The position numbers and the translations under genes were made by a program. A DNA stretch of 64,000 nucleotides from Nocardia cyriacigeorgica (GTDB taxonomy: Bacteria > Actinomycetota > Actinomycetes > Mycobacteriales > Mycobacteriaceae), in contig NZ_JARWNX010000062.1 in NCBI RefSeq assembly GCF_029868385.1, forward strand, positions 62,001 through 126,000, written 5' to 3'. The notes below the pieces were generated by a model. It saw nothing but the letters and a program-made list of their open reading frames with translations. It had not been told where the DNA came from and did not search any database. Shown piece after piece: positions 1 to 64,000 of the stretch; positions within the stretch are counted from its first letter, which is position 1, and every line of letters starts with the position of its first letter.

Positions 1-2
1 GC

Positions 3-242
3 GCGGCGACCTTCGGCAATGTCGACACCCTGCTGGTCGATATCGACGCCTCGGTGCCGGGCGCCATCTCCGCCGACGACGGTGCCGTCACCTTCGACAC
101 ATCGGCCGATACCGAAACCCCTGGCGTCCTGGACGAGATCTGCCGTCGGGTGCTGCTGTCGAGCGGCCGGGTGCTCGCGGTCCGCGCCGAGGACATGCCG
201 GGCGGCGCGCAGATCGCGGGCATCCTGCGGTACGCGCCGTAG
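3..242 (+). CDS. C-terminal tail of a bacterial eRF1-like (baeRF-type) protein, partial
   Basis: The window opens inside a gene; 79 codons remain before the stop. Visible stretches are AATFGNVDTLLVDID near the start and GGRVLAVRAEDMPGG-like text (SSGRVLAVRAEDMPGGAQIA) followed by ILRYAP at the end. These resemble the C-terminal domain of bacterial proteins related to archaeo-eukaryotic release factor 1, where a 'VDTLL' strand and a terminal 'GG.LAAILRY' are typical. Their proposed role is ribosome-associated or stress-linked, but the function is unsettled. Family assignment is from memory of the pattern; the missing N-terminus would decide it. Confidence 0.55.
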   Translation, partial: AATFGNVDTLLVDIDASVPGAISADDGAVTFDTSADTETPGVLDEICRRVLLSSGRVLAVRAEDMPGGAQIAGILRYAP

Positions 243-296
243 CTGTACGGGTCCGACCGGTCGGTGTGATCCGACCGGTCGGTGCTGGTCGCGTGC

Positions 297-1994
297 TCAC
301 CCGGACCCGTTGAGCACCGCGCGCAATCGCTGCGTATCGTCCGGCGTCCAGTCCGGCGGCTCGAGAATCGCCGCCCACGAATCCGCGATGGCCGCGTGGA
401 AGGTGTGGCCGTGGCCGTCGGGGACGTCGGTGGAGACCGCCATATCGGCCGACACCTGGAGGAAGGTGACCAGCGGTATCCAGCGAGTGCTGTCGAGGAC
501 GTCGGCGCCGCGCGGTTCGCGCAGCCAATCCGGTTCACGCAGCGCAAGACCCGGCGTCCACCAGGTGATCGGGTCCGACGGATGCTGGAGGTACACCACG
601 CGTGGGCCCGGCCAGTCCGGCGTCGGCCGGGCGAGGTCGGTGGGTTCGGCGACGAACCGAACCGTACGCCCCTCGTGGAAGACCGGAAGGACCTGCGGTG
701 TGCCGGGATCGCGGCGCGCGGTCACATCCCGCCAGATGACGTTGTTGCTGGTCGGTCCGACGAACAATGCGCCGTCGGTGCGCGAGGTGAGGTCCTGGAT
801 ACCGGAGAACGCCGCCTCACCGCCGAAGGAGCCGAGGCTCTCGCCGAACACCACCAGCTTCGGGCGATCGTCCTCGGGCAGGACCGACCATCGGGCGTAC
901 ACCGCTTCGAACAGCGCCTTGCCCGCCTGACCGGCCCGTTCCTGATCGACCAGGAACGACAGCCAGCTCGGCAGGTACGAGTACTGCATGCTCACCAGTG
1001 CGGTGTCGCCGTTGTAGAGATACTCGAGCGCCGAGGCCGTACTCTGATTGATCCAGCCCGTGCCGGTGGTGGTGGCGACTCCGATCACGGCACGGTCGAA
1101 GCCACCGGCCCGTTCCAGTTCGGCGACGGCGAGTTCCGCCTCCTCGCGCACGGTTTCGGCCGAGGCCAAACCGGTGTAGGTGCGGATCGGGATCATGGCC
1201 GGGCGGTCGTTGAACGCCGACAGCTGCTCGGTGCTCGGACCGTTGCCGACGAAGATCCGGCCCTGTCTGCCGAGCGAATCCCAGCTGACCAGCGAACCCG
1301 GCCCGCCGGACCGTTCCGGCACGGTCGGCGGTGGGTTGTCGGCATCGGCTTCCTGATTGACCGCGGCGAAGGTGTTGTTGAGCACCGACATCGCCCCCTT
1401 GGCCACGACACCGTCCAGTACCGCCACCGCGACGACCGCCACCAGCACCGCGCCGGCCACGACCGCGATCCGGCCCGGCAGCACTCGCGTCAGCAGTCGC
1501 GCCACCCACCGCGTCGCCGCGACCACCGCGCGGGCCAGCGCGATCAGCAGCGCGAACACCAGGACCCCCACCAGCACGATGATCGGATAGGACCACACCG
1601 GCAGACCGGAAACACCCATCAGCGTGCGCAATTCGGACTGCCAGTCCGCGAACCAGATCAGCGTGAGCACCGTGCCGAGCACCGCGATCACCGCCAGCGC
1701 CCAGCGCGTCACCACCCGGGCCGGACGGGCCTGTTCACGATGCAGCATCCAGCGGATCACGGCCGCGACGAGCACGCCGAGCCCGTATCCCACGGCCGCG
1801 GCGGCACCGGTGACCACACCCTGGAACAGCGGCCCGCGCGGAAGCAGCGACGGCGTCAACGACAGCCAGGTCAGGATCAGGGTCCCCACCAGCCCGCCGA
1901 ATTCGAGCCGGAACATCGCGCCGCGACGCGCCGGTGGACCCGTGGTGTCCTCGGTGGTGGCGGTGGTTTCCGTCGTCGCTGTCGTTGCCGCCAC
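297..1994 (-). CDS. Membrane-anchored alpha/beta hydrolase (Abhydrolase_9 type)
   Basis: A 565-aa protein. The N-terminal third has about five hydrophobic spans (for example GGLVGTLILTWLSL and IAVVAGAVLVAVVAVAVL). The C-terminal half is a cytosolic or periplasmic hydrolase domain with a GESLGSFGG nucleophile elbow. This layout matches a mycobacterial/nocardial family in which a membrane N-terminal domain is fused to a serine hydrolase; the substrate is unknown, a lipid or ester is likely. I chose the GTG at 1994 because GAGG lies 6 nt upstream; the open frame extends further but begins in a low-quality arginine/cysteine-rich stretch. The gene is divergent from the hydrolase at 2155. Confidence 0.8.
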   Translation of the reverse strand: MAATTATTETTATTEDTTGPPARRGAMFRLEFGGLVGTLILTWLSLTPSLLPRGPLFQGVVTGAAAAVGYGLGVLVAAVIRWMLHREQARPARVVTRWALAVIAVLGTVLTLIWFADWQSELRTLMGVSGLPVWSYPIIVLVGVLVFALLIALARAVVAATRWVARLLTRVLPGRIAVVAGAVLVAVVAVAVLDGVVAKGAMSVLNNTFAAVNQEADADNPPPTVPERSGGPGSLVSWDSLGRQGRIFVGNGPSTEQLSAFNDRPAMIPIRTYTGLASAETVREEAELAVAELERAGGFDRAVIGVATTTGTGWINQSTASALEYLYNGDTALVSMQYSYLPSWLSFLVDQERAGQAGKALFEAVYARWSVLPEDDRPKLVVFGESLGSFGGEAAFSGIQDLTSRTDGALFVGPTSNNVIWRDVTARRDPGTPQVLPVFHEGRTVRFVAEPTDLARPTPDWPGPRVVYLQHPSDPITWWTPGLALREPDWLREPRGADVLDSTRWIPLVTFLQVSADMAVSTDVPDGHGHTFHAAIADSWAAILEPPDWTPDDTQRLRAVLNGSG

Positions 1995-2154
1995 TGCGCA
2001 CCTCACCCGAGCCGGGAGTCGACACCCGTCGACAGTTCGACCACAGTATGGTTCACATCGGCGCGGCATATGCGCTCTTCGGCGCTTGCCGCCGTCATGT
2101 CGGGCCTACCCGGCACGGTGAGCGCGGACGCGTCATCCGACGATGAGGTGGAGC

Positions 2155-3117
2155 ATGGACGCACAGCTGCGCGAATGGAAAGACGGCGGACGGTATGTCG
2201 ATTTCCTCGGGTTCGAGGTCTTCTACCGGGTCGCGGGCAGCGGGCCGTATCTGCTGTTGATCCACGGGTATCCGTTCAACTCCTGGGACTGGGAGCCGCT
2301 GTGGGACCGGCTCACCGAACGATTCACCGTGATCGCGCCGGACATGATCGGCATGGGTTTCTCCGCCAAACCCGCCGAATACGACTATTCGGTGCTCGGC
2401 CACGCCGATATGCACGAGGCGCTGCTGGCCGAACTCGGTGTCTCGCACTGCCATGTGCTGGCCCATGATCTCGGCGTTTCGGTCGCCCAGGAGATGCTGG
2501 CCAGGCACGAAGCCGCGGGCCCGGCGGCGCGGCCGTACCGCATCGACTCACTGACCTGGCTCAACGGCGGGCTGTTCATCGAGGCTTACCGGCCGCGGCT
2601 GGTCCAGCAGGTGCTGTCCACCCCGGTGGGCGAGGTCGCGAGCCGGTTCCACAAGGTGTTGCTGTCCAAGCCGATGCTGGCGCGGTCGATCGATGAGATG
2701 TTCGGTCCCGCCACCAAACCGAGCCAGCGGCTGCTCGACCAGTTCGACCAGATCATGAACTACAACGACGGCGGCCGTGTCACCCACAAGGTGGGTCGGT
2801 TCGTGCGCGACCGGCTGACCTACCGCAACCGCTGGGTGCACGCCATGCGCACCACCTCGGTGCCGATGCGGCTGATCAACGGCCCGGCCGACCCGAACTC
2901 GGGCAGGCATATGGCCGAACGCTACCGCGAGGTGATCCCGAACCCCGATGTGGTGATGCTGCCCGACGCCATCGCGCACTGGCCGCATATCGAGGCGCCG
3001 GACGCGGTACTGGCGGCCGCGCTCGACCACATCGAGCGTGCGTCAGCGACGACGGCGCATGGTCAGCACACCGGCCACCCAGCCGACGAGGAACAACAGG
3101 GTCATCGTGCGAGGTGA
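2155..3117 (+). CDS. Alpha/beta hydrolase, haloalkane dehalogenase / epoxide hydrolase-like
   Basis: A 320-aa soluble alpha/beta hydrolase. HGYPFNSWDWEP forms the oxyanion loop. AHDLGVSVAQE carries an Asp nucleophile where serine hydrolases have Ser, as in haloalkane dehalogenases and epoxide hydrolases. HWPHIEAP supplies the catalytic His. The ATG at 2155 follows an AGGTGGAG ribosome-binding site; an in-frame ATG at 2143 is less likely. The last ~25 residues (from ERASATTAHG) read antisense through a remnant of a lapA-like gene. They are therefore probably not part of the original protein, but a by-product of the repeat that bounds the neighbouring island. Confidence 0.75.
   Translation: MDAQLREWKDGGRYVDFLGFEVFYRVAGSGPYLLLIHGYPFNSWDWEPLWDRLTERFTVIAPDMIGMGFSAKPAEYDYSVLGHADMHEALLAELGVSHCHVLAHDLGVSVAQEMLARHEAAGPAARPYRIDSLTWLNGGLFIEAYRPRLVQQVLSTPVGEVASRFHKVLLSKPMLARSIDEMFGPATKPSQRLLDQFDQIMNYNDGGRVTHKVGRFVRDRLTYRNRWVHAMRTTSVPMRLINGPADPNSGRHMAERYREVIPNPDVVMLPDAIAHWPHIEAPDAVLAAALDHIERASATTAHGQHTGHPADEEQQGHRAR
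2981..3096. repeat. Left copy of ~115-bp direct repeat bracketing the PKS island
   Basis: This stretch matches 16544-16657 in the same orientation with one single-base deletion and about five mismatches over ~115 bp. It comprises the 3' end of the dehalogenase-like gene and the 3' end of a lapA-like gene on the other strand. In this copy the hydrolase is complete and lapA is only a stump; in the right copy the reverse is true. Confidence 0.85.
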
Positions 3118-3128
3118 TGGCCCAGGAA
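3043..3128 (-). pseudogene. 3' remnant of a lapA-like (DUF1049) membrane protein gene
   Basis: Read on the minus strand this gives MTLLFLVGWVAGVLTMRRRR and a TGA. That is nearly identical to the C-terminus of the intact LapA-like protein at 16605-16829 (LLFLFLVGWVAGVLTMRRRR). Just upstream an 'AITS' fragment recalls TITSP of the intact gene but in another frame, so the homology decays within ~90 bp. No start or transmembrane N-terminus remains. I infer a truncated duplicate left at the island boundary. Confidence 0.7.
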
Positions 3129-3154
3129 TCCGAGACCCGGCAGAACAGTCGCCG

Positions 3155-4009
3155 ATGCATATGGATCCGGTGACGGCGGCCGGTGTAACGATCCCCGAGC
3201 AGCACTTCCACTGGGACGACACCGATTCGCGGCGCTATCGGCACGCGGTCGGGCAGAGCGACCGACAGGCCGGAATGCTGCCGACGTTCGCCCTCACCGC
3301 TCCCGGCGCGTTCGGGGTGGCGTCTCCGGATTTCTATCATCCGGAGCCGCCCGAGGTCCGGTTCCCCGGTATCCGGCTGAACCTGGCCACCCTGCTACAG
3401 CAGAGCCAGCAACTGCGGGTGCACGCCCCGATACCGGAGTCCGGGACCGCACGGTGTCGCGGCGAAGTGCTCCGGATCGAGAACCGTGGCACCGCAGCCG
3501 TTCTCGTGCAGCGCACCGAGCTGGTCGCCGAGGACGGACGCACGCTCGTTTCCGGGATCTCCCGTATCCACGCACGCGGTGCGGGTAGGCCCGCCGCTCC
3601 GGCCGTCCGCCGTACGGCGCCGGAAGCAGATGAATCGGCCCCCGCCATCGAGATCGTCGTGCGCACCGACGAGCAGCAGGCGCAGTGGTATCAGGCGTGC
3701 GGGAAGAACACCTCGTTGCGCAACAATGTGCACACCGACGCCGCTTTCGCGTCGGCCGCCGGGCTGGCCGGGCCGATCATGCAGGGTGTGTGCACCTACG
3801 CCATGGTGTGTGCGGCATTGGTCGATGCGGTTCTGGACGCGGAGGTGTCCCGAGTACGCGAATACACGGCGCGATTCACCGGAATGGTGTTCCCCGGTGA
3901 ATCGCTGCACACGCGAATCTGGCCGGATGCGTTCGGGTACCGGTTCCGCACCTCGGTCCCCGAACGCGCCGACGCACCGGTCCTGCTGGGTGAGCTGCGG
4001 ACCGACTGA
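3155..4009 (+). CDS. MaoC / hydratase-2-like double hot-dog protein with altered active site
   Basis: A 284-aa protein whose second half resembles R-specific enoyl-CoA hydratases: NNVHTDAAFASAAGLAGPIMQG followed by CTYAMVCAALVD, parallel to the family's D-x-N-P-L-H-x-D and GPI-x-H-G-x-x-TY. The catalytic Asp five residues before the His is Leu here, and the usual HG is QG, so normal hydratase chemistry is doubtful. It could be an evolved dehydratase, thioesterase-like or binding protein acting on the PKS product. The start is uncertain: ATG 3155 and ATG 3161 are both possible and neither has a good ribosome-binding site. It is the leftmost gene of the island, convergent with the hydrolase at 4020. 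Confidence 0.65.
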   Translation: MHMDPVTAAGVTIPEQHFHWDDTDSRRYRHAVGQSDRQAGMLPTFALTAPGAFGVASPDFYHPEPPEVRFPGIRLNLATLLQQSQQLRVHAPIPESGTARCRGEVLRIENRGTAAVLVQRTELVAEDGRTLVSGISRIHARGAGRPAAPAVRRTAPEADESAPAIEIVVRTDEQQAQWYQACGKNTSLRNNVHTDAAFASAAGLAGPIMQGVCTYAMVCAALVDAVLDAEVSRVREYTARFTGMVFPGESLHTRIWPDAFGYRFRTSVPERADAPVLLGELRTD

Positions 4010-4019
4010 GCGCGTCCGG

Positions 4020-4865
4020 TCAGCCGGACACCAGGAACGGGGCGATCTCGGCCGCCACCGCCTCGGCATTCTCGATGTGCAGATGATGTCCACCGGGGAG
4101 CGTGACCTGCCGTAGTTTCGGCACCGTACCGATCCGCGCCGGATAGTAGGGCTCCACCAGGGAGGAGCGTTCCGCGGTCACCAACAGGGTGGGCGCGGTG
4201 ATCGCGCCGAGGAATGCCAGCACCTGTTCTTCGGTCAGGGTCGGCGTGATGCCACGATTGAGCCGTACGTCATGACGCCAGGAGTACCCCGCGGCGACCT
4301 CCACCAGGTCTCGGTCGACCAGCAGTTGCGCGGTGTCGAGCAGAATATCGGCCAGCTGGACCCGCGCTTTCACCGCCTGCATCCGGCTGCGGTACACCGG
4401 GTGTCGGTCGCCACGCAGATAGGTGTCGAGGTAGCGGGCCGTTCCCGAGACGGTCCGCTCCGGATCCGCGGACAGCGGTCCGATGGCATCGATGAGTACC
4501 AGCCGATCGACCTTGTCCGGATGGAGACCGGCGATCAGCGATGCGACCGCCCCGCCGAGCGAATGACCGATCAGCCGGAAGCGATCCCAGCCCTGGGTAT
4601 GGGCCAATTCGAGTACACAGGCCGCGAATTCGAGATAGCCGCAGGTGACCGAGGGCACCGGATCGGAGCGACCGTGGCCGGGCAGATCGACCGCGATCAG
4701 ATCGGCGCCGACCAGATACTCGGCCAGCGGATCGAATCCGGCACAGTTGTCGAGGATGCCGTGCAGACAGAGCACCGGCAGCCCGCTACCGCCGGTGCCG
4801 CGCCTGCCGCGCAGGGTGATACCCGCCTTCGGCAGCGCGAACTCCACCTCTTCCCACACGCTCAT
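4020..4865 (-). CDS. Alpha/beta hydrolase, putative product-release thioesterase of the PKS
   Basis: A 281-aa serine hydrolase: LCLHGILDN oxyanion loop, DLPGHGRSD, nucleophile elbow GHSLGG, and catalytic His in GGHHLHIE. Its ATG overlaps the PKS stop (TGATG), so the two are almost certainly co-translated; a GTG at 4868 is an alternative start. The PKS has no C-terminal thioesterase domain, so a discrete hydrolase here is the natural candidate for off-loading the chain. Hydrolysis versus transfer to another acceptor cannot be told. An ester- or lactone-tailoring role is the alternative. Confidence 0.75.
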   Translation of the reverse strand: MSVWEEVEFALPKAGITLRGRRGTGGSGLPVLCLHGILDNCAGFDPLAEYLVGADLIAVDLPGHGRSDPVPSVTCGYLEFAACVLELAHTQGWDRFRLIGHSLGGAVASLIAGLHPDKVDRLVLIDAIGPLSADPERTVSGTARYLDTYLRGDRHPVYRSRMQAVKARVQLADILLDTAQLLVDRDLVEVAAGYSWRHDVRLNRGITPTLTEEQVLAFLGAITAPTLLVTAERSSLVEPYYPARIGTVPKLRQVTLPGGHHLHIENAEAVAAEIAPFLVSG

Positions 4866-7800
4866 CACGCGTCCAACCGGGCCAGCACCAGTTCCGACAA
4901 TTCCAGGACGCTCGGGCCCTTCATCAGTTCCATGATGGTGACCTTGGTCGCCAGCTCACGTTCCAGCCAGGCACTGATCTCCACCGCCAACAATGAATCC
5001 AGGTAGTCCATCAGTGGCATGTTCTCGTCCAGGGTCTCGAGAGGGATGCCGAGTACCGCGGCCAGCCGGGTCTTCAGCGCACCCGTCAGCACCGCCCCAC
5101 GATCTCCGGCAGCCGCGGTCTCCAGCTGTTCGCGCAGTGAACTGCCCCTGGCCGTGGTCACCGTACCCACGGCGCGGGCGGCCAGCAGCTCATAGCGGGG
5201 ATGGCTGTCGAGCGTCATACCGTGGTGGCCGAGGAACTGCGACCAATCCATCGGCAGCACACCGACCTGCGGGGCCGGGGTGGACCACAGCGTCGTCAGC
5301 GCGCGATACGCCGCGGCGGCACCGAATCCGCGCATACCGGTCGCGGCGACGAACCGGCCGATGTCGTCGTGCCGGGCGACGTACCCGGCGTCGGCGATGG
5401 CACCCCAGTTGACCGCGAGCGCCACCTGGCCGCGCGCTCGCCGGGCGTGGGCCAACTGGTCGAGGAACGCATTGGCGACGGCATAGTTGCCCTGCCCGCG
5501 ATTACCCACCATGGAGGTCGCCGACGAGAACAATACGAACGCCTCGAGCGGCAGGTCGGTGGTCAGTTCGTCCAGGTGCCAGGCACCGAACGCCTTACCG
5601 GCCAGCACCTTCCCCACTCGGTCGGCATCCATGTCGGCCAGCAGAGCGTCGTCGAGCACCATGGCGCAGTGCAGGATGCCGCGCAACGGCGGAAGGTCGG
5701 TGGCGATGCCTTCGAGGACGGCGGCCACCTCGGCCCGTACGGAGATGTCCGCCGTTTCGACACGGACCCGAACGCCGCGGGCACGCAGCGATTCGACCCG
5801 CGCCGCCTGGTCGTCGTCGGTGATTCCCTTGCGGCCCAGCAGAACCAGGCTGCCGACCCCGGATTCGGCGAGCGCCTCGGCCATCGCCGAGCCGAAACCG
5901 CCCAGTCCGCCGGTGATCAGCCAGGTGCCGTCGAACGACGGCACCCGGGGCGAACGGGCCACGGCGACGTCGCGCTCGTTCATCGCGAGCACGACCTTGC
6001 CGATATGGCGAGCCGCGGCCAGATGCCGGAACGCCGCTTCGGTCTGGTCGGGATGGAACACGCGGTAGGGCAGCGGCCGCAGTTCTCCGGTCGCGAACCG
6101 GTCCATCACTGCCCGCAACACCGTGTTCGTCGCTTCGGGACGGTCCACCAGCAGCTGCCGCAGATCGAAGGCGACGTAGGTGAGGTTGCGCAGGAACGGG
6201 CGCAATCCGAGCCTGCGGTCCTGTAACAGATCGCGTTTGCCCAGTTCGACGAACCGCCCGTACGGGGCGAGACAGGCCAGGCTGCGTTCCGCCGAATCTC
6301 CGGCGATCGAATTGAGCACCACATCCACACCGGCGCCGTCGGTGACCGCTCGGATCGAATCGGCGAAATCCAGGGACCGCGAATCGAACACATGTCGCAC
6401 GCCGAGCGTGCGCAGCAGTTCCCGTTTGGCCGCCGAGCCCGCTGTAGCGAACACCTCGGCCCCCGCGGCGCGGGCGATCTGCACGGCCGCCAGGCCGGTG
6501 CCGCCGGTCGCGGCGTGCACCAGGACGCGTTCGCCCGCGCGGACCCGCGCCAGTTCGTGCAGGGCATACCAGGCGGTGAGGAACACGATCGGCACCGAAC
6601 CGGCCACTTCGAAACCGAGCGTCTCCGGTTTCGGCACGACATGGGCGGCAGCGACGGTGAGATGGCTGCCGAGCGTGCCCTGTGCGGGGCTCACCGCGAC
6701 CACGGCGTCGCCGACGGTGAAGTCGTGCACCCCGCTGCCGACTCGGGTGATCACACCGGCGCATTCGGCGCCGAAGCGGGGTTCGGTGGCCGATTCCATC
6801 GGTGGTATCTGCCCCAGCGCGATCATCACGTCCAGGAAGTTGAGACCCGATGCGACGACCTCGATCTCCACTTCCCCTGCGGCCGGTGCGGTCCGGGCCC
6901 GCTCGTGGTATCGCAGCGCGTCCAGCGAACCGGGTGCCTCGATGGTGAGTGCGACACCGCTGTCCGGCGGGAGCGCGGCGGCCTGGACCGTCTCGGGGCG
7001 CGGCGTCCACGAGGCGAGTCGCCGCACGAAACGTTCCCCGGACCGGATCACGACCTCACGTTCCCGGCCGTCGGCGTGCACCTCGGCCCACAGTGCGTCG
7101 AGATCACCGGGGGTCGGCTCGGCATCCAGGTCGACCACGGTGAAACGCAGTTGAGGCAGCTCCACTCCGATGACGGCTGCCAGACCCCAGGCCGCCGCAC
7201 CGGTGAGATCGCCGCGGTCAGAGCGGAAGACGTGCGCGCCGCGGGTCACTTCGACCACCCGTGGCCACTGTTCGGCATCGTCGCGGCAGACTTGGCGCAG
7301 CAGATCGATGATGCGAAGCGTCGTTCCGGTGAGTGCCTCGTCGAGCAGCCCGGCGGCGCTGCCACGCAGATCGAGTATCGCGGTGGGCACCACCTCGCCG
7401 AGGTCGGACAGATCACGCTCGACGACAGCCCGTCCACCGCGTTCCCGCAACCGCTCGGCCAAGGCGTCCGCCAGTGGCTCATCGCCGCCACCGGTCAGCA
7501 GCAACCAGGTCCCCGGCTCCGGTTCGGGCGCGGGCGGTGGCGGCAGCACCTGTTCGGTGCCGGTACGGGCGACGATCAGCGCTTGCGAGCCGGGCCCCTG
7601 ATGCGCCGGGTCGCCCAGCGCGACGACCTCCGCGAAGTCCAGCGACCGCAGCAGGTCCTCCCAACCGTGCGCGGACAGCAGTGGAGTCTGTGGGCGCAGC
7701 CGATGATCACGGAACGACCACCAGCCTTCGGTGAGCCCGAAGGTCAGATCCAGCCAGGGATTGTCCGGCGCCGCCTCCAGCAGCATCAGCACACCCTCGG

Positions 7801-10800
7801 GTGCGAGCAACTCCTGAAGGTAGAGCAGCGTCTTCTTGGCATCGGCGGTCGCATGCACGACATCGGAGGCGACGACCAGATCGAACGACCCGGCGGTGAT
7901 CCCCTGACCCGCCGGATCGTGTTCGAGGTCCAGCACCCGGTAGTCGACGATATCGTGGCCGCGGAACCGTTCCCTGGCCGTGGCGAGAAACGCGGGCGAC
8001 ACATCGGTGAAGACGTATTCGCATCGGTCGGCGGGCAGTACCGGCAGCAGGCTCGCGGTGAGTCCGCCGGTTCCGCCGCCCACCTCGAGGATGCGCAAGG
8101 TGCGCCCCGGCGCGGCGGAATCGGCGAGTCGGCGCACCAGCTCCCGGCCGAGCGCATTGTAGAAGCGGGCGATCGGTGAGTTCTGGTAGATGGCCTCCAG
8201 ATCGACCAGTGATCCTTCGGCGAACAGCAGCTCGATCGGGTCGGCCGCGCCGGTCAGCACCTCGTGCAGCCGATCACCGGTGCGGCGCAGCAGCAGCAGT
8301 TCCCAGGCGCAGGCCGGGTGGGCGTCGAACATCCGCGCCCACAGATCGTCCACGTCGTCGGCGCTGTGGGCGAGCCTGCGGTACTGCTCGCCCTCTTCGC
8401 GCAGGCTGCCGTCCTCGACCAGCAATCGCAGCAGGCCCTGGAGCGCCCGGCGATATTTCGGCAGCAGGGTCGGGATCTCACCCACTGTGAACTCCGCGTC
8501 GAGGCCGAACGCGTCGAGGGTCCGGGAGACATAGGCCGCGCACAACCGCGCGATATCGCGCTGGTATCCGGCGGCGTAGGTGGTGCGATCCAGCCGGTCC
8601 GACCACTGGCGCGCCGTCGGTGCCAGCTCCGCGGCCAGTGCGGTGAGATCGGTGGACAGGGCGCTGCGCTGCGGCGCAACCACCGGTCCGCATGGTTGCC
8701 ATTCGAGCGTGTAGAAGTCACCGTCCAGCCCGCCCGCCGCGCTCTCGCTCACCGCCCGCACGGCTTTGCCGGACAGCGCGGTGTACTCGGCGAGTACCGT
8801 GCCCTGCTCATCGAGCAGATAGATGTCGACCAGCAGCGTGTCGTCGTTCTTGCGCGGACGGGTGTAGCACCAGACCGGAAGATCCACCGGCCGGTGCATC
8901 CGCACCCGCTCGATTCCGGTCGGCAGATAGCTGATCGGCAGCAGCTGATCGGGATGGCGCTCGGTCGGATGCAGGATGGCGCTCTGGAAGCAGGCGTCGA
9001 GCACGGCCGGATGCAGCAGGTAGCCGTCGAGGCGGCGACGCAGCACCCTCGGCACCTGAATCCGGGCCAGTGCTTCGCCCCGACCGATATCGATCCGGTC
9101 GATACCGCAGAACGCCGGACCGTAGGCGTAGCCGCGGTGGGCGAAACGGCCGTATACGTCGATCGCCTTCGCCGGGTTGGTGCACCGCTCCCGGATCGCG
9201 GCCAGGTCGAACACCAGCGCCTCGGTCGCGGCGCCGGTGTTCGACACGTGGAATCGGCCGCGTGCGTTGCGCAGCCAGGTATCGCCGCGCACCGACCGCT
9301 GATGGAACTCGAATGTGCCGTCCTCCGGATCGAGTTCGAGGCGGCTCAGCTGTGGTTCGTCGCCGAGTACGCAGGCACGTTCGAATTCGACGAACTCGAG
9401 CCCGCACGGCTGCCCGGTCCATTCGCTTGCCGCGGCCAGCGCGGCTTCGATATAGGCGGCCCCCGGCACGATCACCGAGCCGAAGACATCGTGCTCCCTG
9501 ACCCACGACAATCGATGATCGTCCCAGCTGATCTCCCATGCGGGGCGGGCACCGGCGACCGGTTTGAGCATCGGATGACGCTGTCCCCCGGCCCGATAGC
9601 GTTGTGAGATCTCGCTCTCGTTCCAGAACGACTGTCGCTGCCAGGGATTGCGCGCAACATCGAGTACCGGGGCGCCCGCCTGATGATGTCGCGACCAATC
9701 GATCGCGGCGCCATCGGTGTAGAGGCGGGCGAAGGAGTCGAGGAAGGTCGCCCAGTCGTCCTTCTTCCGCATCAGCGAGGGCACGATGGTGGCCTCGGCG
9801 GAGATCTCGGTCACCGAATTGGTCAGGACCGGGTGCGGGCTGAGTTCCACGAAAGTGTCGTAGCCGTCGGCGAGCATCGCCCGGATCGCCGATTCGAACA
9901 GGACCGGCTGCCGGAAATTGCGCCACCAGTACTCGGTGCCGAGTTCGGTGCCCTCGATACGGGCACCGGTCAGCGTCGAATACAGGGGTATGGTCGTCGC
10001 CGCATGCTCGATATCGCCGAGCGCCGCGAGCAATTCGTCGCGCAGTGGGTCCATGTCCTGGCTGTGGCAGGCGCAGTTCACCCGCAGCAGGCGCGCGAAG
10101 ATTCCCTGTTCGTCCAGATCGGCCGCCAGCGCCTCCAGCACCGGGCGCCGCCCCGACAGGGTGCTCGCCCGAGGACTGTTCAGCGCGGAGACCCACACCT
10201 GCCCCGGATACCGCGCGGCCAGCTCATCGGCCTGCGCTTGCGGGACCGCGACGAACATCATGGCGCCGGTCGGATCGGCTCCGTCCTGGATCCGGGCGCG
10301 GTGACAGATCACCTTCAATGCCTCGGACAGGCTCAGCGCACCCGAAACGTGTGCCGCGGCGATCTCGCCCATACTGTGCCCGACCACGGCATCCGGTTCG
10401 ATCCCTCGGGAACGCCACAATGCGGCCAGTGCGATCTGCACGGCGAACATGGTCGGTTGCAGGCAGCGCGTCTGGCCCACGGGCGAGTCCGCCTCGTCCG
10501 CGGTCAGTGCTTCGTAGATGGACCAGTCGATGTATTGCCGCGCCGTCCGGTCACATTCGAGAATCGTGTCGCGGTACACCGGCGAGGTCTCCAGCAGCGT
10601 GCGCCCCATGGCGTACCACTGCGGCCCCTGTCCGTTGAAGACGAAGGCGACCTTCCCGGACCGGCCACGCGGGACCTGCCCGGACACGACCGTTCCGGCG
10701 CGCAGTTTCGCTGCCGCGTCGGCGGCGTCCACCGCGATCACCGTGCGCCGGAACTCGTGATGGCCACGGCGCAGCGCCGTGGCCGCGCCATACGATGCCA

Positions 10801-12244
10801 GCGCCACACCGGAGGTCTCCAGTACTCGCGCGTGCCGCGTGCTCAATTCGTCCAGTGCCGCCGCACTGCGCGCGCTGAACGTCAGCACCGTGGGGACACC
10901 GGTACTCTCGGGCACCCGGCTCGGCTCCGTCGATTCCTGGATCGCTTCGGCCAGTACGACATTGGCGTTCGTGCCACCGAAGCCGAAAGAGTTGACGCTC
11001 GCGTAGGCGATATCGTGCCCGTCGGGCCACGGCTGCCCGGTGGCGGCCACCGCGATCGGCAACTGCCCGAAATCGATATCGGGATTTCCCTCCCGGTAGT
11101 GCAGGCTCGGCGGCACCCGCCGGTGCTGTACACACAGCGCCGCCTTGATCAGCCCGGCGATACCAGCGGCGGCCTCCAGATGGCCGATATTCGTCTTGAT
11201 CGAACCGAGCAGCGCGGTGCGCCCCTGCGCCCGCCCAGTACGCAGTACTCGGCCGAGGGCATTGGCTTCGATCGGATCGCCCACCGGCGTACCGGTGCCG
11301 TGTGCCTCGACATAGCCGATATCGGCCGGATCCACTCCGGCGACGGCCAGCGCCGCCCGGAAGTTCGCTTCCTGAGACTCGCCGCTGGGCACTGTGATGC
11401 CTTGGGTTCGTCCGTCCTGGTTGACCGCGCTGCCGCGGATCACGGCATAGACCCGGTCACCGTCGCGGCGGGCCCGGTCGAGCGGTTTGAGCAGCACCAG
11501 CCCCACGCCCTCGCCACGGACGTAGCCGTTGGCCGCGGCATCGAACGCACGGGACCGCCCATCCGGCGAGAGCATGGCGGCCTGGCTCAACGCGATACCG
11601 AACTGCGGGGTCAACATGAGGTTCACCCCGCCCGCCATCGCCAGTTCGCTCTCCCCGCGACGCAGGCTCTCCACCGCGAGGTGCACCGCGACCAACGACG
11701 ACGAACAGGCGGTATCGATGGTCATACTCGGACCGCGCAGGTCGAAGGTATAGGACAGCCGGTTGGACACGATGCTCATGAAGGTGCCCGTCGCCGAATG
11801 CGCACCGAGCCCCTCGACTTCGCTCGGTGCCGATTGCAATGCGCCGTAGTCCTGACTGCACGCCCCGATGAACACACCGGTCCGGGTTCCCGCACAGGCA
11901 CCGGGCACCACGCCCGCGTCCTCGAAGGTCTCCCAGGCCACTTCCAGGAGTTGGCGCTGCTGCGGATCCATCTGTTCGGCGATGCGGCCGGAGATACCGA
12001 AGAAGGCCGCGTCGAAGGTGTCCACCTCGTCGAGATAGCCGCCCCTGCGCGCGCTGATCCGGCCCGGCTGCTGTGGTTTCGGCGAATAGAACCGGTCGAC
12101 GTCCCAGCGGTCCTCCGGGGTGGGCGTGATCGCGTCGACACCCTGTTCGAGCAGTTCCCACAGTTCCCCGGGGCCGGTGACACCACCTGGTAGCCGGCAG
12201 CCGATACCGATGATGGCGATGGTCTGGTCATCGGCGTTGTTCAT
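4865..12244 (-). CDS. Highly reducing type I polyketide synthase with C-methyltransferase
   Basis: A 2459-aa single-module synthase. Domains in order (rough residues): KS 8-430 with active Cys ~178 in DTACSSS, His in EAHGTGT and NIGHLEAAAG; AT ~545-860 with GHSMGE (~623) and an unusual specificity motif NCACHS; DH ~890-1180 with HDVFGSVIVP (~916) and DACFQ (~1083); C-methyltransferase ~1330-1600 with LEVGGGTGG (~1383); ER ~1790-2100 with HAATGGTGLAA (~1911); KR ~2115-2310 with TGGLGGFG (~2111) and FSSATS/GNYAVANAF; ACP with Ser in YLDSLLAV (~2415). All domains look catalytically complete. The order KS-AT-DH-cMT-ER-KR-ACP is that of fungal highly reducing iterative PKSs and suggests a branched, reduced chain. 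The ATG at 12244 overlaps the upstream stop (ATGA), with GGAG 6 nt before it; the frame stays open upstream but that part is antisense-like. Confidence 0.93.
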   Translation of the reverse strand: MNNADDQTIAIIGIGCRLPGGVTGPGELWELLEQGVDAITPTPEDRWDVDRFYSPKPQQPGRISARRGGYLDEVDTFDAAFFGISGRIAEQMDPQQRQLLEVAWETFEDAGVVPGACAGTRTGVFIGACSQDYGALQSAPSEVEGLGAHSATGTFMSIVSNRLSYTFDLRGPSMTIDTACSSSLVAVHLAVESLRRGESELAMAGGVNLMLTPQFGIALSQAAMLSPDGRSRAFDAAANGYVRGEGVGLVLLKPLDRARRDGDRVYAVIRGSAVNQDGRTQGITVPSGESQEANFRAALAVAGVDPADIGYVEAHGTGTPVGDPIEANALGRVLRTGRAQGRTALLGSIKTNIGHLEAAAGIAGLIKAALCVQHRRVPPSLHYREGNPDIDFGQLPIAVAATGQPWPDGHDIAYASVNSFGFGGTNANVVLAEAIQESTEPSRVPESTGVPTVLTFSARSAAALDELSTRHARVLETSGVALASYGAATALRRGHHEFRRTVIAVDAADAAAKLRAGTVVSGQVPRGRSGKVAFVFNGQGPQWYAMGRTLLETSPVYRDTILECDRTARQYIDWSIYEALTADEADSPVGQTRCLQPTMFAVQIALAALWRSRGIEPDAVVGHSMGEIAAAHVSGALSLSEALKVICHRARIQDGADPTGAMMFVAVPQAQADELAARYPGQVWVSALNSPRASTLSGRRPVLEALAADLDEQGIFARLLRVNCACHSQDMDPLRDELLAALGDIEHAATTIPLYSTLTGARIEGTELGTEYWWRNFRQPVLFESAIRAMLADGYDTFVELSPHPVLTNSVTEISAEATIVPSLMRKKDDWATFLDSFARLYTDGAAIDWSRHHQAGAPVLDVARNPWQRQSFWNESEISQRYRAGGQRHPMLKPVAGARPAWEISWDDHRLSWVREHDVFGSVIVPGAAYIEAALAAASEWTGQPCGLEFVEFERACVLGDEPQLSRLELDPEDGTFEFHQRSVRGDTWLRNARGRFHVSNTGAATEALVFDLAAIRERCTNPAKAIDVYGRFAHRGYAYGPAFCGIDRIDIGRGEALARIQVPRVLRRRLDGYLLHPAVLDACFQSAILHPTERHPDQLLPISYLPTGIERVRMHRPVDLPVWCYTRPRKNDDTLLVDIYLLDEQGTVLAEYTALSGKAVRAVSESAAGGLDGDFYTLEWQPCGPVVAPQRSALSTDLTALAAELAPTARQWSDRLDRTTYAAGYQRDIARLCAAYVSRTLDAFGLDAEFTVGEIPTLLPKYRRALQGLLRLLVEDGSLREEGEQYRRLAHSADDVDDLWARMFDAHPACAWELLLLRRTGDRLHEVLTGAADPIELLFAEGSLVDLEAIYQNSPIARFYNALGRELVRRLADSAAPGRTLRILEVGGGTGGLTASLLPVLPADRCEYVFTDVSPAFLATARERFRGHDIVDYRVLDLEHDPAGQGITAGSFDLVVASDVVHATADAKKTLLYLQELLAPEGVLMLLEAAPDNPWLDLTFGLTEGWWSFRDHRLRPQTPLLSAHGWEDLLRSLDFAEVVALGDPAHQGPGSQALIVARTGTEQVLPPPPAPEPEPGTWLLLTGGGDEPLADALAERLRERGGRAVVERDLSDLGEVVPTAILDLRGSAAGLLDEALTGTTLRIIDLLRQVCRDDAEQWPRVVEVTRGAHVFRSDRGDLTGAAAWGLAAVIGVELPQLRFTVVDLDAEPTPGDLDALWAEVHADGREREVVIRSGERFVRRLASWTPRPETVQAAALPPDSGVALTIEAPGSLDALRYHERARTAPAAGEVEIEVVASGLNFLDVMIALGQIPPMESATEPRFGAECAGVITRVGSGVHDFTVGDAVVAVSPAQGTLGSHLTVAAAHVVPKPETLGFEVAGSVPIVFLTAWYALHELARVRAGERVLVHAATGGTGLAAVQIARAAGAEVFATAGSAAKRELLRTLGVRHVFDSRSLDFADSIRAVTDGAGVDVVLNSIAGDSAERSLACLAPYGRFVELGKRDLLQDRRLGLRPFLRNLTYVAFDLRQLLVDRPEATNTVLRAVMDRFATGELRPLPYRVFHPDQTEAAFRHLAAARHIGKVVLAMNERDVAVARSPRVPSFDGTWLITGGLGGFGSAMAEALAESGVGSLVLLGRKGITDDDQAARVESLRARGVRVRVETADISVRAEVAAVLEGIATDLPPLRGILHCAMVLDDALLADMDADRVGKVLAGKAFGAWHLDELTTDLPLEAFVLFSSATSMVGNRGQGNYAVANAFLDQLAHARRARGQVALAVNWGAIADAGYVARHDDIGRFVAATGMRGFGAAAAYRALTTLWSTPAPQVGVLPMDWSQFLGHHGMTLDSHPRYELLAARAVGTVTTARGSSLREQLETAAAGDRGAVLTGALKTRLAAVLGIPLETLDENMPLMDYLDSLLAVEISAWLERELATKVTIMELMKGPSVLELSELVLARLDA

Positions 12245-13227
12245 TGCTGCTCCAGATATTTGAAGGCGGTAAGCACCTGTGCGGTTGTGAAGACGTGCTG
12301 GGTGGCTCGGAACTTGCGGTAGCCATCGGTTTCCGGATAGGGGTATCGCCCGCCGAACCATGAGCCGTCCACGCGGCGCCGGTCCAGCAACCAATCGACC
12401 GCGCGGCGCACCGGTAGATCGTCGACACTCATACCGGCCTGCGCGAGCGTCGCCAGCGCGAGCGCCGTCTGGAGTTCGGGCGCCGAGGGCTCACCACGGA
12501 AACCCTCGACCTGGGAGAACCAGCACCCGTCCGGGCGTTGCTGTTTCAGTACGAAATCGCGTGCCTTCGCCACGGTGGCGTAATCGCCGAATTGCACCAG
12601 GGCGGCGACGGCCGGACGCATCAGATAATAATGGGTGCAGTAGTAGTACCAATTGATGCCGAAATGCCCCTCGCTGCCCTGCTTCCCGGCGAGAAAATCC
12701 AGGGCCTCGTCCAGATACAGCGGTTCCACGTCTGCTTCGTCCAGTGCGCACAGGGCAAATCCGGTCACCGATGATTCCCATTGAAAAGCCTTGGGAATAT
12801 GGCTGTGCACCTCGGCCCATGGTCCGTCCGGAGATTGTCGGCTCCGTAGAAATTCCACCTTGTCGCCGACGGTGTCGCCCTGACCGAGCAGGGCCAGCGC
12901 CGAGATGTACTCGCTACTGGTTTCGGTGCAGTACTCGGCGGGCCCGATCTCGAGGGCGCCCCAGCTGAGCATCCCGGTCGGCTTCTCCCGTCCGGCGAGG
13001 AAGTCGAGGATTCCGCGCGTCAGCTGCCCCGCATGGTCGGGTAATTCCCGCTGCCACAGCGCAATCGCCTTGAGGGCGTTGACCGAATCCCATTCCAGGA
13101 ATACCACGCTCGACGGGTCCTCCGCGATGGCCCCATCGGATTGCTGACAGGCCAGGAAGTACCCGAACGCGTCGGCGACGACGTCGGTGAGCGCCTGCGA
13201 CTTTCTGTCGAACAGTTCGGCGAGCAT
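12241..13227 (-). CDS. Single-barrel prenyltransferase / squalene-cyclase-fold protein
   Basis: A 328-aa protein built of about five QW-type repeats: QQSDGAIAE, RQSPDGPWAE, QGSEGHFGINW, QRPDGCWFSQ and RRVDGSWFGG. This pattern marks the alpha/alpha-barrel of squalene-hopene cyclases and protein prenyltransferase beta subunits. It is about half the length of a squalene-hopene cyclase, so one barrel only, and no DXDD acid motif is visible; the aligned positions read EWDSV and WESSV. It is first in the operon cyclase-like, PKS, hydrolase, with a 4-bp overlap into the PKS. It may cyclise, bind or chaperone the polyketide or an isoprenoid part; function is unknown. The ATG 13227 start has only a weak ribosome-binding site. 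Confidence 0.7.
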   Translation of the reverse strand: MLAELFDRKSQALTDVVADAFGYFLACQQSDGAIAEDPSSVVFLEWDSVNALKAIALWQRELPDHAGQLTRGILDFLAGREKPTGMLSWGALEIGPAEYCTETSSEYISALALLGQGDTVGDKVEFLRSRQSPDGPWAEVHSHIPKAFQWESSVTGFALCALDEADVEPLYLDEALDFLAGKQGSEGHFGINWYYYCTHYYLMRPAVAALVQFGDYATVAKARDFVLKQQRPDGCWFSQVEGFRGEPSAPELQTALALATLAQAGMSVDDLPVRRAVDWLLDRRRVDGSWFGGRYPYPETDGYRKFRATQHVFTTAQVLTAFKYLEQQ

Positions 13228-13566
13228 GTCGACTATCGCGGATCGCCACCCGAGGGAGTGAGGAAATAGAAAGCACTGTTATCGTTCATATTCCACTCCG
13301 CATACGCTCTCCGAGCCGGTCGACACCGAATCGCGCCGACACCGGCAAGTTAACACAGCGCAACCCGACGGGACGCTCCCATAAATGGGAATATGGTCAC
13401 CTTGCAGCATTGCCCTGAATGCGATATTCAGTTCGCCGACACATACTTCCGGTCAGCATCCGCTGAGCGCAGCCGAACAATTCGAACCAACTCATGCGAC
13501 ACATCCGGTTCCCGCGGTACCTCCCCGCGGCCGGACAGTGCCGTTTTCGGTGGATGGGAAGACATC
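13228..13566. promoter_or_regulatory. Divergent promoter region of the PKS island with two palindromes
   Basis: These 339 bp separate the two operons of the island and are more AT-rich than their surroundings. TCCCATAAATGGGA at 13377-13390 has 6-bp arms around AA, and TGAATGCGATATTCA at 13416-13430 has 5-bp arms. Either could be an operator. No regulator gene lies inside the island, so control would come from outside. No small gene is evident. Confidence 0.45.
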
Positions 13567-15204
13567 ATGCAGCGTGCCGATCTCCTACGGCAGCCCTGGG
13601 TCGAGGTGACGACGCTCGGCGATCTTCTGGAGCGGCGGGCGCACGAACACCCGGATCGGATCGCGCTGGCCTTCCCCGACCAAGAGATGTCCTACGCCCA
13701 GCTCGCCGCGCGGGCCGAAGTCCTCGCCAGCGGATTGCTGGCAGCGGGCACCTCCGCCGGGGATGCCGTCGGCATCCTGCTGCCCAACTGCCCGGACTCC
13801 ATCGCCGCATTGTTCGCGATCACCCGGATCGGCGCACTGCCGGTGCCGGTCAACAACCGGTTCAAAGAACATGAACTGACGCAGGTCATCACCCACTCGC
13901 GTATGCGGTTACTCTTCGTGCACGACTCCACGCCACTACCGGAGATCGTGCGGCAACAGGCACCGCTGCTGGAACACGTGGTACAGCTCGGAGATGAGCC
14001 GGTCGCGCCGCGCACCGTGTCCGAGCGCGAATTCCTCGACGACGGCTCCCGGCTCGGCTCCGGCCACGTGCGCGAGCGTGCCCGATACGTCCGGGTGCGC
14101 GATACCGCCGTAGTCATGTACACCTCCGGCACGTCGGCCAGCCCGAAGGGCGCCATGATCAGCCATGAGGCGCTGATCCGGTTCGCGGCAGGGGCCGGTC
14201 ACGGCCGTCTCGAACTCACCGGAGACGACCGGGTCTGGACGCCGCTGCCGCTGTTCCATATCGGCGCGGTGGCCTTCGCGATCGCGAGTATCCACGCCGG
14301 CTGCACCTACGCCCATGTGGGCCTGTTCCGGCCCGACACCGCGCTGCGCCAGCTCGAAGCGCAGCGCTGCACGGTCGCACTGCCCGGCTTCGAAACGATC
14401 TGGCTGCCCGTGCTCGACCATCCCGACTTCGCGACACGCGACCTGTCCGCGCTGCGCCTGGTGATGACCGTCGGTGTACCAGAACGCGTCCGCGATATGG
14501 CGAGCCGTATTCCGCACGCGGTCCAGGTGTCCTGTTTCGGCATGACCGAAGCCAGCTCCTTCCTGTCGTTGAGCGAACAGACCGACACCCTCGAGCAGCG
14601 CACCACCACCGGTGGCCTGCCACTGCCCGGAATGGAATGCCGCGTCGTCGATCCGGAGACCGGTCAGGATCTGCCGCCGGGAACCGAGGGCGAATTGCTG
14701 TTCCGCGGGACGAACTGCTTCGACGGCTATCTGCACGATCCCGAACTCACCGCACGGTGCTTCGACGACCAGGGCTGGTTCCGGACCGGTGACATAGCGG
14801 TCATGGACGCGGACGGCCGGGTCACCTTCATCAGCCGCCGCAAGGACATGCTCAAGGTGGGCGGCGAGAACGTCTCCGCGGTCGAGGTGGAGGATTTCCT
14901 GCTCCGGCATCCGGCGGTGCACATCGTGCAGGTGGTCGCGGCCCCCGATTCCTACTACGTCGAAGTACCGGCCGCATTCATCGAACTCGCGCCGGGCACC
15001 ACGGCGACCGAACAGGAGATCATCGACTACTGCCTCGGCAGTATCGCCACCTATCGCGCACCGCGCTACGTCCGGTTCGTCGACGAATGGCCGATGTCGG
15101 GCACCAAGATCAAGAAATACGTGCTGCGCGAACGTATCCGCACCGAACTCGAGGAGCGCGGGATCACCGTCGCGCCGAAACTACGTGCACCGCAGGGGGC
15201 GTGA
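13567..15204 (+). CDS. Acyl- or aryl-CoA ligase (AMP-binding)
   Basis: A 545-aa adenylate-forming enzyme. YTSGTSASPKG is the phosphate loop, GMTEASSF the A5-type motif, GWFRTGDIA and RRKDMLKVGGENV the hinge and A8 region, and SGTKIKKYVLRE holds the C-terminal catalytic Lys. It most likely activates a carboxylic acid as a CoA thioester, either to prime the PKS or to feed a side chain. No fatty-acyl-AMP-ligase insertion was noticed. The ATG 13567 has GGGAAG upstream; an in-frame GTG-started extension to 13393 lies in the promoter region. Its stop overlaps the P450 start (TGATG). Confidence 0.88.
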   Translation: MQRADLLRQPWVEVTTLGDLLERRAHEHPDRIALAFPDQEMSYAQLAARAEVLASGLLAAGTSAGDAVGILLPNCPDSIAALFAITRIGALPVPVNNRFKEHELTQVITHSRMRLLFVHDSTPLPEIVRQQAPLLEHVVQLGDEPVAPRTVSEREFLDDGSRLGSGHVRERARYVRVRDTAVVMYTSGTSASPKGAMISHEALIRFAAGAGHGRLELTGDDRVWTPLPLFHIGAVAFAIASIHAGCTYAHVGLFRPDTALRQLEAQRCTVALPGFETIWLPVLDHPDFATRDLSALRLVMTVGVPERVRDMASRIPHAVQVSCFGMTEASSFLSLSEQTDTLEQRTTTGGLPLPGMECRVVDPETGQDLPPGTEGELLFRGTNCFDGYLHDPELTARCFDDQGWFRTGDIAVMDADGRVTFISRRKDMLKVGGENVSAVEVEDFLLRHPAVHIVQVVAAPDSYYVEVPAAFIELAPGTTATEQEIIDYCLGSIATYRAPRYVRFVDEWPMSGTKIKKYVLRERIRTELEERGITVAPKLRAPQGA

Positions 15205-16481
15205 TGCGCGGTGAGCTGCGCACCCTGACCCGCCTCTACCGCAACTCCCTGCGCCTGCGCACCTCCACAGCGCTCGGTGACCCTGTCGCCTCGGTGCTCG
15301 ACCTGCCACGCGGAGCCGACGGGCATCCGAGCTACGAACGGATTCGCGCCCGTGGCGATCTGGTGCGCGGCCGCAGCGGTCTGTGCATGTCCGCCTCGTA
15401 CTCGGTGTGCAATGAGGTGCTGCGCGACAACAGATTCCGGGTGGCGCCGACCTCGGCGGTGCGCCTGCGACTACGCCCGCTACCGGATCAGCGCACCGAT
15501 TTCCTGGTACATCCACTCGACGATTCGCTCGCCTCGGCGAATCCACCGGAGCACACCCGGCTGCGCAAACTCGTCGCGCCGCTGTTCGGCGCTGCGCAGA
15601 TGCGGGCACGTCGCGAGTTCGTCGAAGATCTCGTCGAGCGCCAGCTCGACCGGCTGGCGGGCGGGGACCCGGTCGACCTGATCGATGGTTTCGCGCTGCG
15701 CATTCCGAGTCTGGTGATCGCCGACCTGCTCGGACTGCCCGCCGAACATCACGACGACTTCGCGCGCTGGGGTATCGAATTCGGCGCCACCGTGGACGGC
15801 GCCCGTGGCCTGCGCGAGCGCCAGCGCACCCGAGTCCTGCTCGCCGAACTCACCGACTATTTCGCCGACGCCGTGGCTGCCCGCCGAGGCGAACCCGGTC
15901 CCGATATGATCAGCGCCCTCACCGGTGCCATCGATACGGGCGATATGACCGAGGCCGGGGTCGTATCGACCTGCCAGGCGCTGCTCATCGGCGGTTTCGT
16001 CACCACGGCCAACATCATCGGCAACGCCGTGGTCGCGCTCTCGGCGAACCCGGACCAGCGCGCGATGTTCGCCGCCGACCTCGATCTGGCGGGCCGGGTG
16101 GTGGAGGAGACACTGCGCTGGGAGGCACCTGCCCAATACAGTGTTCGGGTGGCGGGCGAGAGCGTCGAACTCGCCGGGCAGCAGCTGTCCAAGGGCACCC
16201 CGGTGGTTCTGCTACTCGCCGCGGCAAACCGCGATCCCGACGTGTTCACCGAACCCGGCCGGTTCGATATCACCCGCGCGAACGCACGCGACCACCTGTC
16301 CTTCGCAGCGGGTGTGCACTACTGCCTGGGCGCGGGCCTGGCCCGGATGGAAGGCGAGATCGCCCTGCGCGCTCTCTATCGCCGATATCCGCACGTGCAG
16401 GCGGTGGGCGCGCCGTCGTACTGCCCGTCCAGGGTCATTCGTGGCCCGCAACGCCTACTCGTCCGCACCCACGCCGCCTGA
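15204..16481 (+). CDS. Cytochrome P450 with atypical I-helix
   Basis: A 425-aa bacterial-type P450. SFAAGVHYCLGAGLAR carries the heme-ligand Cys (FxxGxHxCxG), and EETLRWEAP contains the K-helix ExxR. The I-helix reads LLIGGFVTTAN, so the usual acidic residue before Thr (AGxET/DT) is Val. This may alter proton delivery and chemistry. It is coupled to the CoA ligase by a 1-bp overlap with AGGGGG just upstream. Likely role: oxidation of the polyketide. Redox partners are not encoded nearby. Confidence 0.9.
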   Translation: MRGELRTLTRLYRNSLRLRTSTALGDPVASVLDLPRGADGHPSYERIRARGDLVRGRSGLCMSASYSVCNEVLRDNRFRVAPTSAVRLRLRPLPDQRTDFLVHPLDDSLASANPPEHTRLRKLVAPLFGAAQMRARREFVEDLVERQLDRLAGGDPVDLIDGFALRIPSLVIADLLGLPAEHHDDFARWGIEFGATVDGARGLRERQRTRVLLAELTDYFADAVAARRGEPGPDMISALTGAIDTGDMTEAGVVSTCQALLIGGFVTTANIIGNAVVALSANPDQRAMFAADLDLAGRVVEETLRWEAPAQYSVRVAGESVELAGQQLSKGTPVVLLLAAANRDPDVFTEPGRFDITRANARDHLSFAAGVHYCLGAGLARMEGEIALRALYRRYPHVQAVGAPSYCPSRVIRGPQRLLVRTHAA

Positions 16482-16543
16482 CGACTCCCGACACTGCTCG
16501 AGCGGACCTCGACGGGAAGAAGCCCACTGCGTCCTCCCGGTTC

Positions 16544-16603
16544 GGCCGCATATCGGGCGCCGGACGCGGCACTGGCGGCCGCGCTCGACCACATCGACCG
16601 CGC
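16544..16603 (+). pseudogene. 3' remnant of the dehalogenase-like hydrolase gene
   Basis: This matches the last ~20 codons of the hydrolase at 2155-3117 (region encoding PHIEAPDAVLAAALDHIE) but with a 1-bp deletion that breaks the frame and nothing upstream of it. It directly abuts the 3' end of the intact lapA-like gene. It marks the right edge of the inserted island. Confidence 0.7.
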
Positions 16604-16657
16604 GTCAGCGTCGACGGCGCATGGTCAGCACACCGGCCACCCAACCGACGAGGAACA
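16544..16657. repeat. Right copy of ~115-bp direct repeat bracketing the PKS island
   Basis: Direct repeat of 2981-3096. Relative to the left copy a single base is missing in the hydrolase reading frame (TATCG-GGCGCC versus TATCGAGGCGCC), and about five substitutions are seen across the rest. On the lapA side this copy continues into an intact gene. Confidence 0.85.
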
Positions 16658-16829
16658 GGAACAGCAGGATTACCCACATCGGTGAGGTGATGGTGACGGC
16701 CAGGATGTCGATCGACACCTTGGTGCGATTCTGCAAAATGAAGACGACGGCCAAAATCGTCAGCACCAGCGCCACCCATTGGGTCGGTGACACTCGCCCC
16801 AACACCGAACGCTTCTCCGTGGTGTTCAT
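16605..16829 (-). CDS. LapA-domain (DUF1049) small membrane protein
   Basis: A 74-aa protein with two transmembrane helices, WVALVLTILAVVFILQN and VILLFLFLVGWVAGVL, and a basic tail TMRRRR. The first helix followed by QNRTKVSIDIL is the usual pattern of the LapA / DUF1049 family, whose members are tied to envelope or lipopolysaccharide assembly in Gram-negatives and are undefined in actinobacteria. The ATG 16829 start has GGGAGAGG upstream; the longer open frame to 16940 is not needed. Its 3' end lies in the island's right-hand repeat. Confidence 0.75.
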   Translation of the reverse strand: MNTTEKRSVLGRVSPTQWVALVLTILAVVFILQNRTKVSIDILAVTITSPMWVILLFLFLVGWVAGVLTMRRRR

Positions 16830-17027
16830 GGCCTCTCCCATCTCTCCGACAGGGATATACATCCAGTATGACCGGTCGGCACCCGTGGAACCGGTGAACG
16901 ACGCGTCACCGATACGTGCGGCGGCGAAGCACCTGCCCAAGGGTGCCCGGCGTAACGACGAGAGTCACCGGAACGCTGTAGTCAGTGGGGGTCGCACCAT
17001 TCGCGTCGACATATAAGGGGTTCGCCC

Positions 17028-17138
17028 ATGGTTCATCCGACCGTCGTTCCGTCCAACCCGATCGAAGCCCTCCTGATGACCCTGTCCTGGCTGGTGTGCT
17101 CGATCTCGTCCGGCCAGGGCTGCGCGATCATCCAGTAG
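17028..17138 (+). CDS. 36-aa hypothetical peptide followed by a hairpin
   Basis: ATG 17028 is preceded by a strong AAGGGG 7 nt upstream and by an AT-rich ACATATAA. The peptide has a hydrophobic centre (LLMTLSWLVCSI) and a C-terminal part with Cys, Ser and Cys (CSISSGQGCAIIQ). A perfect 9-bp hairpin follows at 17152-17174, giving it the look of a small monocistronic unit. It could be a membrane peptide, a toxin-like peptide or a ribosomally made precursor; no modifying enzyme is adjacent. I do not recognise it. Confidence 0.5.
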   Translation: MVHPTVVPSNPIEALLMTLSWLVCSISSGQGCAIIQ

Positions 17139-17151
17139 ACACGCCGTGCAC

Positions 17152-17174
17152 GCCTCCGGCCCCGCGCCGGAGGC
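17152..17174 (+). terminator. Hairpin after the 36-aa peptide
   Basis: GCCTCCGGC pairs perfectly with GCCGGAGGC around a CCCGC loop, 13 nt after the peptide stop. No T-run follows, as is usual for actinobacterial terminators. Confidence 0.55.
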
Positions 17175-17221
17175 CTCGGCAGGTCCGAGTGTGCACGGCC
17201 CCGACTGGTAGTAATGGAACG

Positions 17222-17641
17222 GTGACTGCGGACAACGGCTCGGCCCCCGACCCCGGCAACGCTGCCATCGACCCCGAACTCCTCGAACTGGCCACCGCCG
17301 TCTTCGAGTTCGCCCGCGGCGGTGCGGCCGAACAGCTCGCCGCCTACCTCGACGCGGGAGTCCCGGTGAACCTCACCAACGATCGCGGTGACACCCTGCT
17401 CATGCTCGCCGCCTACCACGGCCATCGCGAGACGGTCGCGGTCCTGCTCGCTCGCGGCGCCGATCCGAACCGGGCCAACGACCACGGTCAGACACCGCTG
17501 GCCGGTGTGGTGTTCAAGGGCGAAACCGAGATCGTCGGCGATCTGCTGGCCGCGGGCGCCGACCCGGACGCGGGAGCCCCGTCCGCGCGTGCGGCCGCCA
17601 CCATGTTCGGCAAAACCGACCTGCTGAAGCTCTTCGGCTGA
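17222..17641 (+). CDS. Small ankyrin-repeat protein
   Basis: A 139-aa cytosolic protein with about three ankyrin units: DAGVPVNLTNDRGDTLLMLAAYHGHRE-type, ARGADPNRANDHGQTPLAGVVFKGETE, and AAGADPDAGAPS. Such proteins mediate protein contacts. The GTG start at 17222 is chosen because the sequence before it is the hairpin and low-complexity text; only a weak GGAA precedes it. The partner is unknown. It lies between the 36-aa peptide and the membrane kinase. Confidence 0.75.
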   Translation: MTADNGSAPDPGNAAIDPELLELATAVFEFARGGAAEQLAAYLDAGVPVNLTNDRGDTLLMLAAYHGHRETVAVLLARGADPNRANDHGQTPLAGVVFKGETEIVGDLLAAGADPDAGAPSARAAATMFGKTDLLKLFG

Positions 17642-17718
17642 CCCTTCGCTCGGCTACTCCCGCGCAATCCATCGCGACCCGGCGCCGCAAGTACCCGGTC
17701 CGCCGCCGCCGACAGCGT

Positions 17719-17724
17719 TACGAT
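17719..17724 (+). promoter_or_regulatory. TACGAT box, leaderless promoter of the kinase gene
   Basis: TACGAT fits TANNNT and ends 6 nt before the ATG at 17731, so transcription would begin at or next to the start codon. No ribosome-binding site is present, in agreement. Confidence 0.5.
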
Positions 17725-17730
17725 GCGCAC

Positions 17731-19980
17731 ATGGCGCACTCCGCCCCGCCTGCCTCCGGGGTGACCGTCCAGCCCGACCGGTCGCCGGAGACATCGCGTG
17801 GCAACCAGGTGGCCGAGGCCATCGAACGCTTCACCGCGGCCTGGCAGAACGCCGACACTCCCCCGGAACTCCGCAGCTATCTGCCCGATGCGCCCGCCAT
17901 CCGGCGGGTATCGCTGATCGAGCTGATCAAGATCGATCTGGCGCATCGGTGGCAGCGCGGCACCGCACCGAAACGATTGGCCGAATACGTCGACGAACTG
18001 CCGGAGCTGCGCACCTGGCCGTTACCGCCGGATCTGATCTACGAGGAGTTCCATCTACGCCGCCGGGCGGGCGGTTCGGTCGACGTCGACGAATACACCG
18101 CCGCCTATCCCGAACAGGCCGAACAACTTTCGCAACTGCTCACCACCGAGGACTATCACAGCACCCTGCTCGGCGTACCCACCGAACCGGCGAATCTCGA
18201 TGAGCTGGAGGCCGGGCAGCGCATCGACGACTTCGATCTGATGGCCGGGCTCGGCCGCGGCGCGTTCGCCCGGGTCTTCCTCGCCCGCCAGCGTTCCATG
18301 CAGCGGCTGGTCGCGGTGAAGATCTCCCGCGACAAGGGCACCGAACCGCAGACCCTGGCCCAGCTCGACCACGACTACATCGTGCGCGTATTCGACCAGC
18401 GGGTGCTCGACGCGCCGCCGCTGCGGCTGCTGTATATGCAGTACGTGCCCGGCGGGACGCTGCTCACGGTGCTGGAACGGGTGCGCAACACACCGCCGCA
18501 GCAGCGCAGCGGACAGTTGCTGATCGACGTCATCGACGCCGTGCTCGCGGACAAGGGCGAGATCCAGCCCGCCGAATCACCGGTCCGCGCCGAACTCGCG
18601 GGGCTGTCCTGGCCGGAGACGGTGGCGTGGCTGGGCCGTCGACTGGCACAGGCCCTGGATTACGCGGGCGGCGTCGGTGTCCTGCACCGCGACGTCAAAC
18701 CGGCGAATGTGCTGCTCACCGCGGAGGGCATACCCAAGCTGGCCGATTTCAACATCAGTTTCAGCGGCAACGTCTCCGGCGCCAGTCCGGTGGCCTACTT
18801 CGGCGGATCGCTGGCCTATATGTCCCCCGAGCAATTGTCGGTGGTGCATCCCGAGCGTCCGGCCGCCGCCGCCGACCTCGATACCCGCAGCGACCTGTTC
18901 TCGCTGGCCGTCGTGCTGTGGGAGCTGCTCACCGGCCGCAAACCCTTCGATGACGACACCATCGACGGCGGCGACCGCACGGCATTGGATTCGATGCTGG
19001 ACCGGCGCGCCCACAGCCCGCAGGATCTGCCCTACGACGATCTGCCGCCCGACACCCCCGCCGCCCTGCGCCGTGCGCTGGTGCGCGCTCTCGAACCGGA
19101 TCCGGCCAAACGCTGGGAGCGCGGCGCCGATATGGCCCAGCAGCTCCAGGTCTGCCTCGACGCCCACGCCCGCGATCTGGTCGATCCACCGCCGGGCAGC
19201 GCGCGGCTGCGTGCGCGCAGCTGGATCCATCCGATCATGGCGTTGGCCATCGCCGTACCGAACGCGCTGGCGATCCTCTACAGCTACAACCACAATCGCA
19301 CCCTGATCATCAGCAAACTCGACGCCGATGCCCAGCGCACCTTCGACCGCATCGCCTGGACCAGCTACGGTGTCGGCTTCCTGATCGGCGCGGTGGTGAC
19401 CATCGCGCTGGTGATGCACCTGTGGCTGATCATGCACGGGCTGCGCCGTGGCCGCGACTACGATGCCAAGACCCTGGCCAGGGCACGATCGGACACCCTG
19501 CAACTCGCCAGTCGCAATGTGTTGACCTGCTTCGTGCTCTGGGCGATCACCGGCGTCGCGGTGCCGATGTCGGTGCAGCTGTCCGGCAGCCACATCAGCG
19601 CCGAATCCTCGGCGCATTTCTTCCTGACCCAGATCGTGTGCGGCGCGATCGCCATGGCCTATCCGTACTTCCTGGTCAGTTTCTACGCGGTGCGCTGCCT
19701 GTATCCGGCGTTCCTTCCGCTGGGCGGGCTCACCGCCGAGGACAGTGCGCAACTGCGTGCGCTGGACCGGCGCAGCACCTACTTCCTGACCATCGCCGCG
19801 GCGGTGCCGCTGCTCGGCGCCGCCGGGGTGACCTTCATCCCGCCCGCCGACATTCCGTCGGTGATCGTGCCGCTGCGGGTGCTGTGTTTCGGCGGTGCGC
19901 TGGCCTTCGTCGGCGTGTATTGGTTGTTCCGGATGCTCGAACGCGATCTCGCCGCGCTCGAACGCATAGTCACGCACTGA
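17731..19980 (+). CDS. Membrane Ser/Thr protein kinase with DFN motif
   Basis: A 749-aa protein. Residues 20-150 hold two copies of a helical module around RLAEYVDELPEL and DVDEYTAAYPEQAEQL, an N-terminal layout common in planctomycete kinases. The kinase domain (~165-480) has GLGRGAFARVF, the VAVK lysine and HRDVKPANVLL. The magnesium loop reads ADFN where DFG is standard. APE is present as SPEQL. About six hydrophobic spans follow (~500-740), starting IMALAIAVPNALAILY. Catalytic Lys and Asp are intact, so activity is plausible but the loop may be altered. The ATG at 17731 is the leaderless start. Confidence 0.82.
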   Translation: MAHSAPPASGVTVQPDRSPETSRGNQVAEAIERFTAAWQNADTPPELRSYLPDAPAIRRVSLIELIKIDLAHRWQRGTAPKRLAEYVDELPELRTWPLPPDLIYEEFHLRRRAGGSVDVDEYTAAYPEQAEQLSQLLTTEDYHSTLLGVPTEPANLDELEAGQRIDDFDLMAGLGRGAFARVFLARQRSMQRLVAVKISRDKGTEPQTLAQLDHDYIVRVFDQRVLDAPPLRLLYMQYVPGGTLLTVLERVRNTPPQQRSGQLLIDVIDAVLADKGEIQPAESPVRAELAGLSWPETVAWLGRRLAQALDYAGGVGVLHRDVKPANVLLTAEGIPKLADFNISFSGNVSGASPVAYFGGSLAYMSPEQLSVVHPERPAAAADLDTRSDLFSLAVVLWELLTGRKPFDDDTIDGGDRTALDSMLDRRAHSPQDLPYDDLPPDTPAALRRALVRALEPDPAKRWERGADMAQQLQVCLDAHARDLVDPPPGSARLRARSWIHPIMALAIAVPNALAILYSYNHNRTLIISKLDADAQRTFDRIAWTSYGVGFLIGAVVTIALVMHLWLIMHGLRRGRDYDAKTLARARSDTLQLASRNVLTCFVLWAITGVAVPMSVQLSGSHISAESSAHFFLTQIVCGAIAMAYPYFLVSFYAVRCLYPAFLPLGGLTAEDSAQLRALDRRSTYFLTIAAAVPLLGAAGVTFIPPADIPSVIVPLRVLCFGGALAFVGVYWLFRMLERDLAALERIVTH

Positions 19981-20074
19981 ATCGCCACGAAACCGCGGGC
20001 CACGGCGAGTACGGTATAGCCGCCGCGAGGGGTCGATCGCGGTGATCGGGTATCGGGGAAAGGCGGGGCAGGAC

Positions 20075-21079
20075 ATGATCGAACCGGTGACATCCGCGGT
20101 CGCACCGGCGACCGGCACACCGACCGTGGCCGGCCCCGAACTACCGTTGGCGCACAGATACCGCAGCGCCGACCCGATCAGCTGGCACGGCAGCACGGTG
20201 TATCCGATGTACACCGAACAGCTCGGCGGTGCGGCCGCCACCCTCACCCTGACCTTGCTGTCGGCGACTCCGCCACCGGGTGTGCGCGGACTCGGGATGG
20301 GGTTGTCGATGGTCGACGGCTATGTCGGCGTCGACCGGCGGCGACTGCCCGGTGTGGATGTCTGGAGCGATGCGCTCGCGCGCGGCATCACCGTCGAATT
20401 GTCGGCCGCGGGCCGTGGCGCGCTGTACTCGTTGACACCGGTCTGGCTCGACGCCGACGGTTGCGCCCGCTCCTGGTCGGGCAATTACGGTGTCGTCGTC
20501 GAACCCGCCGCGAACGGACATGTGGTGCTGTGGTGCAGCCTCGGGACGGGACCACCGCATTTCGCGGATCTGGTCGTCGACGTGGCGGCCGCACCGGCGG
20601 ATACGACGCCCCTTCCCGCGGTGAGCGACACCATCGCCCGGCCGGGTTCACTGGTTCCCGTTGCACGACAACATGGTCCGGTCCTCGACGCCGACCGCTC
20701 CGCCATGCCGGACAGCGGGATCGATTCCGCGACGACACTCGCCGACCCGGACTATCGCGCCGCCCTCTACGACCTGGGGGTGGCGATGTTCGGCCGTGGT
20801 GAGGAAGGGCGGGCGTGCGAGATCTGGTCACAGGCCGCGGCGGCCGGACATGCCGAGGCGGCCTACGACCTCGGTGTCGTGCGGTTTCGGCACGGCGATC
20901 TCGACGAGGCCGAACGCTGGTGGCGGACGGCGGCGCAGCGCCGGGTCATCCGCGCGATGGCGGGTCTGGCCGAACTGATGGCGCGGCGCGGGGAGCACGC
21001 ACAGGCCCGGGTCTGGCATACCCGTGCGGTCACCGCGCAGACCGTCGCGCAATCACTGCCAGCACACCGCACCGGATAG
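20075..21079 (+). CDS. Sel1/TPR-like protein of unknown function
   Basis: A 334-aa protein. Residues ~30-190 are an unrecognised beta-rich domain (HRYRSADPISWHG, then ARSWSGNYGVVVEP). Residues ~225-325 form helical repeats of the Sel1/TPR kind: ALYDLGVAMFGRGEEGRAC, AAYDLGVVRFRHGDLDEAERW, AMAGLAELMARRGEHAQAR. Repeats of this type scaffold protein complexes. ATG 20075 has AGGCGGGG upstream and is preferred to GTG 20042. Its stop codon lies in the first unit of the tandem repeat that follows. It may act with the upstream kinase. Confidence 0.65.
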   Translation: MIEPVTSAVAPATGTPTVAGPELPLAHRYRSADPISWHGSTVYPMYTEQLGGAAATLTLTLLSATPPPGVRGLGMGLSMVDGYVGVDRRRLPGVDVWSDALARGITVELSAAGRGALYSLTPVWLDADGCARSWSGNYGVVVEPAANGHVVLWCSLGTGPPHFADLVVDVAAAPADTTPLPAVSDTIARPGSLVPVARQHGPVLDADRSAMPDSGIDSATTLADPDYRAALYDLGVAMFGRGEEGRACEIWSQAAAAGHAEAAYDLGVVRFRHGDLDEAERWWRTAAQRRVIRAMAGLAELMARRGEHAQARVWHTRAVTAQTVAQSLPAHRTG

Positions 21080-21270
21080 ATCCCCTCGGCCGATGCAACG
21101 CACGGGACAGGCGTCCCGGCCGATGCATCACAACCGGATAGACCTCCTCGGCCGATACATCGCACCGGATAGGCGTCCCCGGCCGATGCGTCCCCCGGCC
21201 GATGCGTCGCACGGACAGGCGTTCACGAGCCGCCGCATCACACCGGACAGACGTTCACGGGCCGCCGAAA
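21066..21270. repeat. Degenerate tandem repeat, about six units of ~32 bp
   Basis: Units share CACCGGATAGGCGTCC followed by CGGCCGATGCRTC and then CA. Unit starts lie near 21066, 21101, 21129, 21161, 21210 and 21240. The fourth carries an extra CCCGGCCGATGCGTC. Spacing is irregular (28-49 bp) and identity roughly 70-85%. It runs from the end of the Sel1-like gene to the erm leader promoter. It is not CRISPR-like since there are no unique spacers. Confidence 0.7.
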
Positions 21271-21298
21271 TTGAATGGACGGCCTCGGGGATGCGCGT

Positions 21299-21304
21299 TA
21301 GGGT
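21299..21304 (+). promoter_or_regulatory. TAGGGT box, leaderless promoter of the erm leader
   Basis: TAGGGT followed by GACCGCC and ATG places the likely transcript start at the leader start codon. The same TAGGGT-GAC layout precedes the TetR gene at 55277. Confidence 0.5.
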
Positions 21305-21311
21305 GACCGCC

Positions 21312-21413
21312 ATGAGTGGCATCACAGGTCGGCACGCGACGTGCGCCGGTGTGTATTTTCTCCGCCTGCGCACGGTGGCTCGGACTCTGCCGGTGCACCC
21401 TCTCGCGCGCTGA
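21312..21413 (+). CDS. 33-aa leader peptide with RLR motif upstream of erm
   Basis: A leaderless ATG opens a 33-aa peptide with GVYFLRLRTVAR in its centre. Arg-X-Arg leaders (the ErmD class) are known to stall ribosomes when macrolides or ketolides are bound, which refolds the mRNA and frees the methyltransferase ribosome-binding site. Here the stop codon overlaps the first arm of a stem (21413-21421 with 21466-21475), which excludes an alternative hairpin at 21465-21481. The erm gene starts 143 nt downstream. Together this is a strong candidate for drug-induced attenuation. The peptide itself is probably not functional beyond regulation. Confidence 0.65.
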   Translation: MSGITGRHATCAGVYFLRLRTVARTLPVHPLAR

Positions 21414-21551
21414 CCAGACCGCTCACGCGCTGAGCACGCCGCTCGACGCGTCGAACACCCTCTCACGGTTCTGGTAACCGTCGTCTCCACGTGCCCTGGC
21501 ATGGGTCCGGGCGAATCACGCATTTCCCGATTCGTCCGCTCCGTTCGGAGG
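21413..21551 (+). promoter_or_regulatory. Putative attenuator between leader and erm
   Basis: ACCAGACCG (21413-21421) can pair with CGGTTCTGGT (21466-21475) with one bulge. Alternatively ACGGTT (21465-21470) pairs perfectly with AACCGT (21476-21481). Further stems are TCGACGCGTCGA at 21443-21454, CGAATC/GATTCG at 21512-21534, and CTCC/GGAG at 21540-21550, the last covering the GGAGG ribosome-binding site of erm. Confidence 0.5.
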
Positions 21552-21556
21552 ACCCC

Positions 21557-22372
21557 ATGTCCCGCAAACACTTTCCCCCGCATGCCCGGACCACCAGCAC
21601 GCGTAAGCGGCTGTCGCAGAACTTCCTCACCGATGTCCGCGCCGCCCGCACGATCATCCGCGCGGCCGAGGTCACCGCCACCGACCTGGTGCTGGAGATC
21701 GGCGCCGGTGACGGCATGCTCACCGCGCAACTGCTCGACCGGGTGCACCGGGTGATCGCCTACGAGAAAGATCGCCACTATGCCCGGCGGCTGCGCGCTC
21801 GCTACGACGACAACCCCCGCATCCGAGTGATCGGTGACGACGTCCTCCGCGCGAATCCGCCGGGCCTACCGTTCGTGGTTGTCGCCAATATCCCGTTCGG
21901 GATCAGCACCGACATCCTGCGCTGGTGCCTCCAGGCCCGGCAGCTCACCTCGGCGACACTGCTCACCCAGCGGGAGTTCGCACGCAAGTACTCCGGCGAC
22001 TACCAGCGCTGGAGCAAACTCACCGTCACCCGGTGGCCGACGGTCACGATGACACTCGGCCCGAGCATCGGGCGCGGCAGTTTCGACCCGGTCCCGCGGG
22101 TCGACGCCGCAGTGCTGCGCTTGACTCGCCGGCCACAACCTCTGCTACCCGACGCGGCACTGGCCGACTACAACGACCTGGTAGAACTCGGCTTCTCCGG
22201 CGTCGGCGGCTCGCTGGCCGCCTCACTACGCCGCGCACACCCGGCCCCGGCCGTGCGCGCGGCCTGCGCCGCGGCCGGCATCGCCGCCGACGAACCGGTC
22301 GGGCTGGTCGACCCCGACCGGTGGATCACCCTGTACCGACACCTGCGCCGGATACCCGCCGCGCTCGACTGA
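21557..22372 (+). CDS. erm: Erm-type 23S rRNA (adenine-N6)-dimethyltransferase
   Basis: A 271-aa SAM-dependent methyltransferase. SQNFLTD, LEIGAGDGMLTAQL (motif I), AYEKDRHYA, and NIPFGISTDILR (motif IV) identify the Erm/KsgA superfamily. NIPFG rather than NLPY, the length and the leader-controlled context favour Erm over the housekeeping 16S enzyme. It would dimethylate A2058 of 23S rRNA and confer macrolide-lincosamide-streptogramin B resistance; mono- versus dimethylation cannot be read. The ATG 21557 has CGGAGG 5 nt upstream. Convergent with ectD, with a shared terminator. Confidence 0.88.
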   Translation: MSRKHFPPHARTTSTRKRLSQNFLTDVRAARTIIRAAEVTATDLVLEIGAGDGMLTAQLLDRVHRVIAYEKDRHYARRLRARYDDNPRIRVIGDDVLRANPPGLPFVVVANIPFGISTDILRWCLQARQLTSATLLTQREFARKYSGDYQRWSKLTVTRWPTVTMTLGPSIGRGSFDPVPRVDAAVLRLTRRPQPLLPDAALADYNDLVELGFSGVGGSLAASLRRAHPAPAVRAACAAAGIAADEPVGLVDPDRWITLYRHLRRIPAALD

Positions 22373-22385
22373 CCCACACACGCCG

Positions 22386-22423
22386 CGGCGGCGGGAAGGA
22401 CGCTCATGCCCTTCCCGCCGCCG
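22386..22423. terminator. Bidirectional terminator between erm and ectD
   Basis: CGGCGGCGGGAAGG pairs perfectly with CCTTCCCGCCGCCG (14 bp) around a 10-nt loop. It lies between the convergent stops of erm (22372) and ectD (22443). Confidence 0.8.
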
Positions 22424-22442
22424 AGACGTGACAGCCGCTCAC

Positions 22443-23315
22443 TCAGATCGGCGTGAAATCGCGGCTCGCGATATAGGTCGGCCGTCGCGCCGGTGCGGCG
22501 AACGGCTCCACCAGCGTGTTGTCCACACTGTTGAACACCAGGAAGATGTTCGAGCGCGGGAACGGCGTGATGTTGTTGGCCGAACCGTGCATGATGTTCG
22601 AATCGAACAGCAGCGCCGAACCCGCCTTACCGGTGAACTGCGCGATACCGTACTTGTGCGCCAGTACATCGATATCGGACTGCGTCGGCACACCGATCTG
22701 CTGCTCCCGCAACGACTCCCGATAGTTCTCCGCCGGGGTCTCGCCCTGACACGGCACGAATGTGCGGTGCGAGCCCGGCATCAACATCAGACTGCCGTTG
22801 AACGGATAGTTGTCGGTCAGCGCGATGGAGATGCTGACCGCCCGCGGAGTGGGCATACCGTCCTCGGCGTGCCAGGTCTCGAAATCGGAATGCCAGTAGA
22901 AACCGGTACCACCGAAGCCGGGCAGATAGTTCACCCGACTCTGATGCAGATAGACCTCCGACCCGAGGATCTGCCTGGCCAGGCCCGCGACCCGCGGCTC
23001 GGCGGCCAGCTCCGCAATCGCGGAGCTGAGCCGATGCACCTCGAACACCGAGCGCACCCGGTCCGAGGACTTCTCCACGATCACCCGCTCGTCGCCACGC
23101 AGATCGGGATCACCGGCGAGCCGGTCGATCTCCCGGGCGAAGCGGTTCACTTCGTCCGGGGAGATCAACTGGTCCACGATCGTGTACCCGTCGGTATCGA
23201 ATCCGGCGAGCTCCGGCGCCTCGATTCGACCCCACACCGTCGCATCGTGCCGCTCGAGATGCGGCGCCGGACCAGAGGTCCGGGTCGGGTAGTGATCGAT
23301 CCGATTGTGTGCCAA
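22443..23315 (-). CDS. ectD: Ectoine hydroxylase
   Basis: A 290-aa non-heme Fe(II)/2-oxoglutarate dioxygenase that converts ectoine to 5-hydroxyectoine. The EctD signature FYWHSDFETWHAEDGMP supplies the His-x-Asp iron ligands; the distal His is in DSNIMHGSANN. I chose a TTG start at 23315 because AAAGGA lies 8 nt upstream and the protein then begins LAHNRIDHYPTR (Met in vivo). The longer frame overlaps ectC. Last gene of ectABCD, 14 nt after ectC. Confidence 0.92.
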   Translation of the reverse strand: MAHNRIDHYPTRTSGPAPHLERHDATVWGRIEAPELAGFDTDGYTIVDQLISPDEVNRFAREIDRLAGDPDLRGDERVIVEKSSDRVRSVFEVHRLSSAIAELAAEPRVAGLARQILGSEVYLHQSRVNYLPGFGGTGFYWHSDFETWHAEDGMPTPRAVSISIALTDNYPFNGSLMLMPGSHRTFVPCQGETPAENYRESLREQQIGVPTQSDIDVLAHKYGIAQFTGKAGSALLFDSNIMHGSANNITPFPRSNIFLVFNSVDNTLVEPFAAPARRPTYIASRDFTPI

Positions 23316-23329
23316 CGTCGCGTCCTTTC

Positions 23330-23725
23330 TCAGGTGGCCGGAACGGCGACCAACGGATAGACGCCGTTCTCGTCGTGAACCTCCTGCCCGGTGACCGGCG
23401 GATTGAACACGCACATCATGCGCATCCGGGAACGCACCTCCAACTGGTGCTTCTCATGGCCGTCGAGCAGATACATCGAACCGGGAGCCAGTTCGTAGGT
23501 CTGATTGTTGTCCAGATCGGTCAAGGTGCCCTCACCCTCCACCAGCCACACCGCCTCGATGTGGTTCTGGTAGTGGAAGACGTGGGTGGTGCCCGCCTCG
23601 ATGGTGGTCTCGTGGAACGAGAACCCGACACCGTCGCCGCCGAGCACGATGCGTTTACTGCGCCAACCGGTACCCGCCACATCGCGGTCGGTGCCGGTGA
23701 TCTCTTCGGTGGTACGCACGATCAT
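23330..23725 (-). CDS. ectC: L-ectoine synthase
   Basis: A 131-aa cupin enzyme that cyclises N-gamma-acetyl-diaminobutyrate to ectoine. It shows MIVRTTEEITGTDRDV at the N-terminus, HYQNHIEAVWLVEGEG, and DGHEKHQLEVRS followed by CVFNPPVTGQEVHDE, all standard EctC text including metal-site Glu/His. Full length. 15 nt after ectB. Confidence 0.95.
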   Translation of the reverse strand: MIVRTTEEITGTDRDVAGTGWRSKRIVLGGDGVGFSFHETTIEAGTTHVFHYQNHIEAVWLVEGEGTLTDLDNNQTYELAPGSMYLLDGHEKHQLEVRSRMRMMCVFNPPVTGQEVHDENGVYPLVAVPAT

Positions 23726-23740
23726 GGGTGATGGTCCTCC

Positions 23741-25003
23741 TCAGGCGCCACAGACGGTATGGACGGCTCCGGTCAGGATCTGCAATCCATGGTCGAGCTC
23801 ATCAGAGGTGATCGTCAAGGGCGGAAGCAATTTGACGACCTCATCGGAGGCACCGGAGGTCTCGGCGAGCAGACCGCGTTCGAACGCGACCTGGCACACC
23901 TTGCCCGCCTGCGAGGCGTCCTCGAAGACCAGACCGTGCACCAGCCCCCGGCCACGGGTCGAGATACCGGGCAGTCCCTCGGAGATCGCGGTGAAGGATT
24001 CGGCGATCTGCTCACCCTTGGCCTCGGTGGCCGCTTGCAGCGCACCATCGGACCAGTAGTGCTCGAGCGCCACCTGGGCGGTGATGAACGACGGGTTGTT
24101 ACCGCGGAAGGTGCCGTTGTGCTCACCGGGCGACCACACGTCGTGCTCCGGCTTGAACAGCACCAGCGCCATCGGCAGACCGTAACCGCCGATCGACTTG
24201 GACAGGGTGACGATATCGGGGGTGATCCCGGCCGATTCGAAGGAGAAGAACGGACCGGTGCGCCCGCAACCCATCTGCACATCGTCGACGATGAGCAGGA
24301 TGCCGCGCGCCGCGCACAGCGTGGCCAGATGCCGCAACCATTCGGCGCGGGCCAGGTTCACCCCGCCCTCACCCTGCACGGTCTCCACGATGACGGCGGC
24401 CGGACGGTCGAAGCCGGAGGACGAATCGTCGAGGACCCGCTCCATCCACTGGAAGTCGGCGGTGGTGCCGTCGAAGTAGCCGTCGTAGGGCATCGGGGTG
24501 GCGTGGTTGAGCGGCACACCCGCACCCGCGCGCTTGGCGGCATTGCCGGTGACCGACAGGGCGCCGAGCGTCATACCGTGGAAGGCGTTGGTGAAGCTCA
24601 GCACCGTCTGACGACCGGTGACCTTACGGGCCAGCTTCAGCGCTGCCTCGACGGCGTTGGCGCCCGTCGGGCCGGGGAACTGGACTTTGTAGTCGAGCCC
24701 GCGCGGCGCCAGCAGCGTATCGCGCACGGTCTCGAGCAGTTTGCGCTTGGCGACGGTCGACATATCCAGTCCGTGCGTAATGCCGTCGGAGGCGATGTAA
24801 TCGATCAACGCTTCCTTGAGCACCGGATTGTTGTGCCCGTAGTTGAGTGCGCCTGCACCCGCGAAGAAATCGAGGAAATCCTTGCCCTCTTCGTCACGCA
24901 GCCAGGCGCCTTTGGCGGTTTCGAAAACCGTCGGCCAGGAGCGGCAGTAACCACGCACATTCGATTCCAGTGCGTCGAAGATCGTCGTGTCAGCGGTGAT
25001 CAT
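23741..25003 (-). CDS. ectB: Diaminobutyrate--2-oxoglutarate transaminase
   Basis: A 420-aa class III PLP aminotransferase making L-2,4-diaminobutyrate from aspartate semialdehyde. FFAGAGALNYGHNNP, PGPTGANAVEAALKLARK, DDVQMGCGRTG and the PLP Lys in TLSKSIGGYGLP are seen. The ATG overlaps the ectA stop as TGATG. Full length. Confidence 0.95.
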   Translation of the reverse strand: MITADTTIFDALESNVRGYCRSWPTVFETAKGAWLRDEEGKDFLDFFAGAGALNYGHNNPVLKEALIDYIASDGITHGLDMSTVAKRKLLETVRDTLLAPRGLDYKVQFPGPTGANAVEAALKLARKVTGRQTVLSFTNAFHGMTLGALSVTGNAAKRAGAGVPLNHATPMPYDGYFDGTTADFQWMERVLDDSSSGFDRPAAVIVETVQGEGGVNLARAEWLRHLATLCAARGILLIVDDVQMGCGRTGPFFSFESAGITPDIVTLSKSIGGYGLPMALVLFKPEHDVWSPGEHNGTFRGNNPSFITAQVALEHYWSDGALQAATEAKGEQIAESFTAISEGLPGISTRGRGLVHGLVFEDASQAGKVCQVAFERGLLAETSGASDEVVKLLPPLTITSDELDHGLQILTGAVHTVCGA

Positions 25004-25596
25004 CAGAGATCCCTTTCAGTTTTACGGGCGATCGGTGCGATTCGGTACAGGTCCTCGGCGATATGGCTGTCGGGAAAATCGCCGGGTGCGAACAATTCGC
25101 TCTTGGTCATCTCCGCCTCGCGGCGCCGCGCCAGTGCGGCGAACATCGCGATGGAGGCGGGGTTATCGGGTGAGACGGTCGTCTCCAGGGCGTCCACGCC
25201 GTGGCCTTCGATGTCGATCAGGTTGTCCACCAGGCGATCCAGCATCGCGACGCCGAGTCCGCGACCACGCTGATCGTGATCGACGGCGACCTGCCAGACG
25301 AACACGGTGCGCGGCGACTCCGGGCGCAGATAGCCGATCACGAAGCCGACGACCCTGCCGTCGACCTCGGCGACCACCGAGGTCGAGGCGAAGTCACGGC
25401 ACCACAGCAGATACGCGTAACTGGAATTGGTGTCCAGTACCTGCGAATCCTTGGCGATACCCCACATCCGGGCCCCGTCGGAAATTCTCGGCGTCCGCAG
25501 ATCCAGCACCCCGACATGCTGTCGAGGCGATCCGGATGACGAGGAATCCATGCTCGGTGCGTCTCCGTCCTGTGTGGGCAAAGCTTGCGTTGACAT
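25003..25596 (-). CDS. ectA: L-2,4-diaminobutyrate acetyltransferase
   Basis: A 197-aa GNAT-fold enzyme, the second step of ectoine synthesis. VLDTNSSYAYLLWCRDF, VWQVAVDHDQRGRGLG (acetyl-CoA loop) and ETTVSPDNPASIAMF are characteristic of EctA. ATG 25596 follows CGGAG by 5 nt. First gene of the operon; its upstream region holds an 11-bp-phased repeat. Confidence 0.94.
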   Translation of the reverse strand: MSTQALPTQDGDAPSMDSSSSGSPRQHVGVLDLRTPRISDGARMWGIAKDSQVLDTNSSYAYLLWCRDFASTSVVAEVDGRVVGFVIGYLRPESPRTVFVWQVAVDHDQRGRGLGVAMLDRLVDNLIDIEGHGVDALETTVSPDNPASIAMFAALARRREAEMTKSELFAPGDFPDSHIAEDLYRIAPIARKTERDL

Positions 25597-25650
25597 ACAA
25601 CTCCGAGGTTCGTTTCCAGTACTTTCCCAGGCTTACGAATGAACTTTGAG

Positions 25651-25694
25651 GTGACCTGGTCGAGAACTTTACGATTGTGTTACAGCCGTGTGAC
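25651..25694 (-). promoter_or_regulatory. Candidate GlnR-like (OmpR-family) binding array upstream of ectA
   Basis: On the minus strand, GTCAC, GTAAC, GTAAA and GACCA are each separated by exactly 6 nt, giving an 11-bp phase 55-100 bp before ectA. GlnR boxes follow GTNAC-n6-GAAAC repeated. GlnR is reported to control ect genes in Streptomyces; MtrA or PhoP would be alternatives. Confidence 0.45.
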
Positions 25695-25696
25695 GC

Positions 25697-25708
25697 GGTT
25701 CATGAACC
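25697..25708. promoter_or_regulatory. Perfect 12-bp palindrome
   Basis: GGTTCATGAACC lies next to the OmpR-type repeat in the 158-bp gap between ectA and the sensor kinase gene. It could be a second operator or part of the kinase gene's 3' structure. Confidence 0.35.
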
Positions 25709-25754
25709 CTCCATTTTCGGGATATACCTCACGTTTCGATCGGCGGTGTTCTGG

Positions 25755-26813
25755 TCACTCGATGGCGGGAAGACGAATGGTGAATCGCGCCCCGCCGCCC
25801 GGTCGGGCGCCGCATTCCACCCGGCCCTGATGGGTGGCGACGGTTTCGGCCACCAGTGCCAGCCCGATACCGGTGCCACCGTCGGTGGTGCGGCGACTGG
25901 TACGCGCGGTGGCGAAGCGTTCGAAGATCCGATCCCGGTCGGCCGGTGGCACACCGGGCCCGGCATCGTCGACCGCGATCACCGCTTCATCGCCCTCGCG
26001 GTGCACGGTGACCGCGACGACGCCGCCACCGTGGCGGTCCGCGTTCTCCAGCAGATTCACCACCGCGCGTTCGAGTTCGAGTTTGCGACCGAAGACGATC
26101 ACGTCCTCGGTCACGATCAGCAGTTCGGCCGGATGCCTGCTGTCGCGCAGGGTGTGGGTCAGCAGATCGCGCACCGACATCGGGTCGGCGTCGCCGTGGT
26201 GCATACCCGCCTCGACCCTGGCCAGGGCGAGCAGATCGTCGAGCAACCGCCGTAGATGGTCGACCTCGGCGGTGACCAACTCCAGCGCCCGACGGGAACG
26301 CTCCGGGAGATCGTCGCGATGCTTGTTCATCACCTCGACGCTCGCGGTGAGCGTGGTCAGCGGGGTGCGCAGCTCATGGCTGACATCGCCGAACAGCCGG
26401 TGCTCGCGGTCGATGCGCCGTTGTAGCGAATCGACCATCCGGTTGAACGAGTCCACGGTGCTGGCCAGATCCTGGTCGTGGGTATCGGGCAGGCGGATAC
26501 CGAGATCACCGGAGGCGATCCTGGCGGCCGCCTCGGCGACATCGCGCAGTGGACGCAACACCCGCCGACCGACCCAGACACCGACCGCACCGCCGAACAG
26601 GGTGGCCGCCAGTGCACAACACACCAGCAGTACGGGCCGGTTGACCACACGCTGGCCGAGAGTCACACCGTCTTCGTCCAAGCGGGCGAAGACGAGGAGG
26701 ACCAGGGCCAGCGACATCAGGCCCGAGGTCGCCGCGAAGGCGATGGTCACCCGGCCCCGCAGACTCCACAGACCCGGGTCGAGCCGGGTGCGGACGCTTT
26801 CGGCGTTCGTCAT
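25755..26813 (-). CDS. Sensor histidine kinase
   Basis: A 352-aa membrane kinase. Two transmembrane spans (VTIAFAATSGLMSLALVLLVF and LLVCCALAATLFGGAVGVWVG) enclose a very short ~30-aa outside loop, so it probably senses the membrane or a partner rather than a ligand. HAMP ~80-130, phosphoacceptor His in GDVSHELRTPLTTL, N-box ERAVVNLLENADRHGGG, G1 DDAGPGVPP, G2 GGTGIGLALV. Downstream of and co-directional with the response regulator (22-nt gap). Confidence 0.87.
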   Translation of the reverse strand: MTNAESVRTRLDPGLWSLRGRVTIAFAATSGLMSLALVLLVFARLDEDGVTLGQRVVNRPVLLVCCALAATLFGGAVGVWVGRRVLRPLRDVAEAAARIASGDLGIRLPDTHDQDLASTVDSFNRMVDSLQRRIDREHRLFGDVSHELRTPLTTLTASVEVMNKHRDDLPERSRRALELVTAEVDHLRRLLDDLLALARVEAGMHHGDADPMSVRDLLTHTLRDSRHPAELLIVTEDVIVFGRKLELERAVVNLLENADRHGGGVVAVTVHREGDEAVIAVDDAGPGVPPADRDRIFERFATARTSRRTTDGGTGIGLALVAETVATHQGRVECGARPGGGARFTIRLPAIE

Positions 26814-26835
26814 CGATCTGTGATGGGCGGCCCGC

Positions 26836-27546
26836 TCAGCGTTGCATATCGAGCCGGTAGCCCAGCCCCCGTACAGTGACCACGATGCGCGGATCGGAGG
26901 GATCGCGCTCGATCTTGGTGCGCAGTCTGCGCATATGTACGTCGACGATGCGTTCGTCGCCGAAGAAGCCGCGGTCCCAGACCCGCTCGAGCAGCACCGA
27001 GCGGCTCAGCACCCGGCCGGGTACTTCGGCCAGCTCGCACAGCAGTCGGAACTCGGTGAGGGTCAGGCCGATCTCCTCCTCGCCGCGGCGGACCGCGCCG
27101 CCGTCGGGTGCCAGGATGAGTGGCGCTTCCGGATCGGCATCGAGCACGACCTCGACCGGGGCCTCCCGTTCGGCCGAGAGCTGCGCGCGGCGGCGCAGCG
27201 CCCGCATCCGGGCGGTGATCTCCTTGATCTCGAAAGGTTTGGTGACGAAGTCGTCGGCGCCGGCTTCCAGTGCCGCCACCACGTCATGGGTGTCGTCGCG
27301 CGCGCTGACCACGATGATCGGCACATCGTGATCGCGGCGGATCTCGCGGATGCAGGTGAAACCGTCCATGCCGCCGAGCATGAGATCGACGATCATCACA
27401 TCGGGGACGCCGTTGCTGCGCAGATGGTCGAGCGCGTCCTCGGCCTCCTCGGCTTCTGCGACGTCGTAGCCCTCGTCCTCCATGGCCAGGCGTAACGCAC
27501 CCCGGACCCTGTCGTCGTCTTCCACGATCATCAGGCTCGCGCTCAA
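26836..27546 (-). CDS. OmpR-family response regulator
   Basis: A 236-aa regulator: receiver domain with acidic EDDD pocket, phospho-Asp in MIVDLMLGGMDG and the conserved Lys in VTKPFE, then a winged-helix DNA-binding domain ending RRLRTKIERDPSDPRIVV-type and GLGYRLD. TTG start at 27546 with AAGGA 7 nt upstream. Partner of the kinase at 25755. The layout recalls envelope-stress pairs such as CseBC, but the signal is unknown. Confidence 0.88.
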   Translation of the reverse strand: MSASLMIVEDDDRVRGALRLAMEDEGYDVAEAEEAEDALDHLRSNGVPDVMIVDLMLGGMDGFTCIREIRRDHDVPIIVVSARDDTHDVVAALEAGADDFVTKPFEIKEITARMRALRRRAQLSAEREAPVEVVLDADPEAPLILAPDGGAVRRGEEEIGLTLTEFRLLCELAEVPGRVLSRSVLLERVWDRGFFGDERIVDVHMRRLRTKIERDPSDPRIVVTVRGLGYRLDMQR

Positions 27547-27701
27547 TATTCAAATCCTTTGCAGATACGCGGAACGCATCGCGGGGCGGAGGTTCGCATC
27601 CCCTGACCGACGCGATGTTCCGCTTTTCAGCTTTTCTCGAGCAACTATGGAGTAACAGTAATGCCCTGTATGCCCGATTGCTAAACCTTGCGTGAGTTTG
27701 C

Positions 27702-28016
27702 TCACCAAACTGGTCGGTCGGGTCGCTCCAGTCGGAAGAAGTTGCTCGGGCTGCCGTCCGGGCCGCGCTCCTGGTAGCGGAAGTACAGCCGCCGGGCGTC
27801 GAAGGTGGCGAACCAGTCCTCCCATTCCACCGGCTGCAACCCCGCCCCGCCGTAGCGGGGGAAGTCGAACCGCAGGACGTCGACGCGGCCGTGGCCGTTG
27901 TACTCGCTGCCGGGCATGGTGGCCGGATTGGCCCCACGCCGCTCGGCCCAGCGGCGGATCACGGCGTGGTTGGTGGTGACCATGGTCTGTCCCGGACCCG
28001 ATGGTCCACCGTTCAT
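27702..28016 (-). CDS. Small conserved actinobacterial protein
   Basis: A 104-aa soluble protein: AVIRRWAERRGANPAT, VLRFDFPRYGGAGL, VEWEDWFATFDARRL, and RYQERGPDGSPSNFF. Proteins with this H/D-x-I-x-x-WAE-x-R and SNFFRL pattern are widespread in mycobacteria and nocardiae, often called '1,4-alpha-glucan branching enzyme' without support; the real function is unknown. ATG 28016 with GAGGAGG 6 nt upstream; the longer frame to 28355 is a shadow. Divergent from the UsfY-like gene. Confidence 0.7.
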   Translation of the reverse strand: MNGGPSGPGQTMVTTNHAVIRRWAERRGANPATMPGSEYNGHGRVDVLRFDFPRYGGAGLQPVEWEDWFATFDARRLYFRYQERGPDGSPSNFFRLERPDRPVW

Positions 28017-28253
28017 GACGAACCTCCTCGCGGTAGGTGCGTGCGTAGCGGTCACCGATGATCGAACCGTCGAGTCGATCGCACCGGCTCGCCGAATTGG
28101 TACCCGCGACCGTCGCGGGACAAACCACCGGACAGCGTGGTGTCCGGCGATGCCCCGGTGGTGGTCGTCTCGATTGCGCCGACGATCACGGGGTACCCGA
28201 CCGCTATCACCCTCCGTGTACTCGACCCGACCACGGACCGGAAGGAGACCACG

Positions 28254-28592
28254 ATGGTTGCCGGACCCGACGATTCGACCAGGGGTTTTCACCGCGATTC
28301 CCCGCACGTCCCCGAACACCGCTTCCCGGACGACACCAGAACCACGCGCGCCCACGCGGGTGAGGCGATGGAGGATGTGCGCAACTGGCCGGGCATCGTG
28401 GCGTGCGCCCTCGGCCTGGTGGCGGTCGCCCTCACCCTGACGGCGGCCGGTTACGGCTACGAGGGCTGGGCGATCATCAGCGGTATCGCCGCGGCGGTGC
28501 TACTGATCGGCGGTGTGGCTGTCATCGCGCTCGAACATCGACGAGTGAAGGCGATGCGGGGACACAAACTCTCCGATCAGCAGGGTCACTGA
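28254..28592 (+). CDS. UsfY-like membrane protein
   Basis: A 112-aa protein. RTTRAHAGEAMEDVRNWPG precedes two transmembrane helices (IVACALGLVAVALTLTAAGYG and AIISGIAAAVLLIGGVAVIAL) and a tail EHRRVKAMRG. The TTR-x-x-AGE...WPG...EHRR pattern fits mycobacterial UsfY, encoded by the sigF locus and tied to stress response. ATG 28254 with AAGGAG 7 nt upstream. There is no sigF gene here. Confidence 0.65.
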   Translation: MVAGPDDSTRGFHRDSPHVPEHRFPDDTRTTRAHAGEAMEDVRNWPGIVACALGLVAVALTLTAAGYGYEGWAIISGIAAAVLLIGGVAVIALEHRRVKAMRGHKLSDQQGH

Positions 28593-28619
28593 CCGTTTGC
28601 CCGCTCCCCTGTCGGCGGT

Positions 28620-29627
28620 TCAGGCCCGCGCCGCGACGCCCACCGGCACCAGTGCCACGGTGATGTTGTCACCACCACCGCATTGCACCGCGTAGTCGGC
28701 CAGATCGCGCGCCGCGGCGGCCGCGGGCTTCGCCGTGGCTATCGCGGCCAGCGCGACCGGATCGGGCAGATAGTTCCAGAGACCGTCGCTGCACAGCAGC
28801 AGGACGCCGGGACCGGTGAACCGGAAGGTCTGCACGCTACGGGTGGACCACGGCTGCTGGTCGTAGTCGGCGCCGAGCCAGCGCAGCAGAGTGTGCGCGC
28901 GTGGATCGTTCATGGCGGCCGTCTCGTCCATCGCACCGGCGTCGACGAGGGCCTGGGCCCAGGAGTCGTCGAGGGTGAGTCTGCGCGATCCGGTCTCGTC
29001 CTCGCCGCGCGCGGCGTTCTCGGGGACCAGCCAGTAGGCGCGGCTGTCGCCGACGTTGGCGACGGTCACCGTCGCGGTGCCAGCGCCGTCGTCGTGCACG
29101 ATCGCCGACACGTAGGTGCACGAGGGCGAGTCGCCGTCGATCGAGGCGATATCGCGGACCGCGCGGGCGGCGGCGGCCAGGCCGGCGGTAGCGGCATCCT
29201 CGGTGGGTCCGCCGTCGGCCAGCGCGCTCAGGCAGGCATCGACCCCGGTGCGGGCGGCGGTGCCGGACGCGGCCTGCGGGTTCGGGGATGAGGACACACC
29301 GTCACAGACGGCGACGACGGCCACCGGTGGACGGCCCGGTGCGGGTGTGCCGACGCCCGCGGCGACCGAGTCCTCGTTGCGGGCATGCACCAGGCCACGA
29401 TCGGTGACCAGGGCGACGGGTCCGAGGTCGGCCTCGAACCGGTCCGGTGGCGCGGGCACATGGTCGCGACCGGGCTCGATCGCACCGGAAGACGGCTCCA
29501 CGGCCACGTCCGCGTGCGGTAAGGCGACTCGACGTGGCGGCTCGGCGGCTCCGCCCGCGCCGAACGATTCGGCCGGAGCCGGGGCGCTCACATATTCCGA
29601 ACTGCCGAGACCTGCTTCCGAGCTCAT
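28620..29627 (-). CDS. PP2C-family Ser/Thr protein phosphatase
   Basis: A 335-aa phosphatase; the catalytic domain fills residues ~75-335 after a proline/alanine-rich N-terminus. Metal-binding motifs are TDRGLVHARNEDS, VAVCDGVSSS (DGVS in place of the more common DGMG), NVGDSRAYW, LLCSDGLWNYLP and GGGDNITVALV. It would dephosphorylate targets of Ser/Thr kinases. ATG 29627 is preferred to 29654. Convergent with the UsfY-like gene. Confidence 0.85.
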   Translation of the reverse strand: MSSEAGLGSSEYVSAPAPAESFGAGGAAEPPRRVALPHADVAVEPSSGAIEPGRDHVPAPPDRFEADLGPVALVTDRGLVHARNEDSVAAGVGTPAPGRPPVAVVAVCDGVSSSPNPQAASGTAARTGVDACLSALADGGPTEDAATAGLAAAARAVRDIASIDGDSPSCTYVSAIVHDDGAGTATVTVANVGDSRAYWLVPENAARGEDETGSRRLTLDDSWAQALVDAGAMDETAAMNDPRAHTLLRWLGADYDQQPWSTRSVQTFRFTGPGVLLLCSDGLWNYLPDPVALAAIATAKPAAAAARDLADYAVQCGGGDNITVALVPVGVAARA

Positions 29628-29836
29628 CGGGTCACCGCCGTCCGTGCCGCACAACCGGCATCCGCTCCATGTCCACGGCTTCGCAAAGCCCTTTCGTCCC
29701 AGCGGATGTTTCCCGATACCCCAGGCAGCACCGCGCCCCCCTTCCGATCACTGTTGTCGATCGACGATAGTACGGGAGCCTCGAACGGGTGTGCCGACAG
29801 ATCGCCACGATTGGCGAGTGCCGTGCGTCGCGGGTC

Positions 29837-31210
29837 TCAGCCGCGGGCCCGCACGGCGGCGACCGCCTTGCGCGCGGCCACCAGCACCGGATCCCAGACC
29901 GGCGAGAACGGCGGTGCGTAGCCGAGATCCAGCGCCGTCATCTGCTCCACGGTCAGCCCGGTGGTGAGCGCGACGGCGGCGATGTCGACGCGTTTGCCCG
30001 CACCCTCGCGGCCGACGATCTGAACGCCGAGCAGGCGGCCGGTGCGACGTTCGGCGAGCATCTTCACCGTCATCGACTCGGCGCCGGGGTAATAGCCGGA
30101 ACGGCTGGTGGATTCGATGGTGACGGCGACGTATTGCAGGCCGATGGCGCGTGCGTCCTTCTCCCGTAATCCGGTGCGCGCCACCTCCAGATCACAGACC
30201 TTGCTCACCGCGGTGCCGACCACGCCGGGGAAGGTCGCATAGCCGCCGCCGATATTCGCGCCGATGATCTGGCCGTGTTTGTTGGCATGGGTGCCGAGGG
30301 CGATATGGCGTTCGATGCCGGAGACCAGATCCAGGACTTCGACGCAGTCGCCACCCGCCCAGATGTCCTCGCGGCCACGCACCCGCATCGAGACATCGGT
30401 CAGCAGGCCGCCGTGCACGCCGAGAGGCAGACCGGCGGCGCGAGCCAGCGCGGTTTCGGGTCGCACGCCGATCCCCAGGATCACGACATCGGCCGGATAC
30501 TCGGCCTGCGCGGTCGCGACCGCGGTCACCCGGTTGCGGTCGTCGGTGCGAACGGCGGTCACCTCGGCATTGCCGACGACCTTCACCCCCATCCCGCCCA
30601 TGGCGGTGCGGATCAGCGCGCCCATATCCGGGTCGAGCGTCGACATCGGTTCGGCGCCGCGGTTGACCACGGTGACCTCGAACCCGCGATTGATGAGCGC
30701 CTCGGCCATTTCCACGCCGATATAGCCCGCTCCGACGACGACCGCGCGCCTGCCCTCGATGCGTTCGAGGGTGTCGATCAACGCTTGTCCGTCGTCGAGG
30801 GTCTGTACGCCGTGCACGCCCGCGGCGTCGATGCCGGGCAGTGCGGGACGGATCGGTCGGGCGCCGGTGGCCACGACGAGTTTGTCGTAGCCGGTCCATG
30901 ATTCGGCGCCCGAATCCAGCTCACGCGCCCGTACCCGGCGGCCCTCGACGTCGATCTCGACGACTTCGGTGCGCATCCGCAGGTCGATATCGCGGGAGCG
31001 GTGCTCCGCTGGTGTGCGCGCGATCAATTCATCACGGTCGGTGACGTCGCCGCCGACCCAGTACGGGATGCCGCAGGCGGAGAACGAGGTGAAATGGCCC
31101 CGCTCGAAGACCACGATCTCGAGTTCCTCCGGGCCACGCATCCGACGGGCCTGCGAGGCCGCCGCCATACCGGCCGCATCGCCCCCGATGATCACCAATC
31201 GCTCGCTCAT
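29837..31210 (-). CDS. FAD/NAD(P) oxidoreductase, CoA-disulfide reductase-like
   Basis: A 457-aa flavoprotein of the pyridine nucleotide-disulfide family. FAD site IIGGDAAGMAAASQ, single redox Cys in SFSACGIPYW, NAD(P) site VVVGAGYIGVEMAE, second FAD motif IWAGGDCVE, and a C-terminal dimerisation domain. The lone Cys in the FSACGIPY context is that of CoA-disulfide reductase and NADH oxidase. CoA or mycothiol-linked disulfides are possible substrates in an actinobacterium. Confidence 0.82.
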   Translation of the reverse strand: MSERLVIIGGDAAGMAAASQARRMRGPEELEIVVFERGHFTSFSACGIPYWVGGDVTDRDELIARTPAEHRSRDIDLRMRTEVVEIDVEGRRVRARELDSGAESWTGYDKLVVATGARPIRPALPGIDAAGVHGVQTLDDGQALIDTLERIEGRRAVVVGAGYIGVEMAEALINRGFEVTVVNRGAEPMSTLDPDMGALIRTAMGGMGVKVVGNAEVTAVRTDDRNRVTAVATAQAEYPADVVILGIGVRPETALARAAGLPLGVHGGLLTDVSMRVRGREDIWAGGDCVEVLDLVSGIERHIALGTHANKHGQIIGANIGGGYATFPGVVGTAVSKVCDLEVARTGLREKDARAIGLQYVAVTIESTSRSGYYPGAESMTVKMLAERRTGRLLGVQIVGREGAGKRVDIAAVALTTGLTVEQMTALDLGYAPPFSPVWDPVLVAARKAVAAVRARG

Positions 31211-31335
31211 ACGGCCACGCTACCCAGGACCGCGCGCCACCACGGCGAGCCGAGTCCGCATCCGGCACGACCCGATCCCCTCCCCCCTGGCCGTATCCAG
31301 ATTTGCGGCCGAGAACAGGTAGGCGAAACACCCGC

Positions 31336-31363
31336 GGCGGCCGGGAATCTCGTTCCGGCCGCC
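31336..31363 (-). terminator. Hairpin after the monooxygenase gene
   Basis: GGCGGCCGGGAA and TTCCGGCCGCC pair around TCTCG with one bulged G, 13 nt beyond the monooxygenase stop. Confidence 0.6.
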
Positions 31364-31376
31364 GGGGATGTGCACC

Positions 31377-32933
31377 TCAGGCGGTACGCGTCCCGATGAG
31401 CGGCAGACGGTCGGCGGCCTTGCCGAACACACTGCGCGGGGCCGACGCCCGGGTTCCGATCGCCGTAGCGCCCTCGGCGTCGGTGAACACCAGCGCCCCG
31501 TCCTCCACCGGGCTGTTCCGCAGGTAGGCACGATCGCGGTAGTAGTTGTTGATGACCTTCCACGGACCGCGCGAACCCTGACGCGGCATCACGCCGTCGC
31601 CGCGCTGGATGTAGCCCGAGGTGAGCGCACCGCCCATGAGCGAATCGGCGGAGCGGTCGGCCTCCTCGGCGCGCGGCACCACCTGGGTGAAACCGTTGTC
31701 GCGCATGTAGTTCAGCAGTTTGCAGAAGTACTCGGCGGCCAGATCGGCCTTCAGTGTCCAGGAGGCGTTGGTGTAGCCGAGCACCACCATCGCGTTCGGG
31801 ATGCCGTCGAGCAGTGCGCCCTTGTAGAGCACCCGGTCCCGGGTGACCACCGGCTCACCGTCGACCTCGAGGGTCGCGCCGCCGAGCATCTGCACGTTCA
31901 GCCCGGTCGCGCTGATGACGATATCGGCGGGCAGTTCCTCGCCGGAGGACAGCTTGATGCCGGTCTCGGTGAAGGTATCGATGGTGTCGGTGACGATCGA
32001 GGCCTCCCCCGAGCGCAGCACCTTGAACAGGTCACCGTTGGGCACCACACACAGCCGCTGATCCCACGGGTTGTACTTCGGCGTGAAATGGCGCATGTCC
32101 ACGTCGGGCCCGACCGCCAGCCGCACCGCCGACAGCAACAGCTTGCGGGCCACATCGGGCTGCTTGCGCGACAGTTCGTAGGTGGCGCGCTGCAATGCGA
32201 TATTGCGGGCGCGGCCCAGTTTGTAGGTGAGCGCGGCGGGAATGCGGGCGACGTTGAATCCGATCGAGACCGGATCGTCGCTGGGGATGGCCGCGATATA
32301 GGTGGGTGAGCGTTGCAGCATGGACACATGCTCGGCGTCGGCGCTCATGGCCGGGATCAGCGTGATGGCGGTGGCGCCGGAGCCGATGACGACCACGCGC
32401 TTGCCCTTGTAGTCCAGATCCTCCGGCCAGTGCTGCGGGTGCACCAGGCGCCCGGCGAAGCGCTCCTCACCGGGGAAGGTGGGCCGGTAGCCCTTGTCGT
32501 AGTCGTAGTAGCCGGTGCAGCCGACGAGGAAGTTGCTGGTGTAGATCTCGGTCTCGCCGGACTGCTCATCGAGCGCCTCGACGGTCCAGACACCGGCCTC
32601 GGTGGACCAGCTCGCCTGCACCATCTTGCGGCCGAACCGGATGTGTTCGGTGACGCCGTATTCGGCGGCGGTCTCCTCGACGTAGCGGCGGATGCTCGGG
32701 CCGTCGGCCAGCACCTTGGTGCCGGTCCACGGACGGAACCCGTAGCCGAAGGTGAACATGTCGGAATCGGATCGGATACCCGGGTACCGGAACAGATCCC
32801 AGGTGCCGCCGATGGCGGTGCGGCGTTCCAGGATGGCGAAGCTGCGTCCGGTCTGCTCCTTGGCCAGATGGCAGGCCGCGCCGATTCCGGACAGGCCAGC
32901 GCCGATGATCAATACGTCGACATGCCGCGTCAT
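31377..32933 (-). CDS. Flavin-containing / Baeyer-Villiger-type monooxygenase
   Basis: A 518-aa FAD- and NADPH-dependent monooxygenase. FAD site IIGAGLSGIGAACHL, FRYPGIRSDSDMFTFGY, the fingerprint FAGRLVHPQHWPE, and NADPH site VVVIGSGATAITL. The substrate could be a ketone, thioether or steroid-like compound. GAGGAA precedes ATG 32933. Divergent TetR gene with a palindromic operator between them, so it is probably induced by its substrate. Confidence 0.87.
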   Translation of the reverse strand: MTRHVDVLIIGAGLSGIGAACHLAKEQTGRSFAILERRTAIGGTWDLFRYPGIRSDSDMFTFGYGFRPWTGTKVLADGPSIRRYVEETAAEYGVTEHIRFGRKMVQASWSTEAGVWTVEALDEQSGETEIYTSNFLVGCTGYYDYDKGYRPTFPGEERFAGRLVHPQHWPEDLDYKGKRVVVIGSGATAITLIPAMSADAEHVSMLQRSPTYIAAIPSDDPVSIGFNVARIPAALTYKLGRARNIALQRATYELSRKQPDVARKLLLSAVRLAVGPDVDMRHFTPKYNPWDQRLCVVPNGDLFKVLRSGEASIVTDTIDTFTETGIKLSSGEELPADIVISATGLNVQMLGGATLEVDGEPVVTRDRVLYKGALLDGIPNAMVVLGYTNASWTLKADLAAEYFCKLLNYMRDNGFTQVVPRAEEADRSADSLMGGALTSGYIQRGDGVMPRQGSRGPWKVINNYYRDRAYLRNSPVEDGALVFTDAEGATAIGTRASAPRSVFGKAADRLPLIGTRTA

Positions 32934-32978
32934 TGAGTTCCTCGTCTGGTCACACTCGGACCCCTTCGACCGAGTTCC

Positions 32979-33002
32979 ATCTGACTTTAAGCGTAGTCAG
33001 AT
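32979..33002. promoter_or_regulatory. TetR-type operator between monooxygenase and tetR
   Basis: ATCTGACT and AGTCAGAT form perfect 8-bp arms around an 8-nt spacer. The site sits midway in the 96-bp divergent gap, as expected for autoregulation by the adjacent TetR protein. Confidence 0.65.
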
Positions 33003-33029
33003 GACTCGAATCATGACAGACTGTTGGCC

Positions 33030-33665
33030 GTGAGTCCACCGCGCGTCTACGGAGGCCTGACCGCCGAACAGCGACACGATCAGCGTCGTACCCGGCTGAT
33101 CGAGGCCGCCACCGAGCTACTCGGCACCCGCGGCGCGGCCGAGACCACCGTCACCGCGGTCTGCGCCGAGGCGAAGCTGACCTCGCGGTACTTCTATCAG
33201 CACTTCGCCGACCGCGACGCGCTACTGAGCGCGGTCGCGGTGGAACTGGAATCGATGCTGCGACGCGAGGTCGAACTCGCCGCACCCGAGGACGACGCCG
33301 CCCCCGACGAGGTCGCCCGCGCGACCGTCGGCGCGTTCGTCCGGATGATCGACAAGGACCCGCGCATGGCCCGGATCCTGTTCATCGAATCCACCGCCGA
33401 ACCGGTCATGCGCCAGTTGCGCGCGGAGATCATGACCCGGTTCACCGATCTGGTGGTCGCCCACGCCCAGCGGTATCTGCACCTGGAGCAGCGCACTCTC
33501 GCAGTGGCGGGTCTGGGGGCGACGCTGGCGGTCGGCGGGATGTTCGAGGTGCTGCGGCGCTGGCTCGAGGGTGAACTGGATTTCGACGCCGAGCAGATCA
33601 TCGAGCACACGGCTGGACTGTTCGGCGGTCTGGCCGCCTATGTCAGCATCGTGCAGCCGGATTAA
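33030..33665 (+). CDS. TetR-family regulator
   Basis: A 211-aa repressor. The helix-turn-helix is in RLIEAATELLGTRGAAETTVTAV and LTSRYFYQHFADRDALL. The C-terminal ligand domain is helical with no recognisable motif. GTG 33030 is preferred; a TTG at 33024 is possible. Likely controls the divergent monooxygenase through the 24-bp palindrome. Confidence 0.85.
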   Translation: MSPPRVYGGLTAEQRHDQRRTRLIEAATELLGTRGAAETTVTAVCAEAKLTSRYFYQHFADRDALLSAVAVELESMLRREVELAAPEDDAAPDEVARATVGAFVRMIDKDPRMARILFIESTAEPVMRQLRAEIMTRFTDLVVAHAQRYLHLEQRTLAVAGLGATLAVGGMFEVLRRWLEGELDFDAEQIIEHTAGLFGGLAAYVSIVQPD

Positions 33666-33721
33666 AACCGCGCTGGTTTCAACCCGTGACCGGGCCGGGC
33701 CGCGCGTCCGAGGATGAGCGG

Positions 33722-34867
33722 ATGAGCCTGTCGTTTCATTGGTTCCTGCCCACCTACGGCGACTCCCGCGGCCTCATCGCGGGCGGTCACGGTACCGCCA
33801 TGTCCGGTGACCGGCCCGCAAGTCTGCGCTATCTGAATCAGATCGGCGCCGCCGCCGAGGACAACGGTTTCGAGGCCGTGCTGACCCCGACGGGCGCCTG
33901 GTGCGAGGACGCCTGGCTGACCACCGCCATGCTCGTCGACACCACCGAGACGTTGAAGTTCCTGGTCGCGTTCCGCCCCGGGCTGATCAGTCCCACCCTC
34001 GCCGCGCAGATGGCGGGCACGTTCCAGCGCCATTCGCGTGGCCGGTTGCTGTTGAACGTGGTGACCGGCGGTGAACCGCACGAACAGCAGGCCTACGGCG
34101 ATTTCCTCGACAAGACCCAGCGCTACGCCAGGACCGGGGAATTCCTCGATGTGGTGCGGCAGCTGTGGACCTCGACCGAACCGGTCAGCTTCGACGGCGA
34201 GCACATCCAGGTGCGCGAGGCGCTGCTGAACAATCGCCCCGATCCGGTGCCGCCGATCTTCTTCGGCGGATCCTCCGAACCCGCGGGCCCGGTCGCCGCG
34301 CGTTACGCCGACACCTATCTCACTTGGGGTGAGCCGCTGCTCGCGGTGAACCGCAAGCTCGACTGGATTCGCGGTCTGGCCGCCGAACGCGGGCGCACGC
34401 TCGATTTCGGGTTGCGCATTCACGTGATCAGCCGCGATACCTCCGAGGAGGCCTGGGCCGAGGCGGATCGGCTGCTGGCCGGTATCGATCCCGCCGACGT
34501 CGAGCGGGTACAGGCCGGACTGGCGCGCAGCGAGTCCGAAGGGCAGCGGCGGATGCTCGAACTGCACGGTGGGCGCACCGACCGGCTCGAGATCGCACCC
34601 AATCTGTGGGCCGGTGTCGGCCTGGTGCGCGGTGGTGCGGGAACCGCACTGGTCGGCTCGCACGCCGAGGTGGCCGAGCGGATCGCCGAGTACGCCAAGC
34701 TCGGCATCGACCACTTCATCCTGTCCGGCTACCCGCATCTGGAAGAGGCGTACTGGTTCGGCGAAGGGGTGCTGCCGATCCTGGAGCGCAAAGGGCTGTG
34801 GCGTCATCCGCATCGGCGCCAGCACGCACCGGTGGGGACGCCGTTCGCCGCGTCCGCCAGTAGCTGA
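33722..34867 (+). CDS. ssuD: FMNH2-dependent alkanesulfonate monooxygenase
   Basis: A 381-aa bacterial-luciferase-family enzyme. SFHWFLPTYGDSR, GFEAVLTPTGAWCEDAWL, NVVTGGEPHEQQAYGDF, and GYPHLEEAYWFGEGVLP are typical of SsuD. It desulfonates alkanesulfonates for sulfur supply. ATG 33722 follows GAGGATGAGCGG. No ssuABC transporter or SsuE reductase is adjacent, so FMNH2 must come from elsewhere. A related LLM monooxygenase for another sulfonate is the alternative. Confidence 0.85.
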   Translation: MSLSFHWFLPTYGDSRGLIAGGHGTAMSGDRPASLRYLNQIGAAAEDNGFEAVLTPTGAWCEDAWLTTAMLVDTTETLKFLVAFRPGLISPTLAAQMAGTFQRHSRGRLLLNVVTGGEPHEQQAYGDFLDKTQRYARTGEFLDVVRQLWTSTEPVSFDGEHIQVREALLNNRPDPVPPIFFGGSSEPAGPVAARYADTYLTWGEPLLAVNRKLDWIRGLAAERGRTLDFGLRIHVISRDTSEEAWAEADRLLAGIDPADVERVQAGLARSESEGQRRMLELHGGRTDRLEIAPNLWAGVGLVRGGAGTALVGSHAEVAERIAEYAKLGIDHFILSGYPHLEEAYWFGEGVLPILERKGLWRHPHRRQHAPVGTPFAASASS

Positions 34868-34879
34868 CAGGCCCCGAAT

Positions 34880-34909
34880 GGCAGCCGGTGCACGCTGGCA
34901 TCGGCTGCC
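34880..34909 (+). terminator. Hairpin after ssuD
   Basis: GGCAGCCG pairs with CGGCTGCC around a 14-nt loop, 12 nt after the ssuD stop. Confidence 0.6.
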
Positions 34910-35451
34910 TGGTCGCGAAAGCCGCTGTCTTGCAGACCGGGCGGTTCGTCCCTGAGATCTCACGCCTGTCGCACCGTCACCCTCGGCCGAAGCCACAACT
35001 GGGGGCGAAATCGCAGATCACCTGCGCAAACCGTGATCTCGAGCCCCGATCGCCCACCGATATCGGCAGTCGCTGCCATCCTGCACCATATGCCCGATCG
35101 CGCCGCTGGGCACCGCTGGCAGCCGGTGCACGGCGGGTTCCACGTGAATCACCACTCCCCCAGGCGGATTCGCCTCTCACGACGCCGACATGACGCGTCG
35201 ATCCATGGCAACGTGGTCTCCGGCGCTCAATGGGCGGGCTGCCGGCGTGGTCGGGCGCACGACCCCGCGGTTGCGGAAAGTCGGTAGTACGCATGACGTT
35301 TTCGAGTGCCGCGGAGGCACACCGTCATCGTCAGGGCATGGGCCGCCCGGCACTGCTGGCAGCGGCCCATGCCCTGACGCGTCGCATCCGTCGATCAGTT
35401 GCTCATCAGCTCACTGCCGACACGGACCGTGGGGCCGACGAGATGGCGCGT
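34910..35451. other. 542-bp gap without a credible gene, with hairpins
   Basis: No frame here shows good codon use or a start with ribosome-binding site. AGATCAC/GTGATCT (35015-35039) is a 7-bp inverted repeat with an 11-nt loop. A short GCAGCCGGTGCAC segment occurs both at 34881 and near 35119. The main structure is the 17-bp hairpin at 35329-35379. It may hold a decayed gene or an unrecognised RNA. Confidence 0.4.
35329..35379. terminator. Long perfect hairpin (17-bp stem)
   Basis: CGTCAGGGCATGGGCCG (35329-35345) pairs perfectly with CGGCCCATGCCCTGACG (35363-35379) around a 17-nt loop. It is 73 bp beyond the phosphatase stop on the minus strand and may end that transcript, but the distance and stem length are unusual for a terminator. 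Confidence 0.45.
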
Positions 35452-36168
35452 TCAGGCGGCGGGATGGCCGTCCCACGAGACGAGCTTCCAGCCTTTCGCC
35501 GGGCTGCCCTTCACGACCACCTGGCCGGTGTTGTGCAGCGGGTCGGATTGCAGCTTGCTCATATCGGGATTGGAGACCGACATGAGTGCCCAGAACATGA
35601 TGGCGCCGCCATGGGAAAAGATCACCGCACGCTTGCTGCCGCGGTCCTGGATGTCCTGGATGGAATCGTCCATGCGCTTCTTGAACTCGTGGCCGTTGAT
35701 CGAGCCGGGGATCCGGGCGTCCAGGTTGCCCTGCAACCACTGGATCGGTGCGGCCAAGTAACCGTCTCGCGCGTCTTTCTCCGGTGTGCCCTCGTAGATG
35801 CCGGCCTCGATCTCGTGCAGTCCCTCTTCGACGACTGTTGAAAGACCACACAGCTGCGAGGTCGGCTCCGCCGTCTGTTGGGTCCGAACCATCGTCGATG
35901 CGTACACGCCGTCGAACTTGCAATCGGCCAGCAGCTGGGATACCGCAGCGGCTTGCGCCCGCCCCTTCTCGGTCAGCTGGGGTCCCGGAACAGAAGTGTC
36001 GATCAGACCGGAATTGTTGCCGGCCGATTCGCCGTGGCGGACAAAGGTGAGAAACATTTCACCGGTCTTCGGCGCTGCGGCCGCGCTACCTGCTCCGGCT
36101 GCCATGAGCGCCACCGCCGCGATGATCGCTGCGATCATCGCGAACAGGCGAGACTTCATCAGATTCAT
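35452..36168 (-). CDS. Secreted histidine-phosphatase (phosphoglycerate-mutase-like) protein
   Basis: A 238-aa protein with an N-terminal signal peptide (KSRLFAMIAAIIAAVALMAAG, cleavage likely after SAAAA). The catalytic motif is FVRHGESAGNN, with the second His in VIFSHGGA. This is the branch-1 histidine-phosphatase superfamily; being exported, it is more likely a phosphatase for an outside substrate than a glycolytic mutase. ATG 36168 with GAGGGAG upstream; the longer frame is ruled out because the signal peptide would be buried. Confidence 0.82.
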   Translation of the reverse strand: MNLMKSRLFAMIAAIIAAVALMAAGAGSAAAAPKTGEMFLTFVRHGESAGNNSGLIDTSVPGPQLTEKGRAQAAAVSQLLADCKFDGVYASTMVRTQQTAEPTSQLCGLSTVVEEGLHEIEAGIYEGTPEKDARDGYLAAPIQWLQGNLDARIPGSINGHEFKKRMDDSIQDIQDRGSKRAVIFSHGGAIMFWALMSVSNPDMSKLQSDPLHNTGQVVVKGSPAKGWKLVSWDGHPAA

Positions 36169-36484
36169 AGGGACTCCCTCGTGCATATGGGTCAGGCCAC
36201 ACCGAGTGGCCGGAGTCACACTAAGATCGGCTCGGCAGGGCCCCCAGAACCCGTCCCGGTGGGCGGGAACCTTCGGACCCGTTGTCACCCGCCGACACCG
36301 CGGGCTTCGCCGAAACGATCAGCACCGACCAGGCAGTAGCCGTGTACCGCTGCTCCTGGCACCCCCGAGGCGACGGCGCTCGATCTGCTGCGGGCCACCG
36401 GTACCGAGCGGTCGACGACCCTGAACGCGTGAACCCCGGTCCTGCGGTGGCGGCCGGTCCACTCGCACTCGATATGGTCGAACG
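36169..36484. other. 316-bp divergent gap
   Basis: Lies between the divergent secreted phosphatase and HAD hydrolase genes. It contains the phosphatase ribosome-binding site at one end and TATGGT at 36473-36478, 6 nt before the GTG of the HAD gene, at the other. Nothing else convincing was seen. Confidence 0.4.
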
Positions 36485-37132
36485 GTGACCTGGACCGTCG
36501 GCTTCGACCTCGATATGACCCTCATCGACTCGCGACGCGGTGTCGCACGTGCGATCGACGTCGTTGCCGCCGACTACGGCCTGGAACTGCGTGGTAGCGA
36601 ACTAGCCGAGCGACTCGGGCCGCCGCTGGCGATGATCCTCGCCGATGCCGGTGCGCCCGAAGCGCTGATCCCGGAGCTGGTGGCCCGGTATCGGGAGCTG
36701 TATCCCGAGGTCATCGCGGAGGTCCCGGCGATGGCGGGCGCCGACGCCGCGATCGATGCGGTCGCCGACGCGGGTGGTCGGCTGCTGGTGGTCACCGGTA
36801 AGTACCAGCCGCATGCCGAACTGCACGTCGGTCATCTCGGCTGGCCCGTCGACATCGTCGCCGGTGAGCTGTGGTCGGAGGGCAAGGCCGCGGCGCTGCG
36901 AGAGCACGGTGCGCGGATCTTCGTGGGCGATCACGCCGGGGATATGCGCGGAGCCCGCGCCGCGGGCGCGTACGGGGTCGGGGTCGTGACCGGGCCCTGC
37001 ACGGCCGAGGAGCTGTGGGCGGCGGGGGCCGATGTCGTACTCGCCGATCTCACCACGTTCCCGGAGTGGTTTGCCGGGTTCGACGGCGTATCGGACGCGC
37101 CCGCTCGTCCGTGCGCGCGGACTCGCCCCTGA
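36485..37132 (+). CDS. HAD-superfamily hydrolase, phosphoglycolate-phosphatase-like
   Basis: A 215-aa soluble phosphatase. GFDLDMTLIDS contains the nucleophile Asp and general acid; LLVVTGKYQPH is motif II with Thr; GDHAGDMRGARAAGA is the metal-binding motif IV. A helical cap lies between. It hydrolyses a small phosphorylated metabolite, possibly phosphoglycolate, which would suit a RuBisCO-bearing organism, but the gene is far from the cbb operon. GTG 36485 is preceded by TATGGT at 6 nt and no ribosome-binding site, a leaderless start. Confidence 0.78.
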   Translation: MTWTVGFDLDMTLIDSRRGVARAIDVVAADYGLELRGSELAERLGPPLAMILADAGAPEALIPELVARYRELYPEVIAEVPAMAGADAAIDAVADAGGRLLVVTGKYQPHAELHVGHLGWPVDIVAGELWSEGKAAALREHGARIFVGDHAGDMRGARAAGAYGVGVVTGPCTAEELWAAGADVVLADLTTFPEWFAGFDGVSDAPARPCARTRP

Positions 37133-37177
37133 CCATCGAGTCGCTGTCGAGTGCGGGCGCAGGTGTCGGCGACGATG

Positions 37178-37283
37178 AGGTAGGGCCAGGCCGAGTCAGG
37201 TTGGGCTTGGTCAGGCCGGGTCGAGTCGAGTCAGCCGGACCGGGCGGGTCGGGCCGAGTCAGGCCAGGGCGAGTCAGGTCAAT
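37178..37283. repeat. Low-complexity GAGTCAGG-type repeats
   Basis: Short units such as GGCCGAGTCAGG, GGTCGAGTC, GCGAGTCAGG recur about six times in ~105 bp between the HAD and methyltransferase genes. Spacing is irregular. No coding capacity is evident. Confidence 0.5.
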
Positions 37284-37332
37284 GGTGGCAGCGCGGCGTA
37301 GTCACGGCGAGATCTGTTGACGGGCAACCCCG

Positions 37333-37338
37333 TACCGT
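37333..37338 (+). promoter_or_regulatory. TACCGT box, leaderless promoter of the methyltransferase
   Basis: TACCGT is followed by 7 nt and GTG at 37346. No ribosome-binding site is present. Confidence 0.45.
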
Positions 37339-37345
37339 GGATCGG

Positions 37346-37924
37346 GTGAGCACAGATCCGTACTGGAATCACAACACCCACTACCATCCCTGGCTGATCG
37401 CGCAGGTGCCCGAGGCGGCGCGGACGGCGCTCGATGTCGGCTGTGGGGACGGTCTGTTGGCGAGCAAACTCGCCACCCGCTGTGAGTCCGTGCTCGGCGT
37501 CGACGTGGATGCGCAGATCATCGCCGGGGCCACCGTTGCGGCGAATGTTCGTCTCGCTCAGGCCGATTTTCGGGAGCTGAACCAGACCTTCGATGTGGTG
37601 ACGGCGGTGGCGACCCTGCATCATGTGCCGCTGGCCGAAGGAATGGCGGCGCTACGTGATCTCGTGGCGCCCGGCGGCACATTGGCCGTGGTGGGATTGT
37701 GGAAGATGAGCCCGCGCACCGACGCCGGGTATCTGCCGTTGCTGCCCGCGATCTGGGCCATCGACAAGCGGCGCGGCGGCACCACCGACCCGGGCTGCGC
37801 CCTGCGCGATCCCGAGGACACGTTGGCCGAGATCCGGGCGGCCGCCGCCGACCTGCTGCCGGGTGCGCGGATCAGACGCAGGCTGCTGTGGCGCTACACG
37901 CTGCTGTGGCGTAACCCCGCCTGA
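37346..37924 (+). CDS. Class I SAM-dependent methyltransferase
   Basis: A 192-aa small methyltransferase. LDVGCGDGLLASKLA is the SAM loop, LGVDVDAQII the acidic second strand, and FDVVTAVATLHHVPL motif IV/post-I. The C-terminal part (RRRLLWRYTLLWRNP) is basic and typical of a common actinobacterial family of unknown substrate. GTG 37346 chosen by the leaderless layout; an in-frame GTG at 37337 lies inside the promoter box. Confidence 0.8.
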   Translation: MSTDPYWNHNTHYHPWLIAQVPEAARTALDVGCGDGLLASKLATRCESVLGVDVDAQIIAGATVAANVRLAQADFRELNQTFDVVTAVATLHHVPLAEGMAALRDLVAPGGTLAVVGLWKMSPRTDAGYLPLLPAIWAIDKRRGGTTDPGCALRDPEDTLAEIRAAAADLLPGARIRRRLLWRYTLLWRNPA

Positions 37925-37937
37925 CCGCTCCGATCGT

Positions 37938-38810
37938 TCAGCGCAGCTGCTCGATCACCGGTGCGAACGCGTCCATATCCGGTTCGAGCACGGTGATGTA
38001 GGTCAGGCCGAAACGCTCGCGCCGCTCACGCAGACGCGCGGCCATCTCGGCAGGGGTGCCGAACAGCAGCGTCGGCAGTTCATCCGCTGCTTCGTCGGGC
38101 AGCAGCGAAGCGACCTTCTCGAGGGCGGCGGCGCGTTCACTCGGCCCGGCCACCACTTGGACGAGGATATTGAGTTCGACGTCGGTGACGCGCTCCCCCA
38201 GCAGCTTTCGCACATATTCGACCCGCTCGACGGTGTCCGCCACACCCGCCAACTGCAAGGGCCCGTCGCGCCGCGCCGCCGCACCGGTGAACGCCACCAC
38301 GTCGGCATGGGTGGCGGCGAGCTTCAGCAGCCGATCGCCCCAGCCCGCGATGAGCAGCGGCGGGCCGCCCGGCTGCACCGGACGCGGCTGATACTCGGGG
38401 TCGGCGAACAGTGTGCGCAGCGTGGCGACCGTGTTCTCCAGCTGCGCTACCCGCTGACCGCCGCTGCCGAACGGGATACCCGCCGCCTCGAACTCGGCCC
38501 GCACATAACCGGCGCCGAGTCCCAACTCCACCCGCCCATCGGTGAACTGGTCGACACCCGCCACATCGCGGGCCAACAGCACCGGGTTGTAGAACGGCGT
38601 GTTCAGCACGAAAGTGTTGAGCCGGACGCGTTCGGTGGCCTCGGCGGCGAGCACCATCGACGGAAACGGCGCCGGCAGGCCGAGATGGTCGGCCACCCCG
38701 ACCACGTCATAACCCTGCGCCTCGGCCCGACGGCATTTGGCGATCCACGCCTGCCTCGACTCCGGGACAACCATGTTCACACCGAACCGGAACTCACGCT
38801 GCGCAGTCAC
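37938..38810 (-). CDS. LLM-class F420-dependent oxidoreductase
   Basis: A 290-aa luciferase-like TIM-barrel protein: FGVNMVVPESRQAW, VVGVADHLGLPAPFP, VLNTPFYNPVLLARDVA, ELGLGAGYVRAEFE. The group in actinobacteria mostly uses F420 rather than FMN; the substrate is unknown. GTG start at 38810. Convergent with the methyltransferase. Confidence 0.78.
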   Translation of the reverse strand: MTAQREFRFGVNMVVPESRQAWIAKCRRAEAQGYDVVGVADHLGLPAPFPSMVLAAEATERVRLNTFVLNTPFYNPVLLARDVAGVDQFTDGRVELGLGAGYVRAEFEAAGIPFGSGGQRVAQLENTVATLRTLFADPEYQPRPVQPGGPPLLIAGWGDRLLKLAATHADVVAFTGAAARRDGPLQLAGVADTVERVEYVRKLLGERVTDVELNILVQVVAGPSERAAALEKVASLLPDEAADELPTLLFGTPAEMAARLRERRERFGLTYITVLEPDMDAFAPVIEQLR

Positions 38811-38924
38811 TGTTCTTGTCTACCAGGGCGGTAGCCCCGGCGCAGGGGCACGAGAGCCCCGGGGTGTTCGTCCGGTCCACCGAGGTTTGCCGCCGAGGTA
38901 ATTCCGCCATCAGCGCTGCGGAGC

Positions 38925-40100
38925 TTGCGTCCGCTGGTTCCGGCACGCATTCTTGGGCACGTGTTCGTCGCGCCCCGTTACGGAACGGGTTCCCTGTCCG
39001 ATCTCTTCCCCTCCGTGCTCGCCGGATTCGGCGTACCGGCCGAGCACGATCGGCTCGGCCTCGGGCTCGGCGTCGACCGGGTGTGCGTACTGCTGATCGA
39101 TGGGCTGGGCGCGGAGGCGCTGGCGGCGCACGCCGAGGTGGCACCGTTCCTGTCGAGCCTGGCGCCCGGGGTGCTGACGGCCGGTTTCCCGACGACGACC
39201 GCGACCAGCGTGAGTTCTCTCGGCGCCGGAGTGCCGCCCGGCGAGCACGGCATCGTCGGCTATCTGCTGCGGGTGCCGGGGCAGGAGCGGTTGTTCGATC
39301 CGCTGGGCTGGCGCCTGTTCGGCGCGCGGCACAAGGGCGATCTGCTCGAGGAGCTGGTGCCCGAGGAGTTCCAGCCCGGTGCGACGGTCTTCGAACGCGC
39401 TGCCGCGCACGGCATCACCGTGACGCAGGTGGCGCCCCGATATCAGGCGGGTTCCGGGTTGACGCGGGCGGTGCTGCGCGGATGCGAGTTCCGGCCCAAT
39501 GTCTCCATCGGCGATCTGGTGGCCGGTACGGTGCAGGCGCTGACCGCCGCGCGCTCCCTGGTGTACGCCTACCACGGGGACCTCGACACCACCGGGCACG
39601 TACGCGGCCCGTCCTCGGAGGCGTGGTTGCTCGAACTCGCGCACGTCGATCGGATCGCCGCCGATATCGCCGAACGTATGCCCGCCGGTTCGGCGCTGAT
39701 CGTCACCGCCGATCACGGCATGGTGGAACTCGGCACACGCGTCGATTTCGACAGTGCGGCCGATCTGCGTGCGGGCGTGCAGCGGCTCGGCGGTGAACCG
39801 CGCGCACGCCATGTGTACACCGCCGACGGCGCGACCGAGCAGGTGCGGTCCGCCTGGAGCGAGACGCTCGGCACCGGCTTCCAGGTGTTGGCCCGCGATG
39901 AGGTGATCGACCGCGGCTGGTTCGGCCCCACGGTATCGCCGCGGGTCTACGACCGCATCGGCGATCTCGTGGTGGTGGCCCGCGATACCGGTGGCGTGGT
40001 GCGTACCGATGCCGAACCGCTGCAATCGGCGCTGCCCGGCCATCACGGTTCGCTGACCCCGGCTGAGATGAACGTCCCACTCCGTGTGTTCGCCGGTTGA
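38925..40100 (+). CDS. Alkaline-phosphatase-superfamily nucleotide pyrophosphatase / phosphodiesterase
   Basis: A 391-aa metal-dependent enzyme with no signal peptide. VCVLLIDGLGAEAL has the first metal Asp, AGFPTTTATSV the Thr nucleophile, YHGDLDTTGH, IVTADHGMVE and PGHHGSLTPAE the remaining metal ligands. This matches the nucleotide pyrophosphatase/phosphodiesterase branch. Start is uncertain: TTG 38925 gives the full family N-terminus but has only a weak ribosome-binding site. Confidence 0.8.
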   Translation: MRPLVPARILGHVFVAPRYGTGSLSDLFPSVLAGFGVPAEHDRLGLGLGVDRVCVLLIDGLGAEALAAHAEVAPFLSSLAPGVLTAGFPTTTATSVSSLGAGVPPGEHGIVGYLLRVPGQERLFDPLGWRLFGARHKGDLLEELVPEEFQPGATVFERAAAHGITVTQVAPRYQAGSGLTRAVLRGCEFRPNVSIGDLVAGTVQALTAARSLVYAYHGDLDTTGHVRGPSSEAWLLELAHVDRIAADIAERMPAGSALIVTADHGMVELGTRVDFDSAADLRAGVQRLGGEPRARHVYTADGATEQVRSAWSETLGTGFQVLARDEVIDRGWFGPTVSPRVYDRIGDLVVVARDTGGVVRTDAEPLQSALPGHHGSLTPAEMNVPLRVFAG

Positions 40101-40171
40101 GCACCGGCGCCACCTAAGCTGTAGCCGACGGCCGGGCGATGAGGCCCGGCGAGCCGACCAGGAGGACCACA

Positions 40172-40492
40172 ATGAACGCCACCATCGCACGGACCGGCCT
40201 CGCCTGTGTGGGCGCGGCCGCCGCGCTGTTGCTGGTCGGCTGCAACGACATCGAACGCGCGCTCAACAGCGGTGGCGACACCCCGTGCCGGGAGTACGTG
40301 CAGCAGGACCCCGACACCAAGCGGATGACGATCACCAAGTTCATCAAGCAGAACTCCGGTATCGATTCCGAGCCAGCGGGCACCGCCGTCGACGCCACCA
40401 TCATCCAGGTCGACCTGCTGTGCGGCGCGCAACGCAATGCGGAGACCCCGATCAAGAACGCCGACGTGGCAGGCATTTTCGTCACCAAATAG
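40172..40492 (+). CDS. Small lipoprotein, HdeA-like
   Basis: A 106-aa protein with a signal peptide and lipobox LLLVGC, so anchored outside. The mature part has two Cys (TPCREYV and DLLCGAQ) about 55 residues apart that could form a disulfide, with charged helical text between. Spacing and composition recall the HdeA acid-stress chaperone fold found in some actinobacterial lipoproteins; this is tentative. ATG 40172 has AGGAGG 7 nt upstream. Confidence 0.65.
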   Translation: MNATIARTGLACVGAAAALLLVGCNDIERALNSGGDTPCREYVQQDPDTKRMTITKFIKQNSGIDSEPAGTAVDATIIQVDLLCGAQRNAETPIKNADVAGIFVTK

Positions 40493-40517
40493 CCGCACGC
40501 GACAGCTGGTCACCCCA

Positions 40518-42242
40518 CTACCCGATCAATCGCCACCCCTGCGCGCGCTCGCGTTCGCGCCAGAACTCGGCGTACTTGCCGGGCCGCGCGATCAGCTCGT
40601 CGTGCGTGCCGCGCTGCACGATCCGCCCCTCGTCGAGCACGAGGATCTGATCGGCGGATGCGATGGTGTGCAGGCGGTGGGCCACCACCAGCAGGGTGCG
40701 GTCGGCGGCGAAGGCGCGCATCGCATCGGTGATCGCGGCCTCGTTCTCCGGGTCGAGCGCGGCGGTCGCCTCGTCGAACAGCACGATGGGCGCCTGTGTG
40801 ACCAACGCTCTGGCGATCGAGACACGCTGACGTTCGCCGCCCGACAGGCTCACCCCGCCCTCGCCGACGCGCGAGTTCCAGCCGTCGGGCAGGCGGTCGA
40901 CGATCTCGTCGACGCGGGCCAGCCGCGCGGCCGCCCGGATCTCCGCGGTGGTGGCCTCGGGTCGGCCGATCCGGATATTCGCCTCGATCGTGTCGTCGAA
41001 CAGGTACACATCCTGGAACACCATGGCCAGCTGCGCCATCAGCGCCTCGGTCGTCAGCTCACGCACATCGACCCCGCCCACATCGACGGCACCGGCGCCG
41101 GTGTCCCAGAACCGCGCCACCAGCCGCAATATGGTGGTCTTCCCGCCGCCCGAGGGGCCGACGATCGCGGTCACCGTGCCCGGCTCGGCGGTGAAGTCCA
41201 CCTCCCGCAGCACCTGACGTTCCCCGTACCCGAATCCGACGCCACGGAAGCTCACCTGCCCCGGCCGGACCGGATACCGCACCGAACCTTCGGGCAGCGG
41301 CCGGACCCTGCGGACCTCATCGATCCGGTCGATGGCTTCCGATGCCGTCCGCAGTGCGGCCGAATGGTCGACGAGTTCGATCAACGGTCCGGCGAAACGA
41401 GTCATCAGAACCAGCAGCGCGATCAGTTCGGCGGCATCGAGCGAACCGTCGAGCGCGAGCAGCACACCGAGGGCGATGAGCACCACGAACACCGCCTGCA
41501 CCGCGGTCGAGAAGGCCACCAGCGAGGCGACGGCGTTGCGGTTCATCGCACCGTATGCGCGTCGCTGCCCGGTGAGCGCGTCGTCGAGGAGCCGGTGATC
41601 GGCGCCGGTGCGGCCGAAGGCCCGCAGGACCGGCTGCCGCTGCGCGAATTCCACGACCCGGCCCGCCGCTTCGACCTCGGCGTCATCGATGGCGCCGAAG
41701 CTGCGGGTGATCGCGCGCTGTGCCCAGGTGTGCGCGGCGAACAAGACCAGACCCGCGGCCAGCAGCGCCGCCGCGAGCCGGGGATCGAAGGCGAACATAC
41801 CGAGGGCGACCACCACGGGGGTGGCCACGGCGGCGATGACCGGCTGCATGAGATGGGCGGGCACCGCGATGATGTTCGTCGTGCCCTGGGACATGGCGTG
41901 GGTGAGCCGTCCGGTGCGGTCGGTGTCGAACCAGCCCAGCGGCAACCGGGCCAACTGGTCGGCCACCCGGTGATGCAGTCCGAGCAGCAGATCATCGGCG
42001 ATGCGCTGGCCGAGCCTGGCCTGCCAGTAGTACACCGCGCTCGCCACCACGGTGGCGATCAGCAACACGGTGAGCCAGGGCAGCGCCGCGTCGGAATCGC
42101 CGTGCAACAGTGGGCGCAGCACCGGGACGAGCAGCAGCACGCACAGTCCCTGCACCACCGCGAACGCCACCATCGCGGCGACCCAGCGCAGGAAACGCGG
42201 CCGGTCACCGGGGTCGATCAGGTGAAACAGTTTGCCGATCAT
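40518..42242 (-). CDS. ABC exporter half-transporter, second subunit
   Basis: A 574-aa fused permease-ATPase. Six transmembrane helices in the first ~330 residues; Walker A GPSGGGKTT, signature LSGGERQRVS, Walker B IVLFDEATAALD, H-loop VAHRLHTI. ATG 42242 overlaps the stop of the other subunit as ATGA, so they form a heterodimer. Pairs of this type export drugs or act on siderophores (IrtAB-like); no siderophore-interaction domain is present here. Confidence 0.87.
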   Translation of the reverse strand: MIGKLFHLIDPGDRPRFLRWVAAMVAFAVVQGLCVLLLVPVLRPLLHGDSDAALPWLTVLLIATVVASAVYYWQARLGQRIADDLLLGLHHRVADQLARLPLGWFDTDRTGRLTHAMSQGTTNIIAVPAHLMQPVIAAVATPVVVALGMFAFDPRLAAALLAAGLVLFAAHTWAQRAITRSFGAIDDAEVEAAGRVVEFAQRQPVLRAFGRTGADHRLLDDALTGQRRAYGAMNRNAVASLVAFSTAVQAVFVVLIALGVLLALDGSLDAAELIALLVLMTRFAGPLIELVDHSAALRTASEAIDRIDEVRRVRPLPEGSVRYPVRPGQVSFRGVGFGYGERQVLREVDFTAEPGTVTAIVGPSGGGKTTILRLVARFWDTGAGAVDVGGVDVRELTTEALMAQLAMVFQDVYLFDDTIEANIRIGRPEATTAEIRAAARLARVDEIVDRLPDGWNSRVGEGGVSLSGGERQRVSIARALVTQAPIVLFDEATAALDPENEAAITDAMRAFAADRTLLVVAHRLHTIASADQILVLDEGRIVQRGTHDELIARPGKYAEFWRERERAQGWRLIG

Positions 42243-44008
42243 CGGGCGTGCTCCTTCGACAGCGATTGTGCGGCCCACATCCGTGCGTATTCGCCGTCGG
42301 CCGCGAGTAGTTCGTCATGGTTTCCGGTTTCGACCACGCGCCCATGCGAGAGGACCACGATGCGATCGGCGCCGCGGATGGTGTGCAGGCGATGCGCGAT
42401 CACCAGCAGGGTGCGGCCCGCGATCAACCGCGACAGCGCATCCTGCACCGCCGCTTCCGATTCCGGATCGGCGAACGCGGTCGCCTCGTCCAACACCAGA
42501 ATCGGCGCGTCGGCGACGATGGCGCGCGCGATCGCGATCCGCTGCGCCTCACCGCCGGACAGTTGCGCGTCGGCGCCGAGCACACTGGCGTAGCCGCGTG
42601 GCAGGGCGGTGATCCGATCGTGGACGGCGGCCGCGCGCGCCGCCGCTTCGATCGTGGCCTGCGCGGCATCGGGCCGCCCGAGCGCGATGTTGTCGGCGAT
42701 CGTGGTGCGCAGCAGCGACGTCTCCTGGAAGACGAAACCGATCATGCGGTAGAGATCCTGTTCGGCGATATCCCTGACGTCGACGCCCCCGATGCGCACG
42801 GCGCCCTCCTCGACGTCCCAGAACCGCGGAAGCAGCCGCGCCAACGTCGATTTGCCCGACCCGGAGGCGCCGACCAACGCGGTGACGCTACCGGGCGCCA
42901 AGCTGAGATCGACGCCGTCGACGGCGTAACCGCGGCCGTCATAGGAGAACCGGACCCGGTCGAATTCGACCTGCGTACCGCGGGGTGTCACCGAGTCGGG
43001 CGCGCTCGGCAGGACGGGCGTGGCCAGCACCTCGGCGACCCGTCCGGCCGCGGCTCGCGCGACCTGGATGGTCAGCGCACCGAATCCGAGGGCCAGCACC
43101 GGCGCACCGAGCCCGACCACGAGCATGGTGAATGCGATCAGCTCCACCGGATCGGTCCCGAGCCACACACCACCGCACAGCGCGACGACCAGCAGCACCG
43201 GCGGTGAGATGAGGACCGAGGAGATCGCCTCGAGTCGGTGTAGCGGTCCCATCCACTCACCGAGGAAGCGGGCCAGTTCGTCACCGGCGCGGCGATAGCG
43301 ATCCTTGGCGCTGCCCGCCTGCCCGAACGCCTTCACCACCGCGATTCCGTCGACATATTCGATGACCGCGGCGTCGACCTTCTCGAGTTCGGCGTTCCAG
43401 CGCGCCATTCTGGCCGCCTCGCCACGCGACATCAAGGCCGTCAGCGCGAACCACAGGATCAATGGGGCGAGGCACAGCAGCGCCAGCCGCCAGTCCAGGA
43501 CGAACAGATACACCAGCGCCACCACGGGTGTGAGCACCGCGGCGACCAGATCGTTGATCGCGTGCGCGACCAGATGGTGCACGGCGGCGACGTCATCGGT
43601 CAGTGCGCGCTTGACCCGCCCGGAACTGCGTTCGGTGAACCAACCGAGCCGAACGCGCCCCAGATGGTCGGCCATGGCGCGTCGCAGACTCGCGGCGACC
43701 TCGGCATCGGCGATATGGCTGATGGTGTAGGCGGCGGCCGCGCAGCCGGTCCGCACGACGAATCCGACGGCCGCGACGGCGACCCAACGCCAGACCGCGG
43801 CCGCGTCGACGGGGGCGTCGAGCAGTTCACGGGCGATCCCGACCACGGCGAAGTACGGCGCCAACCCGGCCAGCGCGCCCACCACTTGCAGCGCCGCCGC
43901 CAGCGCCAATCGGCCGCGCACGGGCGCGAGTGCGGTGCCGAGCCCCGCGCCGGTGGCCGCCGGTGGATGTTCGGCTGCCGTGGGCAGCTCCGAGACCGCG
44001 GTACTCAT
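42239..44008 (-). CDS. ABC exporter half-transporter, first subunit
   Basis: A 589-aa fused permease-ATPase. Walker A GASGSGKST, signature LSGGEAQRIA, Walker B ILVLDEATAFADPE, H-loop IAHRLHTI. Walker B is followed by AFADP where ALDP is usual, close to the 'degenerate versus consensus site' pattern of heterodimeric exporters. GGAGG lies 5 nt before ATG 44008, directly next to a palindromic operator. Confidence 0.87.
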   Translation of the reverse strand: MSTAVSELPTAAEHPPAATGAGLGTALAPVRGRLALAAALQVVGALAGLAPYFAVVGIARELLDAPVDAAAVWRWVAVAAVGFVVRTGCAAAAYTISHIADAEVAASLRRAMADHLGRVRLGWFTERSSGRVKRALTDDVAAVHHLVAHAINDLVAAVLTPVVALVYLFVLDWRLALLCLAPLILWFALTALMSRGEAARMARWNAELEKVDAAVIEYVDGIAVVKAFGQAGSAKDRYRRAGDELARFLGEWMGPLHRLEAISSVLISPPVLLVVALCGGVWLGTDPVELIAFTMLVVGLGAPVLALGFGALTIQVARAAAGRVAEVLATPVLPSAPDSVTPRGTQVEFDRVRFSYDGRGYAVDGVDLSLAPGSVTALVGASGSGKSTLARLLPRFWDVEEGAVRIGGVDVRDIAEQDLYRMIGFVFQETSLLRTTIADNIALGRPDAAQATIEAAARAAAVHDRITALPRGYASVLGADAQLSGGEAQRIAIARAIVADAPILVLDEATAFADPESEAAVQDALSRLIAGRTLLVIAHRLHTIRGADRIVVLSHGRVVETGNHDELLAADGEYARMWAAQSLSKEHAR

Positions 44009-44016
44009 GCATCCTC

Positions 44017-44043
44017 CGAAATTAGATCACTGTTCTAATTTCG
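44017..44043. promoter_or_regulatory. TetR-type operator before the ABC exporter operon
   Basis: CGAAATTAG and CTAATTTCG form perfect 9-bp arms around a 9-nt spacer, only 8 nt from the start codon and adjoining the ribosome-binding site. A repressor bound here would block transcription; the TetR gene lies directly upstream on the same strand. Confidence 0.65.
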
Positions 44044-44143
44044 AGTGTAGCGGCGATGACCGACCGTGCAAGGGGATGGGTCGCGGCCGGGATCCGGCTG
44101 TGCCGCGGACTGCCGCCGGGCGGGTCAGGATGCGGCGGCTCCG

Positions 44144-44839
44144 CTATCGGGTCTCGGCCGACTTCCGCAGTTCGGCCAGACGCAGTTCCAGCCCGTCGAG
44201 GAGGCGGTCGAGCGCATATCGGCCGTACTCGCGCCGGACTCTGTCGCGTCGGTCCGCGTCGGCGGTCGCGAAATCGGAGACCATGCGCCGCATCTGGTCG
44301 GCGCCGACGCCGACATCGGGATGGGTGTCGAGCAGATGCCGCAGCCCGGCGAGGCCGCCGCCCTCGCCGTCGAGTTCACGCTGATCGTCGAGGGCGATCA
44401 GGCCGAGGCAGGTGTTGAACGCGATCGAATAGGCGGTGGCCGATTCCTCGCCCCAGCCCGCGTCGAGCATGCGGGCCACGCCCGCGTCGAGCACCGGAAG
44501 CAACTGTTCGGTGCGCGGACCGTTGCGCAACAGCCACGCGGCGACCCCCGGATACCGCGCGAGGTGGTCGATCATCGCGGTCAGCACCCGGTGCAGCAGT
44601 GCCCGCCAATCGGTGTCGTCGAGCGGCAACGCCATCTCGGCGTAGATCTTGTCGACGACGGCGGCGCAGACGCGCTCACGATCACCGATGTGGTGGTAGA
44701 TCACCGATAACGAGGTGTCGAGGCGGGCGGCGAGGTCCCGCATGCTCCAGCCGTCGAGTCCGCGTTCGGCGGTCAACGCCACGGCGGCGTCGGTGATCGC
44801 CGCGGGCGTCAGCCCGGTGCGGTAGGCGCGCCGCGACAC
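44144..44839 (-). CDS. TetR-family regulator of the ABC exporter
   Basis: A 231-aa TetR protein. The helix-turn-helix reads TDAAVALTAERGLDGWSMRDLA and TSLSVIYHHIGDRERV, and a TetR_C-like ligand domain follows. It is co-directional with and 135 bp upstream of the exporter; the operator at 44017 lies between. The N-terminal MSRRAYRTGLTPAAI start matches the family. Confidence 0.82.
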   Translation of the reverse strand: MSRRAYRTGLTPAAITDAAVALTAERGLDGWSMRDLAARLDTSLSVIYHHIGDRERVCAAVVDKIYAEMALPLDDTDWRALLHRVLTAMIDHLARYPGVAAWLLRNGPRTEQLLPVLDAGVARMLDAGWGEESATAYSIAFNTCLGLIALDDQRELDGEGGGLAGLRHLLDTHPDVGVGADQMRRMVSDFATADADRRDRVRREYGRYALDRLLDGLELRLAELRKSAETR

Positions 44840-44845
44840 GGCGCG

Positions 44846-45259
44846 CTAGCCGCGGTTCTTGGCCGGACGGTTGGTGGCTTCGCGGCGTTCGGCTTCTTTC
44901 GCCTTGATGCGGGCGTTGTCGGCCTGGACGGCGGCGTAGTTGTCGCGTTCGCGGATCAACCATTCCGGCGGATCGGCGAGCAGGGCGGCGATCTCGTCGG
45001 CGGTGAGGGCGTCGGAGACCTCGGCGCGGGCCAGGCCGCTGTGGGAGACGCCGAGTTTGCGCGCGGTGATATCGCGCGGGAAGGGGCCGGTGCGGCGCAG
45101 TTCGGTCAACCACTCGGGCGGGTCGGTGCGCAACTGTTCGAGTTCGGCGCGCGAGATCGGCGTGGTGCGGAAATCCTCGGGTGCCGCCGGAAGGTAGATG
45201 CCGAGTTTGTTCGCCGCGGTCAACGGCTTCATGGTCTGCGGTTTCTTGTCCGGGCTCAC
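44846..45259 (-). CDS. DUF5997 family protein
   Basis: A 137-aa soluble protein with two copies of a motif, DPPEWLTELRRTGPFPRD and DPPEWLIRERDNY, around LTAANKLGIYLPAAP and KLGVSHSGLARAEV. This is a conserved actinobacterial family of unknown function usually next to a LysR gene, as here. GTG 45259 with AGGA 6 nt upstream is preferred over GTG 45265. A KAKEAERRE-rich basic tail ends it. Confidence 0.75.
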   Translation of the reverse strand: MSPDKKPQTMKPLTAANKLGIYLPAAPEDFRTTPISRAELEQLRTDPPEWLTELRRTGPFPRDITARKLGVSHSGLARAEVSDALTADEIAALLADPPEWLIRERDNYAAVQADNARIKAKEAERREATNRPAKNRG

Positions 45260-45311
45260 CGACACATCCTACTGGGCGCGGCCGCACGCGGGTGGCGGCG
45301 GGCCGGGCGCA

Positions 45312-45317
45312 TACGCT
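45312..45317 (+). promoter_or_regulatory. TACGCT box, leaderless promoter of the LysR gene
   Basis: TACGCT, 7 nt, then ATG 45325; no ribosome-binding site. Confidence 0.5.
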
Positions 45318-45324
45318 GATACGA

Positions 45325-46287
45325 ATGAGCCGCTTCGCTTCGATCGATATCGTGCGTCTGCGCTGGTTCGTCGCGGTCGCGCAGGAATTGCATTTCGCGC
45401 GGGCGGCGAAAGCGCTGCACATCTCCCGCCAGAAGCTCAGCCACACCGTCATCGAGTTGGAGAACGAACTCGGGACCAAGCTGTTCGTTCCCGGCGCGCA
45501 GCCGACGCAGCTGACCGAGGACGGGGCTGCGCTCCTGCGTGAAGCCACCGATCTCATCGCCCGCGCCGATGCGGAGCAGGCCGCGCCGGACTCGCCGGAC
45601 ACCGCCGGGCTGCGGGTGGGTTTCGTCCCGGGAGTCACGGTGTCGAAATGGCAGCGGATCTGGGCGGAGCGGTTTCCCGATGTGCCGTTGACACTCACCG
45701 CCCTCGCGCAGGCCGATCAGCTGACGGCCCTGCGGGAAGGTCACGTCGATATGTGTTTCGTTCGGCGTCCGATCGACGACGCCGGCCTGAACGCGATCCC
45801 GCTCTACCGGGAACTGCCGGTGGTCGTCGTGCCGAAGGAGCATCCGATCTCGGTGTTCACCGAGGTCACCACCGCCGATCTGGCCGAGGAAATCCGGCAG
45901 GACACCAGCGACCTCGATCGGGCCGCTGGCAGTATCGAATTGGTGGCGGCCGGTGTGGGTGTGGCCATCGTGCCGCATTCGATCGCCCGGCTGCACGCCC
46001 GCCGCGATGTGGTGTATCGGACCGTGACCGATGCCCCGGAGACCGAGATCGCGCTGGCCTGGCCGTCGGACCGGACCACCGAACTGGTCGAGGAGTTCAT
46101 CGGGGTGGTGCGCGGCCGTTCCGAACGCAGTTCCCGATCACCGTCCACCGAGCGGGCCGAGCCGAAGAAGGCCGCGCGTGGCGGCACCAAGACCTCGAGC
46201 GCGGCCAAGAAACCGGCGGGCGGGAAAGCGCGAGCGACCGGCGCAAAAGCGGGCGCCAAGAAACCGGCGCGACGACGCGGACGATAG
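45325..46287 (+). CDS. LysR-family regulator with a basic histone-like tail
   Basis: A 320-aa LysR protein. N-terminal winged helix (DIVRLRWFVAVAQELHFARAA, HISRQKLSHTVIELENELG) and a substrate-binding domain (~95-265: GLRVGFVPGVTVSKW, VPLTLTALAQADQL, MCFVRRPIDD). After ~265 comes a tail rich in Lys/Ala/Arg/Gly (KKAARGGTKTSSAAKKPAGG...PARRRGR), like the tails of mycobacterial histone-like proteins and unusual for LysR. It may add non-specific DNA binding. Divergent from DUF5997. Confidence 0.82.
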   Translation: MSRFASIDIVRLRWFVAVAQELHFARAAKALHISRQKLSHTVIELENELGTKLFVPGAQPTQLTEDGAALLREATDLIARADAEQAAPDSPDTAGLRVGFVPGVTVSKWQRIWAERFPDVPLTLTALAQADQLTALREGHVDMCFVRRPIDDAGLNAIPLYRELPVVVVPKEHPISVFTEVTTADLAEEIRQDTSDLDRAAGSIELVAAGVGVAIVPHSIARLHARRDVVYRTVTDAPETEIALAWPSDRTTELVEEFIGVVRGRSERSSRSPSTERAEPKKAARGGTKTSSAAKKPAGGKARATGAKAGAKKPARRRGR

Positions 46288-46401
46288 CCGCGGCGGCGCC
46301 GACCGGTCGCCCTCGAGTAACTCGACGGTCCGGGCGTCGGCGAGGTCGCGGCGCGCCCGGAACGACGCGTGGGCTGAGAAGCTGCGCTCCCGAGGTCATG
46401 G

Positions 46402-46440
46402 GCTTCGGTATGCCGCGCCCCCGCTACGGCATACCGAAGC
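46402..46440. terminator. Bidirectional terminator between LysR and SSADH genes
   Basis: GCTTCGGTATGCCG pairs perfectly with CGGCATACCGAAGC (14 bp) around an 11-nt loop, between convergent stops. Confidence 0.8.
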
Positions 46441-46446
46441 GACGGT

Positions 46447-48000
46447 TCAACGACCGGGCAGGAACCGCAGGTTGCGGGCGATGGTCATCAGGAATCGCTG
46501 CCATTTGTCCTGCGAGAGCATCGGCGGCGGGTCCAGGTTCAGGAATCGGGTGACGACGATGGTCTGCGGTTCGGTGAACTTCAGCAGGCCGTCGGCGCCG
46601 TGCCTGCGGCCGACGCCGGAGATTCCCATACCGCCCATCGGGGCGCCCGTGGAACCCCAGGCCGGTGCGTAGCCTTCGTCGACGCAGACCGTGCCCGCCC
46701 GCAGCCGCTGGGCGATCTTCTCGCCTTCGGCGGGGCTTTGCGCCCACACACTGGCATTGAGGCCGTATTCGGTGTCGTTGGCCAGGCGCACCGCCTCGTC
46801 GACGGAATCGACGGGGTAGATCGAGACCAGCGGACCGAAGGTCTCGTTGCGCCCGCATTCCATCTCGTCGGTGACCTTCGACAGGATGGTCGGCTCGAAG
46901 AACAGCGGGCCGAGGTCGGGGCGGGCCTTACCGCCGGTGCGCACTTCGGCGCCCTTGGAGATCGCATCGGCCACATGCTTGGACACCGTCTCCAGCTGTG
47001 ATTCGGAGATCAGCGAACCCATATCGGTGGAGAAGTCGTAGGCGACACCGAGTTTCGCCGCTTCGGTCGCCGCCACGAACTTGGCGGTGAACTCCTCGGC
47101 GATGGAGCGTTCGACGTAGATGCGTTCGATCGAGATACACAGCTGACCGGCATTGGAGAAACAGGCGCGCACCGCGGCCTTGGCGACCTTGTCCAGGTCG
47201 GCCCCGCGGGTGACGATCATCGGGTTCTTACCGCCCAGCTCCGCGGAGAACCCGATCAGCCGCTTACCGCACTGCTGGGCCAGCGTCTGGCCGGTGGCCG
47301 AGGAGCCGGTGAACATCAGGTAGTCGCAGGAATCGACGATCGCGGTGCCCACGACGGTGCCCGGCCCGGTGACCACGGCGAGCAGATCTCGGGGCAGACC
47401 CGCACGGTAGAGCAGTTCGGCGCCGGCCAGCGAGGAGAACGGGGTCTGGCTGTCGGGTTTGACCACCACGGCATTGCCCGCCAACAGCGCGGGAATCGAA
47501 TCGCCGATCGACAGCACCAGCGGGTAGTTCCACGGCGCGACCACCCCGACGACGCCCTTGGGCTGGGTCCGCACCTGTGCCCGGTTCAGCACCGGGAACG
47601 CACCGGCGACCTTGTGCGGTTCGAGCAGTCCCGGCGCAACCCGCGAGAAGTAGCGGGCGGCCAGCATCAGGCCCATGACCTCTTCCTGGGCGGCCCAGCG
47701 CGCTTTGCCGGTCTCGGCCTGGATGACGTCCATGAGGTATTCGCGCTCGGCGACGATGAGCGCACGGTAACGCTCGAACACCGCGGCGCGTTCGGCGGCG
47801 GGTCGGGCCGCCCAATGCGCTTGTGCGGCCCTGGCTCTGGTGAACGCGTCGGCGACGTCCTCGGCCGTGCCCACCGGCACCGTGCCGAGGGGCCGTCCGG
47901 TGAAGACTTCGGTGATGGTTCTGGTGGGGCGTGCCTCGGCGCCGTCGATCGCCGCGAGGGCGCTCAGTCGGGCGAAGACGTCGGCTTCCGGCGCGGGCAT
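46447..48000 (-). CDS. gabD2: Succinate-semialdehyde dehydrogenase (NADP+-type)
   Basis: A 517-aa aldehyde dehydrogenase. GVVGVVAPWNYPL, FTGSSATGQTLAQQ (NAD(P) loop), catalytic Glu in GFSAELGGKNPMIV, nucleophile Cys in SNAGQLCISIERIYV, and ETFGPLVSIYPV. Overall text matches mycobacterial GabD2-like enzymes that oxidise succinate semialdehyde in the GABA / alternative TCA route; another aldehyde cannot be excluded. The second of two ATGs (48000) sits 6 nt after GAGGAGG. Confidence 0.83.
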   Translation of the reverse strand: MPAPEADVFARLSALAAIDGAEARPTRTITEVFTGRPLGTVPVGTAEDVADAFTRARAAQAHWAARPAAERAAVFERYRALIVAEREYLMDVIQAETGKARWAAQEEVMGLMLAARYFSRVAPGLLEPHKVAGAFPVLNRAQVRTQPKGVVGVVAPWNYPLVLSIGDSIPALLAGNAVVVKPDSQTPFSSLAGAELLYRAGLPRDLLAVVTGPGTVVGTAIVDSCDYLMFTGSSATGQTLAQQCGKRLIGFSAELGGKNPMIVTRGADLDKVAKAAVRACFSNAGQLCISIERIYVERSIAEEFTAKFVAATEAAKLGVAYDFSTDMGSLISESQLETVSKHVADAISKGAEVRTGGKARPDLGPLFFEPTILSKVTDEMECGRNETFGPLVSIYPVDSVDEAVRLANDTEYGLNASVWAQSPAEGEKIAQRLRAGTVCVDEGYAPAWGSTGAPMGGMGISGVGRRHGADGLLKFTEPQTIVVTRFLNLDPPPMLSQDKWQRFLMTIARNLRFLPGR

Positions 48001-48137
48001 CATTGCCTCCTCGATGTGGGTTACTCGTCGGTACACACAATCTACCCACTCGACCGGCGCGACGGTGCCGGGTGTCACATTCGCGCAGCATCCGATAGCG
48101 GACGCCCTCTATTTCCCCGGACACGCCCATGTCAAAC

Positions 48138-48160
48138 CCGGTCCCGTTCAACGGGACCGG
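48138..48160. promoter_or_regulatory. Palindrome in the promoter region of the conservon
   Basis: CCGGTCCCGT and ACGGGACCGG form perfect 10-bp arms around TCA in the gap between the divergent SSADH and sensor kinase genes, 39 bp before the kinase start. Candidate operator. Confidence 0.5.
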
Positions 48161-48186
48161 AATCCCGATTCGGTCACCATGTCGTT

Positions 48187-48192
48187 TACGTT
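48187..48192 (+). promoter_or_regulatory. TACGTT box, leaderless promoter of the conservon
   Basis: TACGTT, 6 nt, then ATG 48199; no ribosome-binding site. Confidence 0.45.
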
Positions 48193-48198
48193 GTCTCG

Positions 48199-50589
48199 AT
48201 GTTCAGAGCGAGGCTCGGTATCCGAACCCGGATACTGGCGATCGCGCTCATTCCGAGCCTGACTCTGCTGGTGGTCGGCGTGGGCGCAGCGGGGTACCTG
48301 GTCGACCGGGGCAATCACGGTAAACAGTGGGCCGAGGCCATGCAGGCCGCCATCGACCCGACCAGGCAGCTACTGGACGCGATCCAGCAGGAACGACGGC
48401 TCACCCTCGTCCATCTGGCCGGTGATCCGGCCGCCGCCGCGGAACTGGCCGCCGCCCGGCCGCGCGTGGACGCCGCTTTCCAGGCTCTCGTCGACGCCTC
48501 GAATCCGCTGCGCGAACTGGATTCCGAGACCATCGGCGACAATGTCGGCGATTTCGTGACCCTCGGCCAGCAGCTCCAGATGGTGCGCAACGGCGCCGAC
48601 GCCCGCGCCCTGCCCACCCCGGACGCCTACACCTTCTACACCCGGGTGCTCGATGTCATCACCATCGGCACGCAGCTGGCCCAGCGGTCGGCGCCGGATC
48701 CGGCGGTGGTCGTGCAGCTGGCGCTGTCGACCCGGCTGATCCACGGTATCGAGGCGGTTTCGCGCAGCAATGCGCTCGCCGAGGCGGCACTGGTGAACGG
48801 CAGCGGCGTCGTCGCGCTGCCGGAGGAGTTCACCGCGCAGGTCGGTTCCCATCACACGATGCTGCCCCAGCTGGCGGCCGAACTCGAGCCCGTCTACCGC
48901 GACAAACTACAAGCCCTGCTGGAAAGTCCGGCCTGGCAGCGGCTCTCGGCGATGGAGCATGCGCTGATGCAGCGCACCTTCGATCCGCCCGAGCCGACCG
49001 GAAGCTCCGAGGACACCACTAGCAGCGACTCCGGCCGCACGACCAGCACCGACTCCACCACCGACGACGAACCCGCTCCCCTGCCCGTGACCATCGAGCA
49101 GTGGCAGGCCGCCGCAGCCGAGGTCGACCACGCGCTGCTCGATATCTGGGACCTGCACAACCGCCACGCCCAACAGCTCGCGCGGGATTCGGCCACCGAA
49201 TCCGCCGCGGCCTCACTCGGCCTCGGTATCGCGGTCCTGCTGATGAGTGCGGGCGCGTTCGCGGTGTCGCTGGTGCTGGCGAACCGGTTCATCCGCAGGC
49301 TGAAGCGGATGCGTGATCAGACGCTCGCGCTGGCCGACGAACGGCTGCCCGATATGCTGCGCCGTCTGCGCGAGGGCGAGCACGTCGACCTGGAACAGGA
49401 AGCGCCGCGACTGGACTTCGGCCGCGACGAGGTCGGCGCGGTGGCGACGGCCTTCGAGCACGCGCACGCCGCGGCGGTCGCCGCCGCCGTCACCGAAGCC
49501 CGCACCAGGGAGGGTGTGCGCGCGGTCTTTCTCAATATCGCCCATCGCAGCCAGATCGTGGTGCACCGCCAGCTCGAGATCCTCGACGCCGCCGAACAGC
49601 GCGAAGAGGATCCGGCCATGCTCGAGATCCTGTTCCGGCTCGATCATCTGGCCACCCGAGAACGCCGTAACGCCGAGAACCTGATCATCCTCGGCGGTGG
49701 CGAACCCGGCCGCCGCTGGCGCAATCCGGTGCCGCTGATCGACCTGGTGCGCAGCGCGATCGGTGAAACCCTCGACTACACCCGAGTACGCCTGGGCACC
49801 CTGCCGCAGTCGCGGATCATCGGCAACGGCGTCGCCGACCTGGTGCATCTGCTGGCCGAACTCGTCGACAACGCCACCTCTTTCTCCCCGCCGCAGTCGC
49901 GGGTGGAGGTCACCGGCAATATCGTCGGCAAGGGCCTGGTCGTGGAGATCAACGACCAGGGCATGGGAATGGACGCCGCGGAACTGGCGCGGGTCAACGA
50001 ACTTCTCGCCGATCCACCCGATTTCGGTGTGGCCTCGCTGTCGGCCGATTCGCGCCTCGGGCTGTTCGTGGTCGGTCAGCTGGCCGCCCGCCACGAGATC
50101 TCGGTGCGGTTGAGCGAATCCGATTACGGCGGTGTGCGCGCGATCGTGCTGGTGCCGTCGAAGCTGCTGCTGCCCGGCGACGCGGGACCGTCGGCGACCG
50201 ACTCGGTGCTGCCCGACCAGGCGCGACGCCGCCCGGCGCTGCCCGCGTCGAGTGAACCGGCCGCGCGCGCCGTGGAATCCGCGGCCGCGCCGACGGCGAC
50301 CCTGGTGGCCGATCCGCCACCGGCGCCGCGGCCCGCCGAACCGGTCGAGCGCACCGCTGACGGCCGACCGGTCCTCCCGCGACGCAACCGGCAGACCAGT
50401 CTCGCACCGGAGCTGGCGCAGCCGGCCACCCCGCAGCCGGCACCGCAGCGACCTCGGACCGCCGAACAGGCCCGAGACCTGATGTCGGCCATCGAGAACG
50501 GCACCCGGCAGGGCCGTAAACCACTGCCTGCCGACGATTCCGCCATGCCGCCGTCGGCGAGCACGACCCCGAAGGAACAGGAAGGCTAA
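48199..50589 (+). CDS. Conservon sensor histidine kinase-like protein (CvnA type)
   Basis: A 796-aa membrane protein. A first transmembrane helix (ILAIALIPSLTLLVVGVGAAGYLV), an outside nitrate-sensor-like helical domain (~40-320) interrupted by a Ser/Thr/Asp-rich stretch (SSEDTTSSDSGRTTSTDST), a second helix (LGLGIAVLLMSAGAFAVSLVL), HAMP, then an ATPase domain with ELVDNATSFSPP, INDQGMGMD and GLFVVGQLA. The usual H-box is not evident (NIAHRSQIVVHRQ occupies the spot). A Pro/Ala-rich tail follows. First of four co-transcribed conservon genes that form a membrane GTPase signalling complex. Confidence 0.85.
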   Translation: MFRARLGIRTRILAIALIPSLTLLVVGVGAAGYLVDRGNHGKQWAEAMQAAIDPTRQLLDAIQQERRLTLVHLAGDPAAAAELAAARPRVDAAFQALVDASNPLRELDSETIGDNVGDFVTLGQQLQMVRNGADARALPTPDAYTFYTRVLDVITIGTQLAQRSAPDPAVVVQLALSTRLIHGIEAVSRSNALAEAALVNGSGVVALPEEFTAQVGSHHTMLPQLAAELEPVYRDKLQALLESPAWQRLSAMEHALMQRTFDPPEPTGSSEDTTSSDSGRTTSTDSTTDDEPAPLPVTIEQWQAAAAEVDHALLDIWDLHNRHAQQLARDSATESAAASLGLGIAVLLMSAGAFAVSLVLANRFIRRLKRMRDQTLALADERLPDMLRRLREGEHVDLEQEAPRLDFGRDEVGAVATAFEHAHAAAVAAAVTEARTREGVRAVFLNIAHRSQIVVHRQLEILDAAEQREEDPAMLEILFRLDHLATRERRNAENLIILGGGEPGRRWRNPVPLIDLVRSAIGETLDYTRVRLGTLPQSRIIGNGVADLVHLLAELVDNATSFSPPQSRVEVTGNIVGKGLVVEINDQGMGMDAAELARVNELLADPPDFGVASLSADSRLGLFVVGQLAARHEISVRLSESDYGGVRAIVLVPSKLLLPGDAGPSATDSVLPDQARRRPALPASSEPAARAVESAAAPTATLVADPPPAPRPAEPVERTADGRPVLPRRNRQTSLAPELAQPATPQPAPQRPRTAEQARDLMSAIENGTRQGRKPLPADDSAMPPSASTTPKEQEG

Positions 50590-51009
50590 GTGTCCACTTC
50601 CCCCGCAAGTGATCTCAACTGGTTACTCGACGATCTGGTCGAACGGCTCGCCGGTGTCCGGTACGCGGTCGTGCTGTCCACCGACGGTCTGCTACTCGGT
50701 CATTCCCGTGGAATCGTCCGCGAGGACGGTGAACATTTCGCCGCCATGTCCTCCACCCTCTACGGTCTGGCCCGCAGTGCGGGCAGCCGGTTCGACGGCG
50801 GCGGTGTCCGCCAGGCCGTGATCGAACTGGACCGGGCCGTGCTGTTCGTGACTTCGGCGGGCGATAACGCCTGCCTGGCCCTCCAGGCTTCGGAGACAGC
50901 GAATCTGGGCATGGTGGCCTATGAGATGAACCTGACCGTGCAGCGGGTGGGCAACTACCTGTCGACCACCGCGCGCAACGGCGCCGCCGAGGTCGAACCG
51001 CAGCGGTGA
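50590..51009 (+). CDS. Roadblock/LC7-domain protein (CvnB type)
   Basis: A 139-aa single-domain protein: LNWLLDDLVERLAGVRYAVVLSTDGLLLG, EDGEHFAAMSSTLYGLARS, and NACLALQASETANLGMVAYEM are standard for the roadblock fold, which regulates small GTPases. The GTG start directly follows the kinase TAA. Confidence 0.9.
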   Translation: MSTSPASDLNWLLDDLVERLAGVRYAVVLSTDGLLLGHSRGIVREDGEHFAAMSSTLYGLARSAGSRFDGGGVRQAVIELDRAVLFVTSAGDNACLALQASETANLGMVAYEMNLTVQRVGNYLSTTARNGAAEVEPQR

Positions 51010-51016
51010 GTTCGTG

Positions 51017-51391
51017 ATGACGCGTATGGGTGAGCCATGGTTCGACGAAGCGGCCGGTCCGCTGGTGCGGCCGTACGCGGTGACGCGTGGGCGCACCATG
51101 GGCGCCGCACACGATCTGGACATGTTGACCGCGGTCGTCGCGGCGCGTCCCGCACCGACCATGCGGCGTGTCGAACCCGAATACGCGCAGATCGTGGCGG
51201 AATGTGCGCATCCACGGTCGGTGGCGGAGGTGGCGGCCAGCTTGAAACTGCCACTGGCAGTGACCAAGATTCTCGTCGGAGATCTGATCGGTGACGGGCA
51301 CCTGATCTTCCGGGCTCCGGTGCAACCGGAGGCCGGGCCCGGCGACCTCAACGTATTGCGAGCGGTACTGGATGGAATCCGAAAAATTTGA
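51017..51391 (+). CDS. DUF742 protein (CvnC type)
   Basis: A 124-aa protein with VRPYAVTRGRT near the start, a winged-helix-like middle (EYAQIVAECAHPRSVAEVAASLKLP), and the terminal VLRAVLDGIRKI of the DUF742 family. A GTG at 51014 directly before the ATG is an alternative. It overlaps the GTPase gene by 20 nt, ensuring coupled translation. Confidence 0.88.
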   Translation: MTRMGEPWFDEAAGPLVRPYAVTRGRTMGAAHDLDMLTAVVAARPAPTMRRVEPEYAQIVAECAHPRSVAEVAASLKLPLAVTKILVGDLIGDGHLIFRAPVQPEAGPGDLNVLRAVLDGIRKI

Positions 51392-51986
51392 CCCTGCCCG
51401 GCTCGACCCGAACGGGGTGCCACATCTAGCGGCCTCGGTGAAGGTGCTCATCGCGGGCGGATTCGGTGTCGGCAAAACGACATTGGTCTCCGCACTGAGC
51501 GAGATCGCGCCGCTACGCACCGAGGAGATGATCACCGAGGTCAGCGCCGGCGTCGACGATCTGTCCGGTGTCGAGTCCAAGACCACCACCACGGTGGCGC
51601 TGGACTTCGGCCGGATCACCATCGACAGCGATCTGGTGCTCTACCTGTTCGGGACGCCGGGACAGGACCGATTCTGGTTCCTGTGGGACGAACTCGCCCG
51701 CGGCGCTCTCGGCGCGGTGGTGCTGGCCGATACCCGACGGCTCGGCAACTCCTTCGCCGCCATCGACTATTTCGAACGCCGCAAACTGCCGTTCCTGGTG
51801 GGGGTGAACTGTTTCGACGGCGCACCGCGCTACACCACCGACGAGGTCCGCGACGCCCTCGATCTGGACCCACAGACCCCGGTGATGCTCTGCGACGCCC
51901 GCGACCGGGTGTCGTCGAAGAACGTGCTACTCAGCCTCATCGAGCATCTGATCGACCGGGCCACAAGGGCGCACGTCACGACGTGA
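51372..51986 (+). CDS. Conservon small GTPase (CvnD type)
   Basis: A 204-aa GTP-binding protein. P-loop GGFGVGKTTLV, Thr-rich switch (SKTTTTVALDFGR), DxxG-type FGTPGQDRFWF, and VGVNCFDGAP in the place of NKxD. Such proteins act with roadblock and DUF742 partners at the membrane. Last gene of the operon. Confidence 0.9.
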   Translation: MESEKFDPARLDPNGVPHLAASVKVLIAGGFGVGKTTLVSALSEIAPLRTEEMITEVSAGVDDLSGVESKTTTTVALDFGRITIDSDLVLYLFGTPGQDRFWFLWDELARGALGAVVLADTRRLGNSFAAIDYFERRKLPFLVGVNCFDGAPRYTTDEVRDALDLDPQTPVMLCDARDRVSSKNVLLSLIEHLIDRATRAHVTT

Positions 51987-52192
51987 ACAGCCTCGTGCAC
52001 CGCCTCCGATCCCGCAATGATCGGGCGGTGCACGGTCGGGCGCTGCACTCCGCGGCCGAGGCACTGGCCGGATGCGCGCATGGTTGCCGACCGGTGCTAC
52101 TTCAGATATTCCCACCGTATAGAATTTTACGGTTTGATGACGCAACCTGCGGATTCGTACACTGACGCGCCAAAACTGTCACGAAGAATGGA

Positions 52193-52516
52193 ATGCGAAT
52201 GCGCAAGACAAGTCGGGTCGTTACGAGTATCGCCATTGCTGCCGCATCGGCCGGGTTGATGGTGGCCACGGCGCCCGCCGCCTCCGCTGAGCGCGGCGAA
52301 AGTGGTTGTTTCGGCTATTCCTACGAGCCCGGCACGATGACAACGACCGTCTACTACAGCAACCGTTGCAGCAAGACGCGAACGCTCTACATCCAGCGCG
52401 TCGGCAACGACGGTTGGTGTGACTCCACTATTGAGATCCGTGTTCCCGGCAAGAGCAAGGGCAACGAGGTCGTCCGTTGCGGCGAAGTCAACAGGGTTGT
52501 CGGCCAAGATAAGTAG
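52193..52516 (+). CDS. Small secreted protein with four cysteines
   Basis: A 107-aa protein with an N-terminal signal peptide (RVVTSIAIAAASAGLMVATAPAASA). The mature ~76 residues contain Cys in SGCFGY, NRCSKT, GWCDST and VRCGEV, so two disulfides are likely. A small extracellular domain of unknown function. ATG 52199 is also possible. No homologue recognised. Confidence 0.65.
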   Translation: MRMRKTSRVVTSIAIAAASAGLMVATAPAASAERGESGCFGYSYEPGTMTTTVYYSNRCSKTRTLYIQRVGNDGWCDSTIEIRVPGKSKGNEVVRCGEVNRVVGQDK

Positions 52517-52575
52517 CGCTGCCCACGGCGGCGGGGAACGTACGCCACAAGGTGTTCGAGCCCGTTCGACCACAT

Positions 52576-52615
52576 GGTGAGAGTCGGCCACCCACATGGT
52601 CGGCCGACTCTCACC
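52576..52615. terminator. Hairpin after the secreted protein gene
   Basis: GGTGAGAGTCGGCC pairs perfectly with GGCCGACTCTCACC (14 bp) around a 12-nt loop, 60 bp after the stop. Confidence 0.65.
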
Positions 52616-52696
52616 CACGCCCCAGAGATCGGGGCTGCCGCGTCCCCGCACGGACAGCGATACTGGGCGGCACCCCTCGATCCGAATTGAGCCACT

Positions 52697-52897
52697 ATGA
52701 TTGTCAAACGAGCTTGTGCCGCTGTCCTGGTATCCACCGCGCTCGCCACCGGCGCCGGATTCGCAGCACCCGCCGCTTCCGCCGCACCTACAGGTTCCGC
52801 CGAATCCGGTTCGGCCACTTATGCGCGCGACTTCGTGCAGCTCATCGTCTGCTTGTTCCGCGGCGAACTGGTGGGCTCGAAGGCTCCGCTCTGCTGA
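52697..52897 (+). CDS. Very small secreted protein
   Basis: A 66-aa product with a signal peptide (CAAVLVSTALATGAGFAAPAASAAP) and a ~37-aa mature part ending FVQLIVCLFRGELVGSKAPLC, which is hydrophobic with two Cys. It could be a membrane-active or structural peptide. Unknown family. It follows the terminator of the preceding secreted protein gene. Confidence 0.55.
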   Translation: MIVKRACAAVLVSTALATGAGFAAPAASAAPTGSAESGSATYARDFVQLIVCLFRGELVGSKAPLC

Positions 52898-52910
52898 GCC
52901 GCCGCGGCGA

Positions 52911-53315
52911 TCAGCGCAGTAGACCCGCTGTCGCCAGTTCGTCGAACAGCAGCCGGTCGACCGGCGGGACCAGCGAGCGAGCGGCGTAGGAGAACCAGGC
53001 GAGCGCATCGATCTCGCTGCTGGCGGTGAGCGTGCCGCGATACTCGGCCGTGTAACAGCTCATCCGAACAGACACCGCGCCGTCGGCCGCCTCGTACACC
53101 CCGACATGCGCGGCCGTCTCCAGCAGCAACGCCACGGTCAACTCTTCCTCGACTTCGCGGAGGAGCGTCTGGAGATCGGATTCACCGAGCTCACGTTTGC
53201 CGCCGGGAATGTAGAACACATCTTTGCCGCGCGGCCGCGCGCACAAGATCCTGCCCTGTTCGATGCGCACCCACGCCACCGTATCGATGAGTTCGGCCAT
53301 CAGCCCGTCGGTCAC
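52911..53315 (-). CDS. Nudix hydrolase
   Basis: A 134-aa enzyme with Nudix box GGKRELGESDLQTLLREVEEEL, which fits G-x5-E-x7-REUxEE. It hydrolyses a nucleoside diphosphate linked to another group; the substrate is unknown. GTG 53315 or ATG 53300 may be the start. Confidence 0.85.
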   Translation of the reverse strand: MTDGLMAELIDTVAWVRIEQGRILCARPRGKDVFYIPGGKRELGESDLQTLLREVEEELTVALLLETAAHVGVYEAADGAVSVRMSCYTAEYRGTLTASSEIDALAWFSYAARSLVPPVDRLLFDELATAGLLR

Positions 53316-53323
53316 CGTCGTAG

Positions 53324-53360
53324 CCTATCGGCCCGGTGCCGAGTACACCGGGCCGATAGG
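53324..53360 (-). terminator. Strong terminator of the ABC exporter operon
   Basis: CCTATCGGCCCGGTG pairs perfectly with CACCGGGCCGATAGG (15 bp) around a 7-nt loop, 7 bp after the permease stop. Confidence 0.8.
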
Positions 53361-53366
53361 GGTCGG

Positions 53367-54203
53367 TCAGCGACTGAGCTGCTGGAACCGGCGCACCGCC
53401 AGCGGCAGGAACACCGCGGTGATGATGATCGGCCACACGACGGCCATCAGCACCGCATGCTGTTCGATCCAGGAATCACCGGCGCCCACCGGTGTGCCGA
53501 ACAGTTCCCTGCTCGCCGCGACCGTCGAGGAGATCGGATTCCAGCCCGCGATCGTCCCGAGCCAGTCCGGCATCAACTGCGGTGCGACGAAGATCGAGGA
53601 GATCATCGTCAGCGGGAAGGCCACCGCGAACAGCCCGCCCGCCGCCTCCGGGTTGGGCACGAGCAGCCCGAGCCACACCCCGAGCCAGATCAATGCGAAC
53701 CGCAGCCACAGCAACAGGACGAATGCCGCCATCACGCCGAGGATTCCGCCGGAGGGCCGCCAGCCGATCACCAGCGCGGTGAGCATCAGGATGGTCAGCT
53801 CCGCACAGGCGACCAGCAGATCGGTGACACCGCGACCGGCCACCACCGCCGAGGGCGACATGGGCATGGACCGGAAGCGGTCGATCACACCGTTGGTGGC
53901 GTCGTAGACCACGACCGTCGCGGTGTTGATGAAGCCGAACGCCATCGTCATCGCGAACATGCCCGGCATCAGGAAGCTGCGGTAATCGCCGCCGCCGGGC
54001 ACCGACATCGCCGAACCGAACACATACCCGTACATCAGCACCGACAGGATCGGGAAGCCGAGCTGCCAGGCCAGGTTCACCGGCTGACGCTGATAGTGGG
54101 TCAGCCCGCGCCGCACCATGTTCCAGCAGTCGGCGACCACCCAGTAGCCGCGCGAGCGGGAGCGGATCGGCGCGAGATCGGTGGAATCTACTGTCGCGGT
54201 CAT
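53367..54203 (-). CDS. ABC-2 type exporter permease (DrrB-like)
   Basis: A 278-aa permease with six hydrophobic spans. It has the ABC-2 layout of Drr[53 protein letters not shown], and [22 protein letters not shown] 54203 overlaps the ATPase stop (ATGA). Exports a hydrophobic compound or lipid. Confidence 0.85.
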
Positions 54204-55162
54204 GCGGCCACCTCCTCGGTCGCGGCCCGGTGGCCGGTCAGTTGCAGGAACACATCATCGAGGCTCGGCCTGCGTAATCCGATGTCCTCCACGGTGATTC
54301 CCTGGTCTTGCAGGGTGCGCGCCACCTCGGTGAGCGCGGCGACCCGATCGGTGACGGGCGCGTGCACCCGGCGGAGCGCATCGTCGAGGTCGGGCTCTCC
54401 GACACAGACCCGAGCCACCACCTTCGCCACCGCGGGCAGATCCGCGATATCGGCGGCGATCACTTCGATCAGATCGGCCCCGACGGTGTTCTTCAACCCG
54501 TCGGGTGTGTCGTCGGCGATCGCCCGACCGGCATCGATCACGGTGATCCTGGACGCGAGCTGATCGGCCTCTTCCAGATATTGGGTGGTCAGCAGCACGG
54601 TAGTGCCATCAGCGACCAGCGCGCGCACGGCGTCCCACACCTCGCCACGACTGCGCGGGTCCAGCCCGGTGGTCGGTTCGTCGAGGAACAGCACATCCGG
54701 CGACAGGATCATCGACGCGGCCAGGTCGAGCCGGCGCCGCATCCCACCGCTGTACTTGCCGACCCCGCGATTGGCGGCGTCCACCAGATCGAACCGTTCG
54801 AGCAGTTCATCGGCCCGCTGTCGGGCTCGCCGCCCGCCCAGATGGAACAACCGACCGAACATCTCCAGGTTCTGCCGCCCGGTCAGCACCTCGTCGACGG
54901 CCGCGTACTGCCCGGTCAACCCGATCCGAGAACGCACCTCCAGCGCCTGATGCGCCACGTGCAGACCCGCGACCGTAGCCCAGCCACCATCGAGACGGAT
55001 CAGTGTCGACAGGATGCGCACGGCGGTGGTCTTACCGGCGCCATTCGGCCCGAGCAGGCCGTGCACCGTACCGCGGCGCACGGCCAGATCGAACCCGTCG
55101 AGCGCGTTCTTGTCTCCGTATCTCTTCCGCAAGCCCTCGGCCACCACGGCGTATTCGCTCAC
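54200..55162 (-). CDS. ABC exporter ATPase (DrrA-like)
   Basis: A 320-aa ATPase of the daunorubicin-resistance family. Walker [10 protein letters not shown], signature [12 protein letters not shown], Walker [13 protein letters not shown], and a C-terminal DrrA domain ending LTGHRA. GTG 55162 has GGAGGG 5 nt upstream. The operon is divergent from a TetR gene with a multi-half-site operator between them. Confidence 0.87.
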
Positions 55163-55198
55163 AAGACCCTCCGTACCCTTGCCATGAACCTGAACTGA

Positions 55199-55232
55199 GT
55201 ACATTGTACCCCATTATGGGTACGATGTACCC
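55199..55232. promoter_or_regulatory. Operator of four GTAC half-sites before drrAB-like genes
   Basis: GTAC-att-GTACCC-cattat-GGGTAC-gat-GTACCC: two inner GTACCC/GGGTAC arms 6 nt apart, flanked on each side by another GTAC element at 3-nt spacing. The site is between the divergent exporter and TetR genes and probably binds two TetR dimers. Confidence 0.65.
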
Positions 55233-55263
55233 AATTAATATTTCGCGGCACCGCGCCGGACGA

Positions 55264-55269
55264 TAGGGT
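55264..55269 (+). promoter_or_regulatory. TAGGGT box, leaderless promoter of the TetR gene
   Basis: TAGGGT, 7 nt, then ATG 55277; no ribosome-binding site. Confidence 0.45.
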
Positions 55270-55276
55270 GACGAAC

Positions 55277-56044
55277 ATGGCAAGCACGGAAACCAGTGGT
55301 AGCGGCGATCTGGGCCGCACACTCGAACTGCTGTGGGAGACCGGTCCGCGACCGAGCCGTGGCCCCAAACCGGGTCTCACCCTCGACCGGATCGTCGAGG
55401 CCGCGGTGCAGGTCGCCGACGCCGAAGGTCTGGAGGCGGTGACCATGCGCCGGGTCGCCACCGAATTGGGCACCGGAACCATGACGCTGTATCGCTATCT
55501 CCCGGGCAAGTCCGAGCTACTGGACCTCATGCTGGATCGGGTCCAGCGTCCCGATCCCGATCTGGGGGCAGCCGAGGGCGGATGGCGCGGTGCGCTCGAG
55601 CGCGTCGCCAGGGGGACCCTTGCCCTCTATCGCCGCCATCCGTGGCTGCTGCATGTCAACCAGGCGCGTCCGATCCTCGGACCTGCTGCCATCGAGAGCA
55701 TGGAAACGGTACTGTCGGCGATCACGCCGATGGGCCTGTCCGATGTCGAGCTGATCTCGGTGATCGTCCTGGTCGACAACTACGTCGTCGGCGCCGCCCG
55801 CAGCGAGGTGTTCCACCAGGAGGCCCTGCGCACGACGGGAATGACCGACGCCGATTTCTGGCAGGCACAGATCCCCACGATCGAACGCGCGCTCGCCACC
55901 GGACGCTTCCCGACCATGGCCGAACTCGACGAGAACGCCTTCGACCAGGAATTCGATCACTTCGGTTTCGGCCTGCGACGCATCCTCGACGGGTTGGAGG
56001 GTCTGGTCGCCGAACGCGCGCGCGGCCGACCGGGCGCGCGGTAA
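55277..56044 (+). CDS. TetR-family regulator of the DrrAB-like exporter
   Basis: A 255-aa protein. The helix-turn-helix is LDRIVEAAVQVADAEGLEAVTMRRVA with GTMTLYRYLPGKSELLDLM, followed by a TetR_C (tetracycline-repressor class C-terminal) domain. The longer GTG start at 55268 is rejected because it would lie in the promoter box. It probably binds the GTAC repeats at 55199-55232. Confidence 0.85.
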   Translation: MASTETSGSGDLGRTLELLWETGPRPSRGPKPGLTLDRIVEAAVQVADAEGLEAVTMRRVATELGTGTMTLYRYLPGKSELLDLMLDRVQRPDPDLGAAEGGWRGALERVARGTLALYRRHPWLLHVNQARPILGPAAIESMETVLSAITPMGLSDVELISVIVLVDNYVVGAARSEVFHQEALRTTGMTDADFWQAQIPTIERALATGRFPTMAELDENAFDQEFDHFGFGLRRILDGLEGLVAERARGRPGAR

Positions 56045-56071
56045 CGCTCGGTTGGGGTGCGTCGACCCGCT

Positions 56072-57187
56072 TCAGCCCGCCCGCACGGTGAGCCCGGCCC
56101 GTCCGGCAGCCTCGGCCAGGTGGGCCACCGCCTCTGCGAGCCCGGCCGCGGGTACGGCGGCACCGTCGAACATGGCGACGGCCACCGCATCGTCATCGGT
56201 GAGTTCCCAGGTACCGGCGATCCGGCCCCCCACCAGCACCAGGGGCGCGATCCAGCCCGCCGTCCGACTGACGGCCGCGCGGTGCGGTGCGGGCAGCAGT
56301 TCCTGATCACCGGTGCCCGGTCCGAGCACGTACTGATCGAAGGCCCCGAGCAACTGCACCGCATCGGTGGGTTCGGCGGCGGCGAGTTCCTCGACGTGTT
56401 CGGTGCGCAGGTACGCGCGCCTGCCCTCGACATCGACGTCGGTCAGCTCCTCCCCCAGCTCGGCGAACCAGCCGCGCACCCTGGTCTTGCGATGCGCGCC
56501 GCGGGTGAGCCAGGCATCGAACGCCTCCGGTGTCGCCGGACCGTGGGCGCCGAGGTAGGCGGTGATCGCCGTGCGCGCCGCCTCGTCGACATCGGTTACC
56601 GGACGCCATCCGGGCAGCGCGGCCGGGCTGGTGAAACTGACCTTCGTGCCCTGCGCCGGGCCGTGGCACAGCACGCCCTGCCAGGCCAGCGGTTTGAGCA
56701 GGGCACCCCAGCCCGAGCGCAATTCGGCGTCGTGGCTCGCAAACGCGGGATCGGCGACGATCCGGTCGACCAGCTCCGCGCGGGTGAGGACCTCCGATTC
56801 CAGCAGCTGCCCGACCTTGTCCGCCAGCGCCGCCACCTGGTCGGGGGTGGCTCCGAAGGTGCGCTGCCAGGACGGTTTCTCCCAGACCCGCGTCGCCGCG
56901 AGCAGGGTGAGACAGGCGGCGGCCGTCTCGGGAGTCATCGCATGCAGGGTGCCGCGCATCGCCCAGGTCTTGATCAGTGCGCCGTCGGCCAGGGCGCGAG
57001 CGACCGCACCGTCGGCGGGCGAGGTGGTGCGCAGTGCCGCGGCCAGCTCCGCCGAGGACGCCACCTGCGCTTGCAGACCACACAGCCGGTGCGCGATATC
57101 GACGACATCGACCGAGGCGCGTGGTGCGACGAACTGCCGCCGCAACCGCCAGGCGAAAACCTGCTCCCAACTCACCCGCATCCGCAC
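56072..57187 (-). CDS. Winged-helix DNA-binding protein (HTH_42 / AlkZ-like)
   Basis: A 371-aa protein of three winged-helix units. LCGLQAQVASSAELAAALR contains the QxQ-type signature of AlkZ-like DNA glycosylases, and TWAMRGTLHAMTPETAA, YLGAHGPATPEAFDAW and LLGAFDQYVLGPGT are family text. AlkZ removes interstrand crosslinks made by azinomycin in Streptomyces; many homologues are uncharacterised. A glycosylase role is plausible, not shown. Confidence 0.75.
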   Translation of the reverse strand: MRMRVSWEQVFAWRLRRQFVAPRASVDVVDIAHRLCGLQAQVASSAELAAALRTTSPADGAVARALADGALIKTWAMRGTLHAMTPETAAACLTLLAATRVWEKPSWQRTFGATPDQVAALADKVGQLLESEVLTRAELVDRIVADPAFASHDAELRSGWGALLKPLAWQGVLCHGPAQGTKVSFTSPAALPGWRPVTDVDEAARTAITAYLGAHGPATPEAFDAWLTRGAHRKTRVRGWFAELGEELTDVDVEGRRAYLRTEHVEELAAAEPTDAVQLLGAFDQYVLGPGTGDQELLPAPHRAAVSRTAGWIAPLVLVGGRIAGTWELTDDDAVAVAMFDGAAVPAAGLAEAVAHLAEAAGRAGLTVRAG

Positions 57188-57297
57188 ACCCTTTCCGCAG
57201 CGATGGGCTTCACGCCCGTCTCGAGCGATCGCACCATAACGCGCTCCACCGACACTCCCACCCGGTGGCGAATGCCGTGGTCACCACCGATGGCGCC

Positions 57298-58245
57298 TCA
57301 GAAGATGCTGACGCACAACAGCACACCGGCGGTGGCCGAGAGCAGCCCGCCGACAGTGGTCACGATCACTCCGATCAGGGCCGTGCGGGTCGTCGCCAAA
57401 CGCAGTGCGCCCACCGGCGCGACCAGCCGTTCGGCGCGGGCCAGCACGGCCGTGCCCGCCGCGCCGAGCGCACCGGCGGGTGTCCTGGCCTCCGCATCGA
57501 CGATGGCGAGCAGACCGCCGAGCAACGGCTCCCGGCCGTGCTCGCGGGCGGCGGTGTCGTCGGCGCACATCTCCAGCAGTTTCCCGACCTCGGCCGAACC
57601 GTGGCGGAAGACACCGAGCCGTGGCGCCGTCGCGGCGATGCCGCTCACCGCGGCGGTCAGCATGCCGTGGCGGCCGGACAGATGAGCGCGTTCATGGGCG
57701 AGGACGGCCGCGAGCTGATCGCCGGTCAGGGCGGCGAGCGCGCCGCTGGTGACCACGATCGTGTCGGGCCGTCCGGGAACGGCGTAGGCCTGCGGCTGTG
57801 GCGTGTCGAGCACCACGGCGTCGAGGTCGGGTACCCGGCGCCCGACCATGCGCACCGCTCGCGCGTGGGCATGGGTGCGTCGTCGCATCGTCATCAGCGC
57901 GCGGGCGGCGCGCCAGCCGAGCAACCCCGCGCCGACGGCGATCAATATCGCGAGTCCGAAGGTCACCACCCGTCCCGCGGTGTGGTCGTAGGGGTGGACC
58001 GGTGTGCCGATGACCGCGTAGCAGGCGCGCAGGGCCTCGTCCGAATGCCGCCACACGGTGCCGAACTCGATCACGAACAGGACCGCCGACACCGTCCACG
58101 CGACCAGCGCGCTGGCCATCGTGACCACCCACGCGAGCACACCGAGCCGCGGCGCGATCCCCGCCCCGGTCAACCGGCGCAACACCGGCGGACCGAGTAC
58201 GGCCACCACGGACCCGTACACCAGCAGCGATGATGCGAGGCTCAC
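57298..58245 (-). CDS. M56-family membrane metallopeptidase
   Basis: A 315-aa membrane protease with about four transmembrane helices. The zinc motif is AVLAHERAHLSGRH (HExxH), with the third ligand probably in EMCADDTAAREHG. Members pair with BlaI-type repressors, as here, but this one lacks a beta-lactam-sensing domain. GTG 58245 overlaps the regulator stop (GTGA). Confidence 0.83.
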   Translation of the reverse strand: MSLASSLLVYGSVVAVLGPPVLRRLTGAGIAPRLGVLAWVVTMASALVAWTVSAVLFVIEFGTVWRHSDEALRACYAVIGTPVHPYDHTAGRVVTFGLAILIAVGAGLLGWRAARALMTMRRRTHAHARAVRMVGRRVPDLDAVVLDTPQPQAYAVPGRPDTIVVTSGALAALTGDQLAAVLAHERAHLSGRHGMLTAAVSGIAATAPRLGVFRHGSAEVGKLLEMCADDTAAREHGREPLLGGLLAIVDAEARTPAGALGAAGTAVLARAERLVAPVGALRLATTRTALIGVIVTTVGGLLSATAGVLLCVSIF

Positions 58246-58661
58246 GCGGGACCCGGCGATTTCCGTGCCGTCAGCCGGCGCAGCGCGGCCCGCAGACCCG
58301 CCGATTCCTCATCGGTGATCCGGTCGACGAAATGGCTGAGCACCAGATCGGAGCGGCCACCGGCGCCCAACGCCTCGAGCATGAGCCGCGCGCTGTGCTC
58401 CTCCCTGGTCAGCGTCGGCCAGTACCGGTAGGCCTTACCGGCGCGCTCGCGCGCGAGCCAACCTTTGCGATGCAGATTGTCCATCGTCGACATGACCGTG
58501 GTGTACGCGATATCGCGTGACACGCACAGCTCCTCGTACATGTCACGGACGCTGGTGGTCTCGGTGTCCCGATCCCAGATCCGATCCATGATCACCGCCT
58601 CGAGATCACCGAACCCACGCACCGCGCCGACTCCCTCATCACTGGCCCGCATCCGTCTCAT
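58242..58661 (-). CDS. BlaI/MecI-family transcriptional repressor
   Basis: A 139-aa winged-helix repressor: FGDLEAVIMDRIWDRD, SVRDMYEELCVSRDIAYTTV, MDNLHRKGWLARERAGKAYRY. In this family the linked M56 protease or a partner inactivates the repressor. The target may be this operon itself or respiratory/cell-wall genes, as for mycobacterial BlaI. ATG 58661 chosen; ATG 58652 is possible. The longer frame upstream is a shadow of dinB. Confidence 0.85.
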   Translation of the reverse strand: MRRMRASDEGVGAVRGFGDLEAVIMDRIWDRDTETTSVRDMYEELCVSRDIAYTTVMSTMDNLHRKGWLARERAGKAYRYWPTLTREEHSARLMLEALGAGGRSDLVLSHFVDRITDEESAGLRAALRRLTARKSPGPA

Positions 58662-58753
58662 CGTGTGCTCAGCGTACTCGCCGAACGCATTTTCTACGTA
58701 CCCGAGCCGTAGGTCGGCAAACCCTGAGCACCGCGACCTGTCGGACCTCCATG

Positions 58754-58767
58754 CGAACATACGTTCG
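58754..58767. promoter_or_regulatory. LexA (SOS) box before dinB
   Basis: CGAAC-ATAC-GTTCG is a perfect match to the core of the actinobacterial SOS box (TCGAAC-n4-GTTCGA), ending at the first base of the likely start codon. Confidence 0.65.
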
Positions 58768-60029
58768 TGTCCGATTCCGTGCCCGTCGCCCCCACCCGGC
58801 CGCCCGAGCCTGCCCGCGATCGTCGCCCGCGGATCACCGCGCGGGCCGACGCCTCGATCCTGCATGCCGATCTGGACTCGTTCTACGCCTCGGTCGAACA
58901 ACGCGACGATCGCGCGCTGCGCGGCAGGCCGGTGCTCGTCGGTGGCGGGGTGGTGCTTGCGGCCAGTTACGAGGCCAAGCGGCTGGGTGTGCGCACGCCG
59001 ATGAACTGCGGGCAGGCGCTGCGGCTGTGTCCGCACGCGGTCGTGGTGCCCCCGCGCATGTCGGCCTACGCCGAGGCGAGCGCGGCGGTGTTCGAGATCT
59101 TCCGCGACACCACACCGGTGGTGGAGGGCATCTCCATCGATGAGGCCTTCCTCGACGTGGCGGGCCTGCACCGGATCGCGGGGCCGCCGCACGGCATCGC
59201 CGAACGGCTACGCACCAGGGTCCGGGCGGAGCTGGGGTTGCCGATCTCGGTGGGCATCGCACGCACCAAATTCCTGGCCAAGGTCGCCAGCGCGGTCGCC
59301 AAACCCGATGGGTTACGCCTGGTCGAGCCGGATCGTGAACTGGAGTTCCTGCATCCGCTTCCGGTCGAGCGGTTGTGGGGCGTCGGCGTGGTCACCGCCG
59401 CGGCCCTGCACGATCACGGCATCACCCACGTCGGACAGCTCGCCGAACTCGGCGAGTCCGGGCTGCGCGCGATCCTCGGACCCGCCGCGGCTCGACACCT
59501 GTACGCGCTGTCGTGGGCCCGTGATCCGCGCCGGGTCGACACCGGGCGGCGGCGCCGGTCGATCGGCGCCCAGCGCGCACTCGGCCGCCGACACCGCACG
59601 CCCGAGGAACTGGCCGCCTACCTGTACGGGCTCGTCGACCGGCTCGGCCGCCGTCTGCGCGGCGCCGACCGGGTCTGCCGAACCGTGGTGCTGCGTCTGC
59701 GCTTCGACGATTTCGGCCGCGCCACCCGCTCACACACCCTCGCCGCGGCCACCGACGACACCGAAACCATCCGCGACGCCGCCCGCATCCTGCTCGGCGG
59801 CGCGCTACCGCTGATCCAGGAACGTGGCATCACCCTCATCGGGCTGGCGCTGACCAATCTCGCCGACGCCGACGCCGTACAGCTGACCTTGCCGTTCGAC
59901 TCGCGCCCCACCGCGACCCTGGACGCCGCACTCGACGATCTGCGCCGCCGGTTCGGGTCCGGCGCCGTCACCCGCGCGGCCCTGCTCGGTCGCGGCGAGG
60001 GCCTGTCGGTGCCGCTGCTCCCCGACTGA
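58767..60029 (+). CDS. dinB: DNA polymerase IV (Y-family)
   Basis: A 420-aa translesion polymerase. Catalytic acids in LHADLDSFYASVEQRDD and SIDEAFLDV, GGGVVLAASYEAKRLGV, SVGIARTKFLAKVAS, helix-hairpin-helix text WGVGVVTAAAL, and a little-finger domain to ~360. No evident C-terminal clamp-binding motif except QLTLPF at ~380, which is a good beta-clamp motif. GTG 58767 or a GTG at 58779 may start it. The LexA box suggests SOS induction. Confidence 0.9.
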   Translation: MSDSVPVAPTRPPEPARDRRPRITARADASILHADLDSFYASVEQRDDRALRGRPVLVGGGVVLAASYEAKRLGVRTPMNCGQALRLCPHAVVVPPRMSAYAEASAAVFEIFRDTTPVVEGISIDEAFLDVAGLHRIAGPPHGIAERLRTRVRAELGLPISVGIARTKFLAKVASAVAKPDGLRLVEPDRELEFLHPLPVERLWGVGVVTAAALHDHGITHVGQLAELGESGLRAILGPAAARHLYALSWARDPRRVDTGRRRRSIGAQRALGRRHRTPEELAAYLYGLVDRLGRRLRGADRVCRTVVLRLRFDDFGRATRSHTLAAATDDTETIRDAARILLGGALPLIQERGITLIGLALTNLADADAVQLTLPFDSRPTATLDAALDDLRRRFGSGAVTRAALLGRGEGLSVPLLPD

Positions 60030-60149
60030 AAGTTTGCTCATCGATTGCCCGACACGGTTGTTCGTCGTATTCTGTCCGAGGCAGGTTCGGGGGATGCCGC
60101 GGCCGACGAACCGCCGCACCGTCCGCCGCCGCACTGAGGAGAACCACCG

Positions 60150-60527
60150 TTGCCGTACGCGATTCTCGGCCTCATCACGCTCGCGCTCTGGGTGTACTGC
60201 CTGGTCGATATCATCACCTGCCCGGATACCGGGATCCGTCATCTGCCGAAGATGGGCTGGCTGCTCGTCGTTGTCCTCATCCCCACCGTCGGCGCCCTGT
60301 TGTGGCTGTTCGCCGGACGTCCGCTGCACGAACCGCGACTACGGTCCACCACGCGCTACGCCGAATACGACCGTCCCGGTCGCCATATCGCCCGCAATGC
60401 CGACGATGACGACGAATTCCTGCGCGCCCTGCGTGAACGCGCCGAATCCCAGCGCCGCGAAGCCCGGCGTCAAGAAGAACAGCGCCAGCGCGAAGCTCAG
60501 CGCGAGCGCGACACCGGCGAACTCTGA
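60150..60527 (+). CDS. PLDc_N-domain small membrane protein
   Basis: A 125-aa protein with two transmembrane helices (YAILGLITLALWVYCLVDII and WLLVVVLIPTVGALLWLFAG) and HLPKMGW between them, the phospholipase-D-nuclease N-terminal domain common in actinobacteria. The C-terminal ~45 residues are a charged coiled-coil (RERAESQRREARRQEEQ). TTG start with GAGGAG upstream. Convergent with the phosphoribulokinase gene, the stops being adjacent. Confidence 0.78.
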   Translation: MPYAILGLITLALWVYCLVDIITCPDTGIRHLPKMGWLLVVVLIPTVGALLWLFAGRPLHEPRLRSTTRYAEYDRPGRHIARNADDDDEFLRALRERAESQRREARRQEEQRQREAQRERDTGEL

Positions 60528-61406
60528 TCACCGTGCGGCGAGGGGCCGCTTGTCCATCAGCCGCAGGATCAGCGGGGTGAAGATCAACTGCATGGCCAGC
60601 TCCATCTTGCCGCCCGGCACCACGATGCAGTTGGGCCGCGACATGAACGAATCGTGCAGCATCGACAGCAGATACGGGAAGTCGATCACCTTCGGATCGG
60701 CGAAGCGGATCACCACGAAACTCTCGTCCGCGGTCGGAATCGACCGCGCGATGAACGGATTCGAGGTGTCCACCGTCGGCACCCGCTGAAAGTTGACATA
60801 GGTCCGGGAGAACTGCGGACAGATGTACTTCACATAGTCGGGCATCCGGCGCAGGATCGTATCGATCACGGCCTCACTGGAATAGCCGCGTTCGGTCTTG
60901 TCCCGGATCACCTTCTGGGTCCACTCCAGATTCACGATCGGCACCACACCGACCAGCAGATCGGTGTACCGGGCGACATCGACGGTCTCGGTGACGGCAG
61001 CACCGTGCAATCCTTCGTAGAACAGCAGATCACTACCCGGCGCAAGATCCTCCCACGGCGTGAACGTCCCCGCGGGCAGCCCGAAGGGCTTGGCCTCCCG
61101 CTCGTCGTGCAGATACCGACGCACCGCACCGACGCCGGTCTGCCCGTAGTCGCGGAACAGACTCTCCAGTTCGGCCAGCAGATTGGCCTCCTCACCGAAA
61201 TGGGAGAAGGTGGTGTTGCGGTTCTGTTCGGCCTCGGCCATGGCCAGCTTCATCTCGTTGCGGTCGTAGCGGTGAAACGAATCCCCCTCCACGAACGCGG
61301 CATTGATCCCCTCGCGGCGGAATATCTCCTGAAATGTCCGCGTGACGCTGGTGGTCCCGGCACCGGAGGACCCGGTGATGGCGACGACCGGATGTTTGAC
61401 AGACAT
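60528..61406 (-). CDS. cbbP: Phosphoribulokinase (class I)
   Basis: A 292-aa kinase making ribulose-1,5-bisphosphate. P-loop GSSGAGTTSVT, EGDSFHRYDRNEMK, HFGEEANLL, DLLFYEGLHGA, PQFSRTYVNFQRVPTVDTSNP. The length and motifs match proteobacterial-type CbbP. Last gene of the cbb operon, 19 nt after the bisphosphatase. Confidence 0.95.
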   Translation of the reverse strand: MSVKHPVVAITGSSGAGTTSVTRTFQEIFRREGINAAFVEGDSFHRYDRNEMKLAMAEAEQNRNTTFSHFGEEANLLAELESLFRDYGQTGVGAVRRYLHDEREAKPFGLPAGTFTPWEDLAPGSDLLFYEGLHGAAVTETVDVARYTDLLVGVVPIVNLEWTQKVIRDKTERGYSSEAVIDTILRRMPDYVKYICPQFSRTYVNFQRVPTVDTSNPFIARSIPTADESFVVIRFADPKVIDFPYLLSMLHDSFMSRPNCIVVPGGKMELAMQLIFTPLILRLMDKRPLAAR

Positions 61407-61425
61407 GGGCCCTCCTCGAGAACGG

Positions 61426-62472
61426 CTAGCGCCGGGCCGGACGGAACAACGACCGGGTGCCGAACAGCGAGGTATCGAAGTTCGGACCGGCCTCGGGTTC
61501 GCGGTGGTAGCGCTCGATCCGCTCGACCTCGTTGCGGGAACCGAAGATCAGCGGCACCCGCTGATGCGGATCGTCCGGCGTCACCTCCAGCACCCGCTCC
61601 TGTCCGGTGGTCGCTGCACCACCGGCCTGTTCGACGATGAACGCGATCGGATTGGCTCCGTACAGCAGCGATACCCGCCCGGGCCCGGCCGACGGACGCG
61701 TATCGCGCGGATACAGATACACCCCGCCGCGGGTCAGGATGTGGAAGGTGTCGGCGACCAGGGAGGCCACCCAGCGCATATTGAAGTCGCGGCCGCGTGG
61801 ACCGTCCACCCCGTCCAGGCATTCCTGGACATAGCGCCGCACCGGACGTTCCCAGAACCGCTCATTGGCGGCATTGATCGCGAAACCCGAGGTGTCGTCG
61901 GGGATACGCATGCGCGGATGGGTGAGCACGAACGCACCGATCTCGCGGTCGAGGGTGAACCCGTCGACCCCGCTACCGGTGGTCAGCACCAGCATCGTGG
62001 CCGGACCGTACAGGGTGAACCCGGCGCACACCTGCCGGGTGCCCTGCTGACAAAAGCCGTCCTCCTCGGCGCGCAACACACTGAAGATGGTGCCCACCGG
62101 GAGATTCACGTCGATATTGCTCGAACCGTCCAGCGGATCGAACGCGAGCAGATATTTGCCGCGGCGCCCATCGCTGGGCACCTGATGGGCATCGCGCATC
62201 TGCTCCGACAGCAGGGCCGCCAGATGCCCCGTCCACTGGGTTTCGGTGACCATGATGTCGTTGCCGACGGCATCGAGATCGGGCATCGGCGGCGCACCCG
62301 CTTCCGCACCACTGCGCGAGGCGAGGATGGCGCCCCCGGTCACCTGATTGGCGATCAGTTTGGTCGCGGTCGCGACCACATTGACCAACGCCGAGAACTC
62401 ACCGGAGGATCCGGGATGGCGGTGTTCCTCCTCGATCGTGTAGCGGGTGAGGGTCTTCCATCCACGAGGCAT
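61426..62472 (-). CDS. cbbF: Fructose-1,6-bisphosphatase class I
   Basis: A 348-aa enzyme: GNDIMVTETQW, metal site AFDPLDGSSNIDVNLPVGTIF, CAGFTLYGPATMLVLTTG, RGGVYLYPRDTRP, and YGANPIAFIVEQAGG. Regenerates fructose-6-phosphate in the Calvin cycle; may also act on sedoheptulose bisphosphate as other CbbF do. ATG 62472 after GGAGGGG; the longer frame overlaps cbbX and is rejected. Most actinobacteria use class II (GlpX), so this class I copy belongs to the autotrophy operon. Confidence 0.93.
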   Translation of the reverse strand: MPRGWKTLTRYTIEEEHRHPGSSGEFSALVNVVATATKLIANQVTGGAILASRSGAEAGAPPMPDLDAVGNDIMVTETQWTGHLAALLSEQMRDAHQVPSDGRRGKYLLAFDPLDGSSNIDVNLPVGTIFSVLRAEEDGFCQQGTRQVCAGFTLYGPATMLVLTTGSGVDGFTLDREIGAFVLTHPRMRIPDDTSGFAINAANERFWERPVRRYVQECLDGVDGPRGRDFNMRWVASLVADTFHILTRGGVYLYPRDTRPSAGPGRVSLLYGANPIAFIVEQAGGAATTGQERVLEVTPDDPHQRVPLIFGSRNEVERIERYHREPEAGPNFDTSLFGTRSLFRPARR

Positions 62473-62488
62473 CGCGATCGGCCCCTCC

Positions 62489-63502
62489 TCATACCGTCGG
62501 CGTATCCGCCGCGGCGGGCGCATCGAACACACTGCTGCCGTACACATCCCGGTCGGTCAGTGTGATCAGGTCGGTCTTGGTCAGCGGGCGCCCCAGATCC
62601 ACCAGCCGCCGCGCCTGACGCAACCGAGCGCGATCGATCGCATTGCGCACACTGCGGGCATTGGAGAAACGCGGCCTGCTCATCCGCGCGGTCAGATACT
62701 CCGCGAACGCGGTGTGCGCCGCCGCATCGAACCGGAAGTTCTGCCCCACCACCATCAGCTCGGCGATCCGCAGCAGCTCGGCATGGCTGTAGTCGCCGAA
62801 CTCGAGATGGTGCGCGATCCGCGAGGACAGTCCGGGATTGGCGGAGAAGAACCGATCCATCCGGTCGGGATACCCGGCGAAGATCACCACCAGGCTGGCG
62901 CGCTCGTTCTCCATCTCCTGGAGCAGGATCTCGATGACCTCCTGGCCGTAGTCGCGTTCGTTCTCCGGCCGGAACAGGTAGTAGGCCTCATCGATGAACA
63001 GCACCCCGCCCGCGGCCTTGGCCAGCGCCTCCTTCGTCTTGGGTGCGGTGTGGCCGATGAACTGGCCGACCAGATCATCGCGGGTGACGGTGTGCACCTT
63101 CGGTTTCCGCACGTAGCCGAGCGCGTGCAGCATCTGCGCCATCCGCAGCGCCACCGTCGTCTTCCCGGTACCCGGACCGCCGGTGAAACTCATATGCAGG
63201 GTCGGCCGGGACGACTCCAACCCGAAGCGGGCGCGCGCCCGCTCGATCAGCAGCAGCGCCGCGATCTCACGCACCCGCCGCTTCACATTCGTCAGGCCGA
63301 CCAGTTCACCGTCCAGTGCGGTCAGCACCTGCTCCACGTCCCCTGCGGCCACATCGGAGCTCAGGTCGAGGACCGCGTCGGCGGCCAGCACCTCGTCCTC
63401 GGTGGCCGTAGTGGTTTCGGCCGGTACCGCCCGCACCGGCCGGGAGTCCCCTGCTCCCGGCCGGTGTAGTCGGAAACCGGTTGCCGCGCGATCAGTCGGC
63501 AT
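62489..63502 (-). CDS. cbbX: CbbX, AAA+ red-type RuBisCO activase
   Basis: A 337-aa AAA+ ATPase. [17 protein letters not shown], Walker [13 protein letters not shown], pore-loop text [14 protein letters not shown], Walker [30 protein letters not shown], and [12 protein letters not shown]. It remodels inhibited red-type RuBisCO. It implies that the large subunit is form IC/ID. ATG 63502 overlaps the cbbS stop; a GTG at 63511 is possible. An N-terminal ~45-residue extension is low complexity. Confidence 0.95.
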
Positions 63503-63914
63503 ACCTGGCACCGGGCGGGGTGTCGGTGGCGTAGGAGTGCAGGCCGTAGCGCTGACGCCGGTCCGAACCCTCCACCCGGGTCAGACCGAAACCGGGCTCA
63601 TCGGGCGGACGCTGCACCAGAAAACTCAGCGCGGTGGTCTGCCTGCCGTACCGCGCGTCATAGGCGAGTACCCGCACGTAATGGTTCGGGAAGGTGGCCC
63701 GGCAGGCGTTGATCTCGGCCAGCACACCGTCGGGTTCGTCGAGGTCGAACAAGGGCAGGCCCCACATCTCCCAGTAGGTGTTGCGCGGATGCGGATCGTC
63801 GGTGTACTCGATCGACACCGGCCAGTTGTTCAGCAGTGCATAGCGGACCTGGGCGCCGATCTCGGCGTCGGTCAGGTCGGGCAGATACGAGAAGGCTCCG
63901 TGACGCAGATACAT
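63492..63914 (-). CDS. cbbS: RuBisCO small subunit
   Basis: A 140-aa protein: [77 protein letters not shown]. The C-terminal extension (YGLHSYATD...) is typical of red-type form IC small subunits. GGAGG upstream of ATG 63914. Confidence 0.95.
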
Positions 63915-63941
63915 GGCATGTCCTCCAAAAGTATTCGCCGC

Positions 63942-64000
63942 TCAATGGGTCGCCGTCGGCACCGCATCGGGTGCGTCGGTGGAGGTGTAGTCGAAGCTGA
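63942..64000 (-). CDS. cbbL: RuBisCO large subunit, C-terminal end only
   Basis: The last 18 codons before TGA read SFDYTSTDAPDAVPTATH, the usual end of red-type large subunits (FDYTSTD.-D-x-VPT). The gene continues beyond the window; 27 nt separate it from cbbS. Confidence 0.85.
   Translation of the reverse strand, partial: SFDYTSTDAPDAVPTATH

Follow-up and report, generated by a model that had tools for sequence, protein, structure and literature searches.

A six-gene cluster joining a bacterial reducing polyketide synthase with a squalene-cyclase-fold protein in Nocardia cyriacigeorgica

In the analyzed window (the whole 64 000-nt stretch of Nocardia cyriacigeorgica DNA) we found a 13.4-kb block of six intact genes, which encode a MaoC-like protein, an α/β-hydrolase, a polyketide synthase (PKS), a squalene-cyclase-fold protein (SQC), a FadD-type acyl-CoA ligase and a cytochrome P450. 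We give roughly even chances to the reading that this cluster was inserted as a block by recombination and directs the synthesis of a methyl-branched polyketide on which the SQC acts.

Gene layout, distribution and probable insertion of the cluster

All genes named in an earlier, sequence-only reading of this DNA were present and intact, and our analysis refined their coordinates. The block begins with a MaoC/MFE-2 double hot-dog protein of 284 aa on the plus strand (3155–4009; Pfam MaoC_dehydratas, 1.6e-19). On the minus strand lie a discrete thioesterase-like α/β-hydrolase (4020–4868; Pfam Abhydrolase_1, 2.9e-26), the 2459-aa PKS with the architecture KS-AT-DH-cMT-ER-KR-ACP (4865–12244; Pfam domains, motifs intact) and the 328-aa SQC, a single (α/α)6-barrel protein (12241–13227; Pfam SQHop_cyclase_C, 1.4e-13). 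A divergent intergenic region (13228–13566), which by its position presumably contains the promoters of two operons, separates these genes from the FadD-type ligase of 545 aa (13567–15204; Pfam AMP-binding, 3.7e-77) and the P450 of 425 aa (15204–16481; Pfam p450, 3.4e-20), both on the plus strand. The start codons at the divergent region and of FadD were set from orthologue alignment. Because the gene junctions overlap (ATGA for SQC/PKS, GTGATG for PKS/hydrolase and TGATG for FadD/P450), translational coupling is plausible, and the proposed coupling of a single-barrel QW-repeat protein to the PKS agrees with the overlap between the SQC stop and the PKS ATG.

We observed SQC adjoining the PKS in 14 other actinobacterial genomes, mostly together with the remaining genes, and dN/dS values of 0.11–0.40 indicate purifying selection on all six genes; the SQC–PKS pairing is therefore not a matter of chance. 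The full set, or the part of it visible on the contig, was found in 7 other Nocardia, 3 mycobacteria, Allokutzneria and two further genomes of the order, and the same gene set was seen in other Nocardia, Mycobacterium attenuatum, Allokutzneria and the genomes G354, G400 and G172. Gene content and order vary around the pair: two Mycobacterium members (L048 and L055) are without the hydrolase, MaoC is relocated to the P450 side in two loci (L051 and L057), and in G400 (locus L056) one operon reads FadD-P450-SQC-PKS-hydrolase. Since Actinoallomurus, where a P450 orthologue is absent, retains only SQC, PKS and hydrolase, SQC–PKS is the invariant core of the set. When genomes sampled evenly across the order were searched with the KS-AT part of the PKS only, orthologues at 66% or more occurred in exactly the five genomes holding SQC, and the next KS-ATs, at 46–51%, all belonged to SQC-free genomes. 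The sequence-only reading had taken the genes for a coherent biosynthetic island, to be abandoned if relatives carried them scattered and unlinked; they remain linked there, and the island is borne out by this recurrence under purifying selection.

The block looks like an insertion of one unit, since a target segment of ~119 bp is duplicated at both of its ends and four relatives (L037, L038, L039 and L041) carry the undisturbed empty site. The left copy (2981–3099) is the 3′ end of a host hydrolase gene and was recognized by the direct repeat (102 nt at 95%, aligned from 2981) and by the match to the empty site, while the right copy (16544–16664) covers the C-terminus of a host LapA-domain-like membrane protein encoded on the minus strand. 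Homology to the empty site stops at 3093–3099 on the left and restarts at 16544 on the right, so that the limits first drawn from the letters, 3118–16543, coincide almost exactly with the insert. Of the features of integrative elements, flanking direct repeats and an empty site are present but an own recombinase is absent: between 3100 and 16543 we found no recombinase or transposase gene, the insert being filled by the six genes. Integration at a tRNA end was rejected, as the 64-kb window contains neither a tRNA nor an Rfam RNA, and no SQC was found on plasmids. Direct repeats of such length are not conserved around the cassette in five other Nocardia, from which it follows that the repeat is local to the N. 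cyriacigeorgica insertion and not a property of the cassette.

Relationships of the synthase

Pfam detects all seven domains (KS, AT, DH, methyltransferase, ER, KR and ACP, in this order) within one protein, which upholds the description of a lone full-set synthase, and the catalytic motifs are intact and conserved in up to 15 orthologues. The AT motif CACH fits neither the malonyl nor the methylmalonyl rule, which, like the missing hydrolase in L048 and L055, counts against our leading reading. The synthase had been called fungal-style, and this label stands for the domain order, which fungal highly reducing PKSs (LovB, 7cpx) share as far as the ACP, but not for kinship: the nearest solved protein is mycobacterial MAS with 1123 bits compared to 691 bits for LovB, and, as indirect evidence, the cluster KS groups with bacterial KSs in a tree that contains bacterial sequences only. 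We observed no sign of fungal origin; transfer from fungi was rejected on these grounds, and by its sequence the synthase is bacterial.

The architecture had also been thought uncommon for a lone bacterial module. This view is not supported, because the L078 synthase of genome G232 has the identical Pfam domain set and order, although it is ~50% away (KS 56% identical) and its genome is without SQC at E ≤ 1e-30; the architecture is thus not that unusual in bacteria. A closer KS (~60% identical) belongs to a polycyclic tetramate macrolactam PKS-NRPS (locus L077 of genome G366), likewise of a single bacterial synthase class, which differs in its order KS-AT-DH-KR-ACP-C-A-PCP-TE, in its accompanying FAD oxidoreductases and in being without cMT, ER and SQC. 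PKS-NRPSs of this class are known to work iteratively. Given this neighbor and the occurrence of a single synthase in the cluster, the PKS is probably used iteratively as well.

MAS and Pks2 resemble the cluster PKS as lone bacterial reducing synthases, and we considered whether the product is a methyl-branched cell-envelope lipid of this kind, which the SQC would modify or help to transfer. The MAS match, Pks2 as the best NCBIfam model and the many Nocardia and Mycobacterium hosts all speak for such a lipid. However, the Pks2 score of 1339 is far under the cut-off of 2400, for which reason membership in the MAS/Pks2 family was rejected, and the cluster PKS has a C-methyltransferase between DH and ER, which MAS is not known to carry. 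The partner genes differ too, with neither a PapA nor an MmpL-like gene in the conserved set, and the cluster also occurs in Actinoallomurus and Allokutzneria, which are not known to have mycolic-acid envelopes. We therefore regard an envelope lipid as unlikely.

Fold and active site of SQC

The AlphaFold (AF2) model of SQC (pLDDT 90.9), Foldseek and the Pfam match agree on the barrel of class II terpene cyclases with QW repeats. Foldseek returned monodomain cyclases at TM 0.70–0.75, namely the Archangium/Cystobacter SHC-like proteins 8paj/8pak, Actinoplanes 6ij1 and the meroterpenoid cyclase MstE (6sbb), which likewise consist of a single (α/α)6 barrel of ~330–350 residues with QW-like repeats. 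SQC differs from them by an identity of only ~20%, by its coupling to a PKS within a set that has no prenyl chemistry and by its active site, where the acid motif DxDD (or DxDT) is absent and CxET is found instead in all 15 proteins (T101 is Ala in one). In the hhalign alignment E102 lies opposite the second Asp of DxDD, and a carboxylate is kept at the acid position in 15/15 proteins. Further conserved polar residues are Y99, C100, E106, H141, H143, E151, H188 and Y194–196. The position that we take to be equivalent to His451 of SHC is Phe157 in the profile alignment. Among solved cyclases, the D303E entries show that Asp-to-Glu changes serve as trapping mutants. Because the Asp residues of DxDD are replaced (by C, E and T), because of Phe157 and because of these trapping mutants, proton-initiated cyclization by SQC may be absent. 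Speaking for our leading reading, the acid that corresponds to E102 functions within a DxDT motif in AstC (PMC13244436). Cyclization of the chain, one of the options in the sequence-only reading, is putative, because SQC is without the DxDD acid motif.

What SQC acts on is suggested by its company. No prenyltransferase or isoprenoid gene was found in the conserved set of any member, from which we infer that a polyketide is the favored substrate. A meroterpenoid pathway, in which SQC would cyclise a prenyl chain of outside origin that is attached to the polyketide, could draw on MstE as a structural neighbor, but with this gene content and the lost DxDD it appears highly improbable. It is a real possibility, though weaker than our leading reading, that SQC is no cationic cyclase at all and that the barrel was recruited for other polyketide chemistry (isomerization, pericyclic folding, an aldol-type or a lyase reaction) or as a PKS partner that holds the chain. 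The loss of DxDD, the polar-rich conserved residues and the same fold in the transaldolase AprG (so named in its PDB title; TM ~0.6) point in this direction; on the other hand, the top structural matches are terpene cyclases and not AprG, and the carboxylate at the acid position is invariant. More tentatively still, a terpene-cyclase-fold enzyme may have evolved to cyclise polyketides, in that an isoprenoid-like, cMT-methylated polyene would be folded in the single barrel and closed by its CxET active site, so that rings resembling those of terpenes would be built from acetate and methionine and not from isoprene units.

Proposed pathway and significance

For the methyl-branched polyketide that we favor, the single bacterial PKS, with its domains intact, would build the chain under SAM-dependent methylation, presumably in an iterative manner and to a presumptive length and level of reduction, and SQC would act on this polyketide in a reaction that, like the substrate, is predicted. 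The remaining enzymes are assigned by class and their order is putative. The hydrolase, with its GHSLGG nucleophile and GGHHLH motif intact and conserved, resembles the CurM-type 3qit chain (9e-21) and would free the chain; its best solved relative is 7al5. FadD, whose core motifs are conserved, would activate an acid, either the starter or the released product. The P450, closest in the PDB to CYP164A2/CYP107-like enzymes, would oxidize that acid; its heme-Cys loop and ExxR are intact, and the acid–alcohol pair of the I-helix is absent, the acid being Val (GGFVTT) in 13/13 orthologues. The protein previously described as hydratase-like is indeed of the MaoC family by Pfam, but a hydratase role is doubtful: aligned to 3khp and MFE-2, its hydratase-2 motif GDxNPLH keeps the His and loses the catalytic Asp, which is lost in 11/11 MaoC orthologues, and the protein probably has no ordinary hydratase role.

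In the open-access literature, to which this search was confined, we found neither a characterized relative nor a described product of the cluster. The gene set, and the pairing of synthase and squalene cyclase, which was unfamiliar to the sequence-only reading, are not described there either, including surveys of Nocardia clusters, and the Nocardia genomics papers searched contain no mention of a squalene cyclase. One of these, a survey of 263 Nocardia genomes, states that the MIBiG PKS-I category holds no Nocardia cluster (PMC12153302). The cluster family is best read as undescribed, as far as open-access papers go.

With no described product found, the cluster offers a concrete lead to unusual chemistry. 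Should the polyketide prove to be what SQC acts on, polyketide biosynthesis would have taken over the architecture of class II terpene cyclases, and because the gene set is small and transferable, heterologous expression could put this to the test. There would then also be a named locus for a compound that is undescribed in the available papers, in Nocardia known from the clinic and the environment and in a species of the Mycobacterium kansasii complex.

The cassette and its apparent insertion site

The six genes reported by the sequence-only reading all lie where it had placed them: in this 6.18-Mb Nocardia genome, window positions 3100-16543 contain these genes and hardly anything besides. 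Start codons were chosen by comparison with orthologues, giving a MaoC-like gene (3155-4009, + strand), an α/β-hydrolase (ABH; 4020-4868, -), the KS-AT-DH-cMT-ER-KR-ACP synthase (PKS; 4865-12244, -), the squalene-cyclase-fold protein SQC (12241-13227, -), FadD (13567-15204, +) and a P450 (15204-16481, +). The MaoC, PKS, FadD and P450 starts are slightly downstream of the longest-open-frame starts. Three gene junctions overlap (ATGA, GTGATG and TGATG), and dN/dS is 0.11-0.40 for each of the six genes.

From sequence comparison the block looks like an insertion. A direct repeat of 102 nt (95%) lies at both ends, and in four relatives (G018, G080, G081 and G079) the host hydrolase gene and the next membrane-protein gene are contiguous, with no block between. 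The match of the left flank to the empty site ends at 3093-3099 and that of the right flank restarts at 16544. The two matches share 119 bp in G018 (5758-5876 of its empty-site locus, L037); a segment spanning two convergent gene ends has thus been duplicated, with 13.4 kb between the copies. The four relatives could in principle have lost the block by deletion, which would require the repeat to have been present beforehand. No recombinase gene was found within the block and a duplication of such length is not a common transposon's mark; it would be accounted for by a circular molecule recombining via short homology. No comparable repeats surround the cassette in five other Nocardia. One flank is common to G138, N. 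jinanensis and N. grenadensis; no such sharing is seen for the window, N. paucivorans or N. wallacei. Adjoining the insertion is a serine/threonine protein kinase with a predicted membrane region (17731-19980), then a TPR protein, a region about 91-92% identical in the empty-site relatives. About 5 kb past the island lies a member of the ribosomal RNA adenine dimethylase family (PF00398; 21491-22372), probably the housekeeping RsmA.

Distribution and linkage

Of 150 Nocardia genomes, 8 (window included) carry an SQC orthologue (66-77%). The full set is identically arranged in G138, N. jinanensis, N. grenadensis, N. paucivorans and N. wallacei, and two further Nocardia loci are interrupted by contig ends. 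Mycobacterium attenuatum (L048) and G354 (L055) carry the whole set minus the hydrolase, and the set is also present in a Mycobacterium MAG (L050, cut), Allokutzneria (L051), G400 (L056) and G172 (L057). In Actinoallomurus (L049), which has no P450 orthologue anywhere, SQC-PKS-ABH alone remains, a reduced version and minimal core. Five genes run in a single direction in G400 (FadD-P450-SQC-PKS-ABH), and MaoC adjoins P450 in L051 and L057; that the genes stay linked despite rearrangement argues for a common function.

Among 399 genomes sampled evenly across the order, five carried SQC (G000, G138, G354, G172 and G400), and among 299 so sampled, close KS-AT orthologues (66% or more) were found in exactly the same five, the next in line reaching 46-51%. 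A phylum-wide sample of 396 genomes added no SQC case, and the set is therefore rare. The KS tree joined 14 cassette KSs (100/99), Nocardia together and Mycobacterium together, with some deep rows long-branched.

The synthase and its partners

The main catalytic motifs from KS to ACP (KS, AT, DH, cMT, ER, KR, ACP) are intact in the orthologues covering them. Malonyl-type ATs carry HAFH and methylmalonyl-type ATs YASH; the signature here, CACH, fits neither pattern and so points to no particular extender. The nearest solved proteins are mycocerosic acid synthase (MAS), then modular PKSs; the fungal LovB scored far lower. We consider an envelope lipid an improbable product of the pathway. Near KS relatives within the order include tetramate-type PKS-NRPSs (L077), which are iterative enzymes. 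Another is the lone bacterial KS-AT-DH-MT-ER-KR-ACP synthase of G232 (L078, 5283-13046), without SQC, possibly a parental architecture. Thus the label 'fungal-style' applies to domain order alone.

The MaoC-like protein (3155-4009) can be aligned with MFE-2 hydratase 2, yet has an insertion, PIMQG in place of PILHG and no Asp at the GDxNPLH position; it is kept conserved without this hydratase residue. The P450 I helix (15900-16000, LLIGGFVTTANI) reads GGFVTT in 13 of 13 orthologues, the usual acid being absent, which is unusual yet conserved. Several proteins of the set are therefore conserved while departing from their family norm. In the hydrolase the serine and histidine motifs are preserved, and the protein is similar to the CurM-type thioesterase chain.

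SQC and the proposed pathway

The AlphaFold model of SQC, built with 15 sequences, is a complete (α/α)6 barrel (pLDDT 90.9). Its best Foldseek matches were monodomain SHC-like proteins (Archangium, Cystobacter), drimenyl diphosphate synthase, the meroterpenoid cyclase MstE and 6ij1; single barrels of this kind were thus already known. A meroterpenoid product seems very improbable to us. By hhalign, Glu102 lies opposite the second Asp of DxDD, Thr103 opposite the third and Cys100 next to the first. Y99, C100, E102, T103, S104, E106, Y107, H141, H143 and H188, among others, are invariant in 15 of 15 SQC proteins. In fungal AstC the Brønsted acid is the corresponding Asp of a DxDT motif (PMC13244436); SQC has Glu102 there. 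Glu102 might still serve as an acid despite the loss of the other residues. That the barrel performs chemistry other than helping ring closure is a reading we consider possible but rather doubtful.

Every enzyme class of the block is already known; a CxET barrel coupled to a synthase was absent from the papers searched (a comparison with literature, not with MIBiG). We regard as established the gene set with its linkage, selection and insertion, the intact domains, and the fold of SQC with its altered motif. The PKS would build the chain iteratively with SAM methylation, the hydrolase would release it, and FadD and the P450 would serve in activation and oxidation, respectively. SQC would act upon the PKS-made chain, and we give about even chances to its helping that polyketide close into a ring.

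Follow-up and report, generated by a model that had tools for sequence, protein, structure and literature searches.

The window, a stretch of 64,000 nucleotides of Nocardia cyriacigeorgica DNA, carries a gene for a 328-residue protein of terpene-cyclase fold, P0001, whose open reading frame was confirmed as real. This gene is part of a conserved six-gene cassette that also encodes an acyl ligase, a cytochrome P450, a polyketide synthase (PKS), a hydrolase and a MaoC-like protein (Table 1). The TGA of the cyclase gene and the ATG of the PKS gene share the letters ATGA, and this 4-bp overlap was given in a preliminary description of the locus; the two genes overlap in all 12 loci examined (by 4 bp in 11, by 8 bp in one).

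Table 1. Genes of the cassette and codons discussed in the text (positions in the window)
Feature	Position	Strand	Basis or remark
Single-barrel terpene-cyclase-fold protein P0001, 328 aa	12241..13227	-	ORF call, Pfam, predicted fold
Single-module, fully reducing type I PKS, KS-AT-DH-cMT-ER-KR-ACP	4865..12244	-	Pfam, active-site motifs
Alpha/beta hydrolase, GHSLGG; start overlaps PKS stop (TGATG)	4020..4865	-	Pfam, motif
Acyl/AMP ligase, divergent	13567..15204	+	Listed ORF opens at 13393; start deduced from orthologue alignments
Cytochrome P450, heme motif FAAGVHYCLG intact	15204..16481	+	ORF from 15087; start inferred from overlap with ligase stop
MaoC/hydratase-2-like protein, convergent with hydrolase	3155..4009	+	ORF listed from 3038; start inferred
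Codons T101-E102-T103-S104-S105-E106, SHC DXDD column; E102 at 12922-12924	12910..12927	-	hhalign, MAFFT
Codons E45-W46-D47-S48-V49, start of inner helix 1 (helix 44-57 in model)	13081..13095	-	AlphaFold2
Codons W150-E151-S152-S153-V154, start of inner helix 3 (helix 152-164 in model); E151 invariant	12766..12780	-	AlphaFold2

Active-site motifs are present in the window for the P450, the ligase, the hydrolase and the KS, AT, DH, MT and KR domains of the PKS. The PKS holds its full set of domains in one protein, the arrangement of a highly reducing PKS, and its lone module suggests that it works iteratively. Pfam lists no thioesterase domain in it, and the hydrolase is the probable means of chain release. 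Counting the window, the ligase and the P450 occur in 11 of the 11 loci whose contig reaches them, the MaoC-like gene in 10 of 10 and the hydrolase in 8 of 10, in one case as a partial gene at a contig end. The hydrolase was not found at two loci of a sister genus (L035 and L071), though the rest of the cassette is there, so chain release at these loci must use something else. HAFH or YASH is expected as the extender motif of an AT domain; that of the PKS reads CACH, so the choice of extender is not predictable. Judged by eye against the Asp/His consensus of MaoC/hydratase-2 proteins, the MaoC-like protein keeps the His and lacks the usual catalytic Asp, and its NVHTD is kept in every orthologue matching the pattern. 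The flanking genes tested on the outer sides of the P450 and the MaoC-like gene are without clear counterpart at other loci. A Ser/Thr kinase-like ORF (17731-19980), near an ankyrin-repeat ORF (16985-17641), was unmatched in the 10 cassette loci compared, and PADLOC gave no hit.

Cyclase and PKS are inherited together. Orthologues of the cyclase were found in eight of 150 Nocardia genomes (66-100% identity; the remaining matches of the search were weak), and the PKS segment was found at 60% identity or more in seven of the same number, every other PKS match standing at 44% or less. All seven PKS genomes fall among the eight with the cyclase, and in the eighth (G106) 955 aa of PKS run to the contig end. 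Outside the genus, orthologues with 58-62% identity are present in genomes of three other genera (G354, G172 and G399), and there is one more in G1300, from the genus of G354; the cyclase is kept across four genera. Single-protein searches of wider groups (E 1e-12) showed the protein in 5 of 397 genomes of the order, 2 of 394 of the class and 1 of 396 of the phylum (window's genome included), and searches within the other genera showed it in 2 of 118 genomes in the genus of G354, 1 of 4 in that of G399 and 1 of 1 in that of G172 (centre genome included). A profile search of 150 genomes of the order added solely a group of two-barrel proteins without DXDD. The cyclase was not found in plasmids. 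P0001 is the only PF13243 protein of the window's genome, so no squalene-hopene cyclase (SHC) is detectable there by that model. A search for the same pairing in other genomes had been proposed at the outset; the pair was found in all 11 close relatives read. The tight coupling to a PKS, from which joint action of the two proteins had been argued, is supported, together with joint inheritance.

The best sequence matches of P0001 are SHCs. Pfam SQHop_cyclase_C recognizes it with an E of 1.4e-13 (51 bits against a cut-off of 26.1), Pfam Prenyltrans falls just under its cut-off (24.6 against 26.5) and TIGR01507 well under (37.6 against 431.1). In the AlphaFold2 model (pLDDT 81.6, pTM 0.87; shallow input alignment of 7 close sequences, two of the five models at about 80 pLDDT), a short N-terminal helix is followed by twelve alternating helices forming one complete (alpha/alpha)6 barrel, with low-confidence stretches at 193-198, 244-247 and 303-309. 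The top structural match is the single-barrel 8paj_A (VIA Z 30.4, 300 residues, 3.0 A, 21% identity), followed by 8pak (29.8), SsDMS (29.5), SHC (28.0), MstE (27.2) and 6ij1 (26.5); the oxidosqualene cyclase 1W6K reaches 23.8 and sugar epimerases with the same barrel 22-23. The single-barrel cyclase fold of the preliminary description is therefore supported by a predicted model nearest to single-barrel class II cyclases (8PAJ/8PAK, MstE). Complement C3d and farnesyltransferase, returned by Foldseek, share the barrel and rank lower. Identity as a prenyltransferase or peptidase, which had been named as the finding that would speak against the proposal, is not favoured: class II cyclases are the closest matches, and all 11 homologues read adjoin the same PKS. 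With 328 aa against 619-631 aa for SHC chains, P0001 is about half as long, as had been stated, and it has one barrel where an SHC has two barrels and about 620 aa or more. QW-like repeats are present as well, and a pattern search places them at 28, 80, 130, 182, 229 and 283, which makes six rather than the five of the earlier count, provided that the first two, which are divergent, are included; a further match at 68 was taken as spurious (the pattern used was loose). The predicted barrel with QW repeats is that of TC-beta proteins. The DXDD motif of these proteins was looked for and is absent, and for this reason P0001 is not filed as a class II terpene cyclase, which it resembles in fold and like which it may still work.

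The pattern D.DD was found neither in P0001 nor in the 11 other orthologues read, which agrees with the absence of DXDD first noted. When the 11-sequence family was compared with six Nocardia SHCs by hhalign, YPDTDDTAEIVIAL was paired with YC-TETSSEYISAL. The SHC motif thereby aligns to T101-E102-T103-S104-S105-E106, and hhalign and four MAFFT modes agree in placing E102 at the column of the middle catalytic Asp. This Glu is invariant in 11 of 11 family sequences and is also found in the 12th orthologue. The preliminary description had instead taken EWDSV and WESSV as the aligned positions, a register that both methods reject. The first was likened, by eye only, to a 'VWDT' stretch of SHC and not to DXDD, SHC W312/D313 being left unaligned by MAFFT, and the second was placed near SHC PPSADVT by hhalign and not by MAFFT. 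The two methods concur at E102 and differ elsewhere, and the register at helix 1 and helix 3 is less sure. Invariant acids occupy only 15 of the 328 positions of the family, so an arbitrary column would carry one in about 5% of cases. D47, E45 and E151 are as invariant as E102, and on this pattern E45, D47 or E151 could instead be the acid or contribute. An analogy suggests a point against E102 as the acid: by their titles, structures of the Asp-to-Glu variant D303E of SsDMS, another class II cyclase, contain bound substrate, so Glu is maybe poor at that place in SsDMS.

The cyclase gene is under purifying selection, with dN/dS of 0.08-0.17 in eight pairs (rough values, dS being above 1 in three). 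Overall 120 of 328 positions are invariant. Near the inner-helix N-ends the count is 49 of 90, elsewhere in the inner helices 14 of 39, and in the outer helices 16 of 80. The most conserved part of the protein is thus the inner-helix N-ends, as in an active site, and the invariant residues of catalytic type include E45, D47, E102, H141, H143 and E151.

It is proposed, tentatively and with a probability of about 0.4, that P0001 is an enzyme with the single-barrel fold of the class II, protonation type of terpene cyclase and now serves a polyketide pathway, where it would cyclise or reshape the PKS chain with Glu102 as the acid. In class II enzymes the central Asp of DxDD protonates an alkene or epoxide (PMC9814783). 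Beyond the placement of Glu102 in the acid column, we infer the course of events as follows. The PKS would iteratively build a methyl-branched, partly unsaturated acyl chain, which the P450 would oxidise, possibly to an epoxide. The barrel would bind this chain while it is ACP-bound, after activation by the ligase or after release by the hydrolase. Glu102, perhaps assisted by neighbours such as T103, E106, D47 or E151, would then protonate an alkene, epoxide or carbonyl and start ring closure or isomerisation of the chain. Such an acid-started reaction is the simplest account because E102 falls, by alignment, in the place of the acid and the cassette holds a reducing PKS with a C-methyltransferase together with a P450. 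An unlikely elaboration would make the pathway a polyketide counterpart of sterol-type cyclisation, in which a methyl-branched polyene from the reducing PKS with its C-methyltransferase would be epoxidised by the P450 and the barrel, with Glu for the DXDD acid, would open the epoxide and close the rings. Scaffolds resembling terpenes would thus be made from carbon of acetate and methionine.

The main alternative, possible though not probable, is a non-cationic cyclase or isomerase using the same cavity: the barrel would bind and shape the chain and speed a pericyclic, Michael or dehydrative closure, the acids serving only as hydrogen-bonding groups. In its favour, DXDD is lost in every orthologue while the rest of the active-site zone is kept, and the PKS, being a reducing one whose DH and KR motifs are intact, could yield dienes or enones; however, a Glu exactly at the general-acid column would be superfluous in a purely steric catalyst. 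Whether P0001 is a non-catalytic chaperone or uses another acid had been left undecided in the preliminary description, and the acid is now the better of the two options, since the column of the catalytic Asp of SHC holds a Glu that does not vary. A role beside the PKS without catalysis, as a chaperone, a lipid carrier or a gauge of chain length, would fit the overlapping genes and the want of a canonical acid motif, but it is quite unlikely, because the invariant residues, many of them of catalytic type, crowd at the N-ends of inner helices rather than in the outer ones, and because dN/dS is low. Less likely again is that P0001 works as MstE does, as a common monodomain cyclase of meroterpenoid type, on an isoprenoid to which the polyketide is joined afterwards; MstE and the 8PAJ/8PAK cyclases are indeed among the nearest folds, but no prenyl synthase or UbiA-type family was found among the 21 window ORFs scanned, the outer flanking genes tested lack clear counterparts at the other loci and DXDD is missing. 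A decayed cyclase relic hitch-hiking in the operon would explain the loss of DXDD and is highly improbable for a gene under such selection, with so many invariant positions, in four genera.

To our knowledge, few single-barrel class II cyclases have been characterised so far, and among the matches all those whose substrate is named act on isoprenoids. No description of a pairing between a PKS and a protein of SHC fold was found in the literature searched, which lay largely outside subscription journals. The constant overlapping pairing with one PKS suggests that a terpene-type cyclase was recruited to shape a polyketide. If the proposal of acid-started cyclisation is true, the coupled pair would extend the carbocation-cyclase fold to polyketides and would show that nature uses Glu as general acid in the DXDD position. 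The cassette, of about 13 kb, could be expressed whole to find the product.

Several known systems can be set beside this pair. The two-barrel SHC-like actinobacterial proteins (L009, L041 and L042) also lack DXDD, their motif reading TLES or TLET; those of L009 and L041, of 562 and 572 aa, are about 30% identical to P0001 and have their acid at another column, and no match to this PKS lies within the 19.9-kb stretches round them. They form a second DXDD-less group, perhaps tied to isoprenoids. The loci concerned are L009/L073, L041/L074 and L042, and at L073 P450-like and AMP-ligase matches are nearby, with UbiA-like and FAD-monooxygenase-like ORFs recognized by eye. Unlike the present locus, nine loci in eight genomes whose PKSs are more distant (34-40% identical), drawn from 40 non-orthologous PKS matches in Nocardia genomes, have no cyclase of the P0001 fold beside the PKS; in one of these genomes, G132 (L057), a QW protein some 24 kb away from that PKS was taken as unrelated. 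Iterative highly reducing PKSs have the same domain order as the partner PKS. SHC (2SQC) shares the fold of the catalytic barrel and the QW repeats with P0001, which differs in its half length, single barrel and lack of DXDD. Oxidosqualene cyclases (1W6K) have the fold in common too, and their DCTAE motif likewise consists of a single acid, then small residues, then Glu; P0001 has Glu for Asp and a single barrel, and no link to a sterol pathway was seen. The monodomain class II cyclases, namely MstE (merosterolic acid synthase, 6SBB), 8PAJ/8PAK and 6IJ1, rank among the best structural matches and have a single (alpha/alpha)6 barrel and similar length. One account describes MstE as the first of them (PMC9401909). 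P0001 is about 20% identical to these enzymes, has Glu at the acid column in place of DXDD, and is partnered by a PKS where they have a prenylated aromatic substrate.

Follow-up and report, generated by a model that had tools for sequence, protein, structure and literature searches.

A predicted drug-inducible attenuator of the RLR class, with its anti-sequestor in the leader codons, upstream of erm in Nocardia

The erm gene of this Nocardia cyriacigeorgica locus is preceded by a short leader open reading frame (ORF) with an Arg-Leu-Arg motif, and the question is whether, and through which RNA folds, this leader could keep erm shut until a macrolide arrives. The window is the whole stretch of DNA analyzed here, 64,000 nucleotides in length. 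The initial annotation had proposed a drug-sensing RLR attenuator with competing hairpins. The best explanation, with a probability of roughly 0.8, is drug-inducible attenuation of erm translation, of the RLR class and driven from a WhiB7-type promoter; the general proposal is retained in this reading, while the predicted switch is formed by structures other than the hairpins named at that time.

The gene and its ribosome-binding site are placed as follows.

21557..22372 (+): erm, coding for a 23S rRNA (adenine-2058-N6) methyltransferase similar to ErmE/H/O/R, assigned by profile scores
21547..21552 (+): erm Shine-Dalgarno sequence GGAGGA, identified by sequence, within P3/P1 of the junction listed below

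The erm product matched NF000499 with 250.1 bits, above the curated cut-off of 212, and the ErmE/H/O/R family NF000337 with 313.6 bits, below the curated cut-off of 320. It is a near relative of the ErmE/H/O/R proteins and a non-member by the NF000337 cut-off. Upstream of erm, at 17731-19980 (+), a protein with a protein kinase domain is encoded, and after it comes a TPR-like protein. Degenerate 31/62-bp tandem repeats (CGGCCGATGCATC...GGATAG) at 21064-21208 separate the TPR-containing gene from the promoter of erm. Directly 3' of erm and convergent with it are ectoine genes (PhyH-type hydroxylase, ectoine synthase, and class-III aminotransferase; 22443-25003, -). A search of 21060-21700 against Rfam gave zero matches up to E = 1.

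Two features define the leader itself.

21312..21413 (+): leader ORF of 33 amino acids, MSGITGRHATCAGVYFLRLRTVARTLPVHPLAR, with ATG at 21312 and TGA at 21411-21413, supported by conservation and pN/pS
21363..21371 (+): RLR codons Arg18-Leu19-Arg20, predicted site of macrolide or ketolide stalling (P site, Leu19; A site, Arg20), by analogy with ErmDL

All coordinates of the 33-residue peptide with FLRLRT, reported earlier as starting 7 nt after TAGGGT, were verified. Using the Erm protein of the window, 150 Nocardia genomes were searched and the upstream DNA of the usable homologues was read; homologues were present in about two thirds of the genomes, and the relatives retrieved included contigs of named Nocardia species. 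The 110 erm loci read comprised 109 from Nocardia and 1 from Glycomyces. An RxR-containing ORF with TANNNT 6-8 nt ahead of its start was found upstream of erm in 108 of the 110; Markov resampling of the upstream regions gives a chance expectation of 1.3/110, and the reverse strand yielded 2. The two exceptions carry slightly divergent leaderless ORFs ending SARPRHAA and SARLRRAAA, in which RxR is present; they failed the filter because Ala precedes the motif. The middle residue of RxR can be L, I, P, V, F, M, Q, or R, and a short ORF with Arg/Lys-X-Arg/Lys upstream of erm, presumably on the same transcript, is what characterizes the RLR class. In a spacing search that allowed 4-9 nt, all 116 accepted loci fell at 6-8 nt between the -10 box and the start codon (92 of the 116 had 7 nt, 13 had 6 nt, and 11 had 8 nt), the distance that marks leaderless mRNAs, suggesting that initiation at the leader AUG is leaderless. 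The reading frame of the leader peptide is under constraint. Among the six closest species, pN/pS was 0.44 in frame versus 1.53 and 1.09 in the shifted frames, so the frame is preserved, whereas its loss had been named beforehand as one of the observations that would speak against the attenuator.

The leaders fall into distinct classes. Class A contains 78 loci with ErmE-like proteins, including the window and a Glycomyces, and its leaders are mostly 29-40 aa long (three are shorter) with the pattern '...AYYIRLRTEAWALPAHR...'. Class B contains 27 loci with a more distant Erm and leaders of 17-22 aa, 'MSCCMFIRLRHARALAR'; a class B leader was also found in Nonomuraea (MSCMFTCQVFIRIRRGRALAR). The third set (L119 to L121) has 3 loci with leaderless leaders of 13-14 aa ending RxRR. 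These three belong to a rare third Nocardia Erm type with 35-38% identity, and their leaders resemble the Erm(55) leaders. From an order-wide sample the best 30 Erm loci were fetched, and about a third of these 30 had a leaderless RxR ORF by the scan used for Nocardia.

The initial annotation had also mentioned a third stem touching the erm ribosome-binding site. This stem is real, and it belongs to the main conserved element of the locus, a junction formed by regions 3 and 4.

21500..21559 (+): sequestering three-way junction, supported by conserved pairing and covariation
within 21500..21559 (+): P1 of the junction, in which CAUGGGUCC pairs with GGACCCCAUG
21509-21517 with 21529-21537 (+): P2 of the junction, in which GGGCGAAUC pairs with GAUUCGUCC
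21539-21550 (+): P3 of the junction, CUCC(GUUC)GGAG, which holds the Shine-Dalgarno sequence

Because P1 joins these two strands, the erm AUG is paired in this fold, so that the Shine-Dalgarno sequence and the start codon are predicted to be sequestered together, as expected of a member of the RLR class, and the pairing covaries. Across 27 diverse sequences, 90.6% of the cells were paired, compared with 30-49% when one strand was slid. Two-sided changes occur in P1 and P2, for example CAUGAG/CUCAUG in L063 and A-U to G-C at the loop end of P2, and in Glycomyces there is a compensatory change at the start codon itself, where a UUG start is faced by CAGGGG. Glycomyces buryatensis (L035, about 1785-2010) has the same junction, an RMR leader, and the UUG erm start, which suggests that the whole switch was transferred together with the erm gene. 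In L067, L075, and L080 the Shine-Dalgarno sequence is altered to AAGGA, and a P3-like hairpin is retained (UCCU-GACA-AGGA). A covariance model of the junction matched 80 of the 150 Nocardia genomes with one copy each; in a class-wide sample of 394 genomes it matched the three Nocardia and gave zero matches outside the genus.

These observations bear on the strongest competing explanation, transcription attenuation, in which the leader would govern early termination rather than access to the erm start. The uORF of whiB7/wblC works in this way, with a terminator and antiterminator in the whiB7 leaders (PMC10727445), and competing helices could serve either mechanism. However, a scan of 21240-21620 revealed no terminator-like hairpin with a T-run, and the conserved 3:4 fold itself contains the Shine-Dalgarno sequence and the AUG, re-matched to UUG in Glycomyces. 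The lack of a terminator-like site in the scanned region and the position of the start codon inside the conserved fold make this explanation the less likely one, and we consider it improbable compared with translational attenuation.

The predicted competitor of the junction is a helix between the leader codons that follow the RLR motif and the 5' side of the junction.

21378..21398 (+): region 2, anti-sequestor strand, leader codons after RLR (A-R-T-L-P-V-H), pairing with 21491-21512
21491..21512 (+): region 3, GTGCCCTGGCATGGGTCCGGGC, pairing with region 2 or, in its 3' part, with region 4; part of the covariance model R1

Helix 2:3 contains about 20 bp and takes up P1's 5' strand together with some of P2. 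Among 57 distinct sequences the share of paired cells was 89.9%, against 22-45% after sliding, and two-sided changes were seen at six of the pairs. For example, the third base of a proline codon is A in 11 loci, and region 3 has a matching U in each of them. Each species' region 2 paired with its own region 3 better than in all 2000 permutations among species, which take no account of phylogeny. Native codons also paired better than synonymous shuffles over the 78 class A loci (mean z of -1.48), while the same test gave a weak signal for the window alone (z of -1.29, P of 0.11). The conservation of the residues that follow RxR thus probably reflects the RNA and not the peptide. Taken together, the predicted genus-wide switch is the choice between helix 2:3 and the junction 21500-21559, two mutually exclusive folds.

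Other pairings around the leader were weighed against this switch. Two of them had been put forward initially as the competing hairpins.

21411..21421 (+): stop-codon arm TGACCAGACCG, pairing with 21466-21475 (CGGTTCTGGT), duplex kept in L002-L007
21465..21481 (+): hairpin ACGGTT-CTGGT-AACCGT, kept in L002-L007

Both are real, overlapping, and mutually exclusive. They were nevertheless rejected as the core of the switch, because they were found only in the six-species clade of the window (L002-L007), and each of the four further erm loci examined lacked the hairpin. To judge from this distribution, they appear to be clade-specific accessories, which may tune termination or spacing. In addition, the first leader codons (GSPGxNGA) of many class A species can pair with the Shine-Dalgarno region (1:4), with z down to -4.1. 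The 1:4 pairing was unsupported in the window (z of +0.45), so it was dropped from the explanation at this locus.

The promoter in front of the leader contains the following elements.

21267..21273 (+): AT-rich box GAAATTG of WhiB7 type, directly 5' of the -35 hexamer, with A/T conservation among erm promoters
21276..21281 (+): -35-like hexamer TGGACG, identified by sequence, 17 nt from the -10 box
21299..21304 (+): -10 box TAGGGT (TANNNT), 7 nt ahead of the leader start

The TAGGGT box and its 7-nt spacing were as first described, while the WhiB7-type box had been overlooked. When erm promoters were aligned on the -10 box, positions -31 to -29 relative to it were 98-99% A/T in GC-rich surroundings, and a T(T/G)G consensus was present at about -24 to -22 across the promoters of the relatives. 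The AT-rich box lies directly upstream of a SigA-type -35, which is the definition of the box that mycobacterial WhiB7 uses immediately 5' of the -35 (PMC3905903), and a WhiB7-like box is present in nearly all erm promoters examined. The window genome also codes for a WhiB7 homologue, a WhiB protein ending RGRPRK, the WhiB7 AT-hook. The box, together with this protein, makes control of the erm promoter by WhiB7 likely. Elsewhere in the window genome, 10 exact pattern matches to leaderless ORFs behind AAATT boxes were found; an RxR leader of the erm type was absent from the other forward-strand matches that were read, and 3 of the 10 lie on the reverse strand.

It might be asked whether induction by WhiB7 alone would suffice, with the leader as a passive or merely translated leaderless ORF. 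The strong box in nearly all promoters, the WhiB7 homologue, and the membership of mycobacterial erm genes in the WhiB7 regulon are consistent with purely transcriptional induction. However, it would leave unexplained the RxR motif in essentially all loci, the coding constraint on the leader, and the compensated helix between leader codons and region 3, and we regard it as still less probable than transcription attenuation.

Pairing was then computed for each P-site codon in a ribosome-queue model. To represent a stalled ribosome with its queue, the RNA was blocked from its 5' end up to a boundary lying 17 nt from where the P-site codon starts. In the ErmDL system, the arrested ribosome holds the Leu of Arg-Leu-Arg in the P site (PMC8298421). 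With Leu19 of the window leader in the P site, the modelled probability of P1 was 0.03 and the AUG was open at 0.67; with the ribosome three codons further on, these values were 0.99 and 0.00. Over the 78 class A loci, P1 was 0.12 at RxR; as the ribosome moved from the X of this motif to +3, it climbed out of the range 0.01-0.12 to about 0.6-0.7, where it stayed further on. In 16 of the 78 it was never above 0.5 in the range tested. Altering the footprint by 3 nt shifted the switch point by just one codon. In free RNA, many class A species were predicted to form 2:3 instead of 3:4. P3 on the Shine-Dalgarno sequence was mostly closed in every state, and in the window this sequence was open at 0.02-0.26. 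Class B, with a different leader and RNA, appears in the model to follow the same switch logic as class A: its start codon was open at 0.35-0.88 as long as the ribosome was no more than about four codons away from RxR in either direction, compared with 0.04-0.17 in free RNA or with the ribosome outside this zone. By contrast, under equilibrium folding with a single ribosome and no queue, the window AUG stayed paired (0.02 at Leu19), and a scan of Shine-Dalgarno and AUG opening gave no clean peak at RLR. A stalled ribosome thus favors the alternative fold in the window in the queue model and not as a single ribosome, which implies that the switch needs queued ribosomes or co-transcriptional folding. 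Either a queue or co-transcriptional order, with 2:3 forming before region 4 exists, would be a reasonable assumption. Any stall near codons 18-20 flips the modelled switch and the motif is arginine-rich, so the leader could in principle sense a shortage of arginine or Arg-tRNA in the style of an amino-acid attenuator, but this is very improbable, as the control point has two or three spaced arginines and no run, the variable middle residue is the +X+ pattern, and the downstream gene codes for a macrolide-resistance methyltransferase.

Translational attenuation by drug stalling would proceed as follows. Transcription would begin at or beside the leader AUG, so that ribosomes would enter at the 5' end with no Shine-Dalgarno sequence to guide them. 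When drug is absent, they would travel as far as the leader's stop codon and peel region 2 away from region 3, and the freed region 3 would fold with region 4 into the junction 21500-21559; as this junction buries the erm Shine-Dalgarno sequence and start codon, erm would be off. With a macrolide or ketolide, the ribosome would stall once Leu19 occupies the P site and Arg20 the A site, and together with its queue would cover the RNA to about codon 24, leaving most of region 2 free. Region 2 could then capture region 3 through as many as about 20 bp, among them those of the CAUGGG segment, which otherwise pairs with the erm AUG; P1 would be blocked by helix 2:3 and erm translated. Methylation of A2058 would then relieve the stalling and close the loop. 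Stalling at +X+ is structurally established for ErmDL (PMC8298421); for the Nocardia erm leader, leaderless initiation, drug-dependent stalling, WhiB7 dependence, and induction are inferred.

A wider interpretation can be offered tentatively, and we rate it as possible rather than probable. The leader codons might have a triple role, as a stalling peptide, as the post-RxR anti-sequestor, and, in many species and not in the window, in sequestration of the erm Shine-Dalgarno sequence by the first leader codons (about codons 3-10, paired with CUCCGUUCGGAGGAC). The locus might then act as an AND gate for intrinsic resistance, requiring both translation and stalling of the leader, on a transcript boosted by WhiB7, before erm opens. 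The leaderless start would keep the sensor translated under stress, and the two Nocardia architectures might have converged on this design.

Nocardia species infect humans, and erm homologues occur widely among them. As the arrangement is kept across the genus, intrinsic macrolide resistance in Nocardia is probably switched on by the drug. If erm opens only once a macrolide has stalled the leader, inducible resistance could go unnoticed in short susceptibility tests. In Mycobacterium abscessus, erm(41) confers inducible resistance that short tests can miss. The locus would also be a clearly delimited example in which leaderless initiation is coupled to arrest by the nascent peptide, and the covariation makes each of its steps directly testable.

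Among known systems, RxR leaders have already been published for Erm(38) and Erm(36). A close match in mechanism is ErmDL of the RLR class, which likewise has an Arg-X-Arg leader upstream of erm and is arrested by macrolides and ketolides (PMC8298421), an arrest that is predicted here. The ErmDL motif lies at codons 6-8 (Arg6-Leu7-Arg8), whereas in the window RLR occupies codons 18-20 of 33, and the Nocardia leader differs further in its leaderless start and in the post-motif codons that would form the anti-sequestor. The initial annotation had pointed to a similar FLRLRT segment in an ErmX leader, and the Trueperella plasmid pAP2 indeed has an annotated 'erythromycin resistance leader peptide', MLISGTAFLRLRSNR. 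This Erm(X) leader likewise contains FLRLR and is leaderless, 7 nt after a -10 box TATAAT, but has 15 aa instead of 33, a comparison made at the level of the leader sequence. Leaderless RxR ORFs at TANNNT also precede Erm(55) of a Mycobacteroides chelonae plasmid and Mycobacteriales relatives (VGITSVAVIRIRRF type); these leaders are short and end RxRRx, unlike that of the window. For Erm(55), inducible macrolide resistance was reported with no leader mentioned (PMC11878018). The promoters of the WhiB7 regulon (erm(37), erm(41)) likewise have an AT-rich box directly upstream of the -35, while the Nocardia locus has an extra RxR leader downstream and its WhiB7 dependence is putative. The whiB7/wblC uORF is likewise actinobacterial and senses ribosome inhibition through alternative helices (PMC10727445); it acts on a transcriptional terminator, and sequestration of the start codon is predicted for Nocardia erm instead. 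According to a 2024 survey of the DNA upstream of erm genes, uORFs and palindromes occur in a scattered way and lack universal conservation (PMC11264731); in the present loci they are almost invariant across one genus. No description of a Nocardia erm attenuator was found in the searchable literature, outside which most subscription papers lie. RLR-class attenuation is a known kind of regulation, and the predicted Nocardia version would have its anti-sequestor in the leader codons.
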